Origin: Pteria penguin
Taxonomy: Eukaryota; Mollusca; Bivalvia; Pterioida; Pteriidae
DNA length: 64,000 nt
NCBI GenBank assembly: GCA_035048485.1
Contig: CM068587.1
Coordinates: 42,345,842 to 42,409,841, forward strand
Direction: 5' to 3'
Shown: piece after piece, positions 1 through 64,000 of the stretch
Layout of the letters: every line of letters begins with the position of its first letter
How positions within the stretch are numbered: position 1 is the stretch's first letter
Position numbers and translations under genes: made by a program
Notes under the pieces: generated by a model
What the model saw: only the letters and a program-made list of their open reading frames with translations
The model's database searches: none
Told to the model about the DNA's origin: nothing

Positions 1-108
1 CTGGTTTAGAAGGGCATATCCATTCCTCCTCCACATACCAGCATGAGTTTGAGCAATCATCACCTGAACTCTAAGAGGTGGTTCCATCAACTCTATAGGA
101 TCTACAGG
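1..108 (-). CDS. UBR ligase exon PPLR...[15 protein letters not shown] (runs to window edge)
   Basis: Acceptor TTATTTTAG; 36 codons to position 1, where the exon continues or ends. It encodes [20 protein letters not shown], then [16 protein letters not shown], one of the most conserved stretches of UBR1/2. About 20 residues expected between this and the previous exon were not found in 109-1687. Confidence 0.93.
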
Positions 109-3100
109 CTAAAATAAAGTGTAGTCACACGATTCATACAAGTCAAATCTGTTTGTTTTTATAAATGTTAAATGCATATTCATATTACTTAACAGTAAAG
201 AATTTTAACAATCCAAAGTGCTGATGGTCCTCAGAATCCTCACTAAAACAGCTTTAAAATCTGTGATGCATGAATTACCAGCTATATGGAATCATCACTA
301 ACCGTATATATAGTACATCATGAAAATCAAACTGTAACCTTACATCATGAGTCACGTTAGCCAGCTTCAAAACTCTCTTTTCATTTCATAAATAGATACA
401 TTGTAAATGAGACATATAGGTATAAGTATAAGAGGTATATGCTAATGAGAATACAATCTAAATAATAACCAATATGTAATTAGCAATATGTGAGTGAAAT
501 GAATTAATTTCTTATGGGAATTTGACTGACCTAAATTTGAACAGAATACCAAATGCACATATATATGCTGTATGTCAAATACAAAGTTATCAACACCTAT
601 CTCTCATGAGATCAATGACTTGATTAAGCTTTGTGAAAAATAATGAAAAATACCTGAGACTGAAAGTCAGCACAGTTGAATGACAAACCAAATTTCTCCA
701 TATGTACATACAAACCTAAACATAAGAAAATACAAATAATATTTGGGGTTTTTTGTTTGGTTTTTGTTTTATATCAAACCAAGATTATTACACTATATAG
801 TAATCTTTTATGTGCCACATCTACTGTGACCTCAGTTTTTACCATTTCATTCAAAAGAGTGGGTGGAGATGTGCAACCCTGTGTGATTTGTACCTGGGAC
901 ATTTTGGTCATGAGCAAAGTTCCTCACCAACTGAACAACATCATTTCTACATTATGATGTTTTTGTAAAACACAGATGCCCCCAGTCCCCAACAAATTTG
1001 TCTGCAGGCAATGCATCACAATGCATCATAATGCTGGGCCCTAATAAGAACATGACATTGTAGCTTTTTGTCTAAAATTTCACATTGTTCTAGATAATGA
1101 CCAAACCCAATCCCCTGGGTCCTGGGTCAGAGGATGCTGTTGAAATGTAAGAAGTCCAAGATACACATACAGTTGAATTTTGGCCAGTTCAGTACTAAAG
1201 ATGAAGAAGGTATTGCATATTTCTTCAAGTGGGACAGAATTACATACAGATGGACAGACAAACAGCATACAGACAGACAGACAGAAGATCCAAACACTAG
1301 ATGCCCTGATGGTTTAAAAAATATATACAGAAAAGAATGGCATACGGCCCCTCATACATGTAACATTCATCAAAAGGATATGAACACCTTTTTATTTGAT
1401 ATTCTGATGAAAAAAGTTACTTAATGTTTGAAGACAATTTTTAAATTTTTTTAGATCTGAAGATATTAATTCCCTTAAATGCACATATTAAACATTCATA
1501 GTCTTGCAGATTTCTATCAAAACTTTTATTTTTATAGAAAATTAAACAAAGAATTTACACCAAAAATCTTGCACCAGACAAATTTAACTTCAAAAACTAA
1601 ACAGGATGAAATATCACTTATCTAACTCTCAAATCAGTAATTCATATCTTCACATTAGTGAAATCTTGTTGATAAAAATTTACCTACCGGCTAAAAATCT
1701 TGTTAGTGGTAAATGAATGGAAACTGCCTGAGTAGATACATCATACTTCATGCACTTAGCTTTGTGTCCGTATACTATAAAGAAAAGAAAAACTCATCAA
1801 ATGGAAACAACCTAATAATTGAAAATACATAACATCAATATAATACTTTATTTAAAAAATAAAGGAGGATCCGCTGATGTATTATGTAGTCAGGATAGTA
1901 AACATAACTAGGAAGACATATGATTTTGTGACTGTGTGGTATCTCCCCAAGGATACATGACTAGGAAGACATAGTGTGACTGTGTGGTATCTCTCCCAGG
2001 ATACATGACTAGGAAGACATAGTCTGACTGTGTGGTATCTCTCCCAGGATACATGACTAGGAAGACATAGTGTGACTGTGTGGTATCTCTCCCAGGATAC
2101 ATGACTAGGAAGACATAGTGTGACTGTGTGGTATCTCCCCCAGGATACATGACTAGGAAGACATAGTCTGACTGTGTGGTATCTCCCCCAGGATACATGA
2201 CTAGGAAGACATAGTGTGACTGTGTGGTATCTCCCCCAGGATACATGACTAGGAAGACATAGTGTGACTGTGTGGTATCTCTCCCAAGATACATGACTAG
2301 GAAGACATAGTGTGACTGTGTGGTATCTCTCCCAAGATACATGAATAGGAAGACATAGTCTGACTGTGTATTATCTCCCCCAGGATATATGACTAGGAAG
2401 ACAGTCTGACTGTGTGGTATCTCCCCCAGGATACATGACTAGGAAGACATAGTGTGACTGTGTGGTATCTCTCCCAGGATACATGACTACACAATAGATC
2501 AGAGGTATAACTACATCCTTGTAAATGATTCTGGCCGGGAGAAAGATTTAAATAACTTGACTAATCTCTTATTGAATATTGATTAAAAACATCATATTCA
2601 TTCTCTGTTTCTCAAAAGAATATTGACTTGAAATGGTAACAAAATGAACGTAAAAAACCCAAATAAATATAGTTATTATACCTCAAGTTAATTTACTGTA
2701 ATCTGATTGGTCAATCAATTGTTTTATATAAAATATATATAGAGAGGATGACATTCATAGAAAATGTCACATGTGTAAAATTGATGCGCCTACAGTTCAT
2801 AGACCCAGAAAAGTATTACGAATCTTATTTTAGTAAAATGACAATAAAACAGATGTCTTAGAACATGGTCACACGATTTTACTTCACGTTATGACGTCAA
2901 AACGTATTGTGACGTCGCATTTACGCCGTAATAACAATCAAGTGTTAACAAAACTCTCCAGCTGATCTATGATCGTGTGTAAATGATTGAAAATTGTTGT
3001 TTACAGGTTTATTCTGTGGTTACGTTATTAATCAGTATATCACAAGATGATACACACACCACATTCAAATGAAGGTAAGACAAATACCTTAAATTATCTT

Positions 3101-6100
3101 AAATTAATACTCACACTTATTTGTTGTTTCTTCTGTATATTGTATGACATTCGATATAATAAAATGAATATTACATCTTTGACAGGTTGTCATGGCATAT
3201 TGTCAACCCTCGAAAAACATTGTCAATGTTTTCTCGAGGTGACAATAACCTGTCAAAAATGTAATATTTATATAATATCATACTTTAATCTATATACATT
3301 TCAACATAGAAATGTGTGTTATTCATTCCTATGTCACACTGAACGTGAAGTGTAGATGCAATTTGGTAATACCAGAGAGTTTGTATTAACAAAAAGTAAT
3401 CATCTCAAGACATGGTGTATACAAGTAACATTCAGTGACAAAATTATAAACACTACCACTAATACAAATGACACAAAATCTAACAACATTGTAATATTCA
3501 TTAAATATATTAGGAAAGTGTATGATGAACTTCATTCATTATGCCTGTGTAATTTTAAGTTTCTACCTGTTTTGTCTTCCCTTTTTACAGTAGCAGGTTT
3601 GTCTTTACATTGTAACAGATACTCCAGTGTAATTTTGTAGGCCTTTATTAGAACTTTCCGCTGTAATAATAAACACAGAATTAATGTCCATTGTCAATAA
3701 TAGAATCATGGGTGAATGGAAGGGTACAGTAAGTCATAGCCAGAGTTCAATTTCAATTCATGAATTCATTGAAGGACTGATTATATTGGAACTTAACTTC
3801 AATCTGATTAAAACCATATCTTTATTCTCCTTCTCTGTTCGTCCCATTGCGGATAAAGATCTGACAAAACTCCGTAAAAGGTCATGTTCTGGTGAACTCT
3901 GATGATGTTTCAGTCACCGAAACTGTTATTTCCCACAGCCAATCAATGATTCGGCTAGGCACGTGAAAGTGACACAATATGTAAGGCTAATTAAAATTAA
4001 TTGGTAGATTTTCATCCCCGCCCGCCCCTAAAAAATCGACCCGCCCCAGAATTATCTATTTTTCAAACAAATCCTGCGCGTCTGAATTCCGGTATTTTAA
4101 TTCGGGTCCGCATGCGATATACGTTTCAGTTTATATATATATCGCCATTTCTGGTAGTTGACAAAATGGTTTTCGCTGTAGTGAGAGTTGTTGCCAGCAT
4201 AACCGAAAAGAAAAGCTGGTTTGCTTCGAATTTTAACAATTCAAAGACAATATTTAAAAATAAATTATAAAAAATGAATTCCACCCATCCACCCTATATT
4301 TTTTCACGAGGTTGGATGAAAATCTACCTTTTAAATTTAATTGGCCTAACAAACGCTGTTCAAAAACTACCTTGTGGGTCACGCACGCTGGGGATGTCAA
4401 TTTCATTCCTTGGAATTTGAAGCCAATCCACTGATTGGCTGAAAATCAGAGTTCACCAGAACCTGACCCCTTACAGAGTTTTGTCAGATCTTTATCCGTA
4501 ATGGGACAAATAGAGAAGTGGAATAAAGATATGGTAATAATCAGATTGAACTTAACTTTCAATAGATATCTCTGTACCATGTTAAATTTTATATTCTATC
4601 ATTTTGCTATAAATTATGCTTATAAAAATATTAATTTCATACACAGAAATTTTAGTGATCAAAACATTTACACAAATAATGTTTTCCATAGAGAAGTCAT
4701 TTATGTATACTGTATGTATATTTATTTAAGCGCAATCAAATTTTAATGCAAAAAGTAAGTTTGAGATATATATACATATTCATGAGTTAGTACAACCTGG
4801 GAATCGTCCTCGTGTATTTCATATCTTTGAATAATTTTGCATTACCAAAGTCATAAATTAGCACTTAAAGAACAGTGCTAAAATATGAATTTCTTTAAAT
4901 AAGGATATATATGCAGTATACAAGTATAAGATTACAAACTCTTTTTAACCAATCACTGGTCAATTTAAGGCCAAGAGCCTGGAATATGTGAGAAAGTATA
5001 TCCCCTTGTTATTTACACAAAAAAAAAATCAATTTTTAGAATACTTCAACTCTACCAATATACAAGATAATCTTATGCTTTACATCTAAATCTATTTTCC
5101 AACTAAAGCTTTGCTACTTAAATTTTCTTATTCTTAAAAAAACCAATACTAAATTACATTAAGCATGTATATACACTACATATTGAACAATTTTCAAAAT
5201 TTATGATGTCATATACTTAACTCTAGTCATGCTATATAAAATACACAGAAATAGTGCTGTGAGCTGAATATTTTTCTATGTATTTTAAAAAATAAAAGCA
5301 TGTTTTTGTATGCTGTTTTATGAAGGTTGTTTGCATAATAATATGAACATATTATATATCAAAATGTTAAGGAATGTTTGAAGTTTATGAATATTGTAAA
5401 AGTTTGACCACAATTTATGCACAATAAAGGTAAACTGCAGGTAAATGCAGGTAAAATGACAAAGAGGTAGATTTAGCAATAAGCATACAAATTTATTTTA
5501 AGAATACAATAAATGAGATTGAAAATATTAAAATATGAAATAGTAATTCAAAAATAGGGCACCGCTAATGGGTGCATGATATGTCCATATCATATTTTAA
5601 TGTGGTCTTCAAGCCACATCCTTTCATATGACACCATCAAAAGTTTTGTTCCCCCTTTAGATAAGGAGTAGAAGTCCGGAAAAACTTTATGGCGCTGCCC
5701 ATTTTTCCCCACCACTGGGGCCTGACCCCAACTTTGAAACCCACATGCAAAAATATAAACCACATTCTTTTATATGACACCATCAAAAGTTTTGTTCCCC
5801 CTTTAGTTAAGGAGGAGAAGCCCGGACAAGCTTTTCAGACCCCACCCATTTTCCCCCACCCCAGGGGCCTGACCCCAACTTTAGAACCCACATGCACAAC
5901 TACAAACCACACCCTTTCATATGACACCATCAAAAGTTTTGTTCCCCCTTTAGTTGCAGAGGAGAAGCCCGGAACACCTTTACGACCCGCCCATTTTCCC
6001 CAATCCCAAGGGCCTGACCCCAACTTTGAAACCCACATGCACAACTACAAGCCACACCCTTTTATATGACACCATCAAAAGTTTTGTTCCCCCTTTAGTT

Positions 6101-9100
6101 AAGGAGGAAAAGCCCGGACAAGCTTTTCCGACCCCGCCCATTTTCTCCCACCCTAGGGGTCTGACCCCAACTTTGAGACTCACATGCACAACTACAAGCC
6201 ACACCCTTTCATATGTGACCATCAAAAGTTTTGTTCCCCCTTTAGTTAAGGAAAAGAAGCCCAGACAATGATGGATGAACGGACGGACGGACGGGCGGAT
6301 GGTACCACAGACGACAGCAGTATAGCATAATAGGCACACAATTTTAAATGCGGGCGTATATAAAAAGTTATACATAAATAGGCCAATAGTTACTTTTTAG
6401 GTAAAACTCAGGTAACAAACATTAGTATATGAAGTATATGTCTAATGACAAATGCTGATTGGGGTATATACTGCTCCAAAACGATGCCCAGTGTTGTTAT
6501 ATAACTGAACTAGTTTGAATAATCCATTAAAATCGCAGTTTCATCGATGTCCCCGTAACGTAATATCAGCCAGGTGAAAAATAATTCAAAGTGCCAGAGT
6601 CGATATCTAGTGATCACCGATAGAAAGAATGGAATCACGTTTACTAAACATGTTGTCCAGTAACAATAAGGCCCATCGGCATCACTATAATTAGTCCGTA
6701 AACACCTTCATTCCACCCTTCATTTTTGTGAAAATTCAATTATGAAAAATGGAGGTATGCTTTAAGTTACCGGCATTTTCCGTAAATACTGGTCTACACA
6801 CCAACAAGATTCATGTGCCATTGTAATCACCATAATTTGATAAACAAATTGAGGAAATCCAAAGAAGTTCGACAGTCTTCAGTCATGTTTACAAACACCT
6901 GTAAAATCACAGGTCAATAAGATGCCGGCTGCCATCACGTGCGCGTCAATTATTCATGAAATCTACCAGATTGTATATTTTTTCATAATCATTGTCTTCA
7001 AAGATATTTTGGACATTAAATGCATCAATTTACACATCACTCTCATCGTTTCCAAAGACTTATTTGAAGAAAGAATCAGGTTTTGTTTATAAATCTGCCA
7101 TCTTGAAATACAAATTTTGATCTCACCTTTTCCTGCATCTTAATTTATGAACCAATCAAATTTAAGGTGACGTCATGGAAATTTTAAAAAAAGGAATTCT
7201 ATCTCCATATATGGAAAGTCTTTTTCATAACGTTTACAAGGATTGGAAGGCTATAGATACGATCTTAAAATAAGCTATAGTCGACCTAGTTGTTACCCGG
7301 AATATTTTAGGGTCAGCTCACAGAGGGTGCATTTGATTCCCGGAATATTCTGGGTTCAGCATGACTAGGGTTAAATATACTATATATGTATAGTACATAC
7401 AGTATGAACAAAACAATTTTCAACTACACAATAAGACAGTTAGGACTTTTTTCCACAGTGAATGTGATGTCATTTTTTTCTGGATCTGAAAATCATGACC
7501 CAAAGCCTTCATCCTGAAAACTTACATCAGTGCCACACCACTCCAGGAATTCTGCTATGACATTGTCCTGCTTCAATTGGAGATTGAAGGCCCCTTCCCA
7601 TTCTGGTTCATATTCCAAATGCATACCAGTTTGTCTTATAACTGCATCCATGCCCTTTAATACCAAGACAGGAATACTTAGTACATACATACAGAAAAAC
7701 TACTGAATTCATTTCACATTTCAATTTTAAGATTTACAAGATTACACAATTTGAAAGCATAAAAACATTTCATAAGTGAAACAAATATTCACTACAATTA
7801 AACCATTTGAAAGTACAGTCAAACTTTGGTTTCAAGAAGTCAATGGAACCACAGAAATTATTTCGATATATAACAGTGGTGGAGATATAAAAAATTTGAC
7901 TTTATGGCCATAAATTGAGGACAGATTCATGAACATATGCTAAACATGTGTCACTGCTATCATATGAAACTTATTGATAGATAAGTGTATACACAGTAAA
8001 TGTACATATTTTTTCTAATACATGTAAAATAATCATTCTAAATCTAATCACACCCTTTGTTGATAGAGATCTTGAAAATATCTTGTAAGTTTGAGAAATT
8101 AAATTGGTTTTTTGACAAGATTAAAATCCAAGGATGGATAGCATTGAAGACATCACACTTTTTTAACTGATGACTCTCATTCATTCATTCATTCATCTTC
8201 AATTTTGTACTTCATAGAAATTAATATTTATTTTCCAATCATAATTTAAAAATGATCACTATAAATAATTATTGTATGCCAAATCACAAAGGCAAGCCCC
8301 ACCATATGTGAATACCTGATCAATTGATCATGCTGGCAGTCTAAAAATTAGAGGACAATACAGGAGGACAAGTCAGTAAGAAGATAACTTTGAGATAAAC
8401 TAGGTACATTAGAACTTTGGAACCTACAAATGTATTTGAGATAAGCATACTATATGACAAATTGCTTATTAACACATCCAATGAAAAAATTTGGAACGGG
8501 TATCTGACTTCGAAATAGTCCAGGTATTTGAGAAGCTGAGTTCAAGATATCAAAGTTTTAACTGTATTGTTATTTTTGATAGATGAAATACGATACATAG
8601 ATTGTACACAACTCAAAACCACAATGATCACAAAAAAAATAATTTTTCCGAGTAAAAACTCACAACAGAATTTCATGATTCTGGAGAGTACTGTACGATA
8701 ATTATCAACTTTTCAATATATCTTGACATTTATGAAAACTGCATTTCTTGCCACTTATTTCAAACTTGAATAAAATCTACTTAAAATCACTTGTACACAG
8801 TATTTTGTGTATAGATCAAAATTTCCACATACCTGCATCATTTTCAGAAGAGATAAGAATGATTTAAGTCCCCTCAGGAAATTTTCTCTGAGTTTTTCAC
8901 ACCAGTCCTCTAGTGATGGTTTGCATATTAAAGCATATCTAAAGTCAAAATCAAAGTCATTGTAAAAGTAATAAGAGCAAATGCCCACAAATTTTCAGCC
9001 ATCTGGCCTTTATCAAATGGAATAAAAATGATAAAGGCCAAGTTGCCGTAATTTGTGGACACTGAGTGTGTCTTGTAACTTATTTAATTCATACTTCACT

Positions 9101-12100
9101 TTGTAGGACTTCTTATCATTTCTGAAGTCATTGTATTACCATTCAAAGCTTGGAACAAAATTATAATTACAAATAAAACTGTTATTTTCTAAATCAGTAT
9201 TTGAAAATACATTTGTACATGAGTACTCATTAAAACATTCTTCAAGAAAGCTTTTCTTGATTCACTTGTTTAGAAGTCTATAGATTCTTTTTTTGAAAAT
9301 ACAAGATGTATTTGTGAAACAAAAAGGACAAATAATCCTGAAAACGTAATAAACAGAAAAGCTGAATGCAATATATCCCCAAATCTTTCTGGCAAAGGGA
9401 AACAAAATATAGTGTATAAAATTCAATGCAAGCACAATAAGAACAAGAGCAACGCCTAGCATGGCATAATCAACCGTCGCTTAATTCGGACAGGATCAAT
9501 TCGCATTTGGCATGATTTTCATGAAAAACATCTGACATTTACTGAAGTTAATTGCGTTACATAGCATTTTATCATAGGAATAAGTCCAAGGGCAATAACT
9601 CCTGCAGAAATGGTCCTATCCAACCCATCTTGGAACTTCACCTGCAAAAAAAACTTGAATTTTTTTAGTACAAGCCCCCCGCCCCCCCCTAACATCTCCC
9701 TCCCTCCTAAAATTATAAATTTCTCAAAAATGAAGAAAAAGATATTAAAACCCGTAATATATGTGATAGTTGGTACATTTAACTTGTTTCATGATAAATT
9801 TCATAAATAATTAAGTCCAAGGGCCATTATCCGTCAAAAGTACGTCAATCGTAACAAAACTCGAACTGGTACTGTCGCCGCTTAGAATAAAGCTATATAC
9901 CAAATTTCAACTCAATATCTTGAAAGACGGCAGAAAAAAGTCAGGAAAACATGACCTAGGACATATGGTCAAACCCCCCTCCCTCCCTAAAATTATGAAT
10001 TTCTCAAAAATGAAGAAAAAGATATTAAAACCCGTAACAAATGTGATAGTTGGTATATTTAATTTGTTTCATGATAAATTTCATAATGTTTTGACAAAAA
10101 TTGATTTTTAATGAATTTCTGAAAAAATCTAGAAATTTGTAAGTCCACGGGCCATAAATCCGTCAAAAGTAAGTCAATCGTAACGTACAAAAAATAGATT
10201 ATAAATAAATTTTTGAAAAAATTTTGAAATTTAAAAGTCCAAGGGCCATAAATTAGTCAAAAGTAGGTCAATCGTAACAAAACTCGAACTGGTACTGACG
10301 CCACTTGATATAAAGCTATGTACCAAATTTCAACTCAATATCTTGAAAGACGGCAAAAAAAAAAGTCCGGAAAACATGACCCTGCACGGACGGACAGCGT
10401 ACAAAGCAAGAATATCTAAATATTATCACGTACTTACTTCAGATCATATAGCATGTAACATGCTCTTTTAAATGTTGGACTTTTCTCAGCTCTATCAAAA
10501 GCAAGTTTTCCTTCCTCTGCAATGGAGAATCATTCATGCAATGGGTAATTAGTATTTTTAGGTATCTTTCAGGGAAATATTGAAGCTGACGGAGTGACAA
10601 TTTTTATGAAATTCGTAAATATTTAATTAGTATTTTAATAAAATGAAAAATTTCCCAGCATTCTAATAGCACTTTAAAGAATGAGTAATAAATTATAGCA
10701 TAAAAATTATTCGTATGCACAATATCATTTTTATTCTTCTTTACGTCTTCCTCAGCATGTCTGAGTCATTTATAAATATAAATTTAACAATGTGCACTTA
10801 CTATTTTTCTTTTCTTCACACGCTTCTAAGAAAGCTGTCATAATAACATTGAGTAGGTCATGGTCCATTACCAACATTTTGGCCTAAAATGATTACAGCA
10901 TATAATTTACAAAATATATCTGTCTCAAAAACAAACCCAAAATAAAATCTCATCAAATTACAGATATTTATACTGATAATATTATGCATTAATCAAAACA
11001 ACAAATCTCTAAAGACCTGAGTTAAAGAAGATGTTTTTTTTTTTTTACTAATTATATTAACTAATTTTATGTATTTGAATATGTATTCTATAATTCCATA
11101 ATTCATTCTTAAAACATACATATTCTGAACCAACTTGTGTATTGACAACTAAAGCAAGAAGTACGTCACTTTACATGTGAGAAATTAGCCATATATATAG
11201 ATGTATCTATGAGCCAATCTTTACATGTAAACCACTAAGGAAGGAGTGCATCATTTTTATATTTGTAAGTAATAAGATAAGAGCCAACTTATTGAAGACC
11301 CTACCATAATTTTTACAAGGACGAATCACCAAATTAATATAAGGTATGTTTTTATTAAGCATAAATATATATATATACCAGTAAGTCACCAAGCAAAGGA
11401 TCATTAAAGGCATCTGATGGAATTTTCATACCTTAATGGCATTAGGGTATAAGATTTTTATACTTTGGTAAGTATCAATATTAAATAAAATCAACTGAAG
11501 ATAAGTAAAGCATCGAAACTAGTCCTAGGTTTTTTGCTACTATACAGAGAATTTTTTAAATGAAATAGCTTTTATTATATTTTCACAGTTCACCAAGGCA
11601 GAAATATTGTTTGACTGAGATTTTCATACCAATGTCCCCACCGGGAAAACTTGGATTGACAATGAGGTAATAGATACAGGACGAAACTGATCGTCCTGGG
11701 TAAAGTTCCAAATAAGGTGCCGGTAGTGCTAAAACACAAAATAACAGACAAATTACAGGGAGTTGTTTTTTAAAGGTGTTATCAAACTTTGAGGGAAATA
11801 AAGACATACATACACTTACTCAAAACTGGTATGATGAAATTTATTTCTAAATATACAATTATGGAATTGTAAACTTTCACAGTTTTTTTTCAAAATCAAA
11901 TGCACCAGTTTTGAATGTTGTGTTATGCATGAATGAGTGGTTCCCATGATAAATCTGTAAAATCACAGGATGAAAGCTTCCACTCTCCAGGGACATACCA
12001 ATGTTCCCACTGTGAAAATTTGAACAGATAAGGAAGTGATGGAGACAGGGCGATAGTGGTCATCCCTCACAAAGTCCTTAACAAGCAGCGCATAGTGCTA

Positions 12101-15100
12101 CAATACAAAATAAAACCTGGTACATGTATACATCAAGAATAAAATAAAGGACTGCTTGTTTCCAAGGTAATAGCTGCTATCAAAAACACAAGGTACATAT
12201 ACATGTTGATCTGAAATGACATGTGTAAAAAAGAATTTGCTTTTGGGACTCTTGTAATACATCATGCCAGTATAGATACTTTAATTACATGGCGACTGAT
12301 GCAGAAAAATGGGAAATGAAATCCAAAAATTAGGTAAATTACAATATCAGACAAAACTTAATGATAGCAACATATCCAAGGAAATAACAGCCCAAATACA
12401 GTCCATGTAGTCGCGCAGACATACCAGACTAGGTACTGTAAAAATTTGTACAGTAAGGGACGCAACACACACTTCATGGTCATGATCATCTTTAGCAAAG
12501 TCATGCATCACACGCCCATAATGCTGAAGAGATAGCAAAGTCATCTATAAAATTCAATACTGTAAGATTAAATGCTAAATGTCATCATTAATTACATATC
12601 ATATATACTGACAATTAAAATATTGTTTCCTGTAAGTTACTGACTGACTTTAAAGGCATTAGTCAAATGTTTGTACTTGACAGTAATCTGGTATCCAAGG
12701 CAGTTTATTTGCAGATAAATAAAATCGAGTATTGCCCCAAAATCCACCCAGCAACTATCTTGTAATACCCCTACAGAGGTAAATAACATGAAGAATAGCT
12801 GATACTTATCATTATAACAATAACATCATACTGACTCCAGTCATCATTGCTAAGATAGTGAAAACTGTTAGTCTGAAGGGCTCCAACTGATATATCGGAC
12901 AATGCAAAAGTTGAAAATTTCTAGCAGACATTCTGTCTTGATAAATAGTAAACTTTCACCAGACCGAATTTTTTTTTTTTATTTCCTTAAATATGATTAT
13001 GAACTAAAACCAATGTATTTTCATTTCACATGGTTTATTTGATAATCATTGACTTGTTTGTCTGTGGCAAACATCAAGATTTCAAATTGTCAGACTCATA
13101 TTCAAAATCAAAACAAAATACATCATTGTCATCTTTACTGCAATACAGAGAGTCATGCTTTCACTTTCACTTCACAGATGTGTAGTTGTAACATGCAAAT
13201 CGAAACGGTACTATATGTTACACTGTGAGGCTGTACAGTAAACATCAGTTCAACAGCTCTGTGTGTGTGTTTTTTAAGCTATTCCCTTATATATATATAC
13301 ATGTACAACCCCTTTAAATTTGCTGGCCTAAAATTTCATGAATTTTCAAATTTCTATATTTCACTGCCCTTAATTTTCTTGGTTTTATGATTGTTTAACA
13401 CAATACTATTAATACAAGTATCAATATATCATCTCATCAGCATATAGAGTCTAAGTAATAAAGTTTAAACATGCTCATCTGCATTAACAAACAGTTTCTT
13501 GTTGTTTGATACTTCGTGATATATGTGTGTGTATTTCAATGCTTCAAGATTATACTTGCATTGTAAACGTTCACAAGCCATACTGTCTGATATCTGGATT
13601 TTTTTTTACCAGTCAGATTTTAATTTTTAATTTCTGGCATTTGCCGGCGGACTGGTGACTTTCACATTGTCTGATTTACCAGTAAGGTTATAATAATCAT
13701 ACATCTCATAAATATATCACATTATTATTTACTTTAAAATACATGTATAGTATGGATAAACTTGTATGAATTAAAATAAGTTTAAGTATTCTTATATTAA
13801 GTTATCAACTATCTGTTAAAAATGATTCAACCCCATTAACAATTTCTTTTAATTGCTTTTATTATTATATTTAAGTTTGCCATTTTTTTAAATATACACA
13901 TTTACAATACACGTGTTTTCATACATCAAAAGAAAATGGTCATTTCATAATCAAAGTACTCCAAATTGAACATACACCCTTTAAAATACAAACACTACAA
14001 ATGCACTAAATAAGTACAGGTAATTCATATGGTTAAAATTAAAGTTGTTAAAATCAGGTTACCCAAATAAATGAAAAGATAAAAATATTTTATGAAGGGA
14101 GAATATAATTATACATGTAGTAATATCAAAGTAAAGAATTAAACTTAAGATAATTAAATACACTAAAATAAACTTGTTTTAATCAAATCATGACAATATC
14201 AAAATGTTGTTTAAACTGGAATGAACTATAAATGAAATTAAAGTCATTTTCATTCAATAATTCATTTTGTTTTGTTTTTTTGTAATTTCTGAAGTCAAAA
14301 ATATTAGACAGTTTCTCAAGTATATACAGTCGAACTTCGATAACTCGAAGTCCTCAGGACCAACGAAATTACTTCCAGTTTCGGAAGGTTCGAGTTATCA
14401 AAGGCAAAAAAATTCCCGCCAAATTGAAAGTGAAAGATTGAACTTTAAAACAACTCATATGTACTTTTAACTAAGTCTCACTGTAATACTAGTGGTAGTC
14501 GTGAAAAATAGCATGAAGGAAAAGTAATACTTTCAATTCATTTTAAATGCAGGTCAGAACAAAACATAAAATCAAAGCACATGGTACAATACCTTAGATG
14601 TTTTATTTGAGCGTAATTTTATTAATGTCGATAACTGTTAAAGACTTGCAGCTTGTATAATCGGCGACAATTTTCACCATTAGCAATTAAAAATCGTATT
14701 CTGTCAGCAGTTAACCTTAATGATCGATTGCGCAACAATTGGTCAGTTAATCCGTCAAGATTGAACCAGGGATGTATATATCTATATATATACGTCCCTG
14801 ATTGAACGCACACGGCTATGAAATTTTAAACGCTGTGTTAACAAACCAATTAGTTTCCGATCCTGTCATTTGCTTCGAGTTTTCGAAGGTGAATTTAGTG
14901 TAAAATTGTCGTCAAGACCTGAAAATTACTCTGAGTTTTTTAGGGTATTCGAGTTTCAGAAGTTGGAGTTTGAGAAGGTAAATAACGTTAAAATATTTGA
15001 AATGTTCTCGGGATCGCAAGATAACTTCGAGTTTTAGGGGGTGTTCGAGTTATCGAAGTTGGAGTTATCGAAGTTCGACTGTATATAATATATATTAAGT

Positions 15101-18100
15101 CAATCCTCTATACTATACAAACAATTACCTTTGTGAAGAGAACAGCAAACTGCTTCTTACATTCTTGGTCCATCAAAACACTGACAGAAAAAGACCAATT
15201 CAAATTCAAGTACAAAAGAAACTGGATAAATCTTTAAACAACCAATACATGTACAACATATGAGAAACTCTTTTTTATGAATGTTTTATTGTTAAAATTA
15301 GATTACAAAATTTACATGTACAGTTGAAACTTGATATGTCGAAGTCAACAGGTCTAGAACAAATATTACCACTTAAAATGAGGAGCACCACTGTAATGCA
15401 ATTACATGTATCTAATCATCATCAATCAAGGTGAAATAGCTTCATAATCAAACAATCACCTTTTACTGTAAATCTTGCTGAAATAACTGGTTTTTGCATT
15501 TCCTACACATTTACTGCCGTGTTAATCAATTTGTTTGTACAAACAATGAAAGGGCAGGCTTGGTGAAGTGGTTAAGCGCTTGGCTTGCAGCACTGACAAT
15601 CCGGGTTCGATTCCCGGGTTGCACCACTATGTTTAAGAGGTTGGTTACCTCCTGCTTCCATGTTGCGATATAACTGAAAAAGTGTTGAAAGCGACGTAAA
15701 ACACCAATCAACCAACCAACCAACAAACAATTAAACTTAGGGATAATGAGTATAAAATATATAATCAAAGGATCTGAGGTCCTGAAAGATACTCCTACTC
15801 GAATCTTGTTGAGAGTAGAGATCTATATGTATCACAGTAAGGATACCTCGACCTCAATTTATATGAAGTTGATTGAAAATAAGTCATGTTTTTACAAATG
15901 AAAGAAAATAAGGTAGAGAAATCTGCTCATAAGGTTATCCCATCATCATCATGTGATTCAATGGCAGTAGTGGATTCAGAAGGGGTGCCCCCTTCCACCA
16001 CATATTTACAAGTAAAAATCCAGATTTGGCACCAAAAAATGGCTGAGTACTTTGCTTAATACACATGTGGGCCCCCCTTTTGGGAAATCCTGGATCCGCC
16101 ACTGCATGGAGTGTCCATCTTTTCCAGTTATGAGTTTTTTAATTTTTTTACACTGATCTCTATATTTAAAGGCTAGATTGGTTATTCAAATTATGCGATG
16201 AGACTGATGAACTAAAAGCCCCTTTAGTGAAGACTACTTGCTGGGTTATGATGTTTTCAACATACGTCCTCAATTTTCAGTAACGACAGTGTATTGCAAT
16301 GAAAAAATTCCGAGATTCTCTGCCCTTCTCCCAATTTTGATATCCGCAGTTACAAACCACCAATATCAAAAGTGGGAGAAGGGCAGAGAATCTCAGACTA
16401 CAATGAAAACTGTAAAGTAGTCCCTAGACAACTCGATTTGACCATAGTTCAGGTAAAAGTAAGTACAAATAAATCAAAAGACTGAAGGTCCTGAGTGACA
16501 CTCATATGAAGATGAAGTGGAATTAGTGTTATCATTAGTATTAATTCAGGACTAGTTTCATTCCTAGAATTAACGGCACTAATTTAAAATGATTCTTGAT
16601 CATTATTGAGCAATATAAATCAATTTTCTTTTAATGAAACAAAATTGAAGTGGGAATAGTTATACAAAACATGCATTCAAGTCTGCATCCCAAGATAAAC
16701 CATTAGTGCAAGTTTGGGGTTTTTCACACACTGTTTATGCAAGGTGACTAGGCATACAGCCGAGTCAGAAGTCTTTTATTTTTACTACATGTAGTTTGTC
16801 ATAAAATGAGGTACCCCCAACAGGTTAACAAAATCACTCAAGTGGAAAAAATGTCACATGTATGATACGCACTTATAAAATGACGTCGAAAATCATGAAA
16901 AAATGTCTAACTCCGTGTATAATATGCAAGGAAAAATAACAAAAAAAATAACGTCAGTTTTGTGTTGAAACAGCAATTAATCCTTCATTTCACTGCTGAT
17001 GTTGTCGATTGAATTTGCTTTGCCGCACATCTTTTACAATGTGATTGTGATACGTGTATTATCATCAAAATCAGCACGAAATGACCAGCCTTTATTCACT
17101 GTGATATCAACCCTTTTCTCTCATTCCCTCGTTCATTACATTTACAATCAAACTTGCATAGACTTTAAATTTCTTAACTATTGCGCCCGTACTAGAAGTT
17201 TCACCTTTGTCCCAAACGACTGCTTCCATTTTTCTAGATAGAATGAACGTGCATGTCAACATAAATTGCGTGAACTTTATGTGGAGATCGCTTATGTTTG
17301 TGATCACATAATAAAGAAAGAATGAAGGTTATCTGCAGACATAGTTCAATATAAATACAATTCTTTTTAATCTAATATTCTTACTATAGGAAGCCAAACT
17401 GTCAATGCTCATGCAAGTAATTTCACCTGTTGTGTAACTATCAATAAACCAAACAAAGCTAGATCAGTGTATCATCCATACAATCTGATAATCAGAAACC
17501 ATTGCTAAATAAATATAGCGCAAGTCTTCTATTGTATTCATTTGAATTGTACACTGTAGACATTATTCCTGTTACCGCCTTGGTCATTTACTACGGCAAA
17601 CAAACAGTATACAGCCAATAGACATATCTCACGCATCTATGGTTTGATTTACGGCTTTAAGTACTTTAACTGACACATGCAACTAGTGACGAAAAATTAT
17701 CGCCAATGATCGAATATCGATCGCTGAAAGTGCGCTGATTTCGATTCTATTTTCAAAAATCAAAAAATCGACGGAAAAAACCCAAAGAAGAAGAAGTTTT
17801 GTCACCCAAATTGACTCGTAAAATGTAGTGTAACTATCTACCAAAATGACCCAATTGACCGGAATGCCCCATCCTATTACTGAAATGCCCATGAAATGGA
17901 ACTTAAATGTCAATAATTACTGTTTTTTTTAACATATAAATTTGAATGAATCAGGATGAAAACATATGAACATACAGTATTTCTATTTGATTCTCTTATC
18001 TTTGTATAAATTTCATTGTTAAAAAATATCGTAAAACTCAGAAGATTAATGTTACATTTTGCCGATTATTTCTCCACTAAATTACTATTTATGCCCTAGA

Positions 18101-21100
18101 ACTCTAAGTCAACATGAAAAGCAATGATTTAAAACTATTTGACTAGAAGGAGAAGGGAATATCGGTATATATTTTGGGCATTTCTGCATTTTATGAGTTT
18201 ATTTCGGCAATACATGGGCATTTCGGCAGATAGTACTGCCCTAGTACTAATAAAAATGGCGGACAAGAATGACAACATGCTCCCGAATCGTGAACTCCCC
18301 GAATTATTTGATTAATTTCTTGTTTATTGTATTTTTCAAATAAAACAATTCTACATATATGATTACATTGTCAAATGATAAAAATATCCCCTTGCAAAAT
18401 GGTTTTCTTATTCGTCTGATTATAATCGATCATTGATCGGTTATGATTTCCGATTATTGTCCGATCATCGATTATGAAAATTGTCAGATTCTGCATCACT
18501 ACATGCACCCGCCCCTCCCCTAAATCTGTCACTGTAGATTAAAACATAGTTAACACAAAGTCGATAAGAGCATGGAGAAAAGTGTTAAGATTTCTAATCC
18601 TATGTATAATACACAGTCAAAAATTCATAAGACAAATTAGCTTTAAAAAAGTGTGTATTATATTCCAGTATTTACGAGTATGTCAAGGTGATCTAAAACT
18701 GTCCTTGCTCTGAGCATTTGCTATGGATTTGATGTGTACAAAGACAGAGAAGACATGGTGAATCCATGTTAATGTAATTAGGAGAGGGTTGTAATCAGAT
18801 GAAGGTGTTCCAGAGGATACATAAATGTCAAGAGGAAACAAGCAAATTCAAATGTCATATAACATAACTTACATATTATTTACAAAATTAAGTTTTTAAA
18901 TTATTTTTTTACTCCATGCAATGTCATTATTGTTATTTTAATGATTATATCTGAAACAAATTATAAATATTTAACGCGTCTAGTTTTTGAAATGAAAGAT
19001 TATTGCACGACAGGTCTTGTAACTCTATATATGCAAATTGGGAAAACGCAGACTGCAAATGTATTTCACATTAACACCTAGCTCTGGTGAAGCTTACGTA
19101 GAATGTTTACAATATGGAAAGGAATAAATTTAACTTGTACATTCTGTTGTCCCACTGAAACCAATTTAAACATCAATTTTTCGGCATAACGTCCTCAAAA
19201 GCATTTTGTTATTGAGGTTGGCAAGGGCCATTGGAAAGGCCCAAAAATGTGCAATCAGTGTGTAGTAATCAACGACTGAATAAAAGCAAAGGTTATATGG
19301 CAGTAAGTATCAAAAATAATCATTGTGTTTGTTCAGCTCCGGTATAAAATTTCCATACATCTTCCTGAACAATTTGATGAATATGTAGTTCTTAACACAC
19401 AAACAGTTGAATTTTTCATGAAAGTATGCATATTTAATGCACATCATCATGGACTTAAGTCCTTAGTGTAGGAATGCATGAGCAAAGGGGTCAATCCCAA
19501 GAATTCAAAATGGCAGCCCCCGGAACGCGGATGATAACAGAGTAACACTTCGGGTTACAAAAATCAGTTCATAAAACACACTGTAGTTTGAAATGTTTTA
19601 TCTTTATTATTATATGAAATGTGTGAAAAAAAACAGTTCATTTTCAAAGTGTGAAAATTAAGAGAAAAGAGAAGAGACAAGGAAATCGAAGATTACAGGT
19701 ACAAATGTTGGTCACACAAAACTTGATGATGTGAATAGACTGAAGTACATAAATTTATACACAGTCGCTTTCGCCTTAGAGGGGAGGGGACGTTTTCTAA
19801 AAATTCTAACATGATTGTGATCAAAACTTATCTTTAAGAAAGACTCTTGCACTGAATCGATTAAATAATCACAGCTGTCCTCGCTAAAATAGACAAACAT
19901 TGACACAGATATTGTACTACTTTTTCAAAGGCTGTAGTTGGGTGGACGTCAATCTGACCTTTGAACATGATAGCAGTAATATACTCTTTGATAAGGAGTA
20001 TCTTAAAAAAAAACAGAGTTTGGGGACTGCGAAATGAGTCTGACATAAGCAGATTTTCACCTTAACTGAATTTGACTTAAACCAAGTAAAATCATAAGAT
20101 ATTAAAGGAAAAGTTTGGGAACTGAACTAAACTTTGGGACAAACAGAATTTTGATACATGGGACTTTGAGAAAACAAGTTTCAACTGTATTTAAAAGCCA
20201 CCCATAACTCAGAAAGAAGTCTACACATCTCAATGAAGGTCTGACAGAGACCAAATAAATTCTATAATAATTCTAATCTGACTAAAACAGGTATTAGAAT
20301 AATCTTTTCACTGCATCTACAAATTACTTGTTTCAAGATCAATGCTATCAAATCAAAATAAAAGTACTGTATAAACAATGAATGCTTACCCTGCCATCAG
20401 CAGCTGATGGCTCTGTATTCTAGCAACTGAAAAATGAAGTATTCCGATAAACATTGTCCCACTTCATAACATGATTAATGTTAACCATTTAGCATTGATA
20501 TATAGTAACATATAGGAATAATGTCATTCTTCATAATCCTCCTTTACTTTCCAACTTTATAGAACCTATTCTGTACATCATATCATAGTAATACACAATG
20601 CAATGTATTATAGTAATAGACAGTTCAGTAAGTTTCAGGTCTTCAAGGTCTGAAAATGTGTACCTCTAATACCAAGTAATACACTGTAAAGAATCTATCC
20701 ATATGATACCAGTCTTATTAATGACATTGAACTTTTTTGGAACAGTAATGCATGTAAATAGACCACACTATAATACTAATGGATTACAATTAGGCTAATT
20801 TGATCTCACTACATGATTATGTAAGACTTCAATTGGTCTATATTAAAAACAATACTCTAACGATTCACAGATAGGGCTCAATGTAATTCCAAGCATATAA
20901 TACATCAGGAATGTTGTAATTAACTTACCTTTCCATAATTGAGTATCTTTTAGAAGAAGTTTTTCCATTAATGATTGTCCATCATCCTGAGGTTGAGTAC
21001 TGAGCAAGCAAAATAAACGTCGTAGGCCATCTAATATAAAAAAAATGATATAACTATAATGCAGTAAATGCAGTTCATATTGATGACATTAATATTATCA

Positions 21101-24100
21101 AAATACTTACAAATAACTGATACTGCATGCACAGCAAGACTTGTAGTTCCCCTTTCCTTATCAGTATTTGATGGTGAAGAGCCAAACTCCAGTAAAAGTA
21201 ATCAACCAAAACAAACACACAACAAAACAACAAGAGCAACGCCTAGCGTGGCATAATACACCCGTCCCTTACTTTGGACGGGAAGAATGTGAACGTATGG
21301 TTTTATTACCCCCAAACATGGGTATCTTTGGTCAAATGAAATGAAATGAATTTATGAAATATTGAAATCCAAAAGAGTGATCCAAGTCCCATAACTCTGT
21401 AACAACAAAGGGGAATTTGCTCAAAACTGAAAAGTGGCTTCCCCTACACTATTTAAGCATTTTGTGTAAGTTTCATGCAAAACAACTGAGGTTTACTTGA
21501 GTTATCGCATTACATAGCATCTCCATAACATCTTATTATAGTAACAAAGTTTTATTCACTTTGCATGATGTGACCTTGACCTTTGACCTATGACGTTGAG
21601 TCAAAGTCATGACACACCCTTGGGTCCTAAGTAACAATTCTGTGAAATATTATTGAAATCCATGCACAGGGGAAGAAGTTATGGCCCGAACAAGGTTTCA
21701 TTCACTTTGCATGTTATGACCTTGACATCTGACGGTCAAGGTCTTTACACAGCCTTGGGTGCTAAGTAACAATTCTGTGAAATATTATTGAAATCTATGC
21801 ACAGGGGAAGAAGTTATGGCCCGAACAAGGTTTTACTCACTTTGCATGTTCTGATCTTGACCTTTGACCTATGACCTTGGGTCAAGTGTAACAATTCTGT
21901 AAAATATTATTGAAATCTATGCACAGGGGATGAAGTTATGGCCTGGACAAGGTTTTATTCACTTTGCATGTTGTGACTTTGACCTTTAACCTATGACCTT
22001 GGGTCAAGGTTATGATACACCCTTGGGTCCTAATTAACAATTCTGTGAAATATTATTGAAATCCATGCACAGGGGAAGAAGTTATTGCCTGGACAAGGAT
22101 TTACTCACTGAGCAAGTTGTGACTTTGACCTCTGACCTATGACCTGGGGTCAAGGTCATGACACACCTTTGGGTCCTAAGTAACAATTCTGTGAAATATT
22201 ATTGAAATCCATGCACAGGGGAAGAAGTTATGGCCCGGACAAGGTTTTACTCACTTTGCATGTTGTGACCTTTACCTTTGAGCTATGACCTTGGATCAAG
22301 GTCATGGCACACCTCTGGGTCCTAAGTAACAATTCTGTGAAATATTATTGAAATCCATGCACAGGGGAAGAAGTAATAGCCAGGACAAGCTTATCCTGGA
22401 CGCTGGACGGACAACGCCATAACATAATACGCCCCCTCTTGAGACAGGCGTATAAAAATCCAAGAAATCTTAGCATTCTTCCTGTTCAAGTTTGGTTTTG
22501 TAATTTGTCTTGAATTGACTTTCACAAAACCTTAAATCATACAATTAAATCAGTCCTGCTCTCCACTATTACTATCATATCATTATCTTAAAATTTTCCT
22601 CATATAATTGTTTAAGATTTTCTTCTCTTGTGTCTTGTTTCCTGACCATTGTAATACCTGATTTGGCAATAATTCCCTGGAGCCATGATATCATCCTGAG
22701 AGCAAAGGCTTGATGAGCTACTACGATAGTATGCATGACTTGAACTTTCAGAGGTTTACTCCCATGTCGTGAGGTGCTATGCTGAAAACAAAATTTATGA
22801 TAATAATTTCAATTGAAAAATCTAATTTACACAGATTTTTAATAATTATAATACATTTATACAAATATCAATGAAGTATTGGTTCCTATGGATAATTAAA
22901 AGAGATACATATCATTTTTCTGACTTTGAATGTGACAGCAATTCCAGACACTTAATATGGTAAAAGATGAAGTTGTGTTAATACAATAGCATTTTCTGCT
23001 TCTGTATGTTTTCAGATGACCAATCACTTTCACAAAATACATGTATTTACATGTATATTGTTGGTTTGTTGGTTGTTTTATTCGTGTTTTACATCACTTT
23101 CAACCATTTTTCAATTATATTGTGACATAGAAGCAGGAGGTGACCAACCTCTTAAACATAGTGATGCAATCTGGGAATTGAACCCCGATGGTCGGTACAT
23201 GTATTGAATTTCGTGGTATCACAACACAACAATGTCTGTCCAAGGTATGACTGTGGTGTGAAGTAATTAAGTATTGTGACCTCATCTGATTTAACAATTT
23301 CTTGTGCATAAATGGAAGGGTCAATTGAGACAAATTATAATTAGTGAGAGCAAAAATATGAGACAACTGTGATACTGCTAGATCACAGTTACAGTGGAAA
23401 CCAAAACAATACTTTTAATACTTTTAATTTTTAATTTATTACTTATAAATACAGAGTGTAAATGTCATCGATCTAATGATATCTGATATTTGACTGATAC
23501 CAGTGAAGAATCTGTGACAACGACTTACTCTTATCAATTATATACACAAGTTAAATATACATGCACTGTATTAAATATATAATTTCATCTGTGTGCATCT
23601 ACATTAAGTGAATGATGGTCAGCAGCTGTATATATTTCAAATTTAACAAAAGACTGATTTTTTCTTTCATCAACAATAACATCAAATACAACATATAAAT
23701 ATATAAAAGGACATTAAGCACAAGTATTGCAACATATCTCAAACTCTTTTGTGTCTCTTGACATTGGCTCAGCAGTTCAACCTATGTAAGAATTAATATT
23801 AACAGCAGTCTTTTTTTATCAAGCCAGGGCCAGGGGAAACAAACACTCATTTCATTTTGGCTCAATATGCATATTGTGGTGAAATCAAAGGTCGACAGTC
23901 AGACAAATTGTACTTGATTTTAGGTTGTCAAGAGCAGTTTTAGGTTGTTTTTGATGTTTTACACTTCTATCATATCTAGTAACATAAGACTGAAAGGTTT
24001 TTTAAGAGGCATAAGCAGATCGTTTTATCATACAGACAAAAGATTTAACATGATAGTGTTTACTAGCGAATCTATCTTAACTACTGCTGATCTGTTGATT

Positions 24101-27100
24101 AAAATAAACCTTGTAAAGGATCCTGTTAGAAAAGCAGTTCTCTGACCAAACCCACTCACACTAATGTAGATTTCTCTGCTTCCACTTATACATGTTCCAA
24201 CTTATTTAAGGACTAATATCATTAGTTACAGAGTCATCTGCAGGGGTGATACAGTGTGATAATGGGTGCATAAACTTGTATGAGGCAAGGTGAAAGCCAA
24301 TGATCTATTAATACTTGTGAGATTTCAAATAATAACTAGAGCAGTCCTAACAGGACAAATACCCCCCGCGGCAACAAAGTAGAAACATGCAATAATTCGT
24401 CCCAATATACATCACTGGTATAAGTGTAATAGATGTCCCACTTACAATCACATTTTGAGGAATAATCAATGAAAACAATGTTTACCCAGTGTGTCTATTG
24501 TGACCTTGACCTTTGACCTATGACCTTGGTTCAAGGTCATGACACACCCTTGGATCCTAAGCAACAATTCTGTGAAATATTATTGAAATCCGTGGTCAGG
24601 GGAAGAAGTTATGGCCCAGACAAGGATTTACTAATTGTGTCTGTCATGACCTTGAACTTTGACCTATGACCTTGGGTCAAGGTCATGACACACCCTACCC
24701 TTTGGTCATGAGCAACAATCCTGTGAATCATTACCATAATCTATCCACCCAATAAAAAGATATGGCCGGGACACGATTTTAACAACCAGGTCCACAGTGA
24801 CTTTTATATTTGACCTTGGCAAGGTCATGACACACCCTTGGGTCATGGGCAACAAACCTGTGAAATATCTAAATCCATCCACCCAATAAAAAGGTATGAC
24901 CTAGACATGATTTTAACAACCAAGTTCATAGTGACCTTTACCTTTGACCTTGGGTCAAGGTCATGACACACTCTTGGGTCATGGGCAACAATTCTGTGTA
25001 ATATTATCTAAATCTATCCACCCAATAAAAAGATATGGCCTGGACACAGTATTAACATTCAAGTACACAGTGACCTTGACCTTTGACTTATGACCTTGGG
25101 TCAAGGTCATGACACACCCTTGGGTAATGGGTAACAATATTGTGAAATATTATCTAAATCCATCCACCCAATAAAAAGATATGGTCCGGTCACGAATCAG
25201 GGCGGACGGACATGGTGATTCCTATATACCTCCCCAAAATTCATTTGCGGGAGGTATAATAACAAAGCAATCTAAAGAGCACTGATTTCATAAATGTAAT
25301 AGATGTGATGTTATGACGTCACAGACACAATGTAAACAAACCTGATACAGATTCTATATCAGGTGGGTTAAAGACATGATACAAGACAGTATTTTGTCGA
25401 AAATGACCACTGAAATCGCTGCATTCTTATCAGAAATGGGATAAAGTGAAGCACTCCCATTTCAAGCCCCTCAACCTAAATTCCACATCATACTATAGTC
25501 CAAAAACTATGGTACATGTATATCTGTAGAAAAATAAAACTATATCTGACCTCTATCACATGTCTGGCTTTTTCACAATTTGAGAAAGTGCCTTCCCTTA
25601 CATTACTTCTTCCCTGTAAAAGATATACAACATTGCAACTGAGCAGCTTTCTATACACACTAATTTTTATGTATTTGACCAGAATTAAAACTAATGCCCA
25701 TTTTTTAACTGACTTGATAATCTTCAAATATAGAGACAATTTATTAAATACATTTACAAAATACAATATTGATAAAAAGATGAGTGTGCAAATATTACAT
25801 GAAGTGGATCATTACCTCTCTATCCACTATAGTTGCATACTCAATAGCTTTCTTGTTGGTACAGTCTACTGCTCTTTGTAACGTGCCTATCACCTAAAAA
25901 GTACATAGATGCATGTATATGTCAATTCTTTATTACCTATATGTTTATTAAATGCTTATTTTAAAAATTTTCATCACTTAAAACAAGAGGCCAACCTGGG
26001 CCTATATCGCTCACATCAGCACTATTTGCTCATCCAAGAACAACAATTACATCCTGCTTGAAGAAATTCACAGATACATATATTCTCTTGCTTACTATGT
26101 TTTTTGACAATTGACAAAGGACTATAAGCTTGCTTCTGTACAATGAATATATCAAGAGAATGATACAAACTATACTTGAAAAATATTTTAAAATATCAGA
26201 ATACATTTTTCCATATTTATTTTCTAAAATAATCTAAAATCTTGTTTTGATGTAAAATGAACTCCCCAAAAATGTTCACCTTTAGCAGGGTTTGCTTCCC
26301 TTCAGCATACCAGGTCTTGCTAATATCAAAATTAGAAAAAAGGTCATAAAAACAAACAAACTAAACTCAGACATTAAACTTTCAAAAAACTCTTCAAACA
26401 GATATATCCTACTAAAAGTTGGTAAATAAATGCTTCATGACTTCTTTAAAATGACACAGAAAATGTTAAAAATTAGAATTTTAATGTGTTGGTGTGACAC
26501 AAATGGCCCTGCTGGCAGCTAAGCTAGTGAAATATAATTGCCAGAGAACCAATATTTTCAAGAATTTGTAATGTTCAAGGGCAATTACTCTCTCAAAAAT
26601 TACTGGAACACACCCATATTTGAACTTGACCCGCATTTTAAAACGTCTATATACTGAATATCAATTTAATCCATCACAACTTCAGTGAGGAGTTGCAAAG
26701 ACAAGGCATTTTAAGACGGACAGACAACAGCATTGTAGCATAATAGGCCCACATTTTATGTGGGTGTATAATAATGTTTTGCCACCACTAGGGCTAGAAC
26801 TGCTAACCTTTACTCACTAACTTTTTAGCTCAGGAAACAAAATGTTAAACCAACACTTTCAAACAACCCTCCAAATAGAGTATTTCAATTATATGCTTAT
26901 TTTGCTTCTCTGAAATAAATCAATAAAAATACACTAAAATATATAGAAATGACAAAGTAAAAAGAGACATAAAACTAGACTTTTAATGTGTCGGTGCGAC
27001 ACAAATGCCCTCACTGGCAGCCAAGGTAGTGAAATATAATTGCCAGAGAACTAATATTTAAAATATTTATTTCAAGAAATTTTTAATGTTCAAAGGCAAG

Positions 27101-30100
27101 TACTACTGTAAATATTTTTGCGTCAATTTATTTTTGCAAATTTAAGCAAAATGCGTATAGATTTCTTTTTGTGTTTCTTATTTTTGCAAATCTATAATAC
27201 ACACTCAAGTTTAATATAAATATGCACCTAAAAATTACTTCGAAAGTCAAGAAAAAAGGTCTAACTCTGTGTATAATACGCAGGGAAAAAAAACCACCCC
27301 AAAATAATGTCAATTTCGTGTTGAAATGGCAAGACCACGAGACACAATCGAGATTTTTCAGCACATATATATGATTTTGTTTTTATGTTTAGTAATTTAT
27401 CTTTTGCGCATCTCCTCAATTACCCTGTCATTTCATTGTTGATGTTGTCACTTCAATTTGCTTTGCCGCTTACATTTTACAATGTGATCGCATTACAGAA
27501 CAACCAGCCTTTTTTCATCGTGTGATATTAACCCTTTTCACTCATTCTCTCCTTCATTTCATTTACAATGAAACTCGCCTAGACTTCAAATTTCTTAACT
27601 ATTGCGGCCGTACTAGTAGTTTAGCCCTCATCCCAAACGACCGCTTCAAATTTTTTTTTCTCGTTAGAATGAACATGGTGTCCACATAAATTACATGAAC
27701 TTTACGTGGGGACTGTCGTGATAAACAGACATAGACTACTTTGTCACTGATAAAGTAGTTAAATATTTAACGACGGGATGTCGAGATACGGAAGTTTATT
27801 GAAAAATCAGAGCAAGGGGTCAGCGGACAACAAATTGCAGTCGAATCATAATTAACATAAAGTTGATAAGCGTGGAAAAAATGTTATAGATTTCTACTCC
27901 TATGTATAATACGCAGTCAAAACCTGATAAGATAAATTGGCTAAAAAAGTGTGTATTATATTCAAGCATTTACAGTACTTAAATTGAATATTCACAGTGT
28001 CTGCAATTCCAGCTTATTTTATCGTTGACTGACCTAAACTTTTTTGCAGTAGATTTAATTCTAGGAAAAATATTTTTGCGAATTCAACTGACTTGCAAAA
28101 ACGCTAAAAATTAATCAACAGCTTAAATAACCAGATTTACGGTATGTCAAGAATTACCGGACCATATCTCTATTCAAACTTGACCTGCATCTTCCCTTAA
28201 TACATAGATATACCCATATCAATTTAATCTATCAAACTCTCAAGGAGAAAATGAACAGAAACTGTCATTTTAAAGAAATTTTCTATGTTCACGGGCAATA
28301 ATTCTGTCAAAAATTACAGGACCACCTTCATATTCAAACATGACCTGCATCTTCCCTTGATACATCTGTATTACCCTATATCAATTTAATCCATCAAACC
28401 TTCACAAAGAAAATGAATGATGATGGAATGAAATAATGATGGAATAACAGAACAGGATACACTATATCCCTCTAGCCATTTCATGATAAAGGCTTAAAAA
28501 CACAAACTTTGTAGAGGTCCATTAATACTACTATCATACCATGTTTGATCAATATTTGTCCAAAGGTTTATGAGAAATTGAAAACGTAAAAGTTTACGCA
28601 CAACAGATGGACACTCAACGACGGACAAGCACCATCTAAATAGCTTATACTGAGCCTTTGGCTTGACACATTTTAAGCTCACCTAAGCCAAATGCTCAAG
28701 TGAGCCAACATTTTGAATGTCAAATCTGAAGTAAGCAGTGATCTTAAATTACACTTCCTTAAATAAGTTAATAAACATAACTTCATGCGAATATTTCTCA
28801 CAATACGCCAATTACATTTGAGATGAAGAACTTTATGTCAAGGATGATTCAATTTAATGAACTGTTATAATTAGAAATAACAGTAGATGAAAAAGACTGA
28901 TGCTGAGATTAACAAGGCAGCAAGTATTTGCTCCCTGAAATTTCTTAAGAAGCATAAAAAAAAATTCAAATTTTGAAAAAAAAATTCTACAGCAAAAATT
29001 TATATTGCAGTGCAATATTCTACATGCACCTTAAATGCACATCCATGTAAAGCTTGGTTGTTATAAATCTAATGATAAATGTAAAACTTCTGTTGCCATA
29101 ACATAACCATAAATATAGGCAACATCAACATACATGCATAAATCATTAAATGCCTAAATGGTAACTCCTTTTACTTTCTATCTGTGAAGGGAAAAATAAT
29201 TATCTATAGAATTATTATAGATGAATAAATTGATTAAGAAACTATTATAATGGGATACTTACAATAAAATATTATATTTTTTTATATTTACAATTGAACA
29301 ATTTAACATATTCGTTATTTTCCAGCATTAATTATCTTCATATATTTATAACTGTTACATGTCTTTTTCACAGTGAATTGTTTTGACATTAAAAGCCACA
29401 AGTGGACCTCCCTTTCCACATAAATACCACCCGCTTCTGAAGGATTGGTTTTGTGATTCAGTACATGCTCAATAGCTAATACATGACATATAAATGGCAT
29501 CAACCAAATTGTTTAACATAATTTGTTCAAAATAGTTCTAGATAAACATTTCTCATAAGTTCACAACTCATAACAAATATTTTGAATCAAAATACTTTAT
29601 ACCTCACCTGTTCATAGGTGTGCACTTCATCATTGAAGAGCATGGTGACATAAGTATCATGCAGCTCTCCCTCTGGATGTAGATCAACAGGCAGGGAATC
29701 ACACTGATCCCATACTAACATCTCTACTGCATACTTCAATGTGGCCATGAAGAGAGCACTAGCACGATTAGTCAGATCATCTGGTAAAACCTCTATAGCA
29801 TTCGCCTCATCCATTGCAGAATGACTAGGTTTATGAGTGTCACAGAAAGGATGTGAAGTCCATGCTTCTGTGTCACCGCAATCACAGTAACCACCTCCTC
29901 CCGATGTACTCATCTAAAGATAAATACATAATATTATGTAAATCAACAGTCTTCTCATACTACATGTTCTGTTAAAGCATGATCCTGTTTTAATATCATC
30001 TCAATGTTTTGTATCCATACTTGTACAAAGACATTGTACACATATTTTGCATGATTCATTTTTGGAATCTGATATTTGACTTTCGTGAGCTGTCATATTC

Positions 30101-33100
30101 TTAAACATACTTTCATATTTTCATAATTTTAAATTGTTAAAAAATCATCAGCTTTAATTTACAGCTTGATCTAAGGCTCTTGAATCATCAAAATACTAAT
30201 CATATTATCACATTATTATGAGTTACTGTACATATTTATTTGTCTGTAGGCAGCAGAAAAGTCCTATTTAATTTCAGTCGTATAATCATGATTAGATCCG
30301 AATGCACTTACTCTGTATCGATGCTTTTTGTGAGCACTTCCCTGGAAACAATCTATACAAAGGACACATGTTGGATCATTTGCACAGTCCCTAAAGGAAA
30401 TATTCAAAAGTAAAACTAATTAATCTGGAAAATATCCTGCTTATGTTTCTTAAAAATATATACTATCATTAACTCGTATAAAAAAGTGCTATGGTCACAG
30501 TATCAAGATAAGAATAGAAAGATTTAAACACTTATGCATCCTCCAGGTAATGTTATTTTCTAATTCAAACAGCCATAATTCCTTTAAAAAATGCTATACT
30601 GTAAATTGGTTATTATGCGTCATGTACCAATTTTCGCCCTTTTTGTTAGTGCCCTAAATGACGACTTTACGTATTGACGAATATAAATACCGTTGACCAA
30701 GTAAAGGTGGTTCTGGGGCTTATTATCATACAGGCACAGTGACATGATGGATCTTTATTGCATCGTTTATTGCAATACACATTGAAATACAGTAAAGAAA
30801 GTGACAAAGATTAAAAGGTTACTCGTTTAAAGAACATGAACGTATGTTATAAAAGATAGTCAGTTCACTAAACAGATAAACTCTAAAACCTTGTCAATTT
30901 AAATTCCGGCTCCTCACAGCTGTCACACTAACACTGAAACCTAGCTCCTTACTAAATTTTATTGAAGCATTCGATACCCCATTGTCAACTGCATAACGCG
31001 CTATTTTCGCCCTGGTAGTATCATCATAATGGGAATATTGTCCCCTCTTGCATTCTTTCCCTTCTCCATTTCTGGAGCGGCATTTTCATTTGCTGCCTTT
31101 GTGGATTCTGCATCCCGCATCAAATCTGTCTCATTTGATATCTCAATTGGGTCAGACAGCCGTGGGGTGGATGGAGGGCGCAATTGAATTTTGCCAGTTT
31201 TAAGCCAACGCAACATTATGGTACTGGGTAACACAAAGCACTGACTGAATACCAATTGAATACCAGTACATTAACAGTATGTTTATAATGAGATAATTGC
31301 TATCCACGACATGTAATCATGCTTGGTTTAAAAGCCGTAAGGTAATTATATATCCTACCTGTACTAGTAATATAGCAAGCGTTTTGTTTGATTATCTAAT
31401 TATGAGCAAATCACAGCCAAACAGTCATCAATTCTGTCAACATTTGCAGTGTCAAAAATACATTATAAAGAAGAGTTTCCATTGACAAATTTACGTTTTC
31501 AGGGTCCTCAAATGACGAATTTACATACTGATGAAATTGCTTTTTTTTACAATTTGACGAAAATTGGTTCTGACGAAAATAAAGCAATTTACAGTAACAG
31601 ATGGAACTTAAGTGGAAAAAACATACTGAAAATTATTTTTTTAAAGACACATATCAAAACAAAGGTCAAGATCAAGGTCATGAGGTCCCATGGTGCAAAT
31701 TGAGAGGACTTTATTAGTGAAGTATATATGGATGTGTTCTAGAAATTTTTCGAACAAGCACTTACCAACGGGTAAGTGACTAACAGAAATCCACTTATCC
31801 AGGGTATAAATGTACATGCTCAAAAGTAAAAAGAATATTGAAGACTCATTTATGAGAAAAGCATAAAATCATAGTCTTAAGTGACTTTCCAAGGGACTTA
31901 GATAAAAAGGTCACATAACACAAGAAGTTGTTTAACACAGTTCGAGTTAATCCAACATTGAATTTTCACAAACTATATAGCAAATCTCCTTATTTACTAC
32001 CACAGATTTGCTAACCTTCTGAATATTTTTCATTACATGTATTATTACTATTTTTTCAACAGATTTAACCTTTTTTAAACAACCTTCCATTTCAGTACAG
32101 ATATCGGAGTTTACATATGTAGGTCTAGAAACTCTGCAAAACTGCAATGTTTTCAAAGTTTAGAATGTAGACGATGCTAATGGTCTATACCCAGAAAAAT
32201 ATAATACTTTTATAACAACAGTATCATGTATTATGACATACTTTTATGTTTGTTTAGTAACATTTGATCATTTTGAACAAGATTATGAATGAAAATTAGT
32301 AAGTTAAATGTTTATATAGCAATTAAATGATTATGAAATTATGTCTTCAAATGATGCCTGCGTTTTCACAGTCCATTGAAATGTTATAGTCTAACTTTCA
32401 GCAAGCATTTTGATAATTGGGAAGTTAATTAACTGTGAAGTGTATCTGTAATAAATGTTTCATACCCTGCTGAGAACAAGTGAAACCATCAAAAATGTTC
32501 TTTGATATATTATCAATACATAACCCAAAAGAGAAAACAGAAGACATCTGACAAAGCTGTATGACACAAATCACCAAGGACTTGCACACAAAAAATGACA
32601 AAAGCAGAATATACACGGAACAACATTACAAAAATATTCGATTGTGCTGTGGTTATGATACTGACTTAGGACGGTGAATTGAAGTAACAAATGTCACTTA
32701 GGTGTGGTTAACTGGTTTACAGGCACCCACCTTCCCACTATCGCAAAAGCAGCACAATCAAAGGACACACATTTAATAATTTATAAATAAGCCTCCTTAT
32801 AGAGAACAAGGATCAACAGGTTTCTCAAGAAAAGAAGTCATATAAATTTATTACACACGAAATTTATTACACACAAAATACCAATGAGATGCATTTTTGG
32901 GTTCGCTGTGACAGTCCATGAAAATTAAATTAAATTTTAAATAACTGACTATTTCTACGGCAATATTGTAGTATTCACTCACTTTTCAAAACTAAAATAC
33001 GTTGACAGTAAGGTATTAGATTATCAGTGGTCGTAGTTAATGGCATTATTCTTTGTATCTATTTTGAGAATGATTAGGGAAAAACGTCAAAGTCATTTCA

Positions 33101-35618
33101 TACAGACTTTCAAAATCACATGGGACCATCAAAACGGTCGCTTTTCAGGTAAGTTATTTGCATGACGTGGCTCAATGCATCTTGAGATAAACGATTTCTC
33201 TGGGCATTTTTTTAAACCAAATCTTTCTACACTTATGTCAATCGGTCCTCCGTCGAGATCCATACAGGAAACTGATGGTTTTAAAAAGTAGTAGTCTATC
33301 ATAACTGATATTGGCAATTCTTTTCGGTTTCCAGTTGTGCATTTATCGTCTTTCTTTTCAGTTTCCAGTTGTGTGTTTATCATCTTTAATTCAACAAAGA
33401 TTAAAATTGATGTGATTTATATTACTCAGAATTTGTTTACCACTGGGTAAAGACTTTCAGTTACCGGAACTGTTTTTTCTCTTCCAACTGATAACAGGTA
33501 ATGGGATATTTAGTACTCTGCATGCTAATTATGAAGTCAGTGTGGATTATATCTCATTTCTGCATCAACAAAAAGGTTTTAAAGAGCTGCTGAAAATTGC
33601 CAGTCTCAATGGCAAAACCAATGAAAGTCAGCAATGAAAATGTCCAAGGCAGGGGTCAGCATAAACGACATCATCTATAGTCTGCATTTTTCAAATGTGA
33701 CTGAAAGCAATTATTGGTCGTAATCATAAGAAAGCTTGAACCAGAATGCCTCAATATTTTCCTCTTTACATCATTAGTTTTTCAACATTGCTTATCATAA
33801 TAAAGGCCAAAGTACTCCGACTGTGTGTTTGTTGTTACAAAATGGTGGCTTGGCCTGTCTGGTATGTGACCAGAGCAAAACCTGGCAAACTAAAGCAGCA
33901 TATATCTTCTGGTAAAATTAAAGCTATGACGAAAAGAGGATAACAGGGTTCACAGACTTGTGGAGGGAGGGTCATCCATGGTTAGAATATGACATGGCCA
34001 AGGAAATGACCTGTTTAGTACTGATATGTATAAAGTAAGGTGTACCACAGCCAAATTCAGTTTAAAACATTGTAAATGGGACTTCTAATTTTCGATTTTT
34101 GGCCATTTCAAGTCTTCAGAAATCTGTGAGTCATGTAAGATCGGTATGGATTAAAGAATCAAAAGCTAAGGCATTTAACAAGAATTCAGTTACATACAAC
34201 ACAACACTGTACTGATGATGAACAAACCCATATGTACACAAATGGAACACAAGTTCAACACTGTCTATGCAGAAAGTGACAGCAAGTCAGAGTATGAGCA
34301 AGAGGAGGATGATTAGAGAGATAGTAAAAGAGATTGAGCAAGAGAATGAATGGCAGAGATTTTTGGGGTATTTTGGGAATGGGGTTAGGGCCAATGAATT
34401 TGGGAAAATTAATATACTTTGCTTTGGAGTATTTTGGGAATTTTCAAATTAACATTTTCTATAATATATCATAAATACAGAACAACTTCTTGTTGTTGAT
34501 ATACAACAAAAATACACATTTTCAATTTTTTCAATTGGTTTTAATCACACCAGTAATATATTCAAACATCCAAAAAATCAAAGTGTAATGTCCCTTTTTC
34601 TCTTCATTGAAAATACATTAAAGGATTAAAGGTCTGGGTCATTGATATCTGGGTCATAGGCATTGGAATGAATGGATGCAGAACATAAGAGGGAGGAGTT
34701 TGGACTGATATATTTGGCGTAGTCTTGAGTGAAAGAGGAAGGGCTACCTTGTCTACCTTGGTTATAAGACTGTAAAAGAGCTTGTTTGAAAAAAAACATC
34801 AATTTTTTTCAAACAGCTTATTGTGGTTTTGTCTATTTTGTTTGCATAATATTACAATTATGCAATATTTTTTCCTACGACATGATGCTTAACAGTGGTA
34901 TGTTGTATTGTTCTAATACACATGTTAAAAAAGAATCATATTCTGTCAGGATGATCCTAACCTTTTACCTTTACTTTCATTTTGATTCAACAGCTGTTTA
35001 AAGACAAAGTTGGACTTCACATTCTCAAAATTTTAGGTTTTCCAGATTGGGAATTTTTAGGCAGGAATTTGGGAAAAAAAGATACTTTTTCTGATTTAGA
35101 ATGGGACTGAATAACAACCCCAAAAAGTGCCCAAAACATCCCTGAATGGAAATAAAGAACTAAGATCAAACAAAATGTTCTTAATGTCTAATGTTTTAAG
35201 ACTTTTATCATAGTTTTATTTCACTTCATATGTTTTTGGCAGATGGATTTTCATTCAGACAGATGGATTCACCTGTTCGAATGACCAGTAGACTTTTAAA
35301 ATTTTCCACAGCTCTACATCTCTAAGTCTAACTGGCTCTGAAATGTGTATGTTACCTGCATGAGTATGTTGGTTCTCCAGTTTTAAAAACACGACCACAA
35401 ATTACAGAAGGTGTATCCAAGTCCTTTAGCTCTTTAAATGCCACATCAGGATCCTTATTACATAGAAAGTATTCCATTGGGCGAAATAAAAATTTCTGCG
35501 CCAGCCTTTCTTCTTTGGTTGCCTCATGATTATTGCCAAATACACAGAGAACAAATGTTTTCCAGTGGTTTTTTAGAGCTGCGAGCAAGTTCCCATTCTC
35601 ACATTGTAACAGCCACTC
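1..35618 (-). CDS. UBR1/UBR2-type E3 ubiquitin-protein ligase (N-recognin), N-terminal third, multi-exon
   Basis: RING-type ubiquitin ligase of the Arg/N-degron pathway: it binds proteins with destabilising N-terminal residues and ubiquitinates them in cytosol and nucleus. Assembled exons (minus strand, 5' to 3'): 35618-35356, 30390-30312, 29913-29608, 25893-25816, 25613-25551, 22781-22658, 21030-20929, 20426-20390, 15180-15129, one or more of 12523-12425 / 12097-11999 / 11728-11630, 10883-10802, 10516-10438, 8938-8833, 7654-7526, 3660-3567, 1774-1688, 108-1. Together they encode about 630 residues in the order known for UBR1/UBR2: UBR box ([15 protein letters not shown], then [11 protein letters not shown], then [14 protein letters not shown]), ClpS-like N-domain ([12 protein letters not shown] to [16 protein letters not shown]), then helical scaffold. 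All junctions are phase-compatible except that about 20 residues between the last two exons were not placed. The family is about 1,750 residues, so the RING and C-terminal parts lie beyond position 1. UBR1 versus UBR2 cannot be decided; it is probably the single pre-duplication invertebrate gene. The start exon was not securely found. Confidence 0.93.
109..1687 (-). other. UBR intron(s), one small exon unplaced
   Basis: AT-rich intron. By comparison with vertebrate UBR1/2, an exon of about 57 nt, phase 1 in, should lie here, but I could not find a convincing one. A CAGACAGACAGACAG stretch lies near 1268-1284. No transposon signature was seen. Confidence 0.6.
1688..1774 (-). CDS. UBR ligase exon [10 protein letters not shown]...[13 protein letters not shown]
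   Basis: Phase 1 to 1 (acceptor CTTTATAG, donor G|GTAGGT). It encodes [15 protein letters not shown], then [13 protein letters not shown], matching CGHS.E...Y.VS...VSIHLP.SR.LAG of the family. Confidence 0.93.
1905..2490. repeat. 48-bp minisatellite, about 12 copies, in UBR intron
   Basis: The unit contains GACTAGGAAGACATAG, then TGACTGTGTGGTATCTC and CCCAGGATACAT, repeated with few substitutions. Because 48 is a multiple of three, the minus strand stays open for a 16-residue repeat (MYPG-DTTQS-YVFLV). This is a chance open frame in an intron. Confidence 0.95.
2690..3300 (+). repeat. Foldback repeat with palindromic hairpin and CRE-like sites, copy 1
   Basis: Starts near TTATACCTCAAGTTAATTT. 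It contains TGACGTCA-like motifs (about 2890-2925) and ends in a palindrome around 3178-3270: GACAGGTTGTCATGGCATAT, loop with TCGAG, then CACCTGTCAAAAATGT-like sequence on the other arm. A second copy lies in opposite orientation at 56700-57385. It sits in a UBR intron. Class is uncertain: a non-autonomous foldback DNA element is the best guess. Confidence 0.75.
3567..3660 (-). CDS. UBR ligase exon RKVLIKAY
   Basis: Phase 0 to 1 (acceptor TTATTACAG, donor G|GTAGAA). It encodes [20 protein letters not shown], then [11 protein letters not shown], matching (E)KVLI.AYK..L..L.QC of UBR2. Phase agrees with the exons on both sides. Confidence 0.88.
3785..4565. mobile_element. MITE-like element with about 120-bp terminal inverted repeats, carrying a second element
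   Basis: The left arm (3785-3910: GGAACTTAACTTCAATCTGA ... GATAAAGATCTGACAAAACT ... GGTGAACTCTGAT) is inverted at 4445-4565 with scattered mismatches. Inside, TTGGTAGATTTTCATCC at about 4001 and GGATGAAAATCTACC at about 4315 form a second inverted pair, indicating a nested insertion (about 3996-4345) with an unusual C-rich left end. Confidence 0.8.
4566..5560 (-). other. UBR intron, AT-rich, nothing recognised
   Basis: No exon, inverted repeat or tandem array recognised. The sequence is AT-rich with short homopolymer runs. Confidence 0.5.
5575..6360. repeat. Dispersed repeat with about 145-bp tandem units and GGACGG end
   Basis: About four and a half units, each with CATATGACACCATCAAAAGT, TTGTTCCCCCTTTAG, a CCCGGACAAGCTTTT-like block and GGCCTGACCCCAACTTT. 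It ends with GGACGGACGGACGGGCGGAT, ATAATAGGC and GCGGGCGTATA. The same terminal motif style closes the repeats near 10390, 22400, 26720 and 37870. This is non-coding; the open frames across it are repeat shadows. Confidence 0.88.
6370..7525 (-). other. UBR intron, nothing recognised
   Basis: No exon or clear repeat found in this intronic stretch. A short near-duplicate (CCCGGAATATTTTAGGGTCAG, cut here to its core GGAATATT, about 7297 and 7341) is the only local structure noticed. Confidence 0.45.
7526..7654 (-). CDS. UBR ligase exon [12 protein letters not shown]...EPEWE
   Basis: 43 codons, phase 0-0 (acceptor TATTAAAG, donor GAT|GTAAGT). It encodes [20 protein letters not shown], then [19 protein letters not shown]. 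This matches GM(D/E).I.RQVGQH.E..P.WEAA...Q......DWC of vertebrate UBR1/2. Confidence 0.95.
7816..8564. mobile_element. Tc1/pogo-like MITE (about 750 bp) with TA target duplication
   Basis: The left end CAGTCAAACTTTGGTTTCAA is inverted at the right end (CAAGATATCAAAGTTTTAACTG), and both flanks are TA. There is no transposase frame. The interior resembles the outer parts of the element at 58582-60096 (shared CTTATTGAT and CACACCCTTTGTTGATA-like blocks), so they are one family. Confidence 0.8.
8833..8938 (-). CDS. UBR ligase exon KYALICKP...LLKMMQ
   Basis: Phase 2 to 0 (acceptor TGACTTTAG, donor CAG|GTATGT). It encodes [20 protein letters not shown], then [15 protein letters not shown], a strong match to KY(V/I)LISKP..W...LR..FL.GF..FL..L..MQ. 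Confidence 0.94.
9437..10395. repeat. Dispersed repeat, AACAAGAGCAACGCCTAGC family, copy 1
   Basis: Begins AACAAGAGCAACGCCTAGC and ends with CGGACGGACAGCGTACAAAG. Inside are two or three related units with TAAGTCCAAGGGC, TCAAAAATGAAGAAAAAGAT and CAATATCTTGAAAGACGGCA. The same opening occurs at about 21225. It lies in a UBR intron. Confidence 0.85.
10438..10516 (-). CDS. UBR ligase exon FDRAEKS...ACYMLYDL
   Basis: Phase 1 to 2 (acceptor CATTGCAG, donor AA|GTAAGT). It encodes [20 protein letters not shown] then MLYDL. The last codon is completed by the next exon to give the family's DL-KY-(V/A)LI junction. Confidence 0.88.
10802..10883 (-). CDS. UBR ligase exon after the duplicated cluster
   Basis: Phase 0 to 1 (acceptor ATTTTAG, donor A|GTAAGT). 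It encodes [20 protein letters not shown] and then ACEEKKN, equivalent to AR.LI.E.N....I..TF...L of the family. Confidence 0.88.
11630..11728 (-). CDS. UBR ligase duplicated exon, copy C (most 3')
   Basis: 33 codons, phase 0-0; acceptor TGTGTTTTAG, donor TTG|GTATGA. It encodes [18 protein letters not shown], then [15 protein letters not shown]. The donor is slightly weaker than in the other copies. Same length and phase as copies A and B, so any one, or several in series, keeps the frame into the exon at 10883. Confidence 0.87.
11999..12097 (-). CDS. UBR ligase duplicated exon, copy B
   Basis: 33 codons, phase 0-0; acceptor TATTGTAG, donor TTG|GTATGT. It encodes [18 protein letters not shown], then [15 protein letters not shown]. 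It is open and has good splice sites, so nothing marks it as dead. It shares about 21/33 residues with copy C, including RPVSITSLS and the GTL ending. Confidence 0.88.
12425..12523 (-). CDS. UBR ligase duplicated exon, copy A (most 5')
   Basis: 33 codons, phase 0-0; acceptor CTATCTCTTCAG, donor CTG|GTATGT. It encodes [18 protein letters not shown], then [12 protein letters not shown]. The DDH(D/E)R..S.TALSVQ.FT.PTL motif of vertebrate UBR1/2 is recognisable, and this copy keeps the family's FTVPSL ending. It differs from the other two by VCVAS in place of VSITS. By position identity it matches copy B at about 17/33 and copy C at about 12/33. Confidence 0.9.
12524..14326 (-). other. UBR intron upstream of duplicated exon copy A, nothing recognised
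   Basis: I looked for a further upstream copy of the 99-nt exon here and found none. Only low-complexity AT-rich sequence and short T runs were seen. Confidence 0.5.
14327..15081. mobile_element. Tc1/pogo-like MITE (about 755 bp), TA-flanked
   Basis: The left terminus CAGTCGAACTTCGATAACTC is inverted at the right terminus (ATCGAAGTTCGACTG), with TATATA on both sides. Extra internal TTCGAGTTATCGAAG-type copies lie near the right end. No transposase frame. A truncated relative (ACAGTTGAAACTTGATATGT) sits at about 15319, and a lone right end at about 20165-20190. Confidence 0.88.
15129..15180 (-). CDS. UBR ligase exon (52 nt)
   Basis: Acceptor TTTTTCTGTCAG, donor AAG|GTAATT, phase 2 to 0. It encodes [17 protein letters not shown], matching LLMD.(K/E)YKK.FA..F.K of the family. 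The next exon in each of the three duplicate copies begins with His-Tyr, continuing the (N/Y)Y motif. Confidence 0.9.
15552..15727 (+). mobile_element. tRNA-derived SINE, head 1 family
   Basis: The tRNA-like head has A box (TGGTGAAGTGGTTAAGCG) and B box (GGGTTCGATTCCC). The body contains AAGAGGTTGGTTACCTCC and GAAAGCGACGTAAAACACC, followed by a (CAAC)n tail. Flanking duplication: ACAAACAATGAAA versus ACAAACAATTAAA. Other copies: 45547, and minus-strand remnants at 23059 and 38573. Confidence 0.93.
15965..16104. mobile_element. Short hAT-like MITE with CAGTGGCGGATCC-type ends
   Basis: The left end CAGTAGTGGATTCAGAAGG is complementary to the right end CCTGGATCCGCCACTG. It is 140 bp with no coding capacity. 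The TIR type is typical of hAT-like elements (family knowledge). I saw no clear 8-bp target duplication. Confidence 0.75.
16312..16394. repeat. Perfect inverted repeat (hairpin)
   Basis: The arm GAGATTCTCTGCCCTTCTCC is mirrored by GGAGAAGGGCAGAGAATCTC about 45 bp away. It sits in a UBR intron and is probably the core of a small foldback element, with weaker homology outside the arms. Confidence 0.9.
16860..18690. repeat. Repeat family X, copy 1, interrupted by other elements
   Basis: Blocks at 16880-17290 (AACTCCGTGTATAATATGCA, AACTATTGCGCCCGTACTAG, CGTGAACTTTATGTGG) and at 18540-18690 (CCTATGTATAATACACAGTC, GTGTGTATTATATTCCAG) match 27235-27975 in the same order. Between them lie a segment (about 17455-17620) that matches 38800-38965 in inverted orientation, and a hAT-like MITE. 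Confidence 0.8.
17684..18501. mobile_element. hAT-like MITE with 8-bp target duplication
   Basis: Ends TAGTGACG...CATCACTA, with subterminal GATCG/CGATC-rich inverted sequence on both sides. Flanks are CATGCAAC and CATGCACC, a 7/8 match, the duplication length expected for hAT elements. No transposase frame. Confidence 0.82.
18691..20389 (-). other. UBR intron, mostly unrecognised
   Basis: No exon found. The only structure is a lone MITE end (ACAAGTTTCAACTGTATT, about 20165-20190), similar to those at 7816 and 14327. Confidence 0.5.
20390..20426 (-). CDS. UBR ligase micro-exon (37 nt)
   Basis: Acceptor TTTTTCAG, donor GCAGG|GTAAGC, phase 1 to 2. It encodes [11 protein letters not shown], equivalent to ARSVYHQL(F)MSS of vertebrate UBR2. 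It is supported by phase on both sides and by the family match. It is too short to appear as an open frame on its own. Confidence 0.85.
20929..21030 (-). CDS. UBR ligase exon: scaffold segment DGLRRLFC
   Basis: Phase 1 to 1 (acceptor ATATTAG, donor G|GTAAGT). It encodes [16 protein letters not shown], then [13 protein letters not shown], matching the family pattern S(D/S)(G/F)LR.I.CQ....L..LML.D.KLWKG. Confidence 0.92.
21225..22458. repeat. Dispersed repeat with about 170-bp tandem units rich in TGACCT half-sites
   Basis: Opens AACAAGAGCAACGCCTAGCG and closes with GGACGGACAACGCCATAACA and AGACAGGCGTATA. About six units each carry TGACCTTGACCTTTGACCTA, GGTCAAGGTCATGACACA, CTAAGTAACAATTCTGTGAA and GGGGAAGAAGTTATGGCC. 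It lies in the intron before the VMHT exon of UBR. Confidence 0.92.
22658..22781 (-). CDS. UBR ligase exon: scaffold segment PLKVQVMH...AHQ
   Basis: Acceptor TTTTCAG, donor G|GTATTA, phase 0 to 1. It encodes [20 protein letters not shown], then [10 protein letters not shown], closely matching vertebrate UBR1/2 (PLxVxVxHSxIxAHQxFxLxLxSW). Confidence 0.93.
23059..23205 (-). mobile_element. SINE remnant, head 1 family, minus strand
   Basis: The reverse complement shows a decayed B box (GGGGTTCAATTCCC), then the AAGAGGTTGGTCACCTCC body and a GTAAAACACGAAT-like tail ending in (CAAC)n. Diverged relative to the copy at 15552. Confidence 0.75.
23206..24330 (-). other. UBR intron, nothing recognised
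   Basis: AT-rich with no exon match. The open frame at 23945-24145 has no family resemblance or splice support. Confidence 0.5.
24335..25260. repeat. Dispersed repeat with TGACCT half-site units, second family
   Basis: Opens AGAGCAGTCCTAACAGGACA and ends with CGGACGGACATGGTGATTCC and GCGGGAGGTATAAT. About five units contain TGACCTTTGACCTATGACCT, GGTCAAGGTCATGACACACC and CCATCCACCCAATAAAAAGA. It shares the half-site block with 21225-22458 but differs outside it. Confidence 0.9.
25551..25613 (-). CDS. UBR ligase exon: ClpS-like N-domain end
   Basis: 21 codons, phase 0-0 (acceptor TTTTACAG, donor GAG|GTCAGA). It encodes [19 protein letters not shown], equivalent to the family's GRR.V..G.(F/Y)..C..AK segment. 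Confidence 0.88.
25816..25893 (-). CDS. UBR ligase exon: ClpS-like N-domain helix
   Basis: 26 codons, phase 0-0 (acceptor TTTTTAG, donor GAG|GTAATG). It encodes [16 protein letters not shown] and then [10 protein letters not shown], matching the (V/I)IYxLQxAxDC...A...T.VD pattern of UBR1/2. Confidence 0.9.
25984..26772. repeat. Dispersed repeat, ACAAGAGGCC...GGACGGACAG family
   Basis: Opens ACAAGAGGCCAACCTGGGCC and TATATCGCTCAC and ends AGACGGACAGACAACAGC, ATAATAGGCCC, GTGGGTGTATAAT. It is related to the longer copies at 36235 and 47840. A second, partly overlapping stretch with GTGTCGGTGCGACACAAATG follows to about 27080. Confidence 0.85.
27120..27985. repeat. Repeat family X, copy 2
   Basis: Contains CTAACTCTGTGTATAATACG, CTTAACTATTGCGGCCGTAC, TGAACTTTACGTGGGGACTG and GTGTGTATTATATTCAAGCA in the same order as 16860-18690. 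AATACACACT near 27190 and GTGTGTATT near 27950 suggest terminal inverted repeats. Confidence 0.78.
28140..28700. repeat. Diverged dispersed repeat with two TTACCGGACC/TTACAGGACC units
   Basis: Two related units (TTCAAACTTGACCTGCATCT at about 28175 and TTCAAACATGACCTGCATCT at about 28334) are followed by a GGACACTCAACGACGGACAA end and TTTTAAGCTCACCTAAGCC. Same style as the repeat at 25984. Confidence 0.75.
28701..29607 (-). other. UBR intron, nothing recognised
   Basis: AT-rich; no exon, transposon ends or tandem array recognised. Confidence 0.5.
29608..29913 (-). CDS. UBR ligase exon: end of UBR box and start of ClpS-like N-domain
   Basis: 102 codons, phase 0 at both ends (acceptor TCTTTAG, donor CAG|GTGAGG). 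It opens [17 protein letters not shown], the glycine-rich degron pocket and last Cys ligands of the UBR box. It continues through a variable linker to [10 protein letters not shown] and [12 protein letters not shown]. The last motif corresponds to the ND(E/D) strand of bacterial ClpS, the type-2 (bulky hydrophobic) N-degron site. The exon's first codon happens to be ATG but is internal. Confidence 0.95.
30312..30390 (-). CDS. UBR ligase exon: central UBR-box zinc ligands
   Basis: Starts with G completing the Arg codon of the previous exon, and ends phase 0 at donor AGA|GTAAGT. It encodes [18 protein letters not shown] followed by AHKKHRYR. The Cys pairs and the His residues are the zinc-binding core of the UBR box, which reads type-1 (Arg/Lys/His) N-degrons. 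Confidence 0.95.
30597..31600 (-). mobile_element. Degenerate DNA transposon with transposase N-terminal fragment
   Basis: The left edge has TACTGTAAATTGGTTATTAT and the right edge AAAGCAATTTACAGTA, a short inverted pair. On the minus strand, between about 31255 and 30895, a broken reading frame gives [18 protein letters not shown] and, after a frame change, [20 protein letters not shown] and VTAVRS. That last part resembles the helix-turn-helix start of pogo-like/DDE transposases (family inference only). Non-functional. Confidence 0.6.
31640..35355 (-). other. Long UBR intron, no gene recognised
   Basis: A short TGACCT-type remnant lies at about 31660-31690. A minus-strand open frame at 33129-33383 (with [20 protein letters not shown]) has no family match and no clear splice support. 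Around 34365-35110, GTATTTTGGGAAT/AATTTGGGAAAA blocks suggest an old repeat. No UBR exon is expected here, because the flanking exons join in phase. Confidence 0.5.
35356..35618 (-). CDS. UBR ligase exon: pre-UBR-box segment and start of UBR box
   Basis: Acceptor TTTGGGTTTAG, donor AG|GTAACA, ends in phase 2. It encodes about 87 residues opening [12 protein letters not shown]. Further on come [16 protein letters not shown] and [16 protein letters not shown], the family's conserved lead-in and the first Cys ligands of the UBR box. The segment before it aligns in length with the vertebrate N-terminal region (WW/WL...LVPEIYF), so about 25 residues should precede it on a separate, unplaced first exon. 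Confidence 0.9.
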
Positions 35619-35824
35619 CTAAACCCAAAAGAAATATACATGTAAATTTAACATTAACAAATAAGAAATAAGTAAATACTACATTTAAAACTATATTAGT
35701 AATAAGATTTCCTTCGTCTGCATTCAATAAGACTTTTCTGCCATTCTCTTCTTTGATCTTGCAAGAAGTGCAAGCAGAGTTCTTGAAAAGTCTCGGATTT
35801 ATCAGATTGTCTACTAAAATTTAC

Positions 35825-35996
35825 CTAATGTCCAATACAACTTCTTCGTATTTTCCATATCCAAATAAAACTGTACAGCAAATTTCCAACATATCTGAAT
35901 CAGTTTTCTTTCTTTGTCTTGCAAATGTTTCGTGAAATGTTCTTCGACTAAGCAAGCATTTGTTTGAGTTAGATATGATACAACTGACTTCGGCAT
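35825..35996 (-). other. Possible upstream exon of the UBR gene, unresolved
   Basis: The frame opens MPKSVVSYLTQTNACLVEEH and runs to a good donor (TTAG|GTAAAT). It would end in phase 1, but the next secure exon (35618) needs phase 0; joined directly it hits a stop within a few codons. It could be an untranslated or alternative exon, contain an assembly indel, or be noise. Confidence 0.2.
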
Positions 35997-36234
35997 GGCC
36001 AATTAAAGTAACAGAGTTATGAGGGGAGATTAGAAGAAAAAGAGGATGGTGTCAAAGGGGAGGACGTTGTCAATATAGTGGATAGTAGTATGTGTCCTTG
36101 TACAGGATGATGGTGTCAGAGGAAATAATGTTGTCATTGCATTGTGGAGGATGGTGGTGTCATAGGTAATAATGGGATGTGAGAGGGGAGGGTAGGGGTG
36201 TTAATGTGGAGGATAATGTTGAAGACAGTGAAGA

Positions 36235-37945
36235 AACAAGAGGCCTAAGTAGGCCTATATCGCTCACCTGAGTACCTAGATGATAAGTCATGCAGGAAGG
36301 AAGAATTCATTTATTTTTGCATTACACAAATGTTTAAAATATGTCAAATTTTAGTTCAGACCAGAATAAAAAACAACACTTTTTTGCACATCCATTTGGG
36401 TGATTTTGATATTCAGTATTTGCTTTGTCTCTGCAAGATGTGATTCAGGACAACAAGTTAGTCATTTTCTTTAGGTGGGGCCTTCTGTTGACTGATTTCA
36501 AGTCTGGGTCATGAACAACAATTGTTTCAAATATTGTCCAGATCATACTTAAAATGGCCTAATTTCATATGTTGAGTGTTGAGAAACATCTACAAACTTA
36601 TTTAGATGTGTAAAGAAATTAATAAAAAATTTTGACCACAGCTGGATTTAAACCGCTACTCTCCATATTTTAATTACCAAGTGGTATATGTACATGTACC
36701 ATTGTGAGACATAGTTTTTAGACATGGTGGCATTATCTGTTGACCATTTTGGATGAAATGTACAAAATTGATAGAGGACATATAGTACTTCATGTATATT
36801 ATGTTTCATTAAAATCTCTCATGTGGTATAGCAGCAGAAGTGAAAAATGTGAAGAATTGTCCCTATACACCCTCATTGGAAAGTCTTAAAAAATTCATAG
36901 AAAATCCAAAAATTGAGATATTGACAAAATTCTTTTAAATTAAGATTCCTTACCATAATTATGAACACAATAGCCCATAAGAAATCATCATTATCAATTA
37001 ACTAGGAAATATGACACTTTTCTGCATTGAAATCACCAAGTCCAAACAAAAGTCGAAAAAAAATTCTTAAATTTGATTTTGGAAGGGAACCAAAATGACA
37101 ATATGTCTTCACTCATCCTTCTATATCATTTCTATGCATTCTATTTGTCTCTGTATACAGCCAGTATGAAAAAGAATATTGTCAAAGGAGGGCACTCTTT
37201 TGTGACCTACTTTTGACTAAGGTGGCGCCACCTGTAAAGAGGTCTGGACGAAAACAGCAGTATTTGAAGGGGATCATAAGTGATTTATTTCCACCAAGAT
37301 TTATTAAAATCCCTCCAACAGTTTTGCAGAAAAAGTTGAAAATGTGAAAAATGGCGAACATGCCCCCCCCCCCCTTTTTTTGGAAGTCTTAAAATATTCA
37401 TAAAAAATCCAAAAATTGAGATATTGACAAAATTCTTGCATAATAATATTCCTTACCATAATTATGATCAAAATAGTCATAAAGAAATCATCAATATTAA
37501 TTAACTGCAAAACATGACACTTTTCTGCATTGAAATTACTAAGCGTGAAATTACAAAAACACGTCAAAAAAGCATAAATTTCTATTTGACGGATCTTAAC
37601 CCCTGACACAATTTTTGATAACCCATCTTTATAGATTGTTGAAATGCAATTAGTTTCCCCATTTATGCACTGGTTCTGGAGAAGAAGATTTTTGAAGAGG
37701 GGTACCATTTTGGGTACTTTTGGCCCTGCCCTGGATCCACCCCTGAGGGAAACTAGATCCCAAAAAATATATTGGTAGGGGAACTTGAGTACATCATATA
37801 TACAAACTATGATCCAAATCTGCGAAGCAGTTCCAGAGAAGAAGTCGAAAATGTGAAAAAGTTAACGACGGACGGACGGAGACGACGACAGACGACGCAA
37901 TATGACTACAGCTCACTTGAGTCTTCAGCTCAGGTGAGCTAAAAA
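36235..37945. repeat. Long dispersed repeat ACAAGAGGCC...GACGGACGGAC...CAGGTGAGCT (about 1.7 kb)
   Basis: Opens AAGAGGCCTAAGTAGGCC and TATCGCTCACCTGAG, and closes GACGGACGGACGGAGACGAC and CAGCTCAGGTGAGCT. Internal blocks (AAAAATTGAGATATTGACAA, at about 36907 and 37411) are duplicated. An inverted partial copy is at 47840-48780. Confidence 0.88.
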
Positions 37946-38159
37946 AGAAAAAACTAACAGTGTAAATGAACAATCAGAAGAGGAAAATGGACAAAATTTA
38001 AAGTGGTATTAGAATGCTTGGGGTATTTTGCATTTTCTTAAAACCCTAATTGTATTATTATAAAATTCATAAAAATTACTGTCCCATCTACTTTAGTATT
38101 TCTCTGAAAGATGTCTAAATATATCCATTTGCCCGATTTTACAGGAACACCCAAGTAAA

Positions 38160-38300
38160 ATAAAGGCTTCTAGTACCTCTTGTTGTACAACTTTTAACGT
38201 CATTTTACTGTGACGTCACAATGCAAACATTAACGTCATAATTAAAAAACAAAGAAAAGTAGCATTTGTACAACTTCTGACGTCACATATTACGGAGATT
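38160..38300. repeat. Two TGACGTCA palindromes in a repeat-like block
   Basis: TGACGTCA occurs at 38211-38218 and 38279-38286, each preceded by TTGTACAACTT at about 70 bp spacing. The palindrome is the consensus CREB/ATF site. The duplicated context suggests a repeat rather than a gene-specific control element. Confidence 0.5.
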
Positions 38301-38572
38301 AACGACTGAAAAAAACATCTAGCTGTTTATGGATTATTGCATATATTTTGTGATCGGACTCAGTGACTTGTGTATGTAGATACGCACATTGTATAGAAAA
38401 ATTGTGAACATTCTTATAGCACTTTAAGACAAAATTATTCCAGAATATGAAATTGAATGTGAAAATTTGGAATTTTGTGAAATTAAATGTAGATCTATTA
38501 TCATGTTGTTGTCAAAATACCTCATTTTCTTTTCAAATCATAAAATCACAAGAAAATTAAGCTTGTTCAGTC

Positions 38573-38725
38573 TGTTGGTTGCATGGTTGGTCAATTAGTG
38601 TTTTATGTCACTTTGGACAATTTTTCAGTTATATCGCGACATTGAAGCAGGAGGTAACCAACTTCTTAAATGTAGAGGTGCAATTTTGGGAATCGAAACC
38701 AGATCGTCAGCACCACAATATAATA
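38573..38725 (-). mobile_element. SINE remnant, head 1 family, minus strand
   Basis: The reverse complement contains the AAGAAGTTGGTTACCTCC body and a CATAAAACACTAATTGACC tail. The tRNA-like head is decayed. Confidence 0.7.
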
Positions 38726-38756
38726 CGCACTTCTTTTTTGGCCATGCTTTTAAGCT

Positions 38757-39180
38757 TCAGTGGCGGATTTAAGGGGGCTGCATGTGTCAGTTTATGTATC
38801 TAAAGCTATCAATCAAACCCACAACTGTCTGCTTCCTGTAGTAAATGCCCAAGGCGATAATAGGAATAATGTCTACAGTGTGCCATTCAATGAACACGAA
38901 AGAATACTTGGGCTGTGTTACTTAGCAATGGTTTCTGATTATCAGATTGTACTGGTGATACAACGATTTAGCCTTAATTGGTTAATTGATATTTATGCAA
39001 CAGATGAAACTACTTGACAGCTATGGCATGAGCATTGACGGTTTGGATAACACTCATTCATTCACAGAGATGCCAACATTTCATAATGTCTCAGAGGAGC
39101 AGCAGCCCCCTTGTCAGGTTCAAAGCATAGCTCTGATGGAGGGTCTGGGGGGCAAAGCCCCCCCTGAAGCCAAGACAAAA
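38757..39180. mobile_element. hAT-like terminal fragment plus family segment shared with 17455-17620
   Basis: CAGTGGCGGATTTAAGGGGG at about 38758 is a hAT-like TIR. Next comes a segment (38800-38965) whose reverse complement matches 17455-17620. Then CTGGGGGGCAAAGCCCCCCC at about 39148, a common feature just inside such elements. Confidence 0.55.
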
Positions 39181-39242
39181 ATGGAAAATATAGCTTTCAA
39201 AATGAGTAAAAATTGAGTGTTATTGTAGTTAAAATCTTGAAT

Positions 39243-39446
39243 TTATGCTCTTCTTGAACAAACACAAATAAAAAAAACCCTGCCAAATGCTGATTTTCTG
39301 ACGCAAGGAAACGTTTTTTCATATTCAACATTATATTGCTGACTATGCTGGCGTTTAATTTTTTTCTTCCGCGTGGTTTTACTGTACACATCTTCATATA
39401 ATTGCCGGCGCTTTTTGTTTTCTTCTTCGTCACTATTACCCTCCAT
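39243..39446 (-). pseudogene. ORF resembling the first exon of a zinc-finger (BED-like) transposase
   Basis: 67 codons opening MEGNSDEEENKKRRQLYEDV, with a basic stretch (TTRKKKIKRQ), then EKTFPCVRKSAFGRVFF. That last part recalls the (Y/F)P-WL/VKKS--G-FFAFC start of BED-type zinc fingers in hAT-like elements. The expected CxxC continuation is missing or degraded (ICVCSRRA then stop). Its neighbour is a hAT-like TIR at 38757. No gene name is justified. Confidence 0.35.
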
Positions 39447-39886
39447 TTTTGGCTACTTTCCTTTTAAATTGATCGGATTTCCATCTACGGCGAATTTGGG
39501 GCAATTGGGGCAATTAAGCCGCAAGTCATGGCCTTATTTGAATGATATGCAGCCGCCTTCATTTTCTCGCCTATGCAATTCTTACCGTGGAGTAAGTGCA
39601 TTATGACGTAGCCTTATAGCTAAACATGTTCAAGCAAGTAAAATAAACAATCCCAAAGTTCAATTTGGCATAAACTGGCATGCGCCACTCATTGAAAACA
39701 AATCGGCATATCAAGAATGTTAACTGAATATGCAAGGTTATCGATGAAACCAACTGCAAAAGGTGTACCTGACTCAGGTCACCTAAAAATACACAAAAAG
39801 CCTAAATGGTTAATGAGTGACTGAAAGTAGACATTTATTACAGCAATTATATTTCACGTCCTAAATGATTGGCTTGGTGATTCCAA

Positions 39887-40072
39887 TAGACCATATTCCA
39901 GTTTTGATAAATGTTGACGTTTTGTCCGAACTAATACCTTTTGGCGTTGTTTTTCATAGTGACATTATAATGAATCTATGTCATGCGTTATGACATCACT
40001 ATGAAAAACAACGCCAAAATGTATTAGCTCGGACAAAAAGGTAGCAATTATCAAAACCGGAATATGGTCTAT
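39887..40072. mobile_element. Palindromic MITE (about 185 bp)
   Basis: AATAGACCATATTCCAGTTT on the left is mirrored by AACCGGAATATGGTCTATT on the right, with further internal mirror symmetry (TTTTTCATAGTGA / TCACTATGAAAAA). Nearly the whole element is one hairpin. Confidence 0.92.
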
Positions 40073-42316
40073 TTCGGGAGTTGAAAACACAGAAGCACTA
40101 CAGATGATAATAAGGATGATTGGGATCTCTAGACAACCACTTAGACACTTCTCTGATTAAATTTGACTATATTCTTTAAACATAAAGAAGGTTTGATGTA
40201 CATTGTAATTATTTAATCTTTCAATTAGTTGAGTAATATGATAGTCTATAGAATTTCAAGCATTTTAGTGACCCTGACAATTCGCGATAATCGAACAAAT
40301 TTAGAACGCCACTAATCTTATCCACCTGTACAAGTGTTTCCTGCCTAAATTCAGGTGTAGAAAATACACTTTTCATAGCCATCTTCCATAATTTCGATAC
40401 GCTTTGATAAAGAAGCGTTCAAATATGCAACTTTTCGTTGACCAACTGTTGATATTTTCAAGCGTTCGTCTGATCGTAAGTTTGAAGTTTTATGCGTAGC
40501 TTAGTATTTGCAGTTTACAATTCATAATGCTTTTTTATCGATGCACATTTTACAAAGTCTGAAAAAGAATATGATATTTATGATATTGTATCGTAAATGG
40601 ATAACGGTTGGCATTGTAATTGCGAAACTAAATATGGGAGGAGTATAAAGATGGGAAAATATTATGACTAGAAGGACAAGAAAAGTAAATTTTGTGAATT
40701 TTGTGGTTTTTATAAAGTTTTCTGTGGTCATTAATGGCATTTATTTTCTATAAAATGAAAAGCAACATCAATACAATGGGTTACATACTATTTGATTCAA
40801 AATTCTTAATTTTCTGTATGTATACCCAAGGACTTATAAACAAAATCTTGTCTAGAAGTCCTTGACCATAGGCATGCAAAAGTCGTCGTTATACGGTCAG
40901 TCAGTCAATACTGAACCTAAACATTCTCGAAGTCGGCGTGACATTGAACTAAGATCTTACTAATGATAATCCCTTTTGCATTCCGAGGATGAACTGTGGT
41001 ATAACTTGATATTTGAAAATTCTCGAAGTCGGCGTGACGTCACTGTCTGTATTGGTTCACGTAGATACCCGAGGAGTCTGGCATATCACCTGGGTAAACT
41101 CGGGATTTATCGTTAGCGTTAATACAACTTTAAGTGCTTCTGTATCAATACCGAATATCGCAACTAAAATAACTTCAACATACACGCGCACTTTGTAATT
41201 ATTGTTATGACGTCATATAATTTTGACGTATGTTGCCCACATAAAAGTGCCCACATCGAGAACAATGGATTTGGTAGGTGACTAAATGCAAACCGTGACG
41301 GATTTTAGTAGTTGCGATACACCGTATTCCAAAGGGGGTTTCTTATAAAATACGATCAGAAATATGTAAAATATATATTCAAAATTTACTTGCTTGAATG
41401 ACAGAAAATTTTAATTATTTCTGTCTACCAAATTCTCATAGAATAAGCATGTTCTCTATGATAAAGTCCGATGCTTTACCCCAAATGTTCCGAATGCTCC
41501 TTATCCAATACCCGGATGTCCGACTTCCAGAATATGAGATTTCAAATTCTAATGCACTCTAATTGCAACAGGTGCACGACGTTTCATGATCATGATGTTT
41601 CTACATCCATTACATACGATGATTTGACATTTAAATACGTCATTTCAACACCCAGCATACGTTATTTCGGGATCTACTGTCCGCGCGACTCACTTTGTAC
41701 AGAGACATATATACACAGCTTTTTCCAGATCAAAATATTAAAATAGGATAACCATGCTAGTGTTTTACAAAAACTAACAAGGTATTGGGCCGAATTCCCC
41801 GTCATAAATATTTATTTAAACGCTCGGCTAACGCCTCGTCGTGAATCTCAATGGCTATGATTTTGGGGATTTATCTTCATTTTCTAAGCAAAATCTTATT
41901 TTTTCGATCTTTTGTTTTAGTAGGACTATTTTAATAAGAATAGTTCAGCTGTGTATGTTTCTCCGGCGAATTCAAATACTAATGATATCAATATATTATG
42001 TGGACTGAAAATTTGAATTTTCGCCTACGATAAAGCCCAAGTCATATCTATTATTCATTCATATCTCATATTCATATCTCAGACCCCTACTCATTAAAGA
42101 ATTATGTAAAACTCGAAGCTGTTGATCCCCATTGATCTTATACGCACAGACCCTTTCACGTTAACTTCGGGACTTGAGGAACAATAAAGTTGTCCGTAAA
42201 AGTTTTGACGTTATTGTAAAAGACATTAATTGTGTCTTAGGCCATTTTGTTGGAACAACGATGATTTCTTCTCCCAAAACGTCAGTCCCGCAATTAAATA
42301 AGGAAGCAATCATTAG

Positions 42317-42563
42317 ATTGATTGATTGATTGATTGAATATTGTTTATGTCACTCCACGATTATTTCACGTATATGGTGACGGCATCTGCCTTATGCATT
42401 ACATACAAATTTAGACCTTTGCAATGGACCTACCCGAAGCAGTGAGGGATCTTTTACGTGCCATGCCTATCGTGACAGACAGAACACCGGTGTGCCCCGG
42501 GCGGGAGTCGAACCCGGGACCTCTCGACCACGAGACGAGCACCTTATCCACTAGGCCACACCG
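42317..42563 (-). mobile_element. tRNA-derived SINE, head 2 family, with 13-bp target duplication
   Basis: On the minus strand the head reads GTGTGGCCTAGTGGATAAGG (A box) and CGGGTTCGACTCCCG (B box). The body has AAAAGATCCCTCACTGCTTC and ends GTGGAGTGACATAAACAAT followed by (CAAT)n. Both sides carry AAGCAATCATTAG, a perfect 13-bp duplication. It lies inside the 40925-44785 element. Confidence 0.95.
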
Positions 42564-43129
42564 GCTTAAGCAATCATTAGTTTTCGGAGGAGGATATCAG
42601 TAGTGGAAATGGAGGAGTAATGGGTAGCGGCCCGAAATTTTGTGGTATAAATCATATGTATATATGGTAGGTTTGGTTGCGGCCCAAAGTATCTTTCATA
42701 TCCTGATAAAGAGCGCCAGTCTGAATATTGGACTAAAAAATAAATCGGCCGTGAAAATGGAAAAAAAAATCCGGATAACAAAAAATATCTTCCTATCCTC
42801 CCCCTTTTTATCAAAATCATATCTTTGTTCCCTAACAGACCATGGGTCAGGAGTGGAAATCCTCCACCACCCCTGCATTTGGGAATTTTCAAGACATATA
42901 CCATCTGAAAGCCTGGTTTCGGTTCTTTCAAATTCAGCTTGTTGGACAATTTTATAGTGATTTAAAAGCCATGAAATGGTCGAGAAACTCACCGACATAT
43001 GATGGCGTGGATCTGTCGTTGCTGCTTCCTTGTCAGACTTCTTTGCGAAAGTTTATTCGAAGGTCTGTCAGAGTTTTATCTAGCCGAATGCATCCGTAAG
43101 CTTTTATGATCTCTAAAGTCCTGTGGGAA

Positions 43130-43300
43130 ATGGCTGGTATCTTACTCTTTCTAATACACTTGTTGTTCAGTGGACTGATGGCAAGATAATGTCTGAAGAG
43201 CTGGTGGAACTTCTTGTGGAAAATGATTTTAAAGAAGGAGATGCGAGTCCAGACTTGAAGTAGAAAACTGACAAAGTCAGAAGGGCCCTGCAGAATGCCT
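43130..43300 (+). other. Codon-like stretch of unknown origin
   Basis: One frame reads QWTDGKIMSEELVELLVEND then FKEGDASPDLK before a stop. It looks protein-like but has no recognised family, no initiation context and no splice support. It may be a decayed transposon or host gene fragment. Confidence 0.25.
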
Positions 43301-45546
43301 GTCACCATGACCTTGACATTAATTTGGTACCACCAGAAAGGTCTTGTCATATTTAGACATAAGGGAATGCATATGCCAAATATAAAAGTCCTAGGTCCTA
43401 AATTGTTACATATAATTTCCGGTTTTATGCATTTTTTTCAACAAAAATGACACTTTTCACCCAATTTTTATGTACCTCAATGACTTGAAATGCTTCAGAC
43501 TAGCATATTACTCTAAACAAACATTAATCCTGTGAAATAGCATAACCTTAAGTGGTATATATCTCTCTTAATGGAAGTTTTTTAGCTTTTTAATTTTTTT
43601 TTACAATTTTTGCCCAATTTTGAGGTCTTATAAATCACTTGATTTTTGTCCATTAAGCAGATTCTTGTACGACAGGCATTAGTAATTTTGAGCATATAGG
43701 TCTCCAAAATTCCCACATGGGAAGGGGGGGGGGTCGGTATGCTGGCCCATGGTCTATAAGAGGCAAGTATGATTTCAAAATAAAATTGGGATCTATGTAT
43801 ATATATAAGAAATTTACTAATAAGTTTACAGAGTTCACTCATTTTATACATGACCAGGTCCTACTAAAACATTCTGTAGACCGGAACAGAAGCATATTAT
43901 TGACAAATATTATTTTCATCGCAACGTGTAAAATCTGCGTATCCGTACGTTATTAGATAACAGAGGACATAACCATTAGTTATAATTTGTATTTGATTCT
44001 GATTGTACTGCAGTACAGAGAAAATTAAGGTACAATTTACATTACAGTGATGCCCTGAAGCAATATATTTTAAACGCCCTTTTTAATATGGTCAGAGTAA
44101 ATTCTAAAAACGGATCGTTGGATGTCAAAAATTATCATTTCTCTACCAGTACCTAGCGTTATAATTCGTTGGTCTCACTTATATCTCTGTCAATGTCTTT
44201 GTAAAACCGTGGAAAAGTTCAACATCGTCATTTATTGTGTTACAGAGTATATAGTGACAATGTCAATGATCTCAAATTACATACATGTATATAAACCAAC
44301 ATTACAACAAGGACTTATAATCAAGAAGGATATGAATCTCGGACATTCCCGTTAACACCTTGCATATGCTATTGTTATGCAAATTAGATTCTCACGTGTG
44401 TTCAAGTTGACCAGTAGTACTTTACATTCTTGAAGTCGGACTGGTCACATGACCTAGCTAATTTACATCATATTTGTTGGGGGATAAATCTCGGGATTTA
44501 TCATCGCTCTCTACGAAGAATCTGATATTTTGAAATCTAAATTCTGCAAACTGTGGTCACATAGAATACAAAGAAGGAAAGAGAGTCACTCCTCATGAGA
44601 TTCCTCAATGAATTTCAAAAGTTTTAAGAGTCATTTAGCTCTTGTGCTCAAAATATGATTCAACAAAGTTGCATTACTGTCTATGATAAACACCGAGTTT
44701 ATCCCCCAAGTCATCCTCGGAATGTTTCAGGTAATTATCTTCATTTAGATTTTAGTATGATGTCACGCCAACTTCAAGATTATAAACAACTACCAAGTGT
44801 ATTAATTATAAGTACTTGATAGCTGACAGTTTAGAGCATACTCCTTTTTTGCAATCGGAAGGTTGCAAGATGAACCACCGATTGAAAAAAAGAAAAATGC
44901 TAATAAACATAATAAGTCAACTATGGTTAACGGATCGTTAATAGAAAATAAATGATGAATTTTATATCCAGTTGTGTTATCAGTCATTTTTTCAATTTTA
45001 AATTCAATAATTTTTTCAAAATTAAATTTTCTAAATTTCGAAGTTGTTTTGTCTTTGTATACATGGCTAATGACTTACACATTTGGCTAATTAATTTGTG
45101 CTTGCATTAGCCAAATGGCTATTGAACAATTTATGCTACCGCTAGCACAGACTTGTTAGTGGAGCCATTTTCACTTTATTATCACTTTTAATTTATTTTC
45201 TTCACTTTATTATTATTTTTTTTTTCACATTACATCTACTTTCTCCTTTTGCTTTCTTTCTTTTTTTTTTTTGTTAAATTTAAAGGAAACTCATTTTATT
45301 TACAATTTATATTTTAGATTTTGTTATATGTTGACCCTTTTGAGCTTGCATATAGGTGCATTGCCCCGATTATATTGATTAAAGTGTTGTTTTAACAATT
45401 TACACTGAAATGCAAGAGGTGTGCAGGGTGGGGTTTTTTTGCGCAGGATTTGTCATTTTGAGAGAAAATTTCAGAAAGGAAGCATGTCAAAATCAGATTT
45501 TCTCTCATGGGAAAAGTTTACAATAGGGTTGAACATTTACTCCTGA

Positions 45547-46333
45547 GGGGCAGGCTTGGTGTAGTGGTTAAGCGCTTGGCTTGCGGCGCTGACGATCCGG
45601 GTTCGATTCCCGGGTTGCCCCACTATGTTTAAGAGGTTGGTAACCTCTGCTTCCATGTCACGATATAACTGAAATATTGTTGAAAGCGACGTAAAACAGG
45701 GTTGGATCCAGAACTTCATGTGCCGGGGGGCACCTCACTATTGAGGCCCGAAGGGCCGATTGGGGAGGGTATGGGAGGGGTCTGCTCCTCCCATAGGTGG
45801 GGGTTTGGGCCTCCCCTGAGAAAATTTTGCAAAAACGAGGCAAAATAGTGCAATCTGGTGCTCTTTTTTGTGATCCAGATTTTCAATTGGAAGAGGCATA
45901 AAACTTGTATGGATAAGTAAAATCCATCTTGTACAGCGCGTAGCTTCAAACCTTTGTAACATTTACTACATGAAGTACAAGTAGTAATACGATTTTACTC
46001 GCCTGAGGCAAATTGGCCGATCATTTGTGCGCTGGATATTAATTTGGATTGCACCTATATTTTGCTCCCCTCTGGAAGATATTATGGATCATAAATTGGG
46101 ATCAGAGGAGATTTATCATGAAATTGATTGTGAGTGAAGTAAGTCAACAATTTTTTTTCAACTGCAGATTTAAAGAAATATAAGAGAATAACTGGCGAGC
46201 GAAGCAAGCCAGCACAATTTTGGAAATTTAAGACAGAAATGCAGCAAAATAGGCCCTAAAATAGACTATGGTGCCCCCTTCGACTGGCACTGCCCCCCCG
46301 GCTGGATCCGCGCCAGTAAAACCAACCAACCAA
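45547..46333 (+). mobile_element. tRNA-derived SINE, head 1 family, split in its tail by another element
   Basis: Intact head with TGGTGTAGTGGTTAAGCG and GGGTTCGATTCCC, and body to GAAAGCGACGTAAAAC (45697). It then resumes at 46317 with TAAAACCAACCAACCAAC. Target duplication ACATTTACTCCTG / ACATTTGCTCCTG from the tandem repeat. Confidence 0.9.
45698..46316. mobile_element. DNA element with GGATCC-type inverted ends inserted in the SINE tail
   Basis: Left AGGGTTGGATCCAGAAC, right GGCTGGATCCGCGCCAG; TAAAAC flanks both sides. The 619-bp interior has GCGAGCGAAGCAAGCCAG-like sequence and no transposase frame. The end type resembles the hAT-like ends at 15965. Confidence 0.8.
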
Positions 46334-46990
46334 CATTTGCTCCTGGCCACACTGTAGCTGTACAGAAAATTTGGTGGATATTTCCCTGCCTGTTTCTACT
46401 AATTTTCCTTACAGCAATCTAAAAGTTATATCACAGTTAATAGATCAGGATATAAACTAAATTTTGATACCCATTTTATATGTGTTGTTTTTGCCATTGC
46501 CGAGAAATTGGGAATGGTTTCAATAGGGTTGGACATTTCCTCCTGGCTGCACTTCCGCCATACTGAAAATTTGATGGATATTTGCTAGCTTATTCCTACA
46601 AATTTCTACTAAAATGATCTAACATTTATATCAGAGTTAATAGATCAGGATATCAGCCAAAGCCAAGGTTGTTACCTATTTTATATGTGTCCTCTTTGCC
46701 ATTACCGAGAAAATGGGAAAGGTTTCCACAGGGTCGGACATTTTTTTCTGGCCGCTCTTTCGCCATACCGAAAATTTGATGGATATTTGCCAGCTTATTT
46801 CTACTAATTTCCCCTAAACCGATCTAAAAGTTATATTACAGTTAATAGATCAGGATATAAGCTAAAGTTTGGGACCCATTTTATATGTGTCCTCTTTGCC
46901 ATTGCTGAGAAAATGAGAAAGGTTTTAATAGGGTCAGACATTTATTACTGTCCACATTTCCTTCATATGAAAAGTTTGTTAGAGGGTGCT

Positions 46991-47839
46991 TTGTTAGATA
47001 TTTGCCAGCTAATTTCTGACTGATTACAGTTGAAATATGCGTGCTCCATAGGCATCACCATTCACTTTGGTTTACGTTTCGCTTAAATCTCGTGAAACAC
47101 GAGAGTTTGCAATAGTATTCAACAAGGAATACAGAGTTGCCTATCCTTCTTGTTTATGAGTCCTTGATTACAATAATGGCTAATGCAATTTAAATATCTG
47201 AAATGCCAATCAATTTCAATTAATTACTATGTCATGGTTGAAAATATTTAATATGATTATCTATGCAATCTAAATAATTACTTTTATCATGACTGTCATC
47301 AAATAAATAAATTTACACAATATAATTAATTCAACCGATCAAATGCCACATTTTATATCATATATATTAACTCAAAATCACAACTCATAAATATCACAAG
47401 GTATTCCAAATACACATTATCAGTAACAGAAATCTATTACAAACACATACCCTAAGCAAGGAAACAATGTGATGTAACAGCCTCTGGAAATCTTATGCAC
47501 TCTGATGTCATGTCATACCAAACTACAAAGTGATGCAAAGGAATAGTGAATATCTTGTGTGGACCATTGCATTTATAAAATGTGCAAACAGGCAATGTAT
47601 ACATACTAGGACCATAATTTAACTATAAACATGGACGGATGTACATGGTATGAACAAACGACAGACTTACAACTGTCAACATGATAGAACGAACAACATT
47701 GCATTATAATCTGACAAGAATGAATGAAATACTATCCCACACATGACTGGACAATTACAACAGAATATACTGTACACAATAATATAAAGAACAGACGATA
47801 TATAAGAGAAAGGACATGGCATGGAACCAGTGTATAAAT
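46991..47839. other. Intergenic, nothing recognised
   Basis: AT-rich sequence between the tandem repeat and the inverted dispersed repeat; no gene or repeat identified. Confidence 0.5.
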
Positions 47840-48780
47840 GGGGAAACTAACTGCATTTCAACAATCTATAAAGATGGGTTATCAAAAATTGTCTTCTGGG
47901 TTAAGATCCGTCAAATAGAAATTTACGCTTTTTTGATGTGTTTCTGGACTTATATTGGTAGAAATAAATCATTTATGATCTCCTACAAATTCTAATGTTT
48001 TTTCGTCGAAACCTCTTTACAGGTGGGGCCACCTTAGTCAAAAGTAGGTCACAAAAGAGTACCCTTCTTTGCGATATTCTTCTTCATACTGGCTGTATAC
48101 AGAGACAAACAGAATGCATAGAAATGATGTAGAAGGGATGAGTGAAGATGTATTGTCATTTTGGTTCCCTTCCAAAATCAAATTTTAGAATTTTTTTTCG
48201 ACATTTGTTTGGACTTGGTGATTTCAATGCAGAAAAGTGTCATATTTCCTAGTTACATATAATTAATAGTGATGATTTCTTATGGACTATTGTGATCATA
48301 ATTATGGAAAAGAATGTTACTTTGAAAGAATTTTGACAGTATCTCAATTTTTGGATTTTCTATGAATTGTTTAAAACTTCCAAATGAGGGTATATAGGGA
48401 CAATTCTTCACATTTTTAACTTCTGCTGTTTTACCACATGAAAGATTTTAACGAAACATGGTATACATGAAGTACTATGGGTCCCCTATCAGTTTTGTAC
48501 ATTTCATCCAAATTGGTCAACAGATAATGCCACCATGTCTAAAACCTAGGTATCACAATGGTACATATACCACTTGGTAATTAAAATATGGAGAGTAGCG
48601 GTTCAAATCCAGCTGTGATCAAATTTTTTTGAAATTTGTCTGAAATAAAATTTGACATATTTTCAACATTTGTGTTGACTTAGTCACAGTAATGCAAAGA
48701 TAAATGAATTCTTTCTTCCTGCATGACTGAGCATCTAGGTACTCAGGTGAGCGATATAGGCTAACTTGGGCCTCTTGTTT
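47840..48780. repeat. Inverted partial copy of the 36235-37945 dispersed repeat
   Basis: Ends GTACTCAGGTGAGCGATATA and GGGCCTCTTGTTTTC, the reverse complement of the 36235 opening. It shares CCACTTGGTAATTAAAATAT and TCAAAATTTTT/GAATTGT-type blocks. Confidence 0.85.
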
Positions 48781-49600
48781 TCTTAATGATACAAAAAGAA
48801 TGTATGTTTTCGATTAAAAGCATTTAAAATCAACATAATATTGGTTTTATTATTCTTTTTTGATAAATTATCAAATAGTTAAGTAAAAAGTAATAAAAGT
48901 TTGGGGGGGGGGGTAAGGGGGTCCAAAACGATCTCTTACTGTGGTTTTCAACATTTTTCTCAGAATTTCTTTCTTCAGCATTCAAATTTGAATTTACCAT
49001 AATCTAAATGTAGAAATCGTAGAAAAGTTCGGTTAAAAGATGTTTAAAGTCACTTGTTACTTTTAATGCAGTATGAAATCTCTTGTTGCATTACATGTAC
49101 ATAGTGGGTGAGTGTTGCAAGGGTTCATGTATTTTACATAGTACTGCTAGCTTTTCTAACATAACAATTCCATGTGGCCATGTATAAATCTTTTTTTTAT
49201 TTGAACAATATCAGCAAACCTCCTGCATAAACAATACTGTAGCTTTCATTTTTAAATAAAATAGCTAGGGATATACATTTTGTGTATTAAACTCTAGGAA
49301 GCATGAAACATTTAAAAACATGAAAAAACATGATCTGGATGAAATGATATAAAATAAAAAAAGTTAAATAAATGAAATCAAACTCTTGCAAAAAATTCTA
49401 ATTTCATCTAGTAATATATGCATATGTATATTTAAGCACATTCAATTATGTACAATTTGAAGGCAGTATCCTCATGACATGCAATTGCTCCAGATTGATC
49501 TAAGAGCTAGTACAGATACTCATGCAGTTTCAGTTATTTTTTAAGTGAAGTCGGTCATTTTTTTGGGTCTGTATAGTTTAAGTATTCATAGATGATGTTG
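48781..49600. other. Upstream of GDPGP1, nothing recognised
   Basis: AT-rich with a G run near 48903. No promoter motif can be called reliably. Confidence 0.45.
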
Positions 49601-49604
49601 CTAT

Positions 49605-50500
49605 CCAAGAATGAGATGTTTACTTCTCTTTGGTTTCTAGTCTCTCCTCTGATTTCTGTAAGCTAGTATTGTCTACTGTGGTGTGTTGAGTTCCTCTGTA
49701 TTATAAGCATGAGATAGTTACTTCTCTTTGGTTCCTAGTCTCTCCTCTGATTTCTGTAAGCCAGCATTGTCTACTGTGGTGTGTTGAGTTCCTCTGTACT
49801 ATAAGCATGAAATGTTTACTTCTCTTTGGTTCCTAGTCTCTCCTCTGATTTCTGTAAGCCAGTATTGTCTACTGTGGTGTGTTGAGTTCCTCTGTACTAT
49901 AAGCATGAGATAGTTACTTCTGTCTGGCTCCTAGTCTCTCCTCTGATTTCTGTAAGCCAGTATTGTCTACTGTGGTGTGTTGAGTTCCTCTGTACTATAA
50001 GCATGAGATAGTTACTTCTGTCTGGCTCCTAGTCTCTCCTCTGATTTCTGTAAGCCAGTATTGTCTACTGTGGTGTGTTGAGTTCCTCTGTACTATAAGC
50101 ATGAGATAGTTACTTCTGTCTGGCTCCTAGTCTCTCCTCTGATTTCTGTAAGCCAGTATTTTCTGATGTGGTGTTTTGAGTTCCTCTGTACTATAAGCAT
50201 GAGATAGTTACTTCTGTCTGACTCCTAGTCTCTCCTCTGATTTCTGTAAGCCAGCATTGTCTACTGTGGTGTGTTGAGTTCCTCTGTACTATAAGCATGA
50301 GATAGTTACTTCTGTCTGACTCCTAGTCTCTCCTCTGATTTCTGTAAGTCAGTATTGTCTACTGTGGTGTGTTGAGTTCCTCTGTACTATAAGCATGAAA
50401 TGTTTACTTCTCTTTGGTTCCTAGTCTCTCCTCTGATTTCTGTAAGCCAGTATTGTCTACTGTGGTGTGTTGAATTCCTTTGTACTATAACACCAGCTAC
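49605..50500. repeat. 98-bp minisatellite, about nine copies, directly 5' of GDPGP1
   Basis: The unit has ACTATAAGCATGAGATAGTT, ACTTCT(C/G)T(T/C)TGG, CTAGTCTCTCCTCTGATTTC, TGTAAGCCAGTATTGTCTAC and TGTGGTGTGTTGAGTTCCTC. Copies differ at few sites. The array ends about 30 bp before the acceptor-like TTACATTTCAG of the first recognised exon. Confidence 0.95.
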
Positions 50501-50532
50501 CAGTGTTGTCATATTTTACATTTCAGGTTACA

Positions 50533-50604
50533 ATGGAACTTCTAGAGTACTCTACTGAAGATCTGATGAATGTAGGAACATGGAATGGAAAAGAACTCAG
50601 CAGG
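50533..50604 (+). CDS. GDPGP1: GDPGP1 exon 1 (first recognised coding exon)
   Basis: ATG at 50533, just after an acceptor-like TTTACATTTCAG (50516-50526), so a 5' untranslated or upstream coding exon is possible. It encodes [20 protein letters not shown] then ELSR, and ends at AGG|GTTGTT, a weak donor. The (Y)...DLM...W pattern fits the vertebrate N-terminal region. Confidence 0.72.
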
Positions 50605-53600
50605 GTTGTTTTATTTGCATATTTCTTAAATTAATGGTGTTTGTTGATCCACTAGAATAGTGCTGTTGCAGTGTAACAATACACATAGATCTATTACATA
50701 TTTTTGTCAGAAAAAGTGCAGGAAGTGATATGTACAGTACAGTCCGGATGGAACTTTGAATGCCCACTGACCACAGTGGGCAGTCCACCTGAAATTTCAG
50801 TGGGCATTAGGAGTGGACATTTACTTGAGCTATCAAGCTCTCCACTTACCTGTACGTTAATTCTAACTGACTCTTACAAGAATGTCCACTGTGTCCAGTG
50901 GACATTTTTAATGCCCATTCTAAAAATGCCCACTGGCCAAATTAAGTTTCACACGGACTGTACTGTAAAACTTAAAAATATTTTAAATGCAAATGTGGTA
51001 ATTTGATACAAGTGAAAACTACTTTGTAGGACTTCAAGGGGAGTAATTATAAAATATTTAGTTGCTTGTCTCTTTAAGGTATTGAAATAATTCATGTATA
51101 TGTACATTTCATTTATTTCTGTGTGGATCCTTTAATTTATAGTTTGACACTTTACTGAGAACTAAGTGGGACAAAGCAATGTCAGAGGGACATTTCAGGT
51201 ATCAACTAGATAAAGTGGAAACTAAAATAATTCCAGGGTCCAAAAAATATGTAGCACAGGTAGGTATGTCTAAGCAACCACTAGAAGAAATTAACATACA
51301 GTTTACTCTTGATAAGTAGAACTTGAAAGGCCCATGAAAAACAGTTTACATTTAGCAAAGTTTAAGTTAGTACTGAATGTTTTAAAAAAAAATTAGAATG
51401 TTTTGATTAAAAGTATTTGACTTTGTAAAATACATCTTAATATGATTTTGTTATGGGGCTGCTTGACATCCTCTTAAAATCATATCTTTAAAAGGCACAC
51501 CAATGATAACTTATAATCTCATATAAATGAGAAAATGTAAATTGCAGTTTAATGTGTTTCAGTTAAATGTAAAGCGAGCAACAGAGAGGAGAAAACCACA
51601 ACAAATTACCACGGTTAACCAGGACTTTGATTCAAATCAGTTCAACTTCACTAAAATTAAGAAGCCTGAAATACTATTCAGTATACAAAATAAGAATGAG
51701 GAGAGCAGTCAGTGCAATGATAAGGTAAGAAACGGTACACACGGGAAAGCAGTCAATGCAATGATAAGGTAAGAAACAGTATACAGAAGAGAGCAGTCAG
51801 TGCAATGATAAGGGAAGAAACAGTATACAGAGGAGAGCAGTCAGTGCAATGATAAGGTAAGAAACAGTATACAGAAGAGAGCAGTCAGTGCAATGATAAG
51901 GGAAGAAACAGTGTACAGAAGAGAGCAGTCAGTGCAATGATAAGGGAAGAAACAGTATACAGAAGAGAGCAGTCAGTGCAATGATAACGGAAGAAACAGT
52001 ATACAGAGGAGAGCAGCCAATGCAATGATAAGGTATGAAACAGTATACAGAGGAGAGCAGTCAATGCAATGATAAGGGAAGAAACAGTATACAGAGGAGA
52101 GCAGCCAAAGCAATGATAAGGTAAGAAACAGTATACAGAGGAGAGCAGCCAATGCAATGATAAGGTAAGAAACAGTATACAGAGGAGAGCAGCCAATGCA
52201 ATGATAAGGTAAGAAACAGTTTACAGAGGAGAGCAGTCAATGCAATGATAAGGGAAGAAACAGTATACAGAGGAGAGCAGCCAATGCAATGATAAGGGAA
52301 GAAACAGTATACAGAGGAGAGCAGCCAATGCAATGATAAGGTAAGAAACAGTTTACAGAGGAGAGCAGCCAATGCAATGATAAGGTAAGAAACAGTTTAC
52401 AGAGGAGAGCAGCCAATGCAATGATAAGGTAAGAAACAGTATACAGAGGAGAGCAGCCAATGCAATGATAAGGGAAGAAACAGTATAAAGAGGAGTGCAG
52501 CCAATGCAATGATAAGGTAAGAAACAGTTTACAGAGGAGAGCAGCCAATGCAATGATAAGGTAAGAAACAGTATACAGAGGAGAGCAGCCAATGCAATGA
52601 TAAGGTAAGAAACAGTATACAGAGGAGAGCAGTCAATGCATTGATAAGGGAAGAAACAGTATACAGAGGAGAGCAGCCAATGCAATGATAAGGGAAGAAA
52701 CAGTATACAGAGGAGAGCAGCCAATGCAATGATAAGGTAAGAAACAGTATACAGAGGAGAGCAGCCAATGCAATGATAAGGTAAGAAACAGTTTACAGAG
52801 GAGAGCAGCCAATGCAATGATAAGGTAAGAAACAGTTTACAGAGGAGAGCAGCCAATGCAATGATAACGTAAGAAACAGTATACAGAGGAGAGCAGTCAA
52901 TGCAATGATAAGGGAAGAAACAGTATACAGAGGAGTGCAGCCAATGCAATGATAAGGTAAGAAACAGTATACAAAGGAGAGCAGGAAATGCAAAGATAAG
53001 ATAAGAAACAGTATACAGAAGAGAGCAGTCTATGCAATGATAAGGGAAGAAACTGTATACAGAGAAGTGCAGTCAATGCAATGATAAGGTAAGAAACAGT
53101 TTACAGAGGAGAGCTGACAATGCAATGATAATAAACAGTATACAGAGGAGAGCAGCCAATGCAATGATAAGGTAAGAAACAGTATACAGAGGAGAGCAGT
53201 CAATGCAATGATAAGGTAAGAAACAGTATACAGAGGAGAGCAGTCAGTGTCATGATAAGGTAAGAAACAGTATACAGAGGAGAGCAGTCAGTGTCATGAT
53301 AAGGTAAGAAACAGTATACAGAGGAGAGCTGCCAATGCAATGATAAGAAACAGTATACAAAGGAGAGCAGCCAATGCAATGATAAGGTAAGAAACAGTTT
53401 ACAGAGGAGAGCTGCCAATGCAATGATAAGAAACAGTATACAGAGGAGAGCAGCCAATGCAATGATAAGGTAAGAAACAGTATACAGAGGAGAGCAGTCA
53501 ATGCAATGATAAGGTAAGAAACAGTTTACAGAGGAGAGCTGCCAATGCAATGATAAGAAAAAGTATACAGAGGAGAGCAGCCAATGCAATGATAAGGTAA

Positions 53601-56600
53601 GAAACAGTATACAGAGGAGAGCAGCCAATGCAATGATAAGGTAAGAAACAGTATACAGAGGAGAGCAGTCAGTGCAATGATAAGGTAATAAACAATTTAC
53701 AGAGGAGAGCTGCCAATGCATAAGGTAAGAAACAGTACACAGAGGAGGCTTTTCCTTTTTGAAGATAAAAACATCTGTAAAGGACATTCTCAGAATTGGC
53801 AAACTACATTTAAAGAATCAATTGGACCAGCTGATCTACATAGTGAAGGTTTCTACATTTCCATCTTTGCAACAGTTATTGTGCTATATTTGTATAAAGT
53901 TTTACCCAAGTTGACTTCATATTATTTGGGCCACTAAATAAGTGTCCATAATCACTATTGTATAGAAAATTAGCATGTAATTTCAATTAAAAGAAAATTT
54001 CATTTATAGGTTTGATGACATTTGGGTGTTTTATTCTTCTGAAATGTATTGACAATTTTGTCCCTTCTTGCTATCTGTTGCTGAGATGATATAATAACCA
54101 TGACATTTGTTTATCTGGCTTCCATTATTTATACTTCTGAAGTCTTTTACAACAGAATTAACTGTCATTTGTATTCTTTATGATGTAAGGAAGAACTTTA
54201 CAAATTTTTAATGTCATTAGTCAACTGGTTACACAAAAGGATTTGCAGAGCTTTTCATTAAGTTTCTCAATTTATGTCATTTATGTAATGTATATATTGA
54301 TGGCATCATTGAATGCAATGAAATTTCGACCTTCCGAAGCATATTCAGTAAAGGATCTTTTATATGTCAACATCTACCATGACATGGAGCCTCAGTTTTT
54401 ACTGTTTTATTTCAGAGACAGGAAACCAATGTGTCATTCCCAGAGATTAGTATGTTAAAACAGCGCTCGCTCAAGATCGTTCTTTAGTATAAAACCGATT
54501 GAAGGGTTATTTTTCTGTTTACTTCCTACCTTTCATAAGATTTATTCGATACTTTACACATGTATTACAGTTCACTAATATGTGCAATGAATTTTCAACT
54601 TAAAGTCAAAGGTTACGGCTACTATTGAAACTGTGCAAATGCTTAATATCTCCTTTGTTACTTTTAGAATCCATTTTGGCATTCTCTACATTTCAATGAT
54701 TGCGTCTTACCGTGGCTGAACTTTTAAATTTATAGATTTTATTTGGCATGCTACAAGTGTAGAGACACACCTGTTTCAGAGCTTATGTTGGAAAGTTTTC
54801 ATGTGGACTACATGATACATGTAATGATCACTGGATTGAAATAATATTTTCAAGCTTACTGTTCAAGCATTTAATTGTTGTCAGAAGTGCTTGGACCTCA
54901 ATCTTTATTTTAAGACTGGGAATATTGTAAATTGCATTGTTACTTGAATTCTTTTTTTCAAATGCTTACTAATCTTTCTTGTTGCAGGTAGAAAATTTAG
55001 TGATCGTCAATGTAAGTCCATTAGAGTATGGCCATGTGCTGGTAGTACCTGATGTGAATGGTATGCGACCACAGCTTTTAACTGAATACTCTATCAGAGT
55101 AGCAACAGAATGTATGCTTCTTAGCTCTCATCCGTAGGTAGAAGTCTAGGTGGAATTACTCACTCATCATTTAGTATAATGTTTAATTTCCATAAGATTT
55201 ACATTTCTTGTGTGCACACATAAATTTTTGAGACTATAATAAGCATTTGCTACATAAAGAGACCCAATTGGTAGAGTTGGCTAAAGTGCTGTCATGTTAT
55301 TTTGTGATAAGTAGGAAGGTCTGTCAGTATTCTAGCGGAACGTTATGATTTTTCTGGGTTACCACTCTTGTTCTACTTTTTAACATTGGCTGCTGTCATA
55401 TACATGTAAATGAGGTAATCTTGGTATGGCGTTTAACAAAGACAAAAGAATTATACTGTATAAAATTTTAAAAATTATGATTTTGTTTGTCATCTGTCTG
55501 TCTGTTAGGAGTTACACTTTGTAAAATGGATAGCAGCCAACGTATTTGTTCTTTTTAACACTCTATTGTATTTACATGAGTATTAGTATTATTTGTAATA
55601 TGTATATGTTTTTTCATACTCATTCTCCTAATTCATTTTGCTGTTAGTGCTGCAAATCTCTACCATTTTGCCTGTCTATTTATAGAAACATGATATTAAA
55701 TGTCGTAGAATTCAATATCATATACAGTGTGTTTATATACATTTGATACATTTTGTACAGAAGATAAGCATGTCACACTTTGAAGTGATTGGATATAGAT
55801 GTATAAAGAGCATAGCTCAAATGGTTGTATACTTGGCTTGTGGTCAGGATGTGTGGGGTTCGAGTCCCATCAGCGACGTGTGGATGTCTTGTTTTGGGGA
55901 TTTGAGACATCTTAATGTTATAATGTTGGTGTGATGTAAAACAAGAAACAAGGACAGAAAAACTTCTTACAGTGGATTGAAGAAAATTTGAGATTTGCTC
56001 GGAGTCATTAACAATTAATTAAGAGTTTAAGCAATACAGAAGACTAGCATTAATGTTCACTGATTAAGTTATCTGAACAAGACATCAGATAAAGTATGAA
56101 AACTATCGGATAATGTATGAAAACTATCAGATAATGTATGAAAACTATCAGATAAAGTATGAAAACTATCAGATAACGTAGAAAGGAATAGCAGAAATTG
56201 TATTCAAAACTTGGAAAAGCAATGCTGTTCACATCAACAAACATTTACTTGTCAATATTTGATTCTCATCTTTCCTTTTAGAGGTTTCCGGATAGGCTTT
56301 AACAGCTTATGTGCTTATGCCTCAGTGAATCATTTACATTTCCATGCCTACTATTTAGAACATCAACTATTTGTGGAAACATGTGTAAGCCAGTTTTATT
56401 TTTAAAATAAAATACTATGTATTCAAATCAGATCAGGAATTTTAAACTAGAAGTCAATGTTATTTTGGGTTTTCATAGTAAGACAAGTTGTATTGAATGT
56501 GTAAAATAAATAGATGTATATTAAGACAAATGGATTCTTAACTCTTCCACAGTGATAAACAATACTCTTCCACAGTATTAAAGATACTCTGCCACAGTAT

Positions 56601-59600
56601 TCATTAGGTACATTGTAGATGATACTTCTAATGGATATTTAAAACAATCAATAGTAAAGATGGAGTGGCATAATTTACAGCTTTATTATGATACATGTAT
56701 TATAAATCATACTATATAAATATTACAATTTTGACAGGTTGACATGGCATATTGTCACCCCGAGAAAACATTGGTGACCGAGGCGAAGCTGAGGTTGACA
56801 ATGTTTTTCGAGGGGTGACAATATGCCGTGTCAACCTGTCAAAAATGTAATATTCATTTATTATACCGAATGTCATACAATATACAGAATAAACAACAAT
56901 TAAGTGTGAGTATTAATTTAAGATAATTTAAGATATTTGTCTACCCTTTGTTTGAATGTGGTGTGTGTATCATCTTGTGATATACTGATTAATAAGGTAA
57001 CTACAGAATAAACCTCTAATCGCGAGTTTGCAACAACCATTTTAAATCATTTACACACGATCATTGATCAGCTGGAGAGTTTCATTAATATTGAATTGTT
57101 ATTACAGGGTAAACGCGACGTCACAATGCATTTTGACGTCAAAACGTGACGTAAAATCGTGTGACCATGTTCTGAGACATCCGTTCTAATGTCATTTTAC
57201 TATAAAAGATCCACCATACTTTTCTCGGTCTATGAACCTTACACACATCAATTTTGTGCATGTGACATTTTCTATGAATGTCACCCTCTCTATATATCCT
57301 ATATAAAAAAAAACGTGTGACATATTTGAATGTCACACGATTGATTGACCAATCAAATTACAGGAAATTAACATGAGGTATAATAAATCAAATTAACTCA
57401 CATAGGTGATACTTCTACATAAGTTTATGTTGCATGTTTGTTTTGGATAACAGATATCTTCTAATTTATTGCCATTCTTCAGTAACTGTAATACTTTTTA
57501 GCTCACCTCACAAAGTGAGAGGGAGCTTATGCTATCACCCAGTCGTCGGTGTTGATGTCGACGTCTGTCCGGGCAATAACTCGAGAACTATTGTAGCTAG
57601 GAAGTTTAAACTTATATGGATGATGTATCTTTATGTATAAATGTGCATGCCTGTTTCAGATTTAGGTCATGACCTATATTTTCAGCTTCAGTGCACTTGT
57701 AAGAAAAATTTGAGCAAAATGTTAAAAAGTTTTATTTTTTCATTTGGACAGCTAAGTAGTCCAAACTTGCACAAATGGTGTATCTATGAAGGCAAAGATG
57801 GATGCTGATTTCAGATTTAGGTCATGACCTATATTTTCCGCTTCAGTGCACTTGTAAGAAAATTTTTTAGCAAAATGTTAAAAAGTTTTATTTTTTCATT
57901 TGACCAGCTAGGAAGTTCATGCTTTATCTTTTTCATTTGAACAGCTGGGAAGTTAAAACATGCAAAAATGCTGTATCTTTGTATGTAGTGTAGTTTTCTT
58001 GTTAGGAAACTTTGAGCAAAATGTTAAATAGTTTAATTTTTTTATTTGGACAGCTAGGAAGGCCAAACTTGCACAAATGCTGTATCTTTGTATGTAGAGA
58101 TGGATTTAAGTTTCAGATCCAAGTCATGACCTATATTTTACACTTCAGTGCACTTGTTGAAAAGAAAGCAATATGTGAAAAAGTTTTATATTTTTTTTAT
58201 TTGGACAGCTACCAAAGTTCTTGGTTCTGCTATTGGGATTATATTATGTTTTATTGGCAAATATGCTATGAGGTGAGCTTTGTAATCTTTGATTACTCTA
58301 CCTTTTTTTTAAACTTTGATTGTTGATTGTTTTTACTTTTTAGCCAGTCAGTCATTTAGAAGGTCCATTATATGAACTAGATGTCATGCCATGCAAAGGA
58401 TTTGCATTCCAACTTCATGGAAATGATGTCAGTACTTTATGCAGGTATACAATTATATTATGTAACTGCTTAATTTCCTCACTACCAAATCTGTGTCGCT
58501 ATATTTTAATATTTCTGATGACAAACTTTTGGAAAATTCTCTCTTTATTAAATCCTATTAGCATAGTCATAAATGAAAATACTGTCAAACTTTGATATCT
58601 TGAAGTTGGAGGGCCCATAGAGAAACTTGGAAATATTATTGCTCCAGATAACCAAAATGGTTATAAATCACAAGACTTGTTGACAAACATGTGTTATATA
58701 TGTGCTGTTGTTAGTATGTGAGACTTATTGATTAAAATATGTGTATTTATAGTTAATGATATTCTTAATAGAAAATATGTATAAGTTTAATCATACCCTT
58801 TATTGATAAAGTTCAAGAGAATAAAGTTTGAAAAAGCATTTTTGTATGGCCATAACTTTTTATTCTTAAATGGATTTGAATAATATTTCACAGAATTGTT
58901 GCTAAGGACCCAAGGTTTCATCATGCTCTTGAAACAAGGTCATATCTGCAAGGTCAAGTTCACAGTGCATATGATAAGTAAATCTTTGTCCGGGCCACAA
59001 TTTTTTACCCCTTGCATGGAACAGTGATCCAATATTTACATAAGAAAGGTTTCGCACCTAAGGATATGCCTTCTGATATGACTAGCAACACTAGGGAAAG
59101 ATGCCCCTTCAAATGCTACAGTAAAATGTGGGTGGCTGTCATTGTTGCAACCCCAGAAACGGTCAATAAAGTCCATGATATTGTTATGACTGACAGGCGA
59201 GTTACAGAAAGATATATAGCCAGTACTGTTAGCATTTCCCTAAGAAAGAGTACATTTCATTCTGACAGAGGATCTTGTAATGAGATAACTTTCAGCCAAT
59301 TGAGTACAAAGACTTCTGACAATTGATCAGAAGCACATCAGATGCATGTTGTCGTGTGCTAATCTGAACCTTTTAGAGGTAGACCTTCCTAATTGTCTTC
59401 AGAGATGTGTTGCTGTGGATGAAATGTAAGTCCATGATTTCACCCCAGTGGCCAAACAACAGTTTAAACAATGGAAGCACCCTGGCTCACCCCAGTCAAG
59501 GAAGGCAAAGACTGTTCCATCAGCTGGAGAGGGTATGGCCTCGGTTTTTGGGATGCTGATGGTATTCTGATAGGAGATTATCTCCAAAAGGGACAGACAA

Positions 59601-62600
59601 TCAATGGCAGATAATATGTATCACTTTTGAGGGAGTTACAGGAAAACACTAAACTCAAGCACTGGGGAAAACTTAGTACAGGTGTGTTCTTCCACCAGGA
59701 CAATACCTCTGTTCACAAGTCTGCCATTGCCATTGCTGCCATTAACGAGTGTGGCTTTAATCTGTCTTGTTCGCTTGATCTCGCTCCATCAGACTTTCAT
59801 CTATTTCCAAAACTGAAAACAGCCATTTCTGTTACCCACTTTCAGTCAGATGATGACGTTAACATGCAGTGGAGAACTCTCTGAACGGTCAAGAAATGGA
59901 CTTCTTTAAAAATGGCATTGAGGCCCTTAAACATCACCCGCAAAAGTGTATAAATACTGAAGGGGATTATGTTGTAAAATAAAGAAATATGTCCACCAAA
60001 TTTCAAACCTTTATATATGAGGCTCACAACATATCAATCAACCCTGGTAGCCAGGCATTTTGCGATATCAGTGTTCAAGGTATCAAAGTTTGAATGTAAC
60101 ATTACTTAAACTTTGTGTTATTGTCAATTTGTTTAATCCAAGATTCAATTCGAATAAGACTTTTTCTTTGTAATTTTCATAAGAGTAGATTATGAATCAG
60201 ATTTTTTATTTTGAACAAGCAGTTTTTCATACATTTATTCCCTGTTACATGTATCTTTTAAAATAGAATTTCAAGCATCATATATAACAGCAATTTGTCT
60301 TCATATAATTATAAGAGATAGGACTAGATTTAGAAGTATGAAAATAATAGCAAATTTTCAGGCACACATTGATGAGAAGAGTTCTGTTTTCCTATGAATG
60401 ACAAGGTGGTAACTACATTATCTACATGTACCATTGTAAGATTTAAGTAGAGAAGTTATCTTGTTTCAGAGGGACCAAAAACAATCACTGAAAGATTAAT
60501 TTTGGCATGATTACAAAGTAAAATTAAGTTTGTGGTGAAGGTATTAAGAATTATATTTATTATTTATGTTTAGCTTTGTGGTAAGTAAGTGATGTTTAAG
60601 ATTCACTGTTAGATGTACACAAGTGAAATGTTTTTAACACTCATAGCCTACCTTCTGTGAGACATGTGACAAGTATTGGTTGCAAGCAGGAGATGCTTGC
60701 TGATCTTATTCCCTTTCAGGGGGCACCTGATCTTATTCCCTTTCAGTATTTTCAAATATACCCCTAAGAAGATGATCTTTGGCTTGTTTTCACTGTGTTT
60801 TTCCTTTTTGTTGATTTTGTAAGCCCTACAGTATCTTGATATTTGGAGTACTGTCGTAGTTTTCCTGTCATGTTATAAATGAAATGCATAAAGCTATTGT
60901 TGTATTTACCTCTATTATAACTATAAGTGACAGAATACAGAATTCATCCTGAGTTATATCTGAGCAAGATCCTGTTTTGGTAAATTGAAAGTGCTACATG
61001 TACATGTAGCTAGTATACTTGACGATGTTAGTCTTTTAGGCACTCTTCTTACAATGCTTACTTTTTCCAAGTCCAGCTCTATCGTCGATACAACTCCAGT
61101 TTAATTAAAATCTGTTGTTCTTGATCTGCTTCCATGTCTTAGGCATGGAAGCAGGCCAAGAACATTGGATTTGAATTAGATTGATATGATTCATAATGAG
61201 AACCTATGAGAATATTTTGCAATGGAAGAAAATGAAGAGGAAAATTTTACAAGTGATATAATTTGTACCATAATATATGTCCAAGCTCCAGAGAAACGAC
61301 CATCAGTTGGGAAAATGTAGTTATCAGTTCTTATACCATATACTACCGGTATATATTCCATAATACATGTCAATTGAAGAAAGTACGTATACTATGATTA
61401 GTATTATCAGTATGGTAATTTCTATTATTATATCCCATTTAGAGTTACCAGAGAGCATAAAGTATTTGACCTGTGTGTTTATATTATGTCTTCAAATTTT
61501 CGCTAGGCTGAACTTTGTTGACACTATAGGTATTTGTGTTTGTCATTTACTTCTTGTTTTCATCATTATTTTTTTTTTACTGCAGTACCATTCATAAAGT
61601 TGCACAGTATCTACGTGAACATGAAATTGCTCATAATCTGTATATAACAAAAGGAACAGTGTTTGGGGAGGATCCATCAAGTGACAACAGGACTCTCAGA
61701 TTTTATCTATGGCCAAGAAAGAAAGTTGTTGGTGAGTATGAAACGCTATTATCATAAGATGTTAAGCCAAATAATTATTCCTGTATTTTTAAGAAAAATT
61801 GTCTTTCCAGACCAGAATCAATGGGAAAGATATGTCTAGTGCATTAAAAATGAAAGATTCTCAAATCTAAGTTGTCTTTGTACAGCCCATTCTTCATAAT
61901 TATGTCACTTTCAAGAGACAACTTTCCTTGGGGAAAATGACAGTAGATTGAATTTTCTATCCAAAATTCAAGGAAAAGTAAATACAATTTATACCAGTGC
62001 ACATAGTATTTTTATGCTCTTTAATCAATATTTGAAATTTTTACTACAGAACATAATATAAACACTTTTCATGTAATATAGCAAAGTGGAAGTAATAATG
62101 TAAAAGACTGCCGATTTTAACATTTGTCACAATTCACACTGTAGCTTGAGGTCTTGTCATTGATGTTTTGCGCAAATGTTGCAATATAAGGGATGTATTA
62201 AATAGTACAAATTTTGATCTGTGGGAAAAAAAATGTGGCATAGGAGAATGATGGTATATTGAAAGGTGAAGCAACAGAGTAGACTGTAGCGCGAGTAATG
62301 AGGAGCTCCAGTTAAACGTAAAATAAAATCACAGTGTACTTGAATCAGGGATGTAAAAACCAAATTCAATTATGATAAGTTTAAGTTAAATGTTTTAGTG
62401 TAAGCAAAAATCAACTGTATTGGAAAATTATGATACACTTTATATTGTATACTATGCTAAGTTGTTTTCTTTCAGATTTTGATAACAATGCACCACTTGT
62501 GTTTGTCCCAGGTTTTCCAGAGTTCGCAGGTCATTTTACTATACGTGGTAAGTGTATCCTTACCCATACTTAGTCTAAAACACTTTTGTTTTAGGTATAA

Positions 62601-62660
62601 AAGACGTAGCTGCCTTCAATGCTGCAGTTGTAGAACTTGGGGGACATCTTCCTATCAAGA
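50533..62660 (+). CDS. GDPGP1: GDP-D-glucose phosphorylase 1 (GDPGP1-like), multi-exon, 3' end outside
   Basis: Cytosolic enzyme converting GDP-D-glucose plus phosphate to GDP and glucose-1-phosphate. It is a relative of plant VTC2 GDP-galactose phosphorylase in the HIT/GalT-like superfamily, thought to remove mis-formed GDP-glucose. Exons: 50533-50604, 51143-51259, 51563-51724, 54988-55133, 56282-56384, 58344-58444, 61586-61731, 62476-62547, 62595-62660; all junctions are phase-consistent. They encode about 328 residues against about 385 in the human protein. Diagnostic stretches: [60 protein letters not shown] (HxHxH-type active site, middle His predicted nucleophile), [15 protein letters not shown], and ELGGHLPIK. 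By family comparison, about 40 C-terminal residues are missing on an exon beyond position 62660. The N-terminus may extend into an upstream exon. Confidence 0.95.
50735..50965. mobile_element. MITE (231 bp) in GDPGP1 intron 1, TA-flanked
   Basis: CAGTACAGTCCGGATGGAAC is mirrored by TTTCACACGGACTGTACTG, with TA on both sides. The interior holds several TGCCCACTG / CAGTGGGCA and GTCCACT / AGTGGAC palindromes. Confidence 0.9.
51143..51259 (+). CDS. GDPGP1: GDPGP1 exon 2
   Basis: 39 codons, phase 0-0 (acceptor TTTATAG, donor CAG|GTAGGT). It encodes [20 protein letters not shown], then [12 protein letters not shown], equivalent to FD..L...W......G.FRY.L.....ILPG...FVAQ of the vertebrate enzyme. 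Confidence 0.93.
51563..51724 (+). CDS. GDPGP1: GDPGP1 exon 3, source of the 44-bp splice-site minisatellite
   Basis: 54 codons, phase 0-0 (acceptor TGTTTCAG, donor AAG|GTAAGA). It encodes [40 protein letters not shown], then [14 protein letters not shown]. The vertebrate enzyme has the same FDP.QFNF.KI...E(V/I)LF block. The last roughly 40 nt and the donor are the first unit of the following array. Confidence 0.95.
51680..53750 (+). repeat. 44-bp minisatellite of about 47 units made from an exon-intron junction
   Basis: The unit is GAGCAG(C/T)CAATGCAATGAT, AAGGTAAGAAACAGTATACA, then GAGGA. It matches the end of exon 3 (CAGTATACA, a 10-nt interruption, GAGGAGAGCAGTCAGTGCAATG, here cut for length) plus its donor AAG|GTAAGAAAC. 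By my count about 30 units keep a GT at the donor position, 12 have GG, four carry a 5-bp deletion that removes the GT, and one has GA. Because 44 is not a multiple of three, reading past the first donor reaches a stop within the second unit (51770). Confidence 0.95.
53751..54987 (+). other. Rest of GDPGP1 intron 3
   Basis: AT-rich sequence ending in the acceptor TTTCTTGTTGCAG at 54987. No repeat recognised beyond the minisatellite. Confidence 0.6.
54988..55133 (+). CDS. GDPGP1: GDPGP1 exon 4
   Basis: Phase 0 to 2 (donor CC|GTAGGT). It encodes [20 protein letters not shown], then [12 protein letters not shown] and ECMLLSSHP. The (I/V)NVSPLE(Y/W)GHVL.VP motif is the signature strand of the family. 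Confidence 0.96.
55805..55950 (+). mobile_element. tRNA-derived SINE, head 3 type
   Basis: AGCATAGCTCAAATGGT (A box) and GGGGTTCGAGTCCCATC (B box), then a body ending TGTGATGTAAAACAAGAAAC, a tail reminiscent of the other two SINE families here. It lies in GDPGP1 intron 4. Confidence 0.82.
56085..56185. repeat. 21-bp tandem repeat, about four copies
   Basis: The unit ATAATGTATGAAAACTATCAG is repeated with small changes in GDPGP1 intron 4. Confidence 0.85.
56282..56384 (+). CDS. GDPGP1: GDPGP1 exon 5, active-site exon
   Basis: Phase 2 to 0 (acceptor TTCCTTTTAG, donor TGT|GTAAGC). It encodes [20 protein letters not shown], then [19 protein letters not shown] is the HIT-type histidine motif that carries the nucleotidyl intermediate in this superfamily. 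Confidence 0.97.
56700..57385 (-). repeat. Foldback repeat with palindromic hairpin and CRE-like sites, copy 2
   Basis: The palindrome at about 56733-56848 has GACAGGTTGACATGGCATAT and ATATGCCGTGTCAACCTGTC, with a longer loop than in copy 1. The body to 57385 is the reverse complement of 2690-3120 (CACACGATCATTGATCAGCT, TGACGTCAAAACGTGACGT, TGATTGACCAATCAAATTAC). It lies in GDPGP1 intron 5. Confidence 0.85.
57495..58275. repeat. Dispersed repeat with about 145-bp units
   Basis: Opens TTAGCTCACCTCACAAAGTG and GACGTCTGTCCGGGC. Three or four units follow with AGGTCATGACCTATATTTTC, CTTCAGTGCACTTGTAAG and AATGCTGTATCTTTGTATG. It belongs to the same broad class as the GGACGG-ended repeats, in opposite orientation. 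It ends about 70 bp before exon 6. Confidence 0.82.
58344..58444 (+). CDS. GDPGP1: GDPGP1 exon 6
   Basis: Phase 0 to 2 (acceptor TTTTTAG, donor AG|GTATAC). It encodes [20 protein letters not shown], then [13 protein letters not shown], corresponding to the ...L..LP.PGF.F... region of the family. Confidence 0.92.
58582..60096. mobile_element. Tc1/pogo-like MITE carrying a nested mariner
   Basis: The left end CTGTCAAACTTTGATATCTT is inverted at the right (GGTATCAAAGTTTGAATG), with TA on both flanks. The outer sequence is related to the 7816-8564 element. The middle holds a piece of the AATTCTGTGAAATATT-type dispersed repeat (about 58880) and the mariner below. It lies in GDPGP1 intron 6. Confidence 0.8.
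58990..59985 (+). pseudogene. Degenerate mariner (Tc1/mariner) transposase
   Basis: Translated pieces in changing frames follow mariner transposase order. HTH part: [36 protein letters not shown] and IASTVSIS. Catalytic part: VDEM (first Asp), [22 protein letters not shown] (second Asp), [15 protein letters not shown] (third Asp, DD34D spacing type), FFKNGIEAL and GDYVVK at the end. Multiple frameshifts and stops make it non-functional. The family is recognised from motifs; the subfamily is not determined. Confidence 0.92.
60097..61585 (+). other. GDPGP1 intron 6, remainder
   Basis: AT-rich. A short direct repeat (CTGATCTTATTCCCTTTCAG, about 60700 and 60728) is the only structure noted. Confidence 0.55.
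61586..61731 (+). CDS. GDPGP1: GDPGP1 exon 7
   Basis: Phase 2 to 1 (acceptor TTTTACTGCAG, donor G|GTGAGT). It encodes [20 protein letters not shown], then TKGTVFGED and [13 protein letters not shown]. This matches ...YL..HEIAHNLF(V/I)TRG... and ..VILW.RK of the family. Confidence 0.97.
61732..62475 (+). other. GDPGP1 intron 7, nothing recognised
   Basis: AT-rich intron between two secure exons; no repeat identified. Confidence 0.6.
62476..62547 (+). CDS. GDPGP1: GDPGP1 exon 8
   Basis: Phase 1 to 1 (acceptor TTCTTTCAG, donor G|GTAAGT). It encodes [20 protein letters not shown] then FTIR. This stretch is longer than the vertebrate equivalent, as often seen in invertebrate and plant relatives (family knowledge). 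Confidence 0.9.
62595..62660 (+). CDS. GDPGP1: GDPGP1 exon 9
   Basis: Phase 1 to 1 (acceptor TTGTTTTAG, only 47 bp after exon 8; donor A|GTAAGT). It encodes [20 protein letters not shown] then IK, matching IKD..AFN.A..ELAGHLP.K. Read through unspliced, the frame gives Ser-Lys-stop. About 40 more residues are expected on a further exon that I did not find before 64000. Confidence 0.92.
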
Positions 62661-62764
62661 GTAAGTAGATTTTGTTAATTACTATGAAACAAAATGGTAA
62701 TCTGTACTGACATGAAAACCTGGCAGATGGCAGAGCAGATTAGTCAGGAAGTTCATCTAATAAT

Positions 62765-63460
62765 CAAAAGTTCCTAAGATTGAACCAGGACCCATAGTCA
62801 TATCAGTTGTGTGTCTTATGTTGTAAATCAGGACCCATAGTCATATCAGTTGTTTGTCTTATGTTGTAAATCAGGACCTATAGTCATATCAGTTGTGTGG
62901 CCTAGTGGATAAGGTGGTCGGCTCGTGATCGAGAGGTCCTGGGTTTGACTCCCGCCCTGGGAACAGCGGTGTGCTGTCTTTCAGATGAGACAGTAAAAAC
63001 CGAGGTCCGGTGTCATGGTAGACGGGACATGTAAAAGATCCCTTACTGTTTCGGGTGGGTCCGTAGCAAAGGTCTAAATTTCTATGCATTGCATCAGGCA
63101 GATGCCTTCACCATATACATGAAATAATCCTGGAGCGACGTAAAACAATAATCAATATATCAATCAATGTGTGTCTTATTTTGTAAATCAGGACCCATAG
63201 TCATATCTGTTATGTGTCTGATTTTGTAAATTAGGACCTATAGTCATATCAGTTGTGTGCCTTATTTTGTTAATCAGGACCCATAGTCATATCAAATGTG
63301 TGTCTGATTTTGTAAATTAGGACCTATAGTCATATCAGTTGTGTGCCTTATTTTGTTAATCAGGACTAATAGTCATATCAGTTGTGTGTCTGATTTTGTA
63401 AATTAGGACATATAGTCATATCAGTTATGTGTCTATGTTGTAAATTAGGAGAGGCTTACT
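62765..63460. repeat. 43-bp minisatellite, about ten copies, split by a SINE
   Basis: The unit AATCAGGACCCATAGTCATA, TCAGTTGTGTGTCTTATTTT, GTA is repeated on both sides of the SINE at 62890-63170. Units right of the SINE alternate AATCAGGACC and AATTAGGACC. Confidence 0.9.
62890..63170 (+). mobile_element. tRNA-derived SINE, head 2 family, inserted in the 43-bp minisatellite
   Basis: GTGTGGCCTAGTGGATAAGG (A box), GGGTTTGACTCCCGCC (B box), then a body with AAAAGATCCCTTACTGTTTC and CAGATGCCTTCACCATATAC. The tail is GGAGCGACGTAAAACAATAA and (ATCA)n. Same family as 42317-42563. Confidence 0.93.
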
Positions 63461-64000
63461 CCTCCTGGGCACCTGGCCTCACCTCTAAATTTCAGAGGTC
63501 CATGTCCACTGTGGTACATTGTTGTTAGTGCCATAGTCATGTGACACCAGTTACTTTCGTATTTTATATTAATATCACACTTATTCCCTTTGCAGTGTGG
63601 AGCTTTTAAAAAAGTTCCCTGCAGAGGGTTTGACTTCAGTGTTATTACACCCTTTTTCCTACTGTTACGTGGCAGTGGCACTTTGTACACAGTGTTTGTT
63701 CACATTCATGTGTATATATACAGTGCTGAATTTTATTTGTTTCCTTTGTATGTAAGGGCATTCACGGCAGGTGTGGCTAGCCAAACACTCCTCCTCCTTC
63801 AAGGGTCCATGAATGTCCACTGTTGTGCATTGTTGTTAGAGCTATAGTAATGTGACACCAGTTATTTTGTGTTTTACATTATTTTGTATTCAAAGCCCAT
63901 AGTCATGTCAATTGTGTGTCTTATTTTTCAAATCTTTAGCCTGTAAAAGGGTGAACTTCATAGTTTCAAAAATCCTTAGTTGCTAGTGGCAAGGATGCTC
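63461..64000 (+). other. Sequence 3' of the minisatellite, last GDPGP1 exon not found
   Basis: Two related blocks (CCATGTCCACTGTGGTACAT at about 63500 and GAATGTCCACTGTTGTGCAT at about 63811, each followed by GTGACACCAGTTA) form a direct repeat about 310 bp apart. No exon with the expected C-terminal pattern was recognised. Confidence 0.5.

Follow-up and report, generated by a model that had tools for sequence, protein, structure and literature searches.

A minisatellite of repeated 5' splice sites at the end of a GDPGP1 coding exon in Pteria penguin

The third intron of the Pteria penguin GDPGP1 gene opens with a 44-bp minisatellite in which each unit is a copy, intact or decayed, of the end of exon 3 together with its 5' splice site. 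The array, the exon, the donors and the reading-frame fate of their products can all be read directly from the DNA, and the array belongs to a known kind, the exon-end donor VNTR, of which intron 7 of F7 and intron 18 of ABCA7 (both human genes) are examples: the native donor lies in the first unit, every unit includes a donor copy, and use of a downstream copy is predicted to truncate the protein. We consider it probable that the array is a slippage-born minisatellite that is tolerated, with the first donor used nearly always and the later copies largely silent.

The GDPGP1 gene and its array

Within the window (the whole 64,000-nt stretch of DNA that was analysed), Tandem Repeats Finder places the array on the forward strand at 51698-53747, with 47.1 copies of the 44-bp unit and 91% matches; its score of 3295 is the highest of the 23 rows returned, and a chance origin is excluded. 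The first 27 bp of the array are coding sequence and make up the 3' end of exon 3 (51563..51724, forward strand, phase 0 to phase 0, acceptor tgtttcag), which aligns to molluscan GDPGP1 and ends within the first unit as GATAAG/gtaagaaac (the slash marks the exon boundary). The genuine 5' splice site, GATAAG/GTAAGA (51725..51730, forward strand), is the presumed donor in use; from it the frame continues in homolog-like fashion into exon 4 (54988..55133, forward strand), which starts GTAGAA. The intervening intron 3 (51725..54987, forward strand) measures 3,263 bp, about 2.0 kb of which is array.

Homology confirms the gene as GDPGP1 (GDP-D-glucose phosphorylase 1). A protein search with the gene model matched 846 proteins at E ≤ 0.001; among the best 120 of these, which were listed, the top match is a partial record from Pinctada imbricata (77% over 79% of the query, E 4.9e-135), and the listed homologs carry PF26216, PF26217 or both. 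In an alignment that includes Pinctada, Ostrea and other molluscan GDPGP1 proteins, exons 3 and 4 are joined as in the homologs. Pfam returned no match at E 0.001 for the query, a hand-built gene model holding one spurious exon, and PDB returned no match to the model. The exon concerned, a 72-nt candidate at 62476-62547, was rejected, as it is missing from eight of nine aligned homologs, all eight of which reach beyond that point; the ninth (P0001), a partial sequence, stops at the site of the exon.

The initial annotation had described a unit built from the exon end and its donor, and Tandem Repeats Finder, the exon model and the alignment of units all bear this out. Its estimate of about 30 units with a surviving GT donor is likewise correct, the dinucleotide being intact at 30 of the 47 donor positions, genuine donor counted, but its "47 donors in a row" holds for positions only, since 17 of them are dead. 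The 46 downstream positions (51769..53730, forward strand) comprise 29 with GT and these 17, which remain recognisable as decayed copies (12 reading GG, one reading AT and four with a 5-bp deletion). The full AAG/GTAAGA is present at 27 of the 47 positions with the genuine donor counted, and at 26 downstream. Few dinucleotides of the unit are as damaged as GT, which stands at the 5th percentile, its 30/47 comparing with a mean of 0.90 for all adjacent pairs; it survives in three of the eight units closest to the exon (units 2-9) and in 26 of the 38 that follow (units 10-47; Fisher p 0.12). The commoner loss near the exon, which is not significant, may hint at a cost of decoys, or may alternatively reflect a single variant spread by exchange. 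A 201-bp probe (51600-51800) found 20 matches at E ≤ 0.001, all within C8:42397441-42399588 and at no other site in the genome; these results describe one copy of the locus in one assembly.

Reading-frame fate and donor choice

All 46 downstream donors are predicted to lead to the same stop after residue 132, according to a gene model whose spurious 72-nt exon lies 3' of the stop in question. The claim that every donor but the first extends the exon out of frame proved wrong, as the extension is a multiple of three for 15 of the 46 downstream positions and for 8 of the 29 that bear GT; donor 2, joined to the GTAGAA of exon 4, reaches its stop at AGG TAG. Later-donor use would thus be predicted to give aberrant, truncated products: occasional use of a later GT would add 44 nt or more and end at the one fixed stop, so that leakage would yield nonsense transcripts and not variant proteins. 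A protein database search with the read-through peptide returned five matches (best 66% identity) and no same-species product, and neither this search nor that with the gene model revealed same-species transcript evidence through that database.

Donor choice and mRNA decay at GDPGP1 are matters that we infer, first-donor use being taken from mammalian precedent. In almost every transcript the spliceosome would most likely select the first donor, the one next to the exon, since this site is transcribed earliest and yields the normal 162-nt exon; the later copies would stay largely silent, and the minisatellite would be tolerated because the first donor wins. The closest published case, human F7 intron 7, holds five to eight units of 37 bp, compared with 47 units of 44 bp here, and both its donor use and its variation in copy number are established. 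In the available text of the F7 reports, the repeat number is polymorphic (PMC4183524) and the most upstream 5' splice site alone is in normal use, mutation of this first donor activating downstream cryptic intron donors whose products lack functional protein (PMC6627357). Since F7 normally relies on its first copy alone, the GDPGP1 array is probably tolerated repeat DNA; by the same analogy, the suggestion in the initial annotation that any of the donors could be used finds no support, although its description of the copies as potential decoys is supported. A counterpoint to first-donor use is that the downstream copies have an exon-like context and a donor much like the first, so that strength alone does not mark out the first donor.

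This similarity would suit a scheme, after the idea of copy-number tuning in the initial annotation, in which the later donors compete with the genuine one and the count of intact units sets the nonsense share and hence the level of GDPGP1; we nonetheless regard it as unlikely. It would draw on 29 GT-bearing downstream positions, of which 26 match the AAG/GTAAGA of the genuine donor, on purine-rich, exon-like flanks (the array is 72% purine), on the stop built in for every downstream donor, and on the correlation of ABCA7 VNTR length with lower expression (PMC5954066). In the available text of the same report, however, retention of one ABCA7 unit, which shifts the frame and is subject to decay, stays at about 2% across array lengths while exon skipping varies (PMC5954066); F7 normally uses its first donor only (PMC6627357), and with dead donors in five of the eight units nearest GDPGP1 exon 3 (units 2-9), few close competitors are at hand.

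The ABCA7 VNTR, of about 12 to 427 C-rich 25-bp units as compared with 47 units of 44 bp at GDPGP1, flanks exon 18, donor included, and its first two bases are the donor GT (PMC5954066). Its length effects, in the portion of the report available, were measured on next-exon skipping and expression and not on downstream-donor use (PMC5954066). An array that similarly altered exon 4 inclusion or intron retention, and not donor choice, is in our judgement quite improbable here: the ABCA7 VNTR, which starts at the donor, raises next-exon skipping with length (PMC5954066), and GDPGP1 exon 4 begins 1.24 kb 3' of the array and, at 146 nt, would shift the frame if skipped, but three stretches that were folded contain no unusually stable RNA structure (z -1.49, -0.46, 0.16). 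The same folds give no support to RNA structure that hides the downstream donors.

U1-binding sites can be used against premature polyadenylation (telescripting), and it is very unlikely that the extra sites here form an intronic element of this type or have another selected role. The full AAG/GTAAGA in 27 of 47 GDPGP1 units would favour such a role, as would a GT retained slightly above the mean adjacent pair in eight of ten arrays of this genome read as exon-anchored, and in every copy in four; but requiring three consecutive intact AAGGTAAG biases the search towards intact copies, the same small excess occurs in five of the eight arrays with no exon seen, the dinucleotide is nowhere exceptional (percentile 0.0-0.61 among the ten), its retention in GDPGP1 and L038 falls below the mean, and the intron is just 3.3 kb. 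An assembly artefact, through a shorter repeat having been collapsed or expanded, is scarcely credible, for although tandem arrays are the usual site of assembly error, the 47 units include 29 distinct sequences in a specific order, there is no N within the window, and 2 kb fits a single long read.

Origin of the array

GAGGAG occurs at both edges of the array, at 51698..51703 on the exon side and at 53742..53747 on the intron side of a proposed microhomology (both forward strand), and a single duplication would yield a unit of exactly 44 bp. In this account a tandem duplication would first have copied the stretch at the exon 3/intron 3 junction, with two GAGGAG sites at a distance of 44 bp as the probable points of slippage or unequal exchange, and later expansion would have brought the array to 47 units; under this one-step origin, an array-free orthologous intron would read gtaagaaacagtacacagaggagg. 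The order of events is one that the unit sequences suggest. TACACA appears in the first and last of the 47 copies only, the others having mostly TATACA or TTTACA, which fits old array edges, and the low divergence of units 8-29 (0-3 columns from the consensus, versus 2-5 in units 1-7 and 0-10 in units 30-47, deletions counted by column) fits an interior homogenised by exchange.

The initial annotation had noted two pieces of the unit within the coding exon, separated there by 10 nt that the units lack. CAGTATACA does lie in exon 3 as described, with 10 nt between it and GAGGAG, but the match is perhaps chance, since 47 of 1000 shuffled exons (first-order Markov) also gave an exon-unit match of at least 9 bases. 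Because a single duplication between two GAGGAG sites yields the unit, the 10-nt piece may be fortuitous; we set the deletion origin aside as the less likely, because a one-step duplication at the GAGGAG microhomology is more economical and would explain both edges without a deletion.

Donor arrays elsewhere in the genome

A new observation is that GDPGP1 is not alone in the genome, with similar donor ladders in at least four other genes. Four of 17 sampled donor-bearing arrays start at homology-supported exon ends: PDE5-like (L040; GT in 18/19 copies, a later exon of the same family following the array), ICT1/mL62-like (L041; 49/49, array with 96% matches, protein family continuing across it), SMPDL3-like (L032; 28/32, protein match running to the donor) and BHMT-like (L043; 14/15, protein family continuing across the array). 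As at GDPGP1, each array starts at a coding exon end, exon end and donor being repeated about 16 to 49 times; unlike GDPGP1, GT persists in nearly all copies. Its presence in 49 of 49 ICT1-like copies would be difficult to explain without either a robust choice of the first donor or a young array. Among open-licence papers, the available text yielded no donor-bearing minisatellites in mollusc or Pinctada, and that of an earthworm paper on intronic repeats describes no donor copies. The host bivalve is a relative of pearl oysters.

Donor choice among identical neighbours has been studied on few natural cases, F7 among them. With about 16 to 49 nearly identical donors each, several genes of this genome constitute natural experiments in which sequence and strength are near-constant and position varies; they also extend minisatellite birth at exon ends beyond a couple of human genes, and annotators and long-read users should expect introns that open with donor arrays. 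A broader proposal, which we regard as rather unlikely, is that 5' splice sites recurrently seed minisatellites here, giving donor ladders in tens to hundreds of introns, with first-donor choice conferring tolerance, and ladder length and near-copy decay tuning productive mRNA in some genes.

Three motifs used to find donor arrays occur at 1302, 379 and 286 places, against 307, 162 and 156 for their reversed forms, places that are not independent of one another. Compared as arrays among the matches listed, AAGGTAAG gives 11 against 10 for its reversed motif (C1 up to 79.8 Mb) and CAGGTAAGT gives 16 against 1 (C1 to C3:18.0 Mb), in raw counts that ignore motif frequency and leave out CAGGTGAGT. 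Since these counts disagree, motif frequency is ignored and the control arrays are unscreened for exon ends, we claim recurrence and not enrichment.

General selection against decoys is not borne out by the ten arrays read as exon-anchored, which when pooled have GT in 49/54 of units 2-7 versus 158/180 of the units beyond (p 0.64); for the eight in which no exon was seen, the values are 32/35 and 88/94 (p 0.70). The PDE5-like unit, at 48 bp, preserves the frame, which stays open over 276 nt, so that the first few later donors of that array would add 16-residue repeats and not a stop.

Gene model and structure of the GDPGP1 array

GDPGP1 lies on the plus strand toward the right end of the window, and its name, judged from sequence comparison, rests on 846 homologs; its protein finds its best match in Pinctada imbricata, at 77% with 79% of the query covered, followed by oysters and scallops at about 55-61%, a ranking that points to a pteriomorph bivalve as host. 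Phase-consistent exons that align with these homologs were placed on the plus strand at 51143-51259, 51563-51724 (exon 3, in whose end the array begins), 54988-55133 (exon 4), 56282-56384, 58344-58444, 61586-61731 and 62595-62660. A putative first exon at 50533-50604 (plus strand), with a weak donor, is less certain, and the traced exons stop short of the gene's 3′ end. A candidate exon at 62476-62547 was dropped, as it has no counterpart in eight homologs reaching past that point; the hand-built protein gave no match in Pfam or PDB.

Tandem Repeats Finder places the array at 51698-53747 (period 44, 47.1 copies, 91% matches). The last 27 bases of exon 3 belong to the array, which makes unit 1 partly coding; this unit also contains the genuine donor, GATAAG/gtaagaaac. 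The array described in the initial annotation is real, well described and rightly assigned to the exon. The 47 units comprise 29 sequence types, with 0-3 columns off consensus in units 8-29, 2-5 in units 1-7 and 0-10 in units 30-47. The donor GT is intact in 30 of the 47, and AAG/GTAAGA in 27; the units that lack GT carry GG (12), AT (one) or a 5-bp deletion at the donor (four). Because this deletion accompanies a GCTG variant, it probably arose in one event and was then copied. Within the genome searched (838 Mb, 49 contigs, with the window at C8:42345842-42409841), the array sequence was found nowhere else, making it a single locus at the search sensitivity used.

GAGGAG occurs at the exon side of the array (51698-51703) and at its end (53742-53747), after which unrelated intron follows; a single duplication between two such sites, spaced by 44 bp, would generate the exact unit. 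TACACA is present in the first and last of the 47 copies and in none of the others, and looks ancestral. It had also been proposed that CAGTATACA, found in the exon with a 10-nt gap, records the ancestry of the unit; the match is real, but as ancestry it is probably chance, since an equally long one turns up in 47 of 1000 shuffled exon sequences.

Other repeats lie within and around the gene. A minus-strand open frame of 239 codons inside the array (52353-53072), encoding a repeated Leu/Ser-rich peptide, is a by-product of the repeat, with no evidence of a gene. Minisatellites of 21, 22 and 43 bp sit in or adjoin GDPGP1 introns (56084-56184, 56541-56601, 62786-62899 and 63168-63450), and a 98-bp minisatellite of 9 copies (49607-50490), most units of which carry CTGTAAGC and in which no exon derivation was seen, ends about 40 bp ahead of the putative first coding exon. 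Tandem arrays with units of about 122-147 bp occupy 5610-6268, 21766-22389 and 24500-25184; the latter two have a CCTTGAC-rich motif in common and are possibly a dispersed satellite family.

Predicted outcome of splicing at later donors

Under the gene model, splicing at any of the 46 later donor positions (units 2-47) is predicted to meet a stop after residue 132, which arises at the exon 4 joint for the unit 2 donor (AGG TAG) and within the read-through for the other 45 (AGG TAA). The earlier claim that all of these positions extend the exon out of frame was wrong, the extension being a multiple of three at 15 of the 46 (8 of the 29 with GT), but the expectation that none would give a normal protein stands, as all 46 are predicted to meet a stop. 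Exon definition usually limits exons to not much beyond 500 nt; if this limit applies, the dead state of units 3, 5, 6, 7 and 9 would leave only three GT competitors: unit 2, unit 4 and unit 8, the last of them weakened. GT is intact at 3 of 8 positions near the exon versus 26 of 38 farther out (p 0.12), a concentration of donor loss near exon 3 that is suggestive only.

The GDPGP1 array belongs to an already known kind, that of donor-bearing exon-end repeats, because precedents of the F7 and ABCA7 type exist. In human F7 intron 7, with its 37-bp repeats, normal splicing uses just the most upstream donor of the array (PMC6627357). ABCA7 carries a 25-bp VNTR that takes in the exon 18 donor, with one-unit retention of about 2% that is unchanged with VNTR length, and more exon 19 skipping and lower expression from longer alleles (PMC5954066). 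Among human decoy donors, nearer ones are used more often, on the intron side only modestly so (PMC8964760). Tuning of GDPGP1 expression by array copy number, as proposed in the initial annotation, is a hypothesis; by analogy, the closest precedents favour splicing from the first donor in GDPGP1.

Donor-bearing arrays elsewhere in the genome

The point of most interest is that donor arrays clearly recur across genes within this one genome. A pattern of three AAGGTAAG at 25-50 nt spacing matched 1302 places, versus 307 for the reversed motif, and 17 distinct arrays were taken from among the matches listed, reaching early contig C2. Sequence up to the first donor was read in every phase for all 17; 17 of the 24 open segments (those of at least 20 residues, the seven shorter ones being left out) were searched in Pfam, and PDB searches covered five of the 17 loci. 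Among the matches listed, four of the 17 arrays (L040, L041, L032 and L043) have homology-supported exon ends, and three (L029, L038 and L045) were judged exon-anchored by eye, without homology, from an open frame behind a plausible acceptor. Reading in every phase revealed no exon in eight, in three of which (L031, L034 and L039) an open frame spans 32-49 residues. The CAGGTAAGT scan gave 16 arrays among the matches listed; three or four of the eight examined (L046, L048, L051, perhaps L053) show, by eye, an open frame reaching the donor, with no significant match for four peptides in Pfam and one in PDB. Array counts relative to reversed motifs stand at 11 to 10 and 16 to 1, so that donor arrays are only possibly over-represented; exon-end status was read for the donor arrays.

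L040, a PDE5-like locus (C1, about 80.28 Mb, minus strand; 5562-6487 in sense orientation; about 19 units of 48 bp), matches PDB 9lss with its first exon (E 2e-19) and PDEase_I in Pfam with a later exon (E 4.6e-6); a sub-threshold Pfam match of the first exon to PTS_IIB (E 0.021) was taken as chance. Its unit preserves the reading frame, which stays open for 276 nt; splicing at the first few donors past the genuine one would therefore insert 16-residue repeats into the protein. The ICT1/mL62-like L041 (C1, about 80.40 Mb; 5929-8498 of the locus; about 49 units of 52 bp) is a cleaner donor ladder than GDPGP1, with the donor GT intact in 49 of 49 units; GGPGGQNVNK is encoded by the exon at which the array starts and VNTKVEIRF by the following one, about 460 bp past the array, and the RF-1 match improves from E 1e-5 for the former exon alone to 7e-9 with the two joined.

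SMPDL3-like L032 (about 32 units of 38 bp) matches PDB 9k2e (E 5.3e-11), with no Pfam match and no next exon by motif search. BHMT-like L043 (about 16 units of 47 bp) was identified by joined-exon homology: alone, its exon falls short of the Pfam threshold (E 0.035) and does not appear in the PDB result, and joining the next exon gives S-methyl_trans at E 1.9e-10 in Pfam and 2.1e-5 in PDB. For L036, all 24 PDB matches at E <= 1 are cadherins (best E 0.0066), with no match in Pfam, a weak indication of a cadherin-like exon end. L044 matches a leucine-rich repeat (Pfam, E 2.4e-9); because its 39-bp unit keeps the frame and is open throughout, the array is ambiguous and may be coding.

Retention of donor copies

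Ten arrays were read as exon-anchored (GDPGP1, L040, L041, L032, L043, L036, L044, L029, L038 and L045). Eight of these retain GT at a slightly higher rate than the unit's mean adjacent pair, and GDPGP1 and L038 at a lower one; among the eight other arrays the rate is higher in five. The comparison is biased by a scan pattern that favours intact copies. Across the ten, GT retention falls at percentiles of 0.0-0.61, never an outlier, and pooled GT loss showed no dependence on distance from the exon. These observations fit arrays being mostly neutral with respect to splicing; GDPGP1 is the one array with heavy donor decay.
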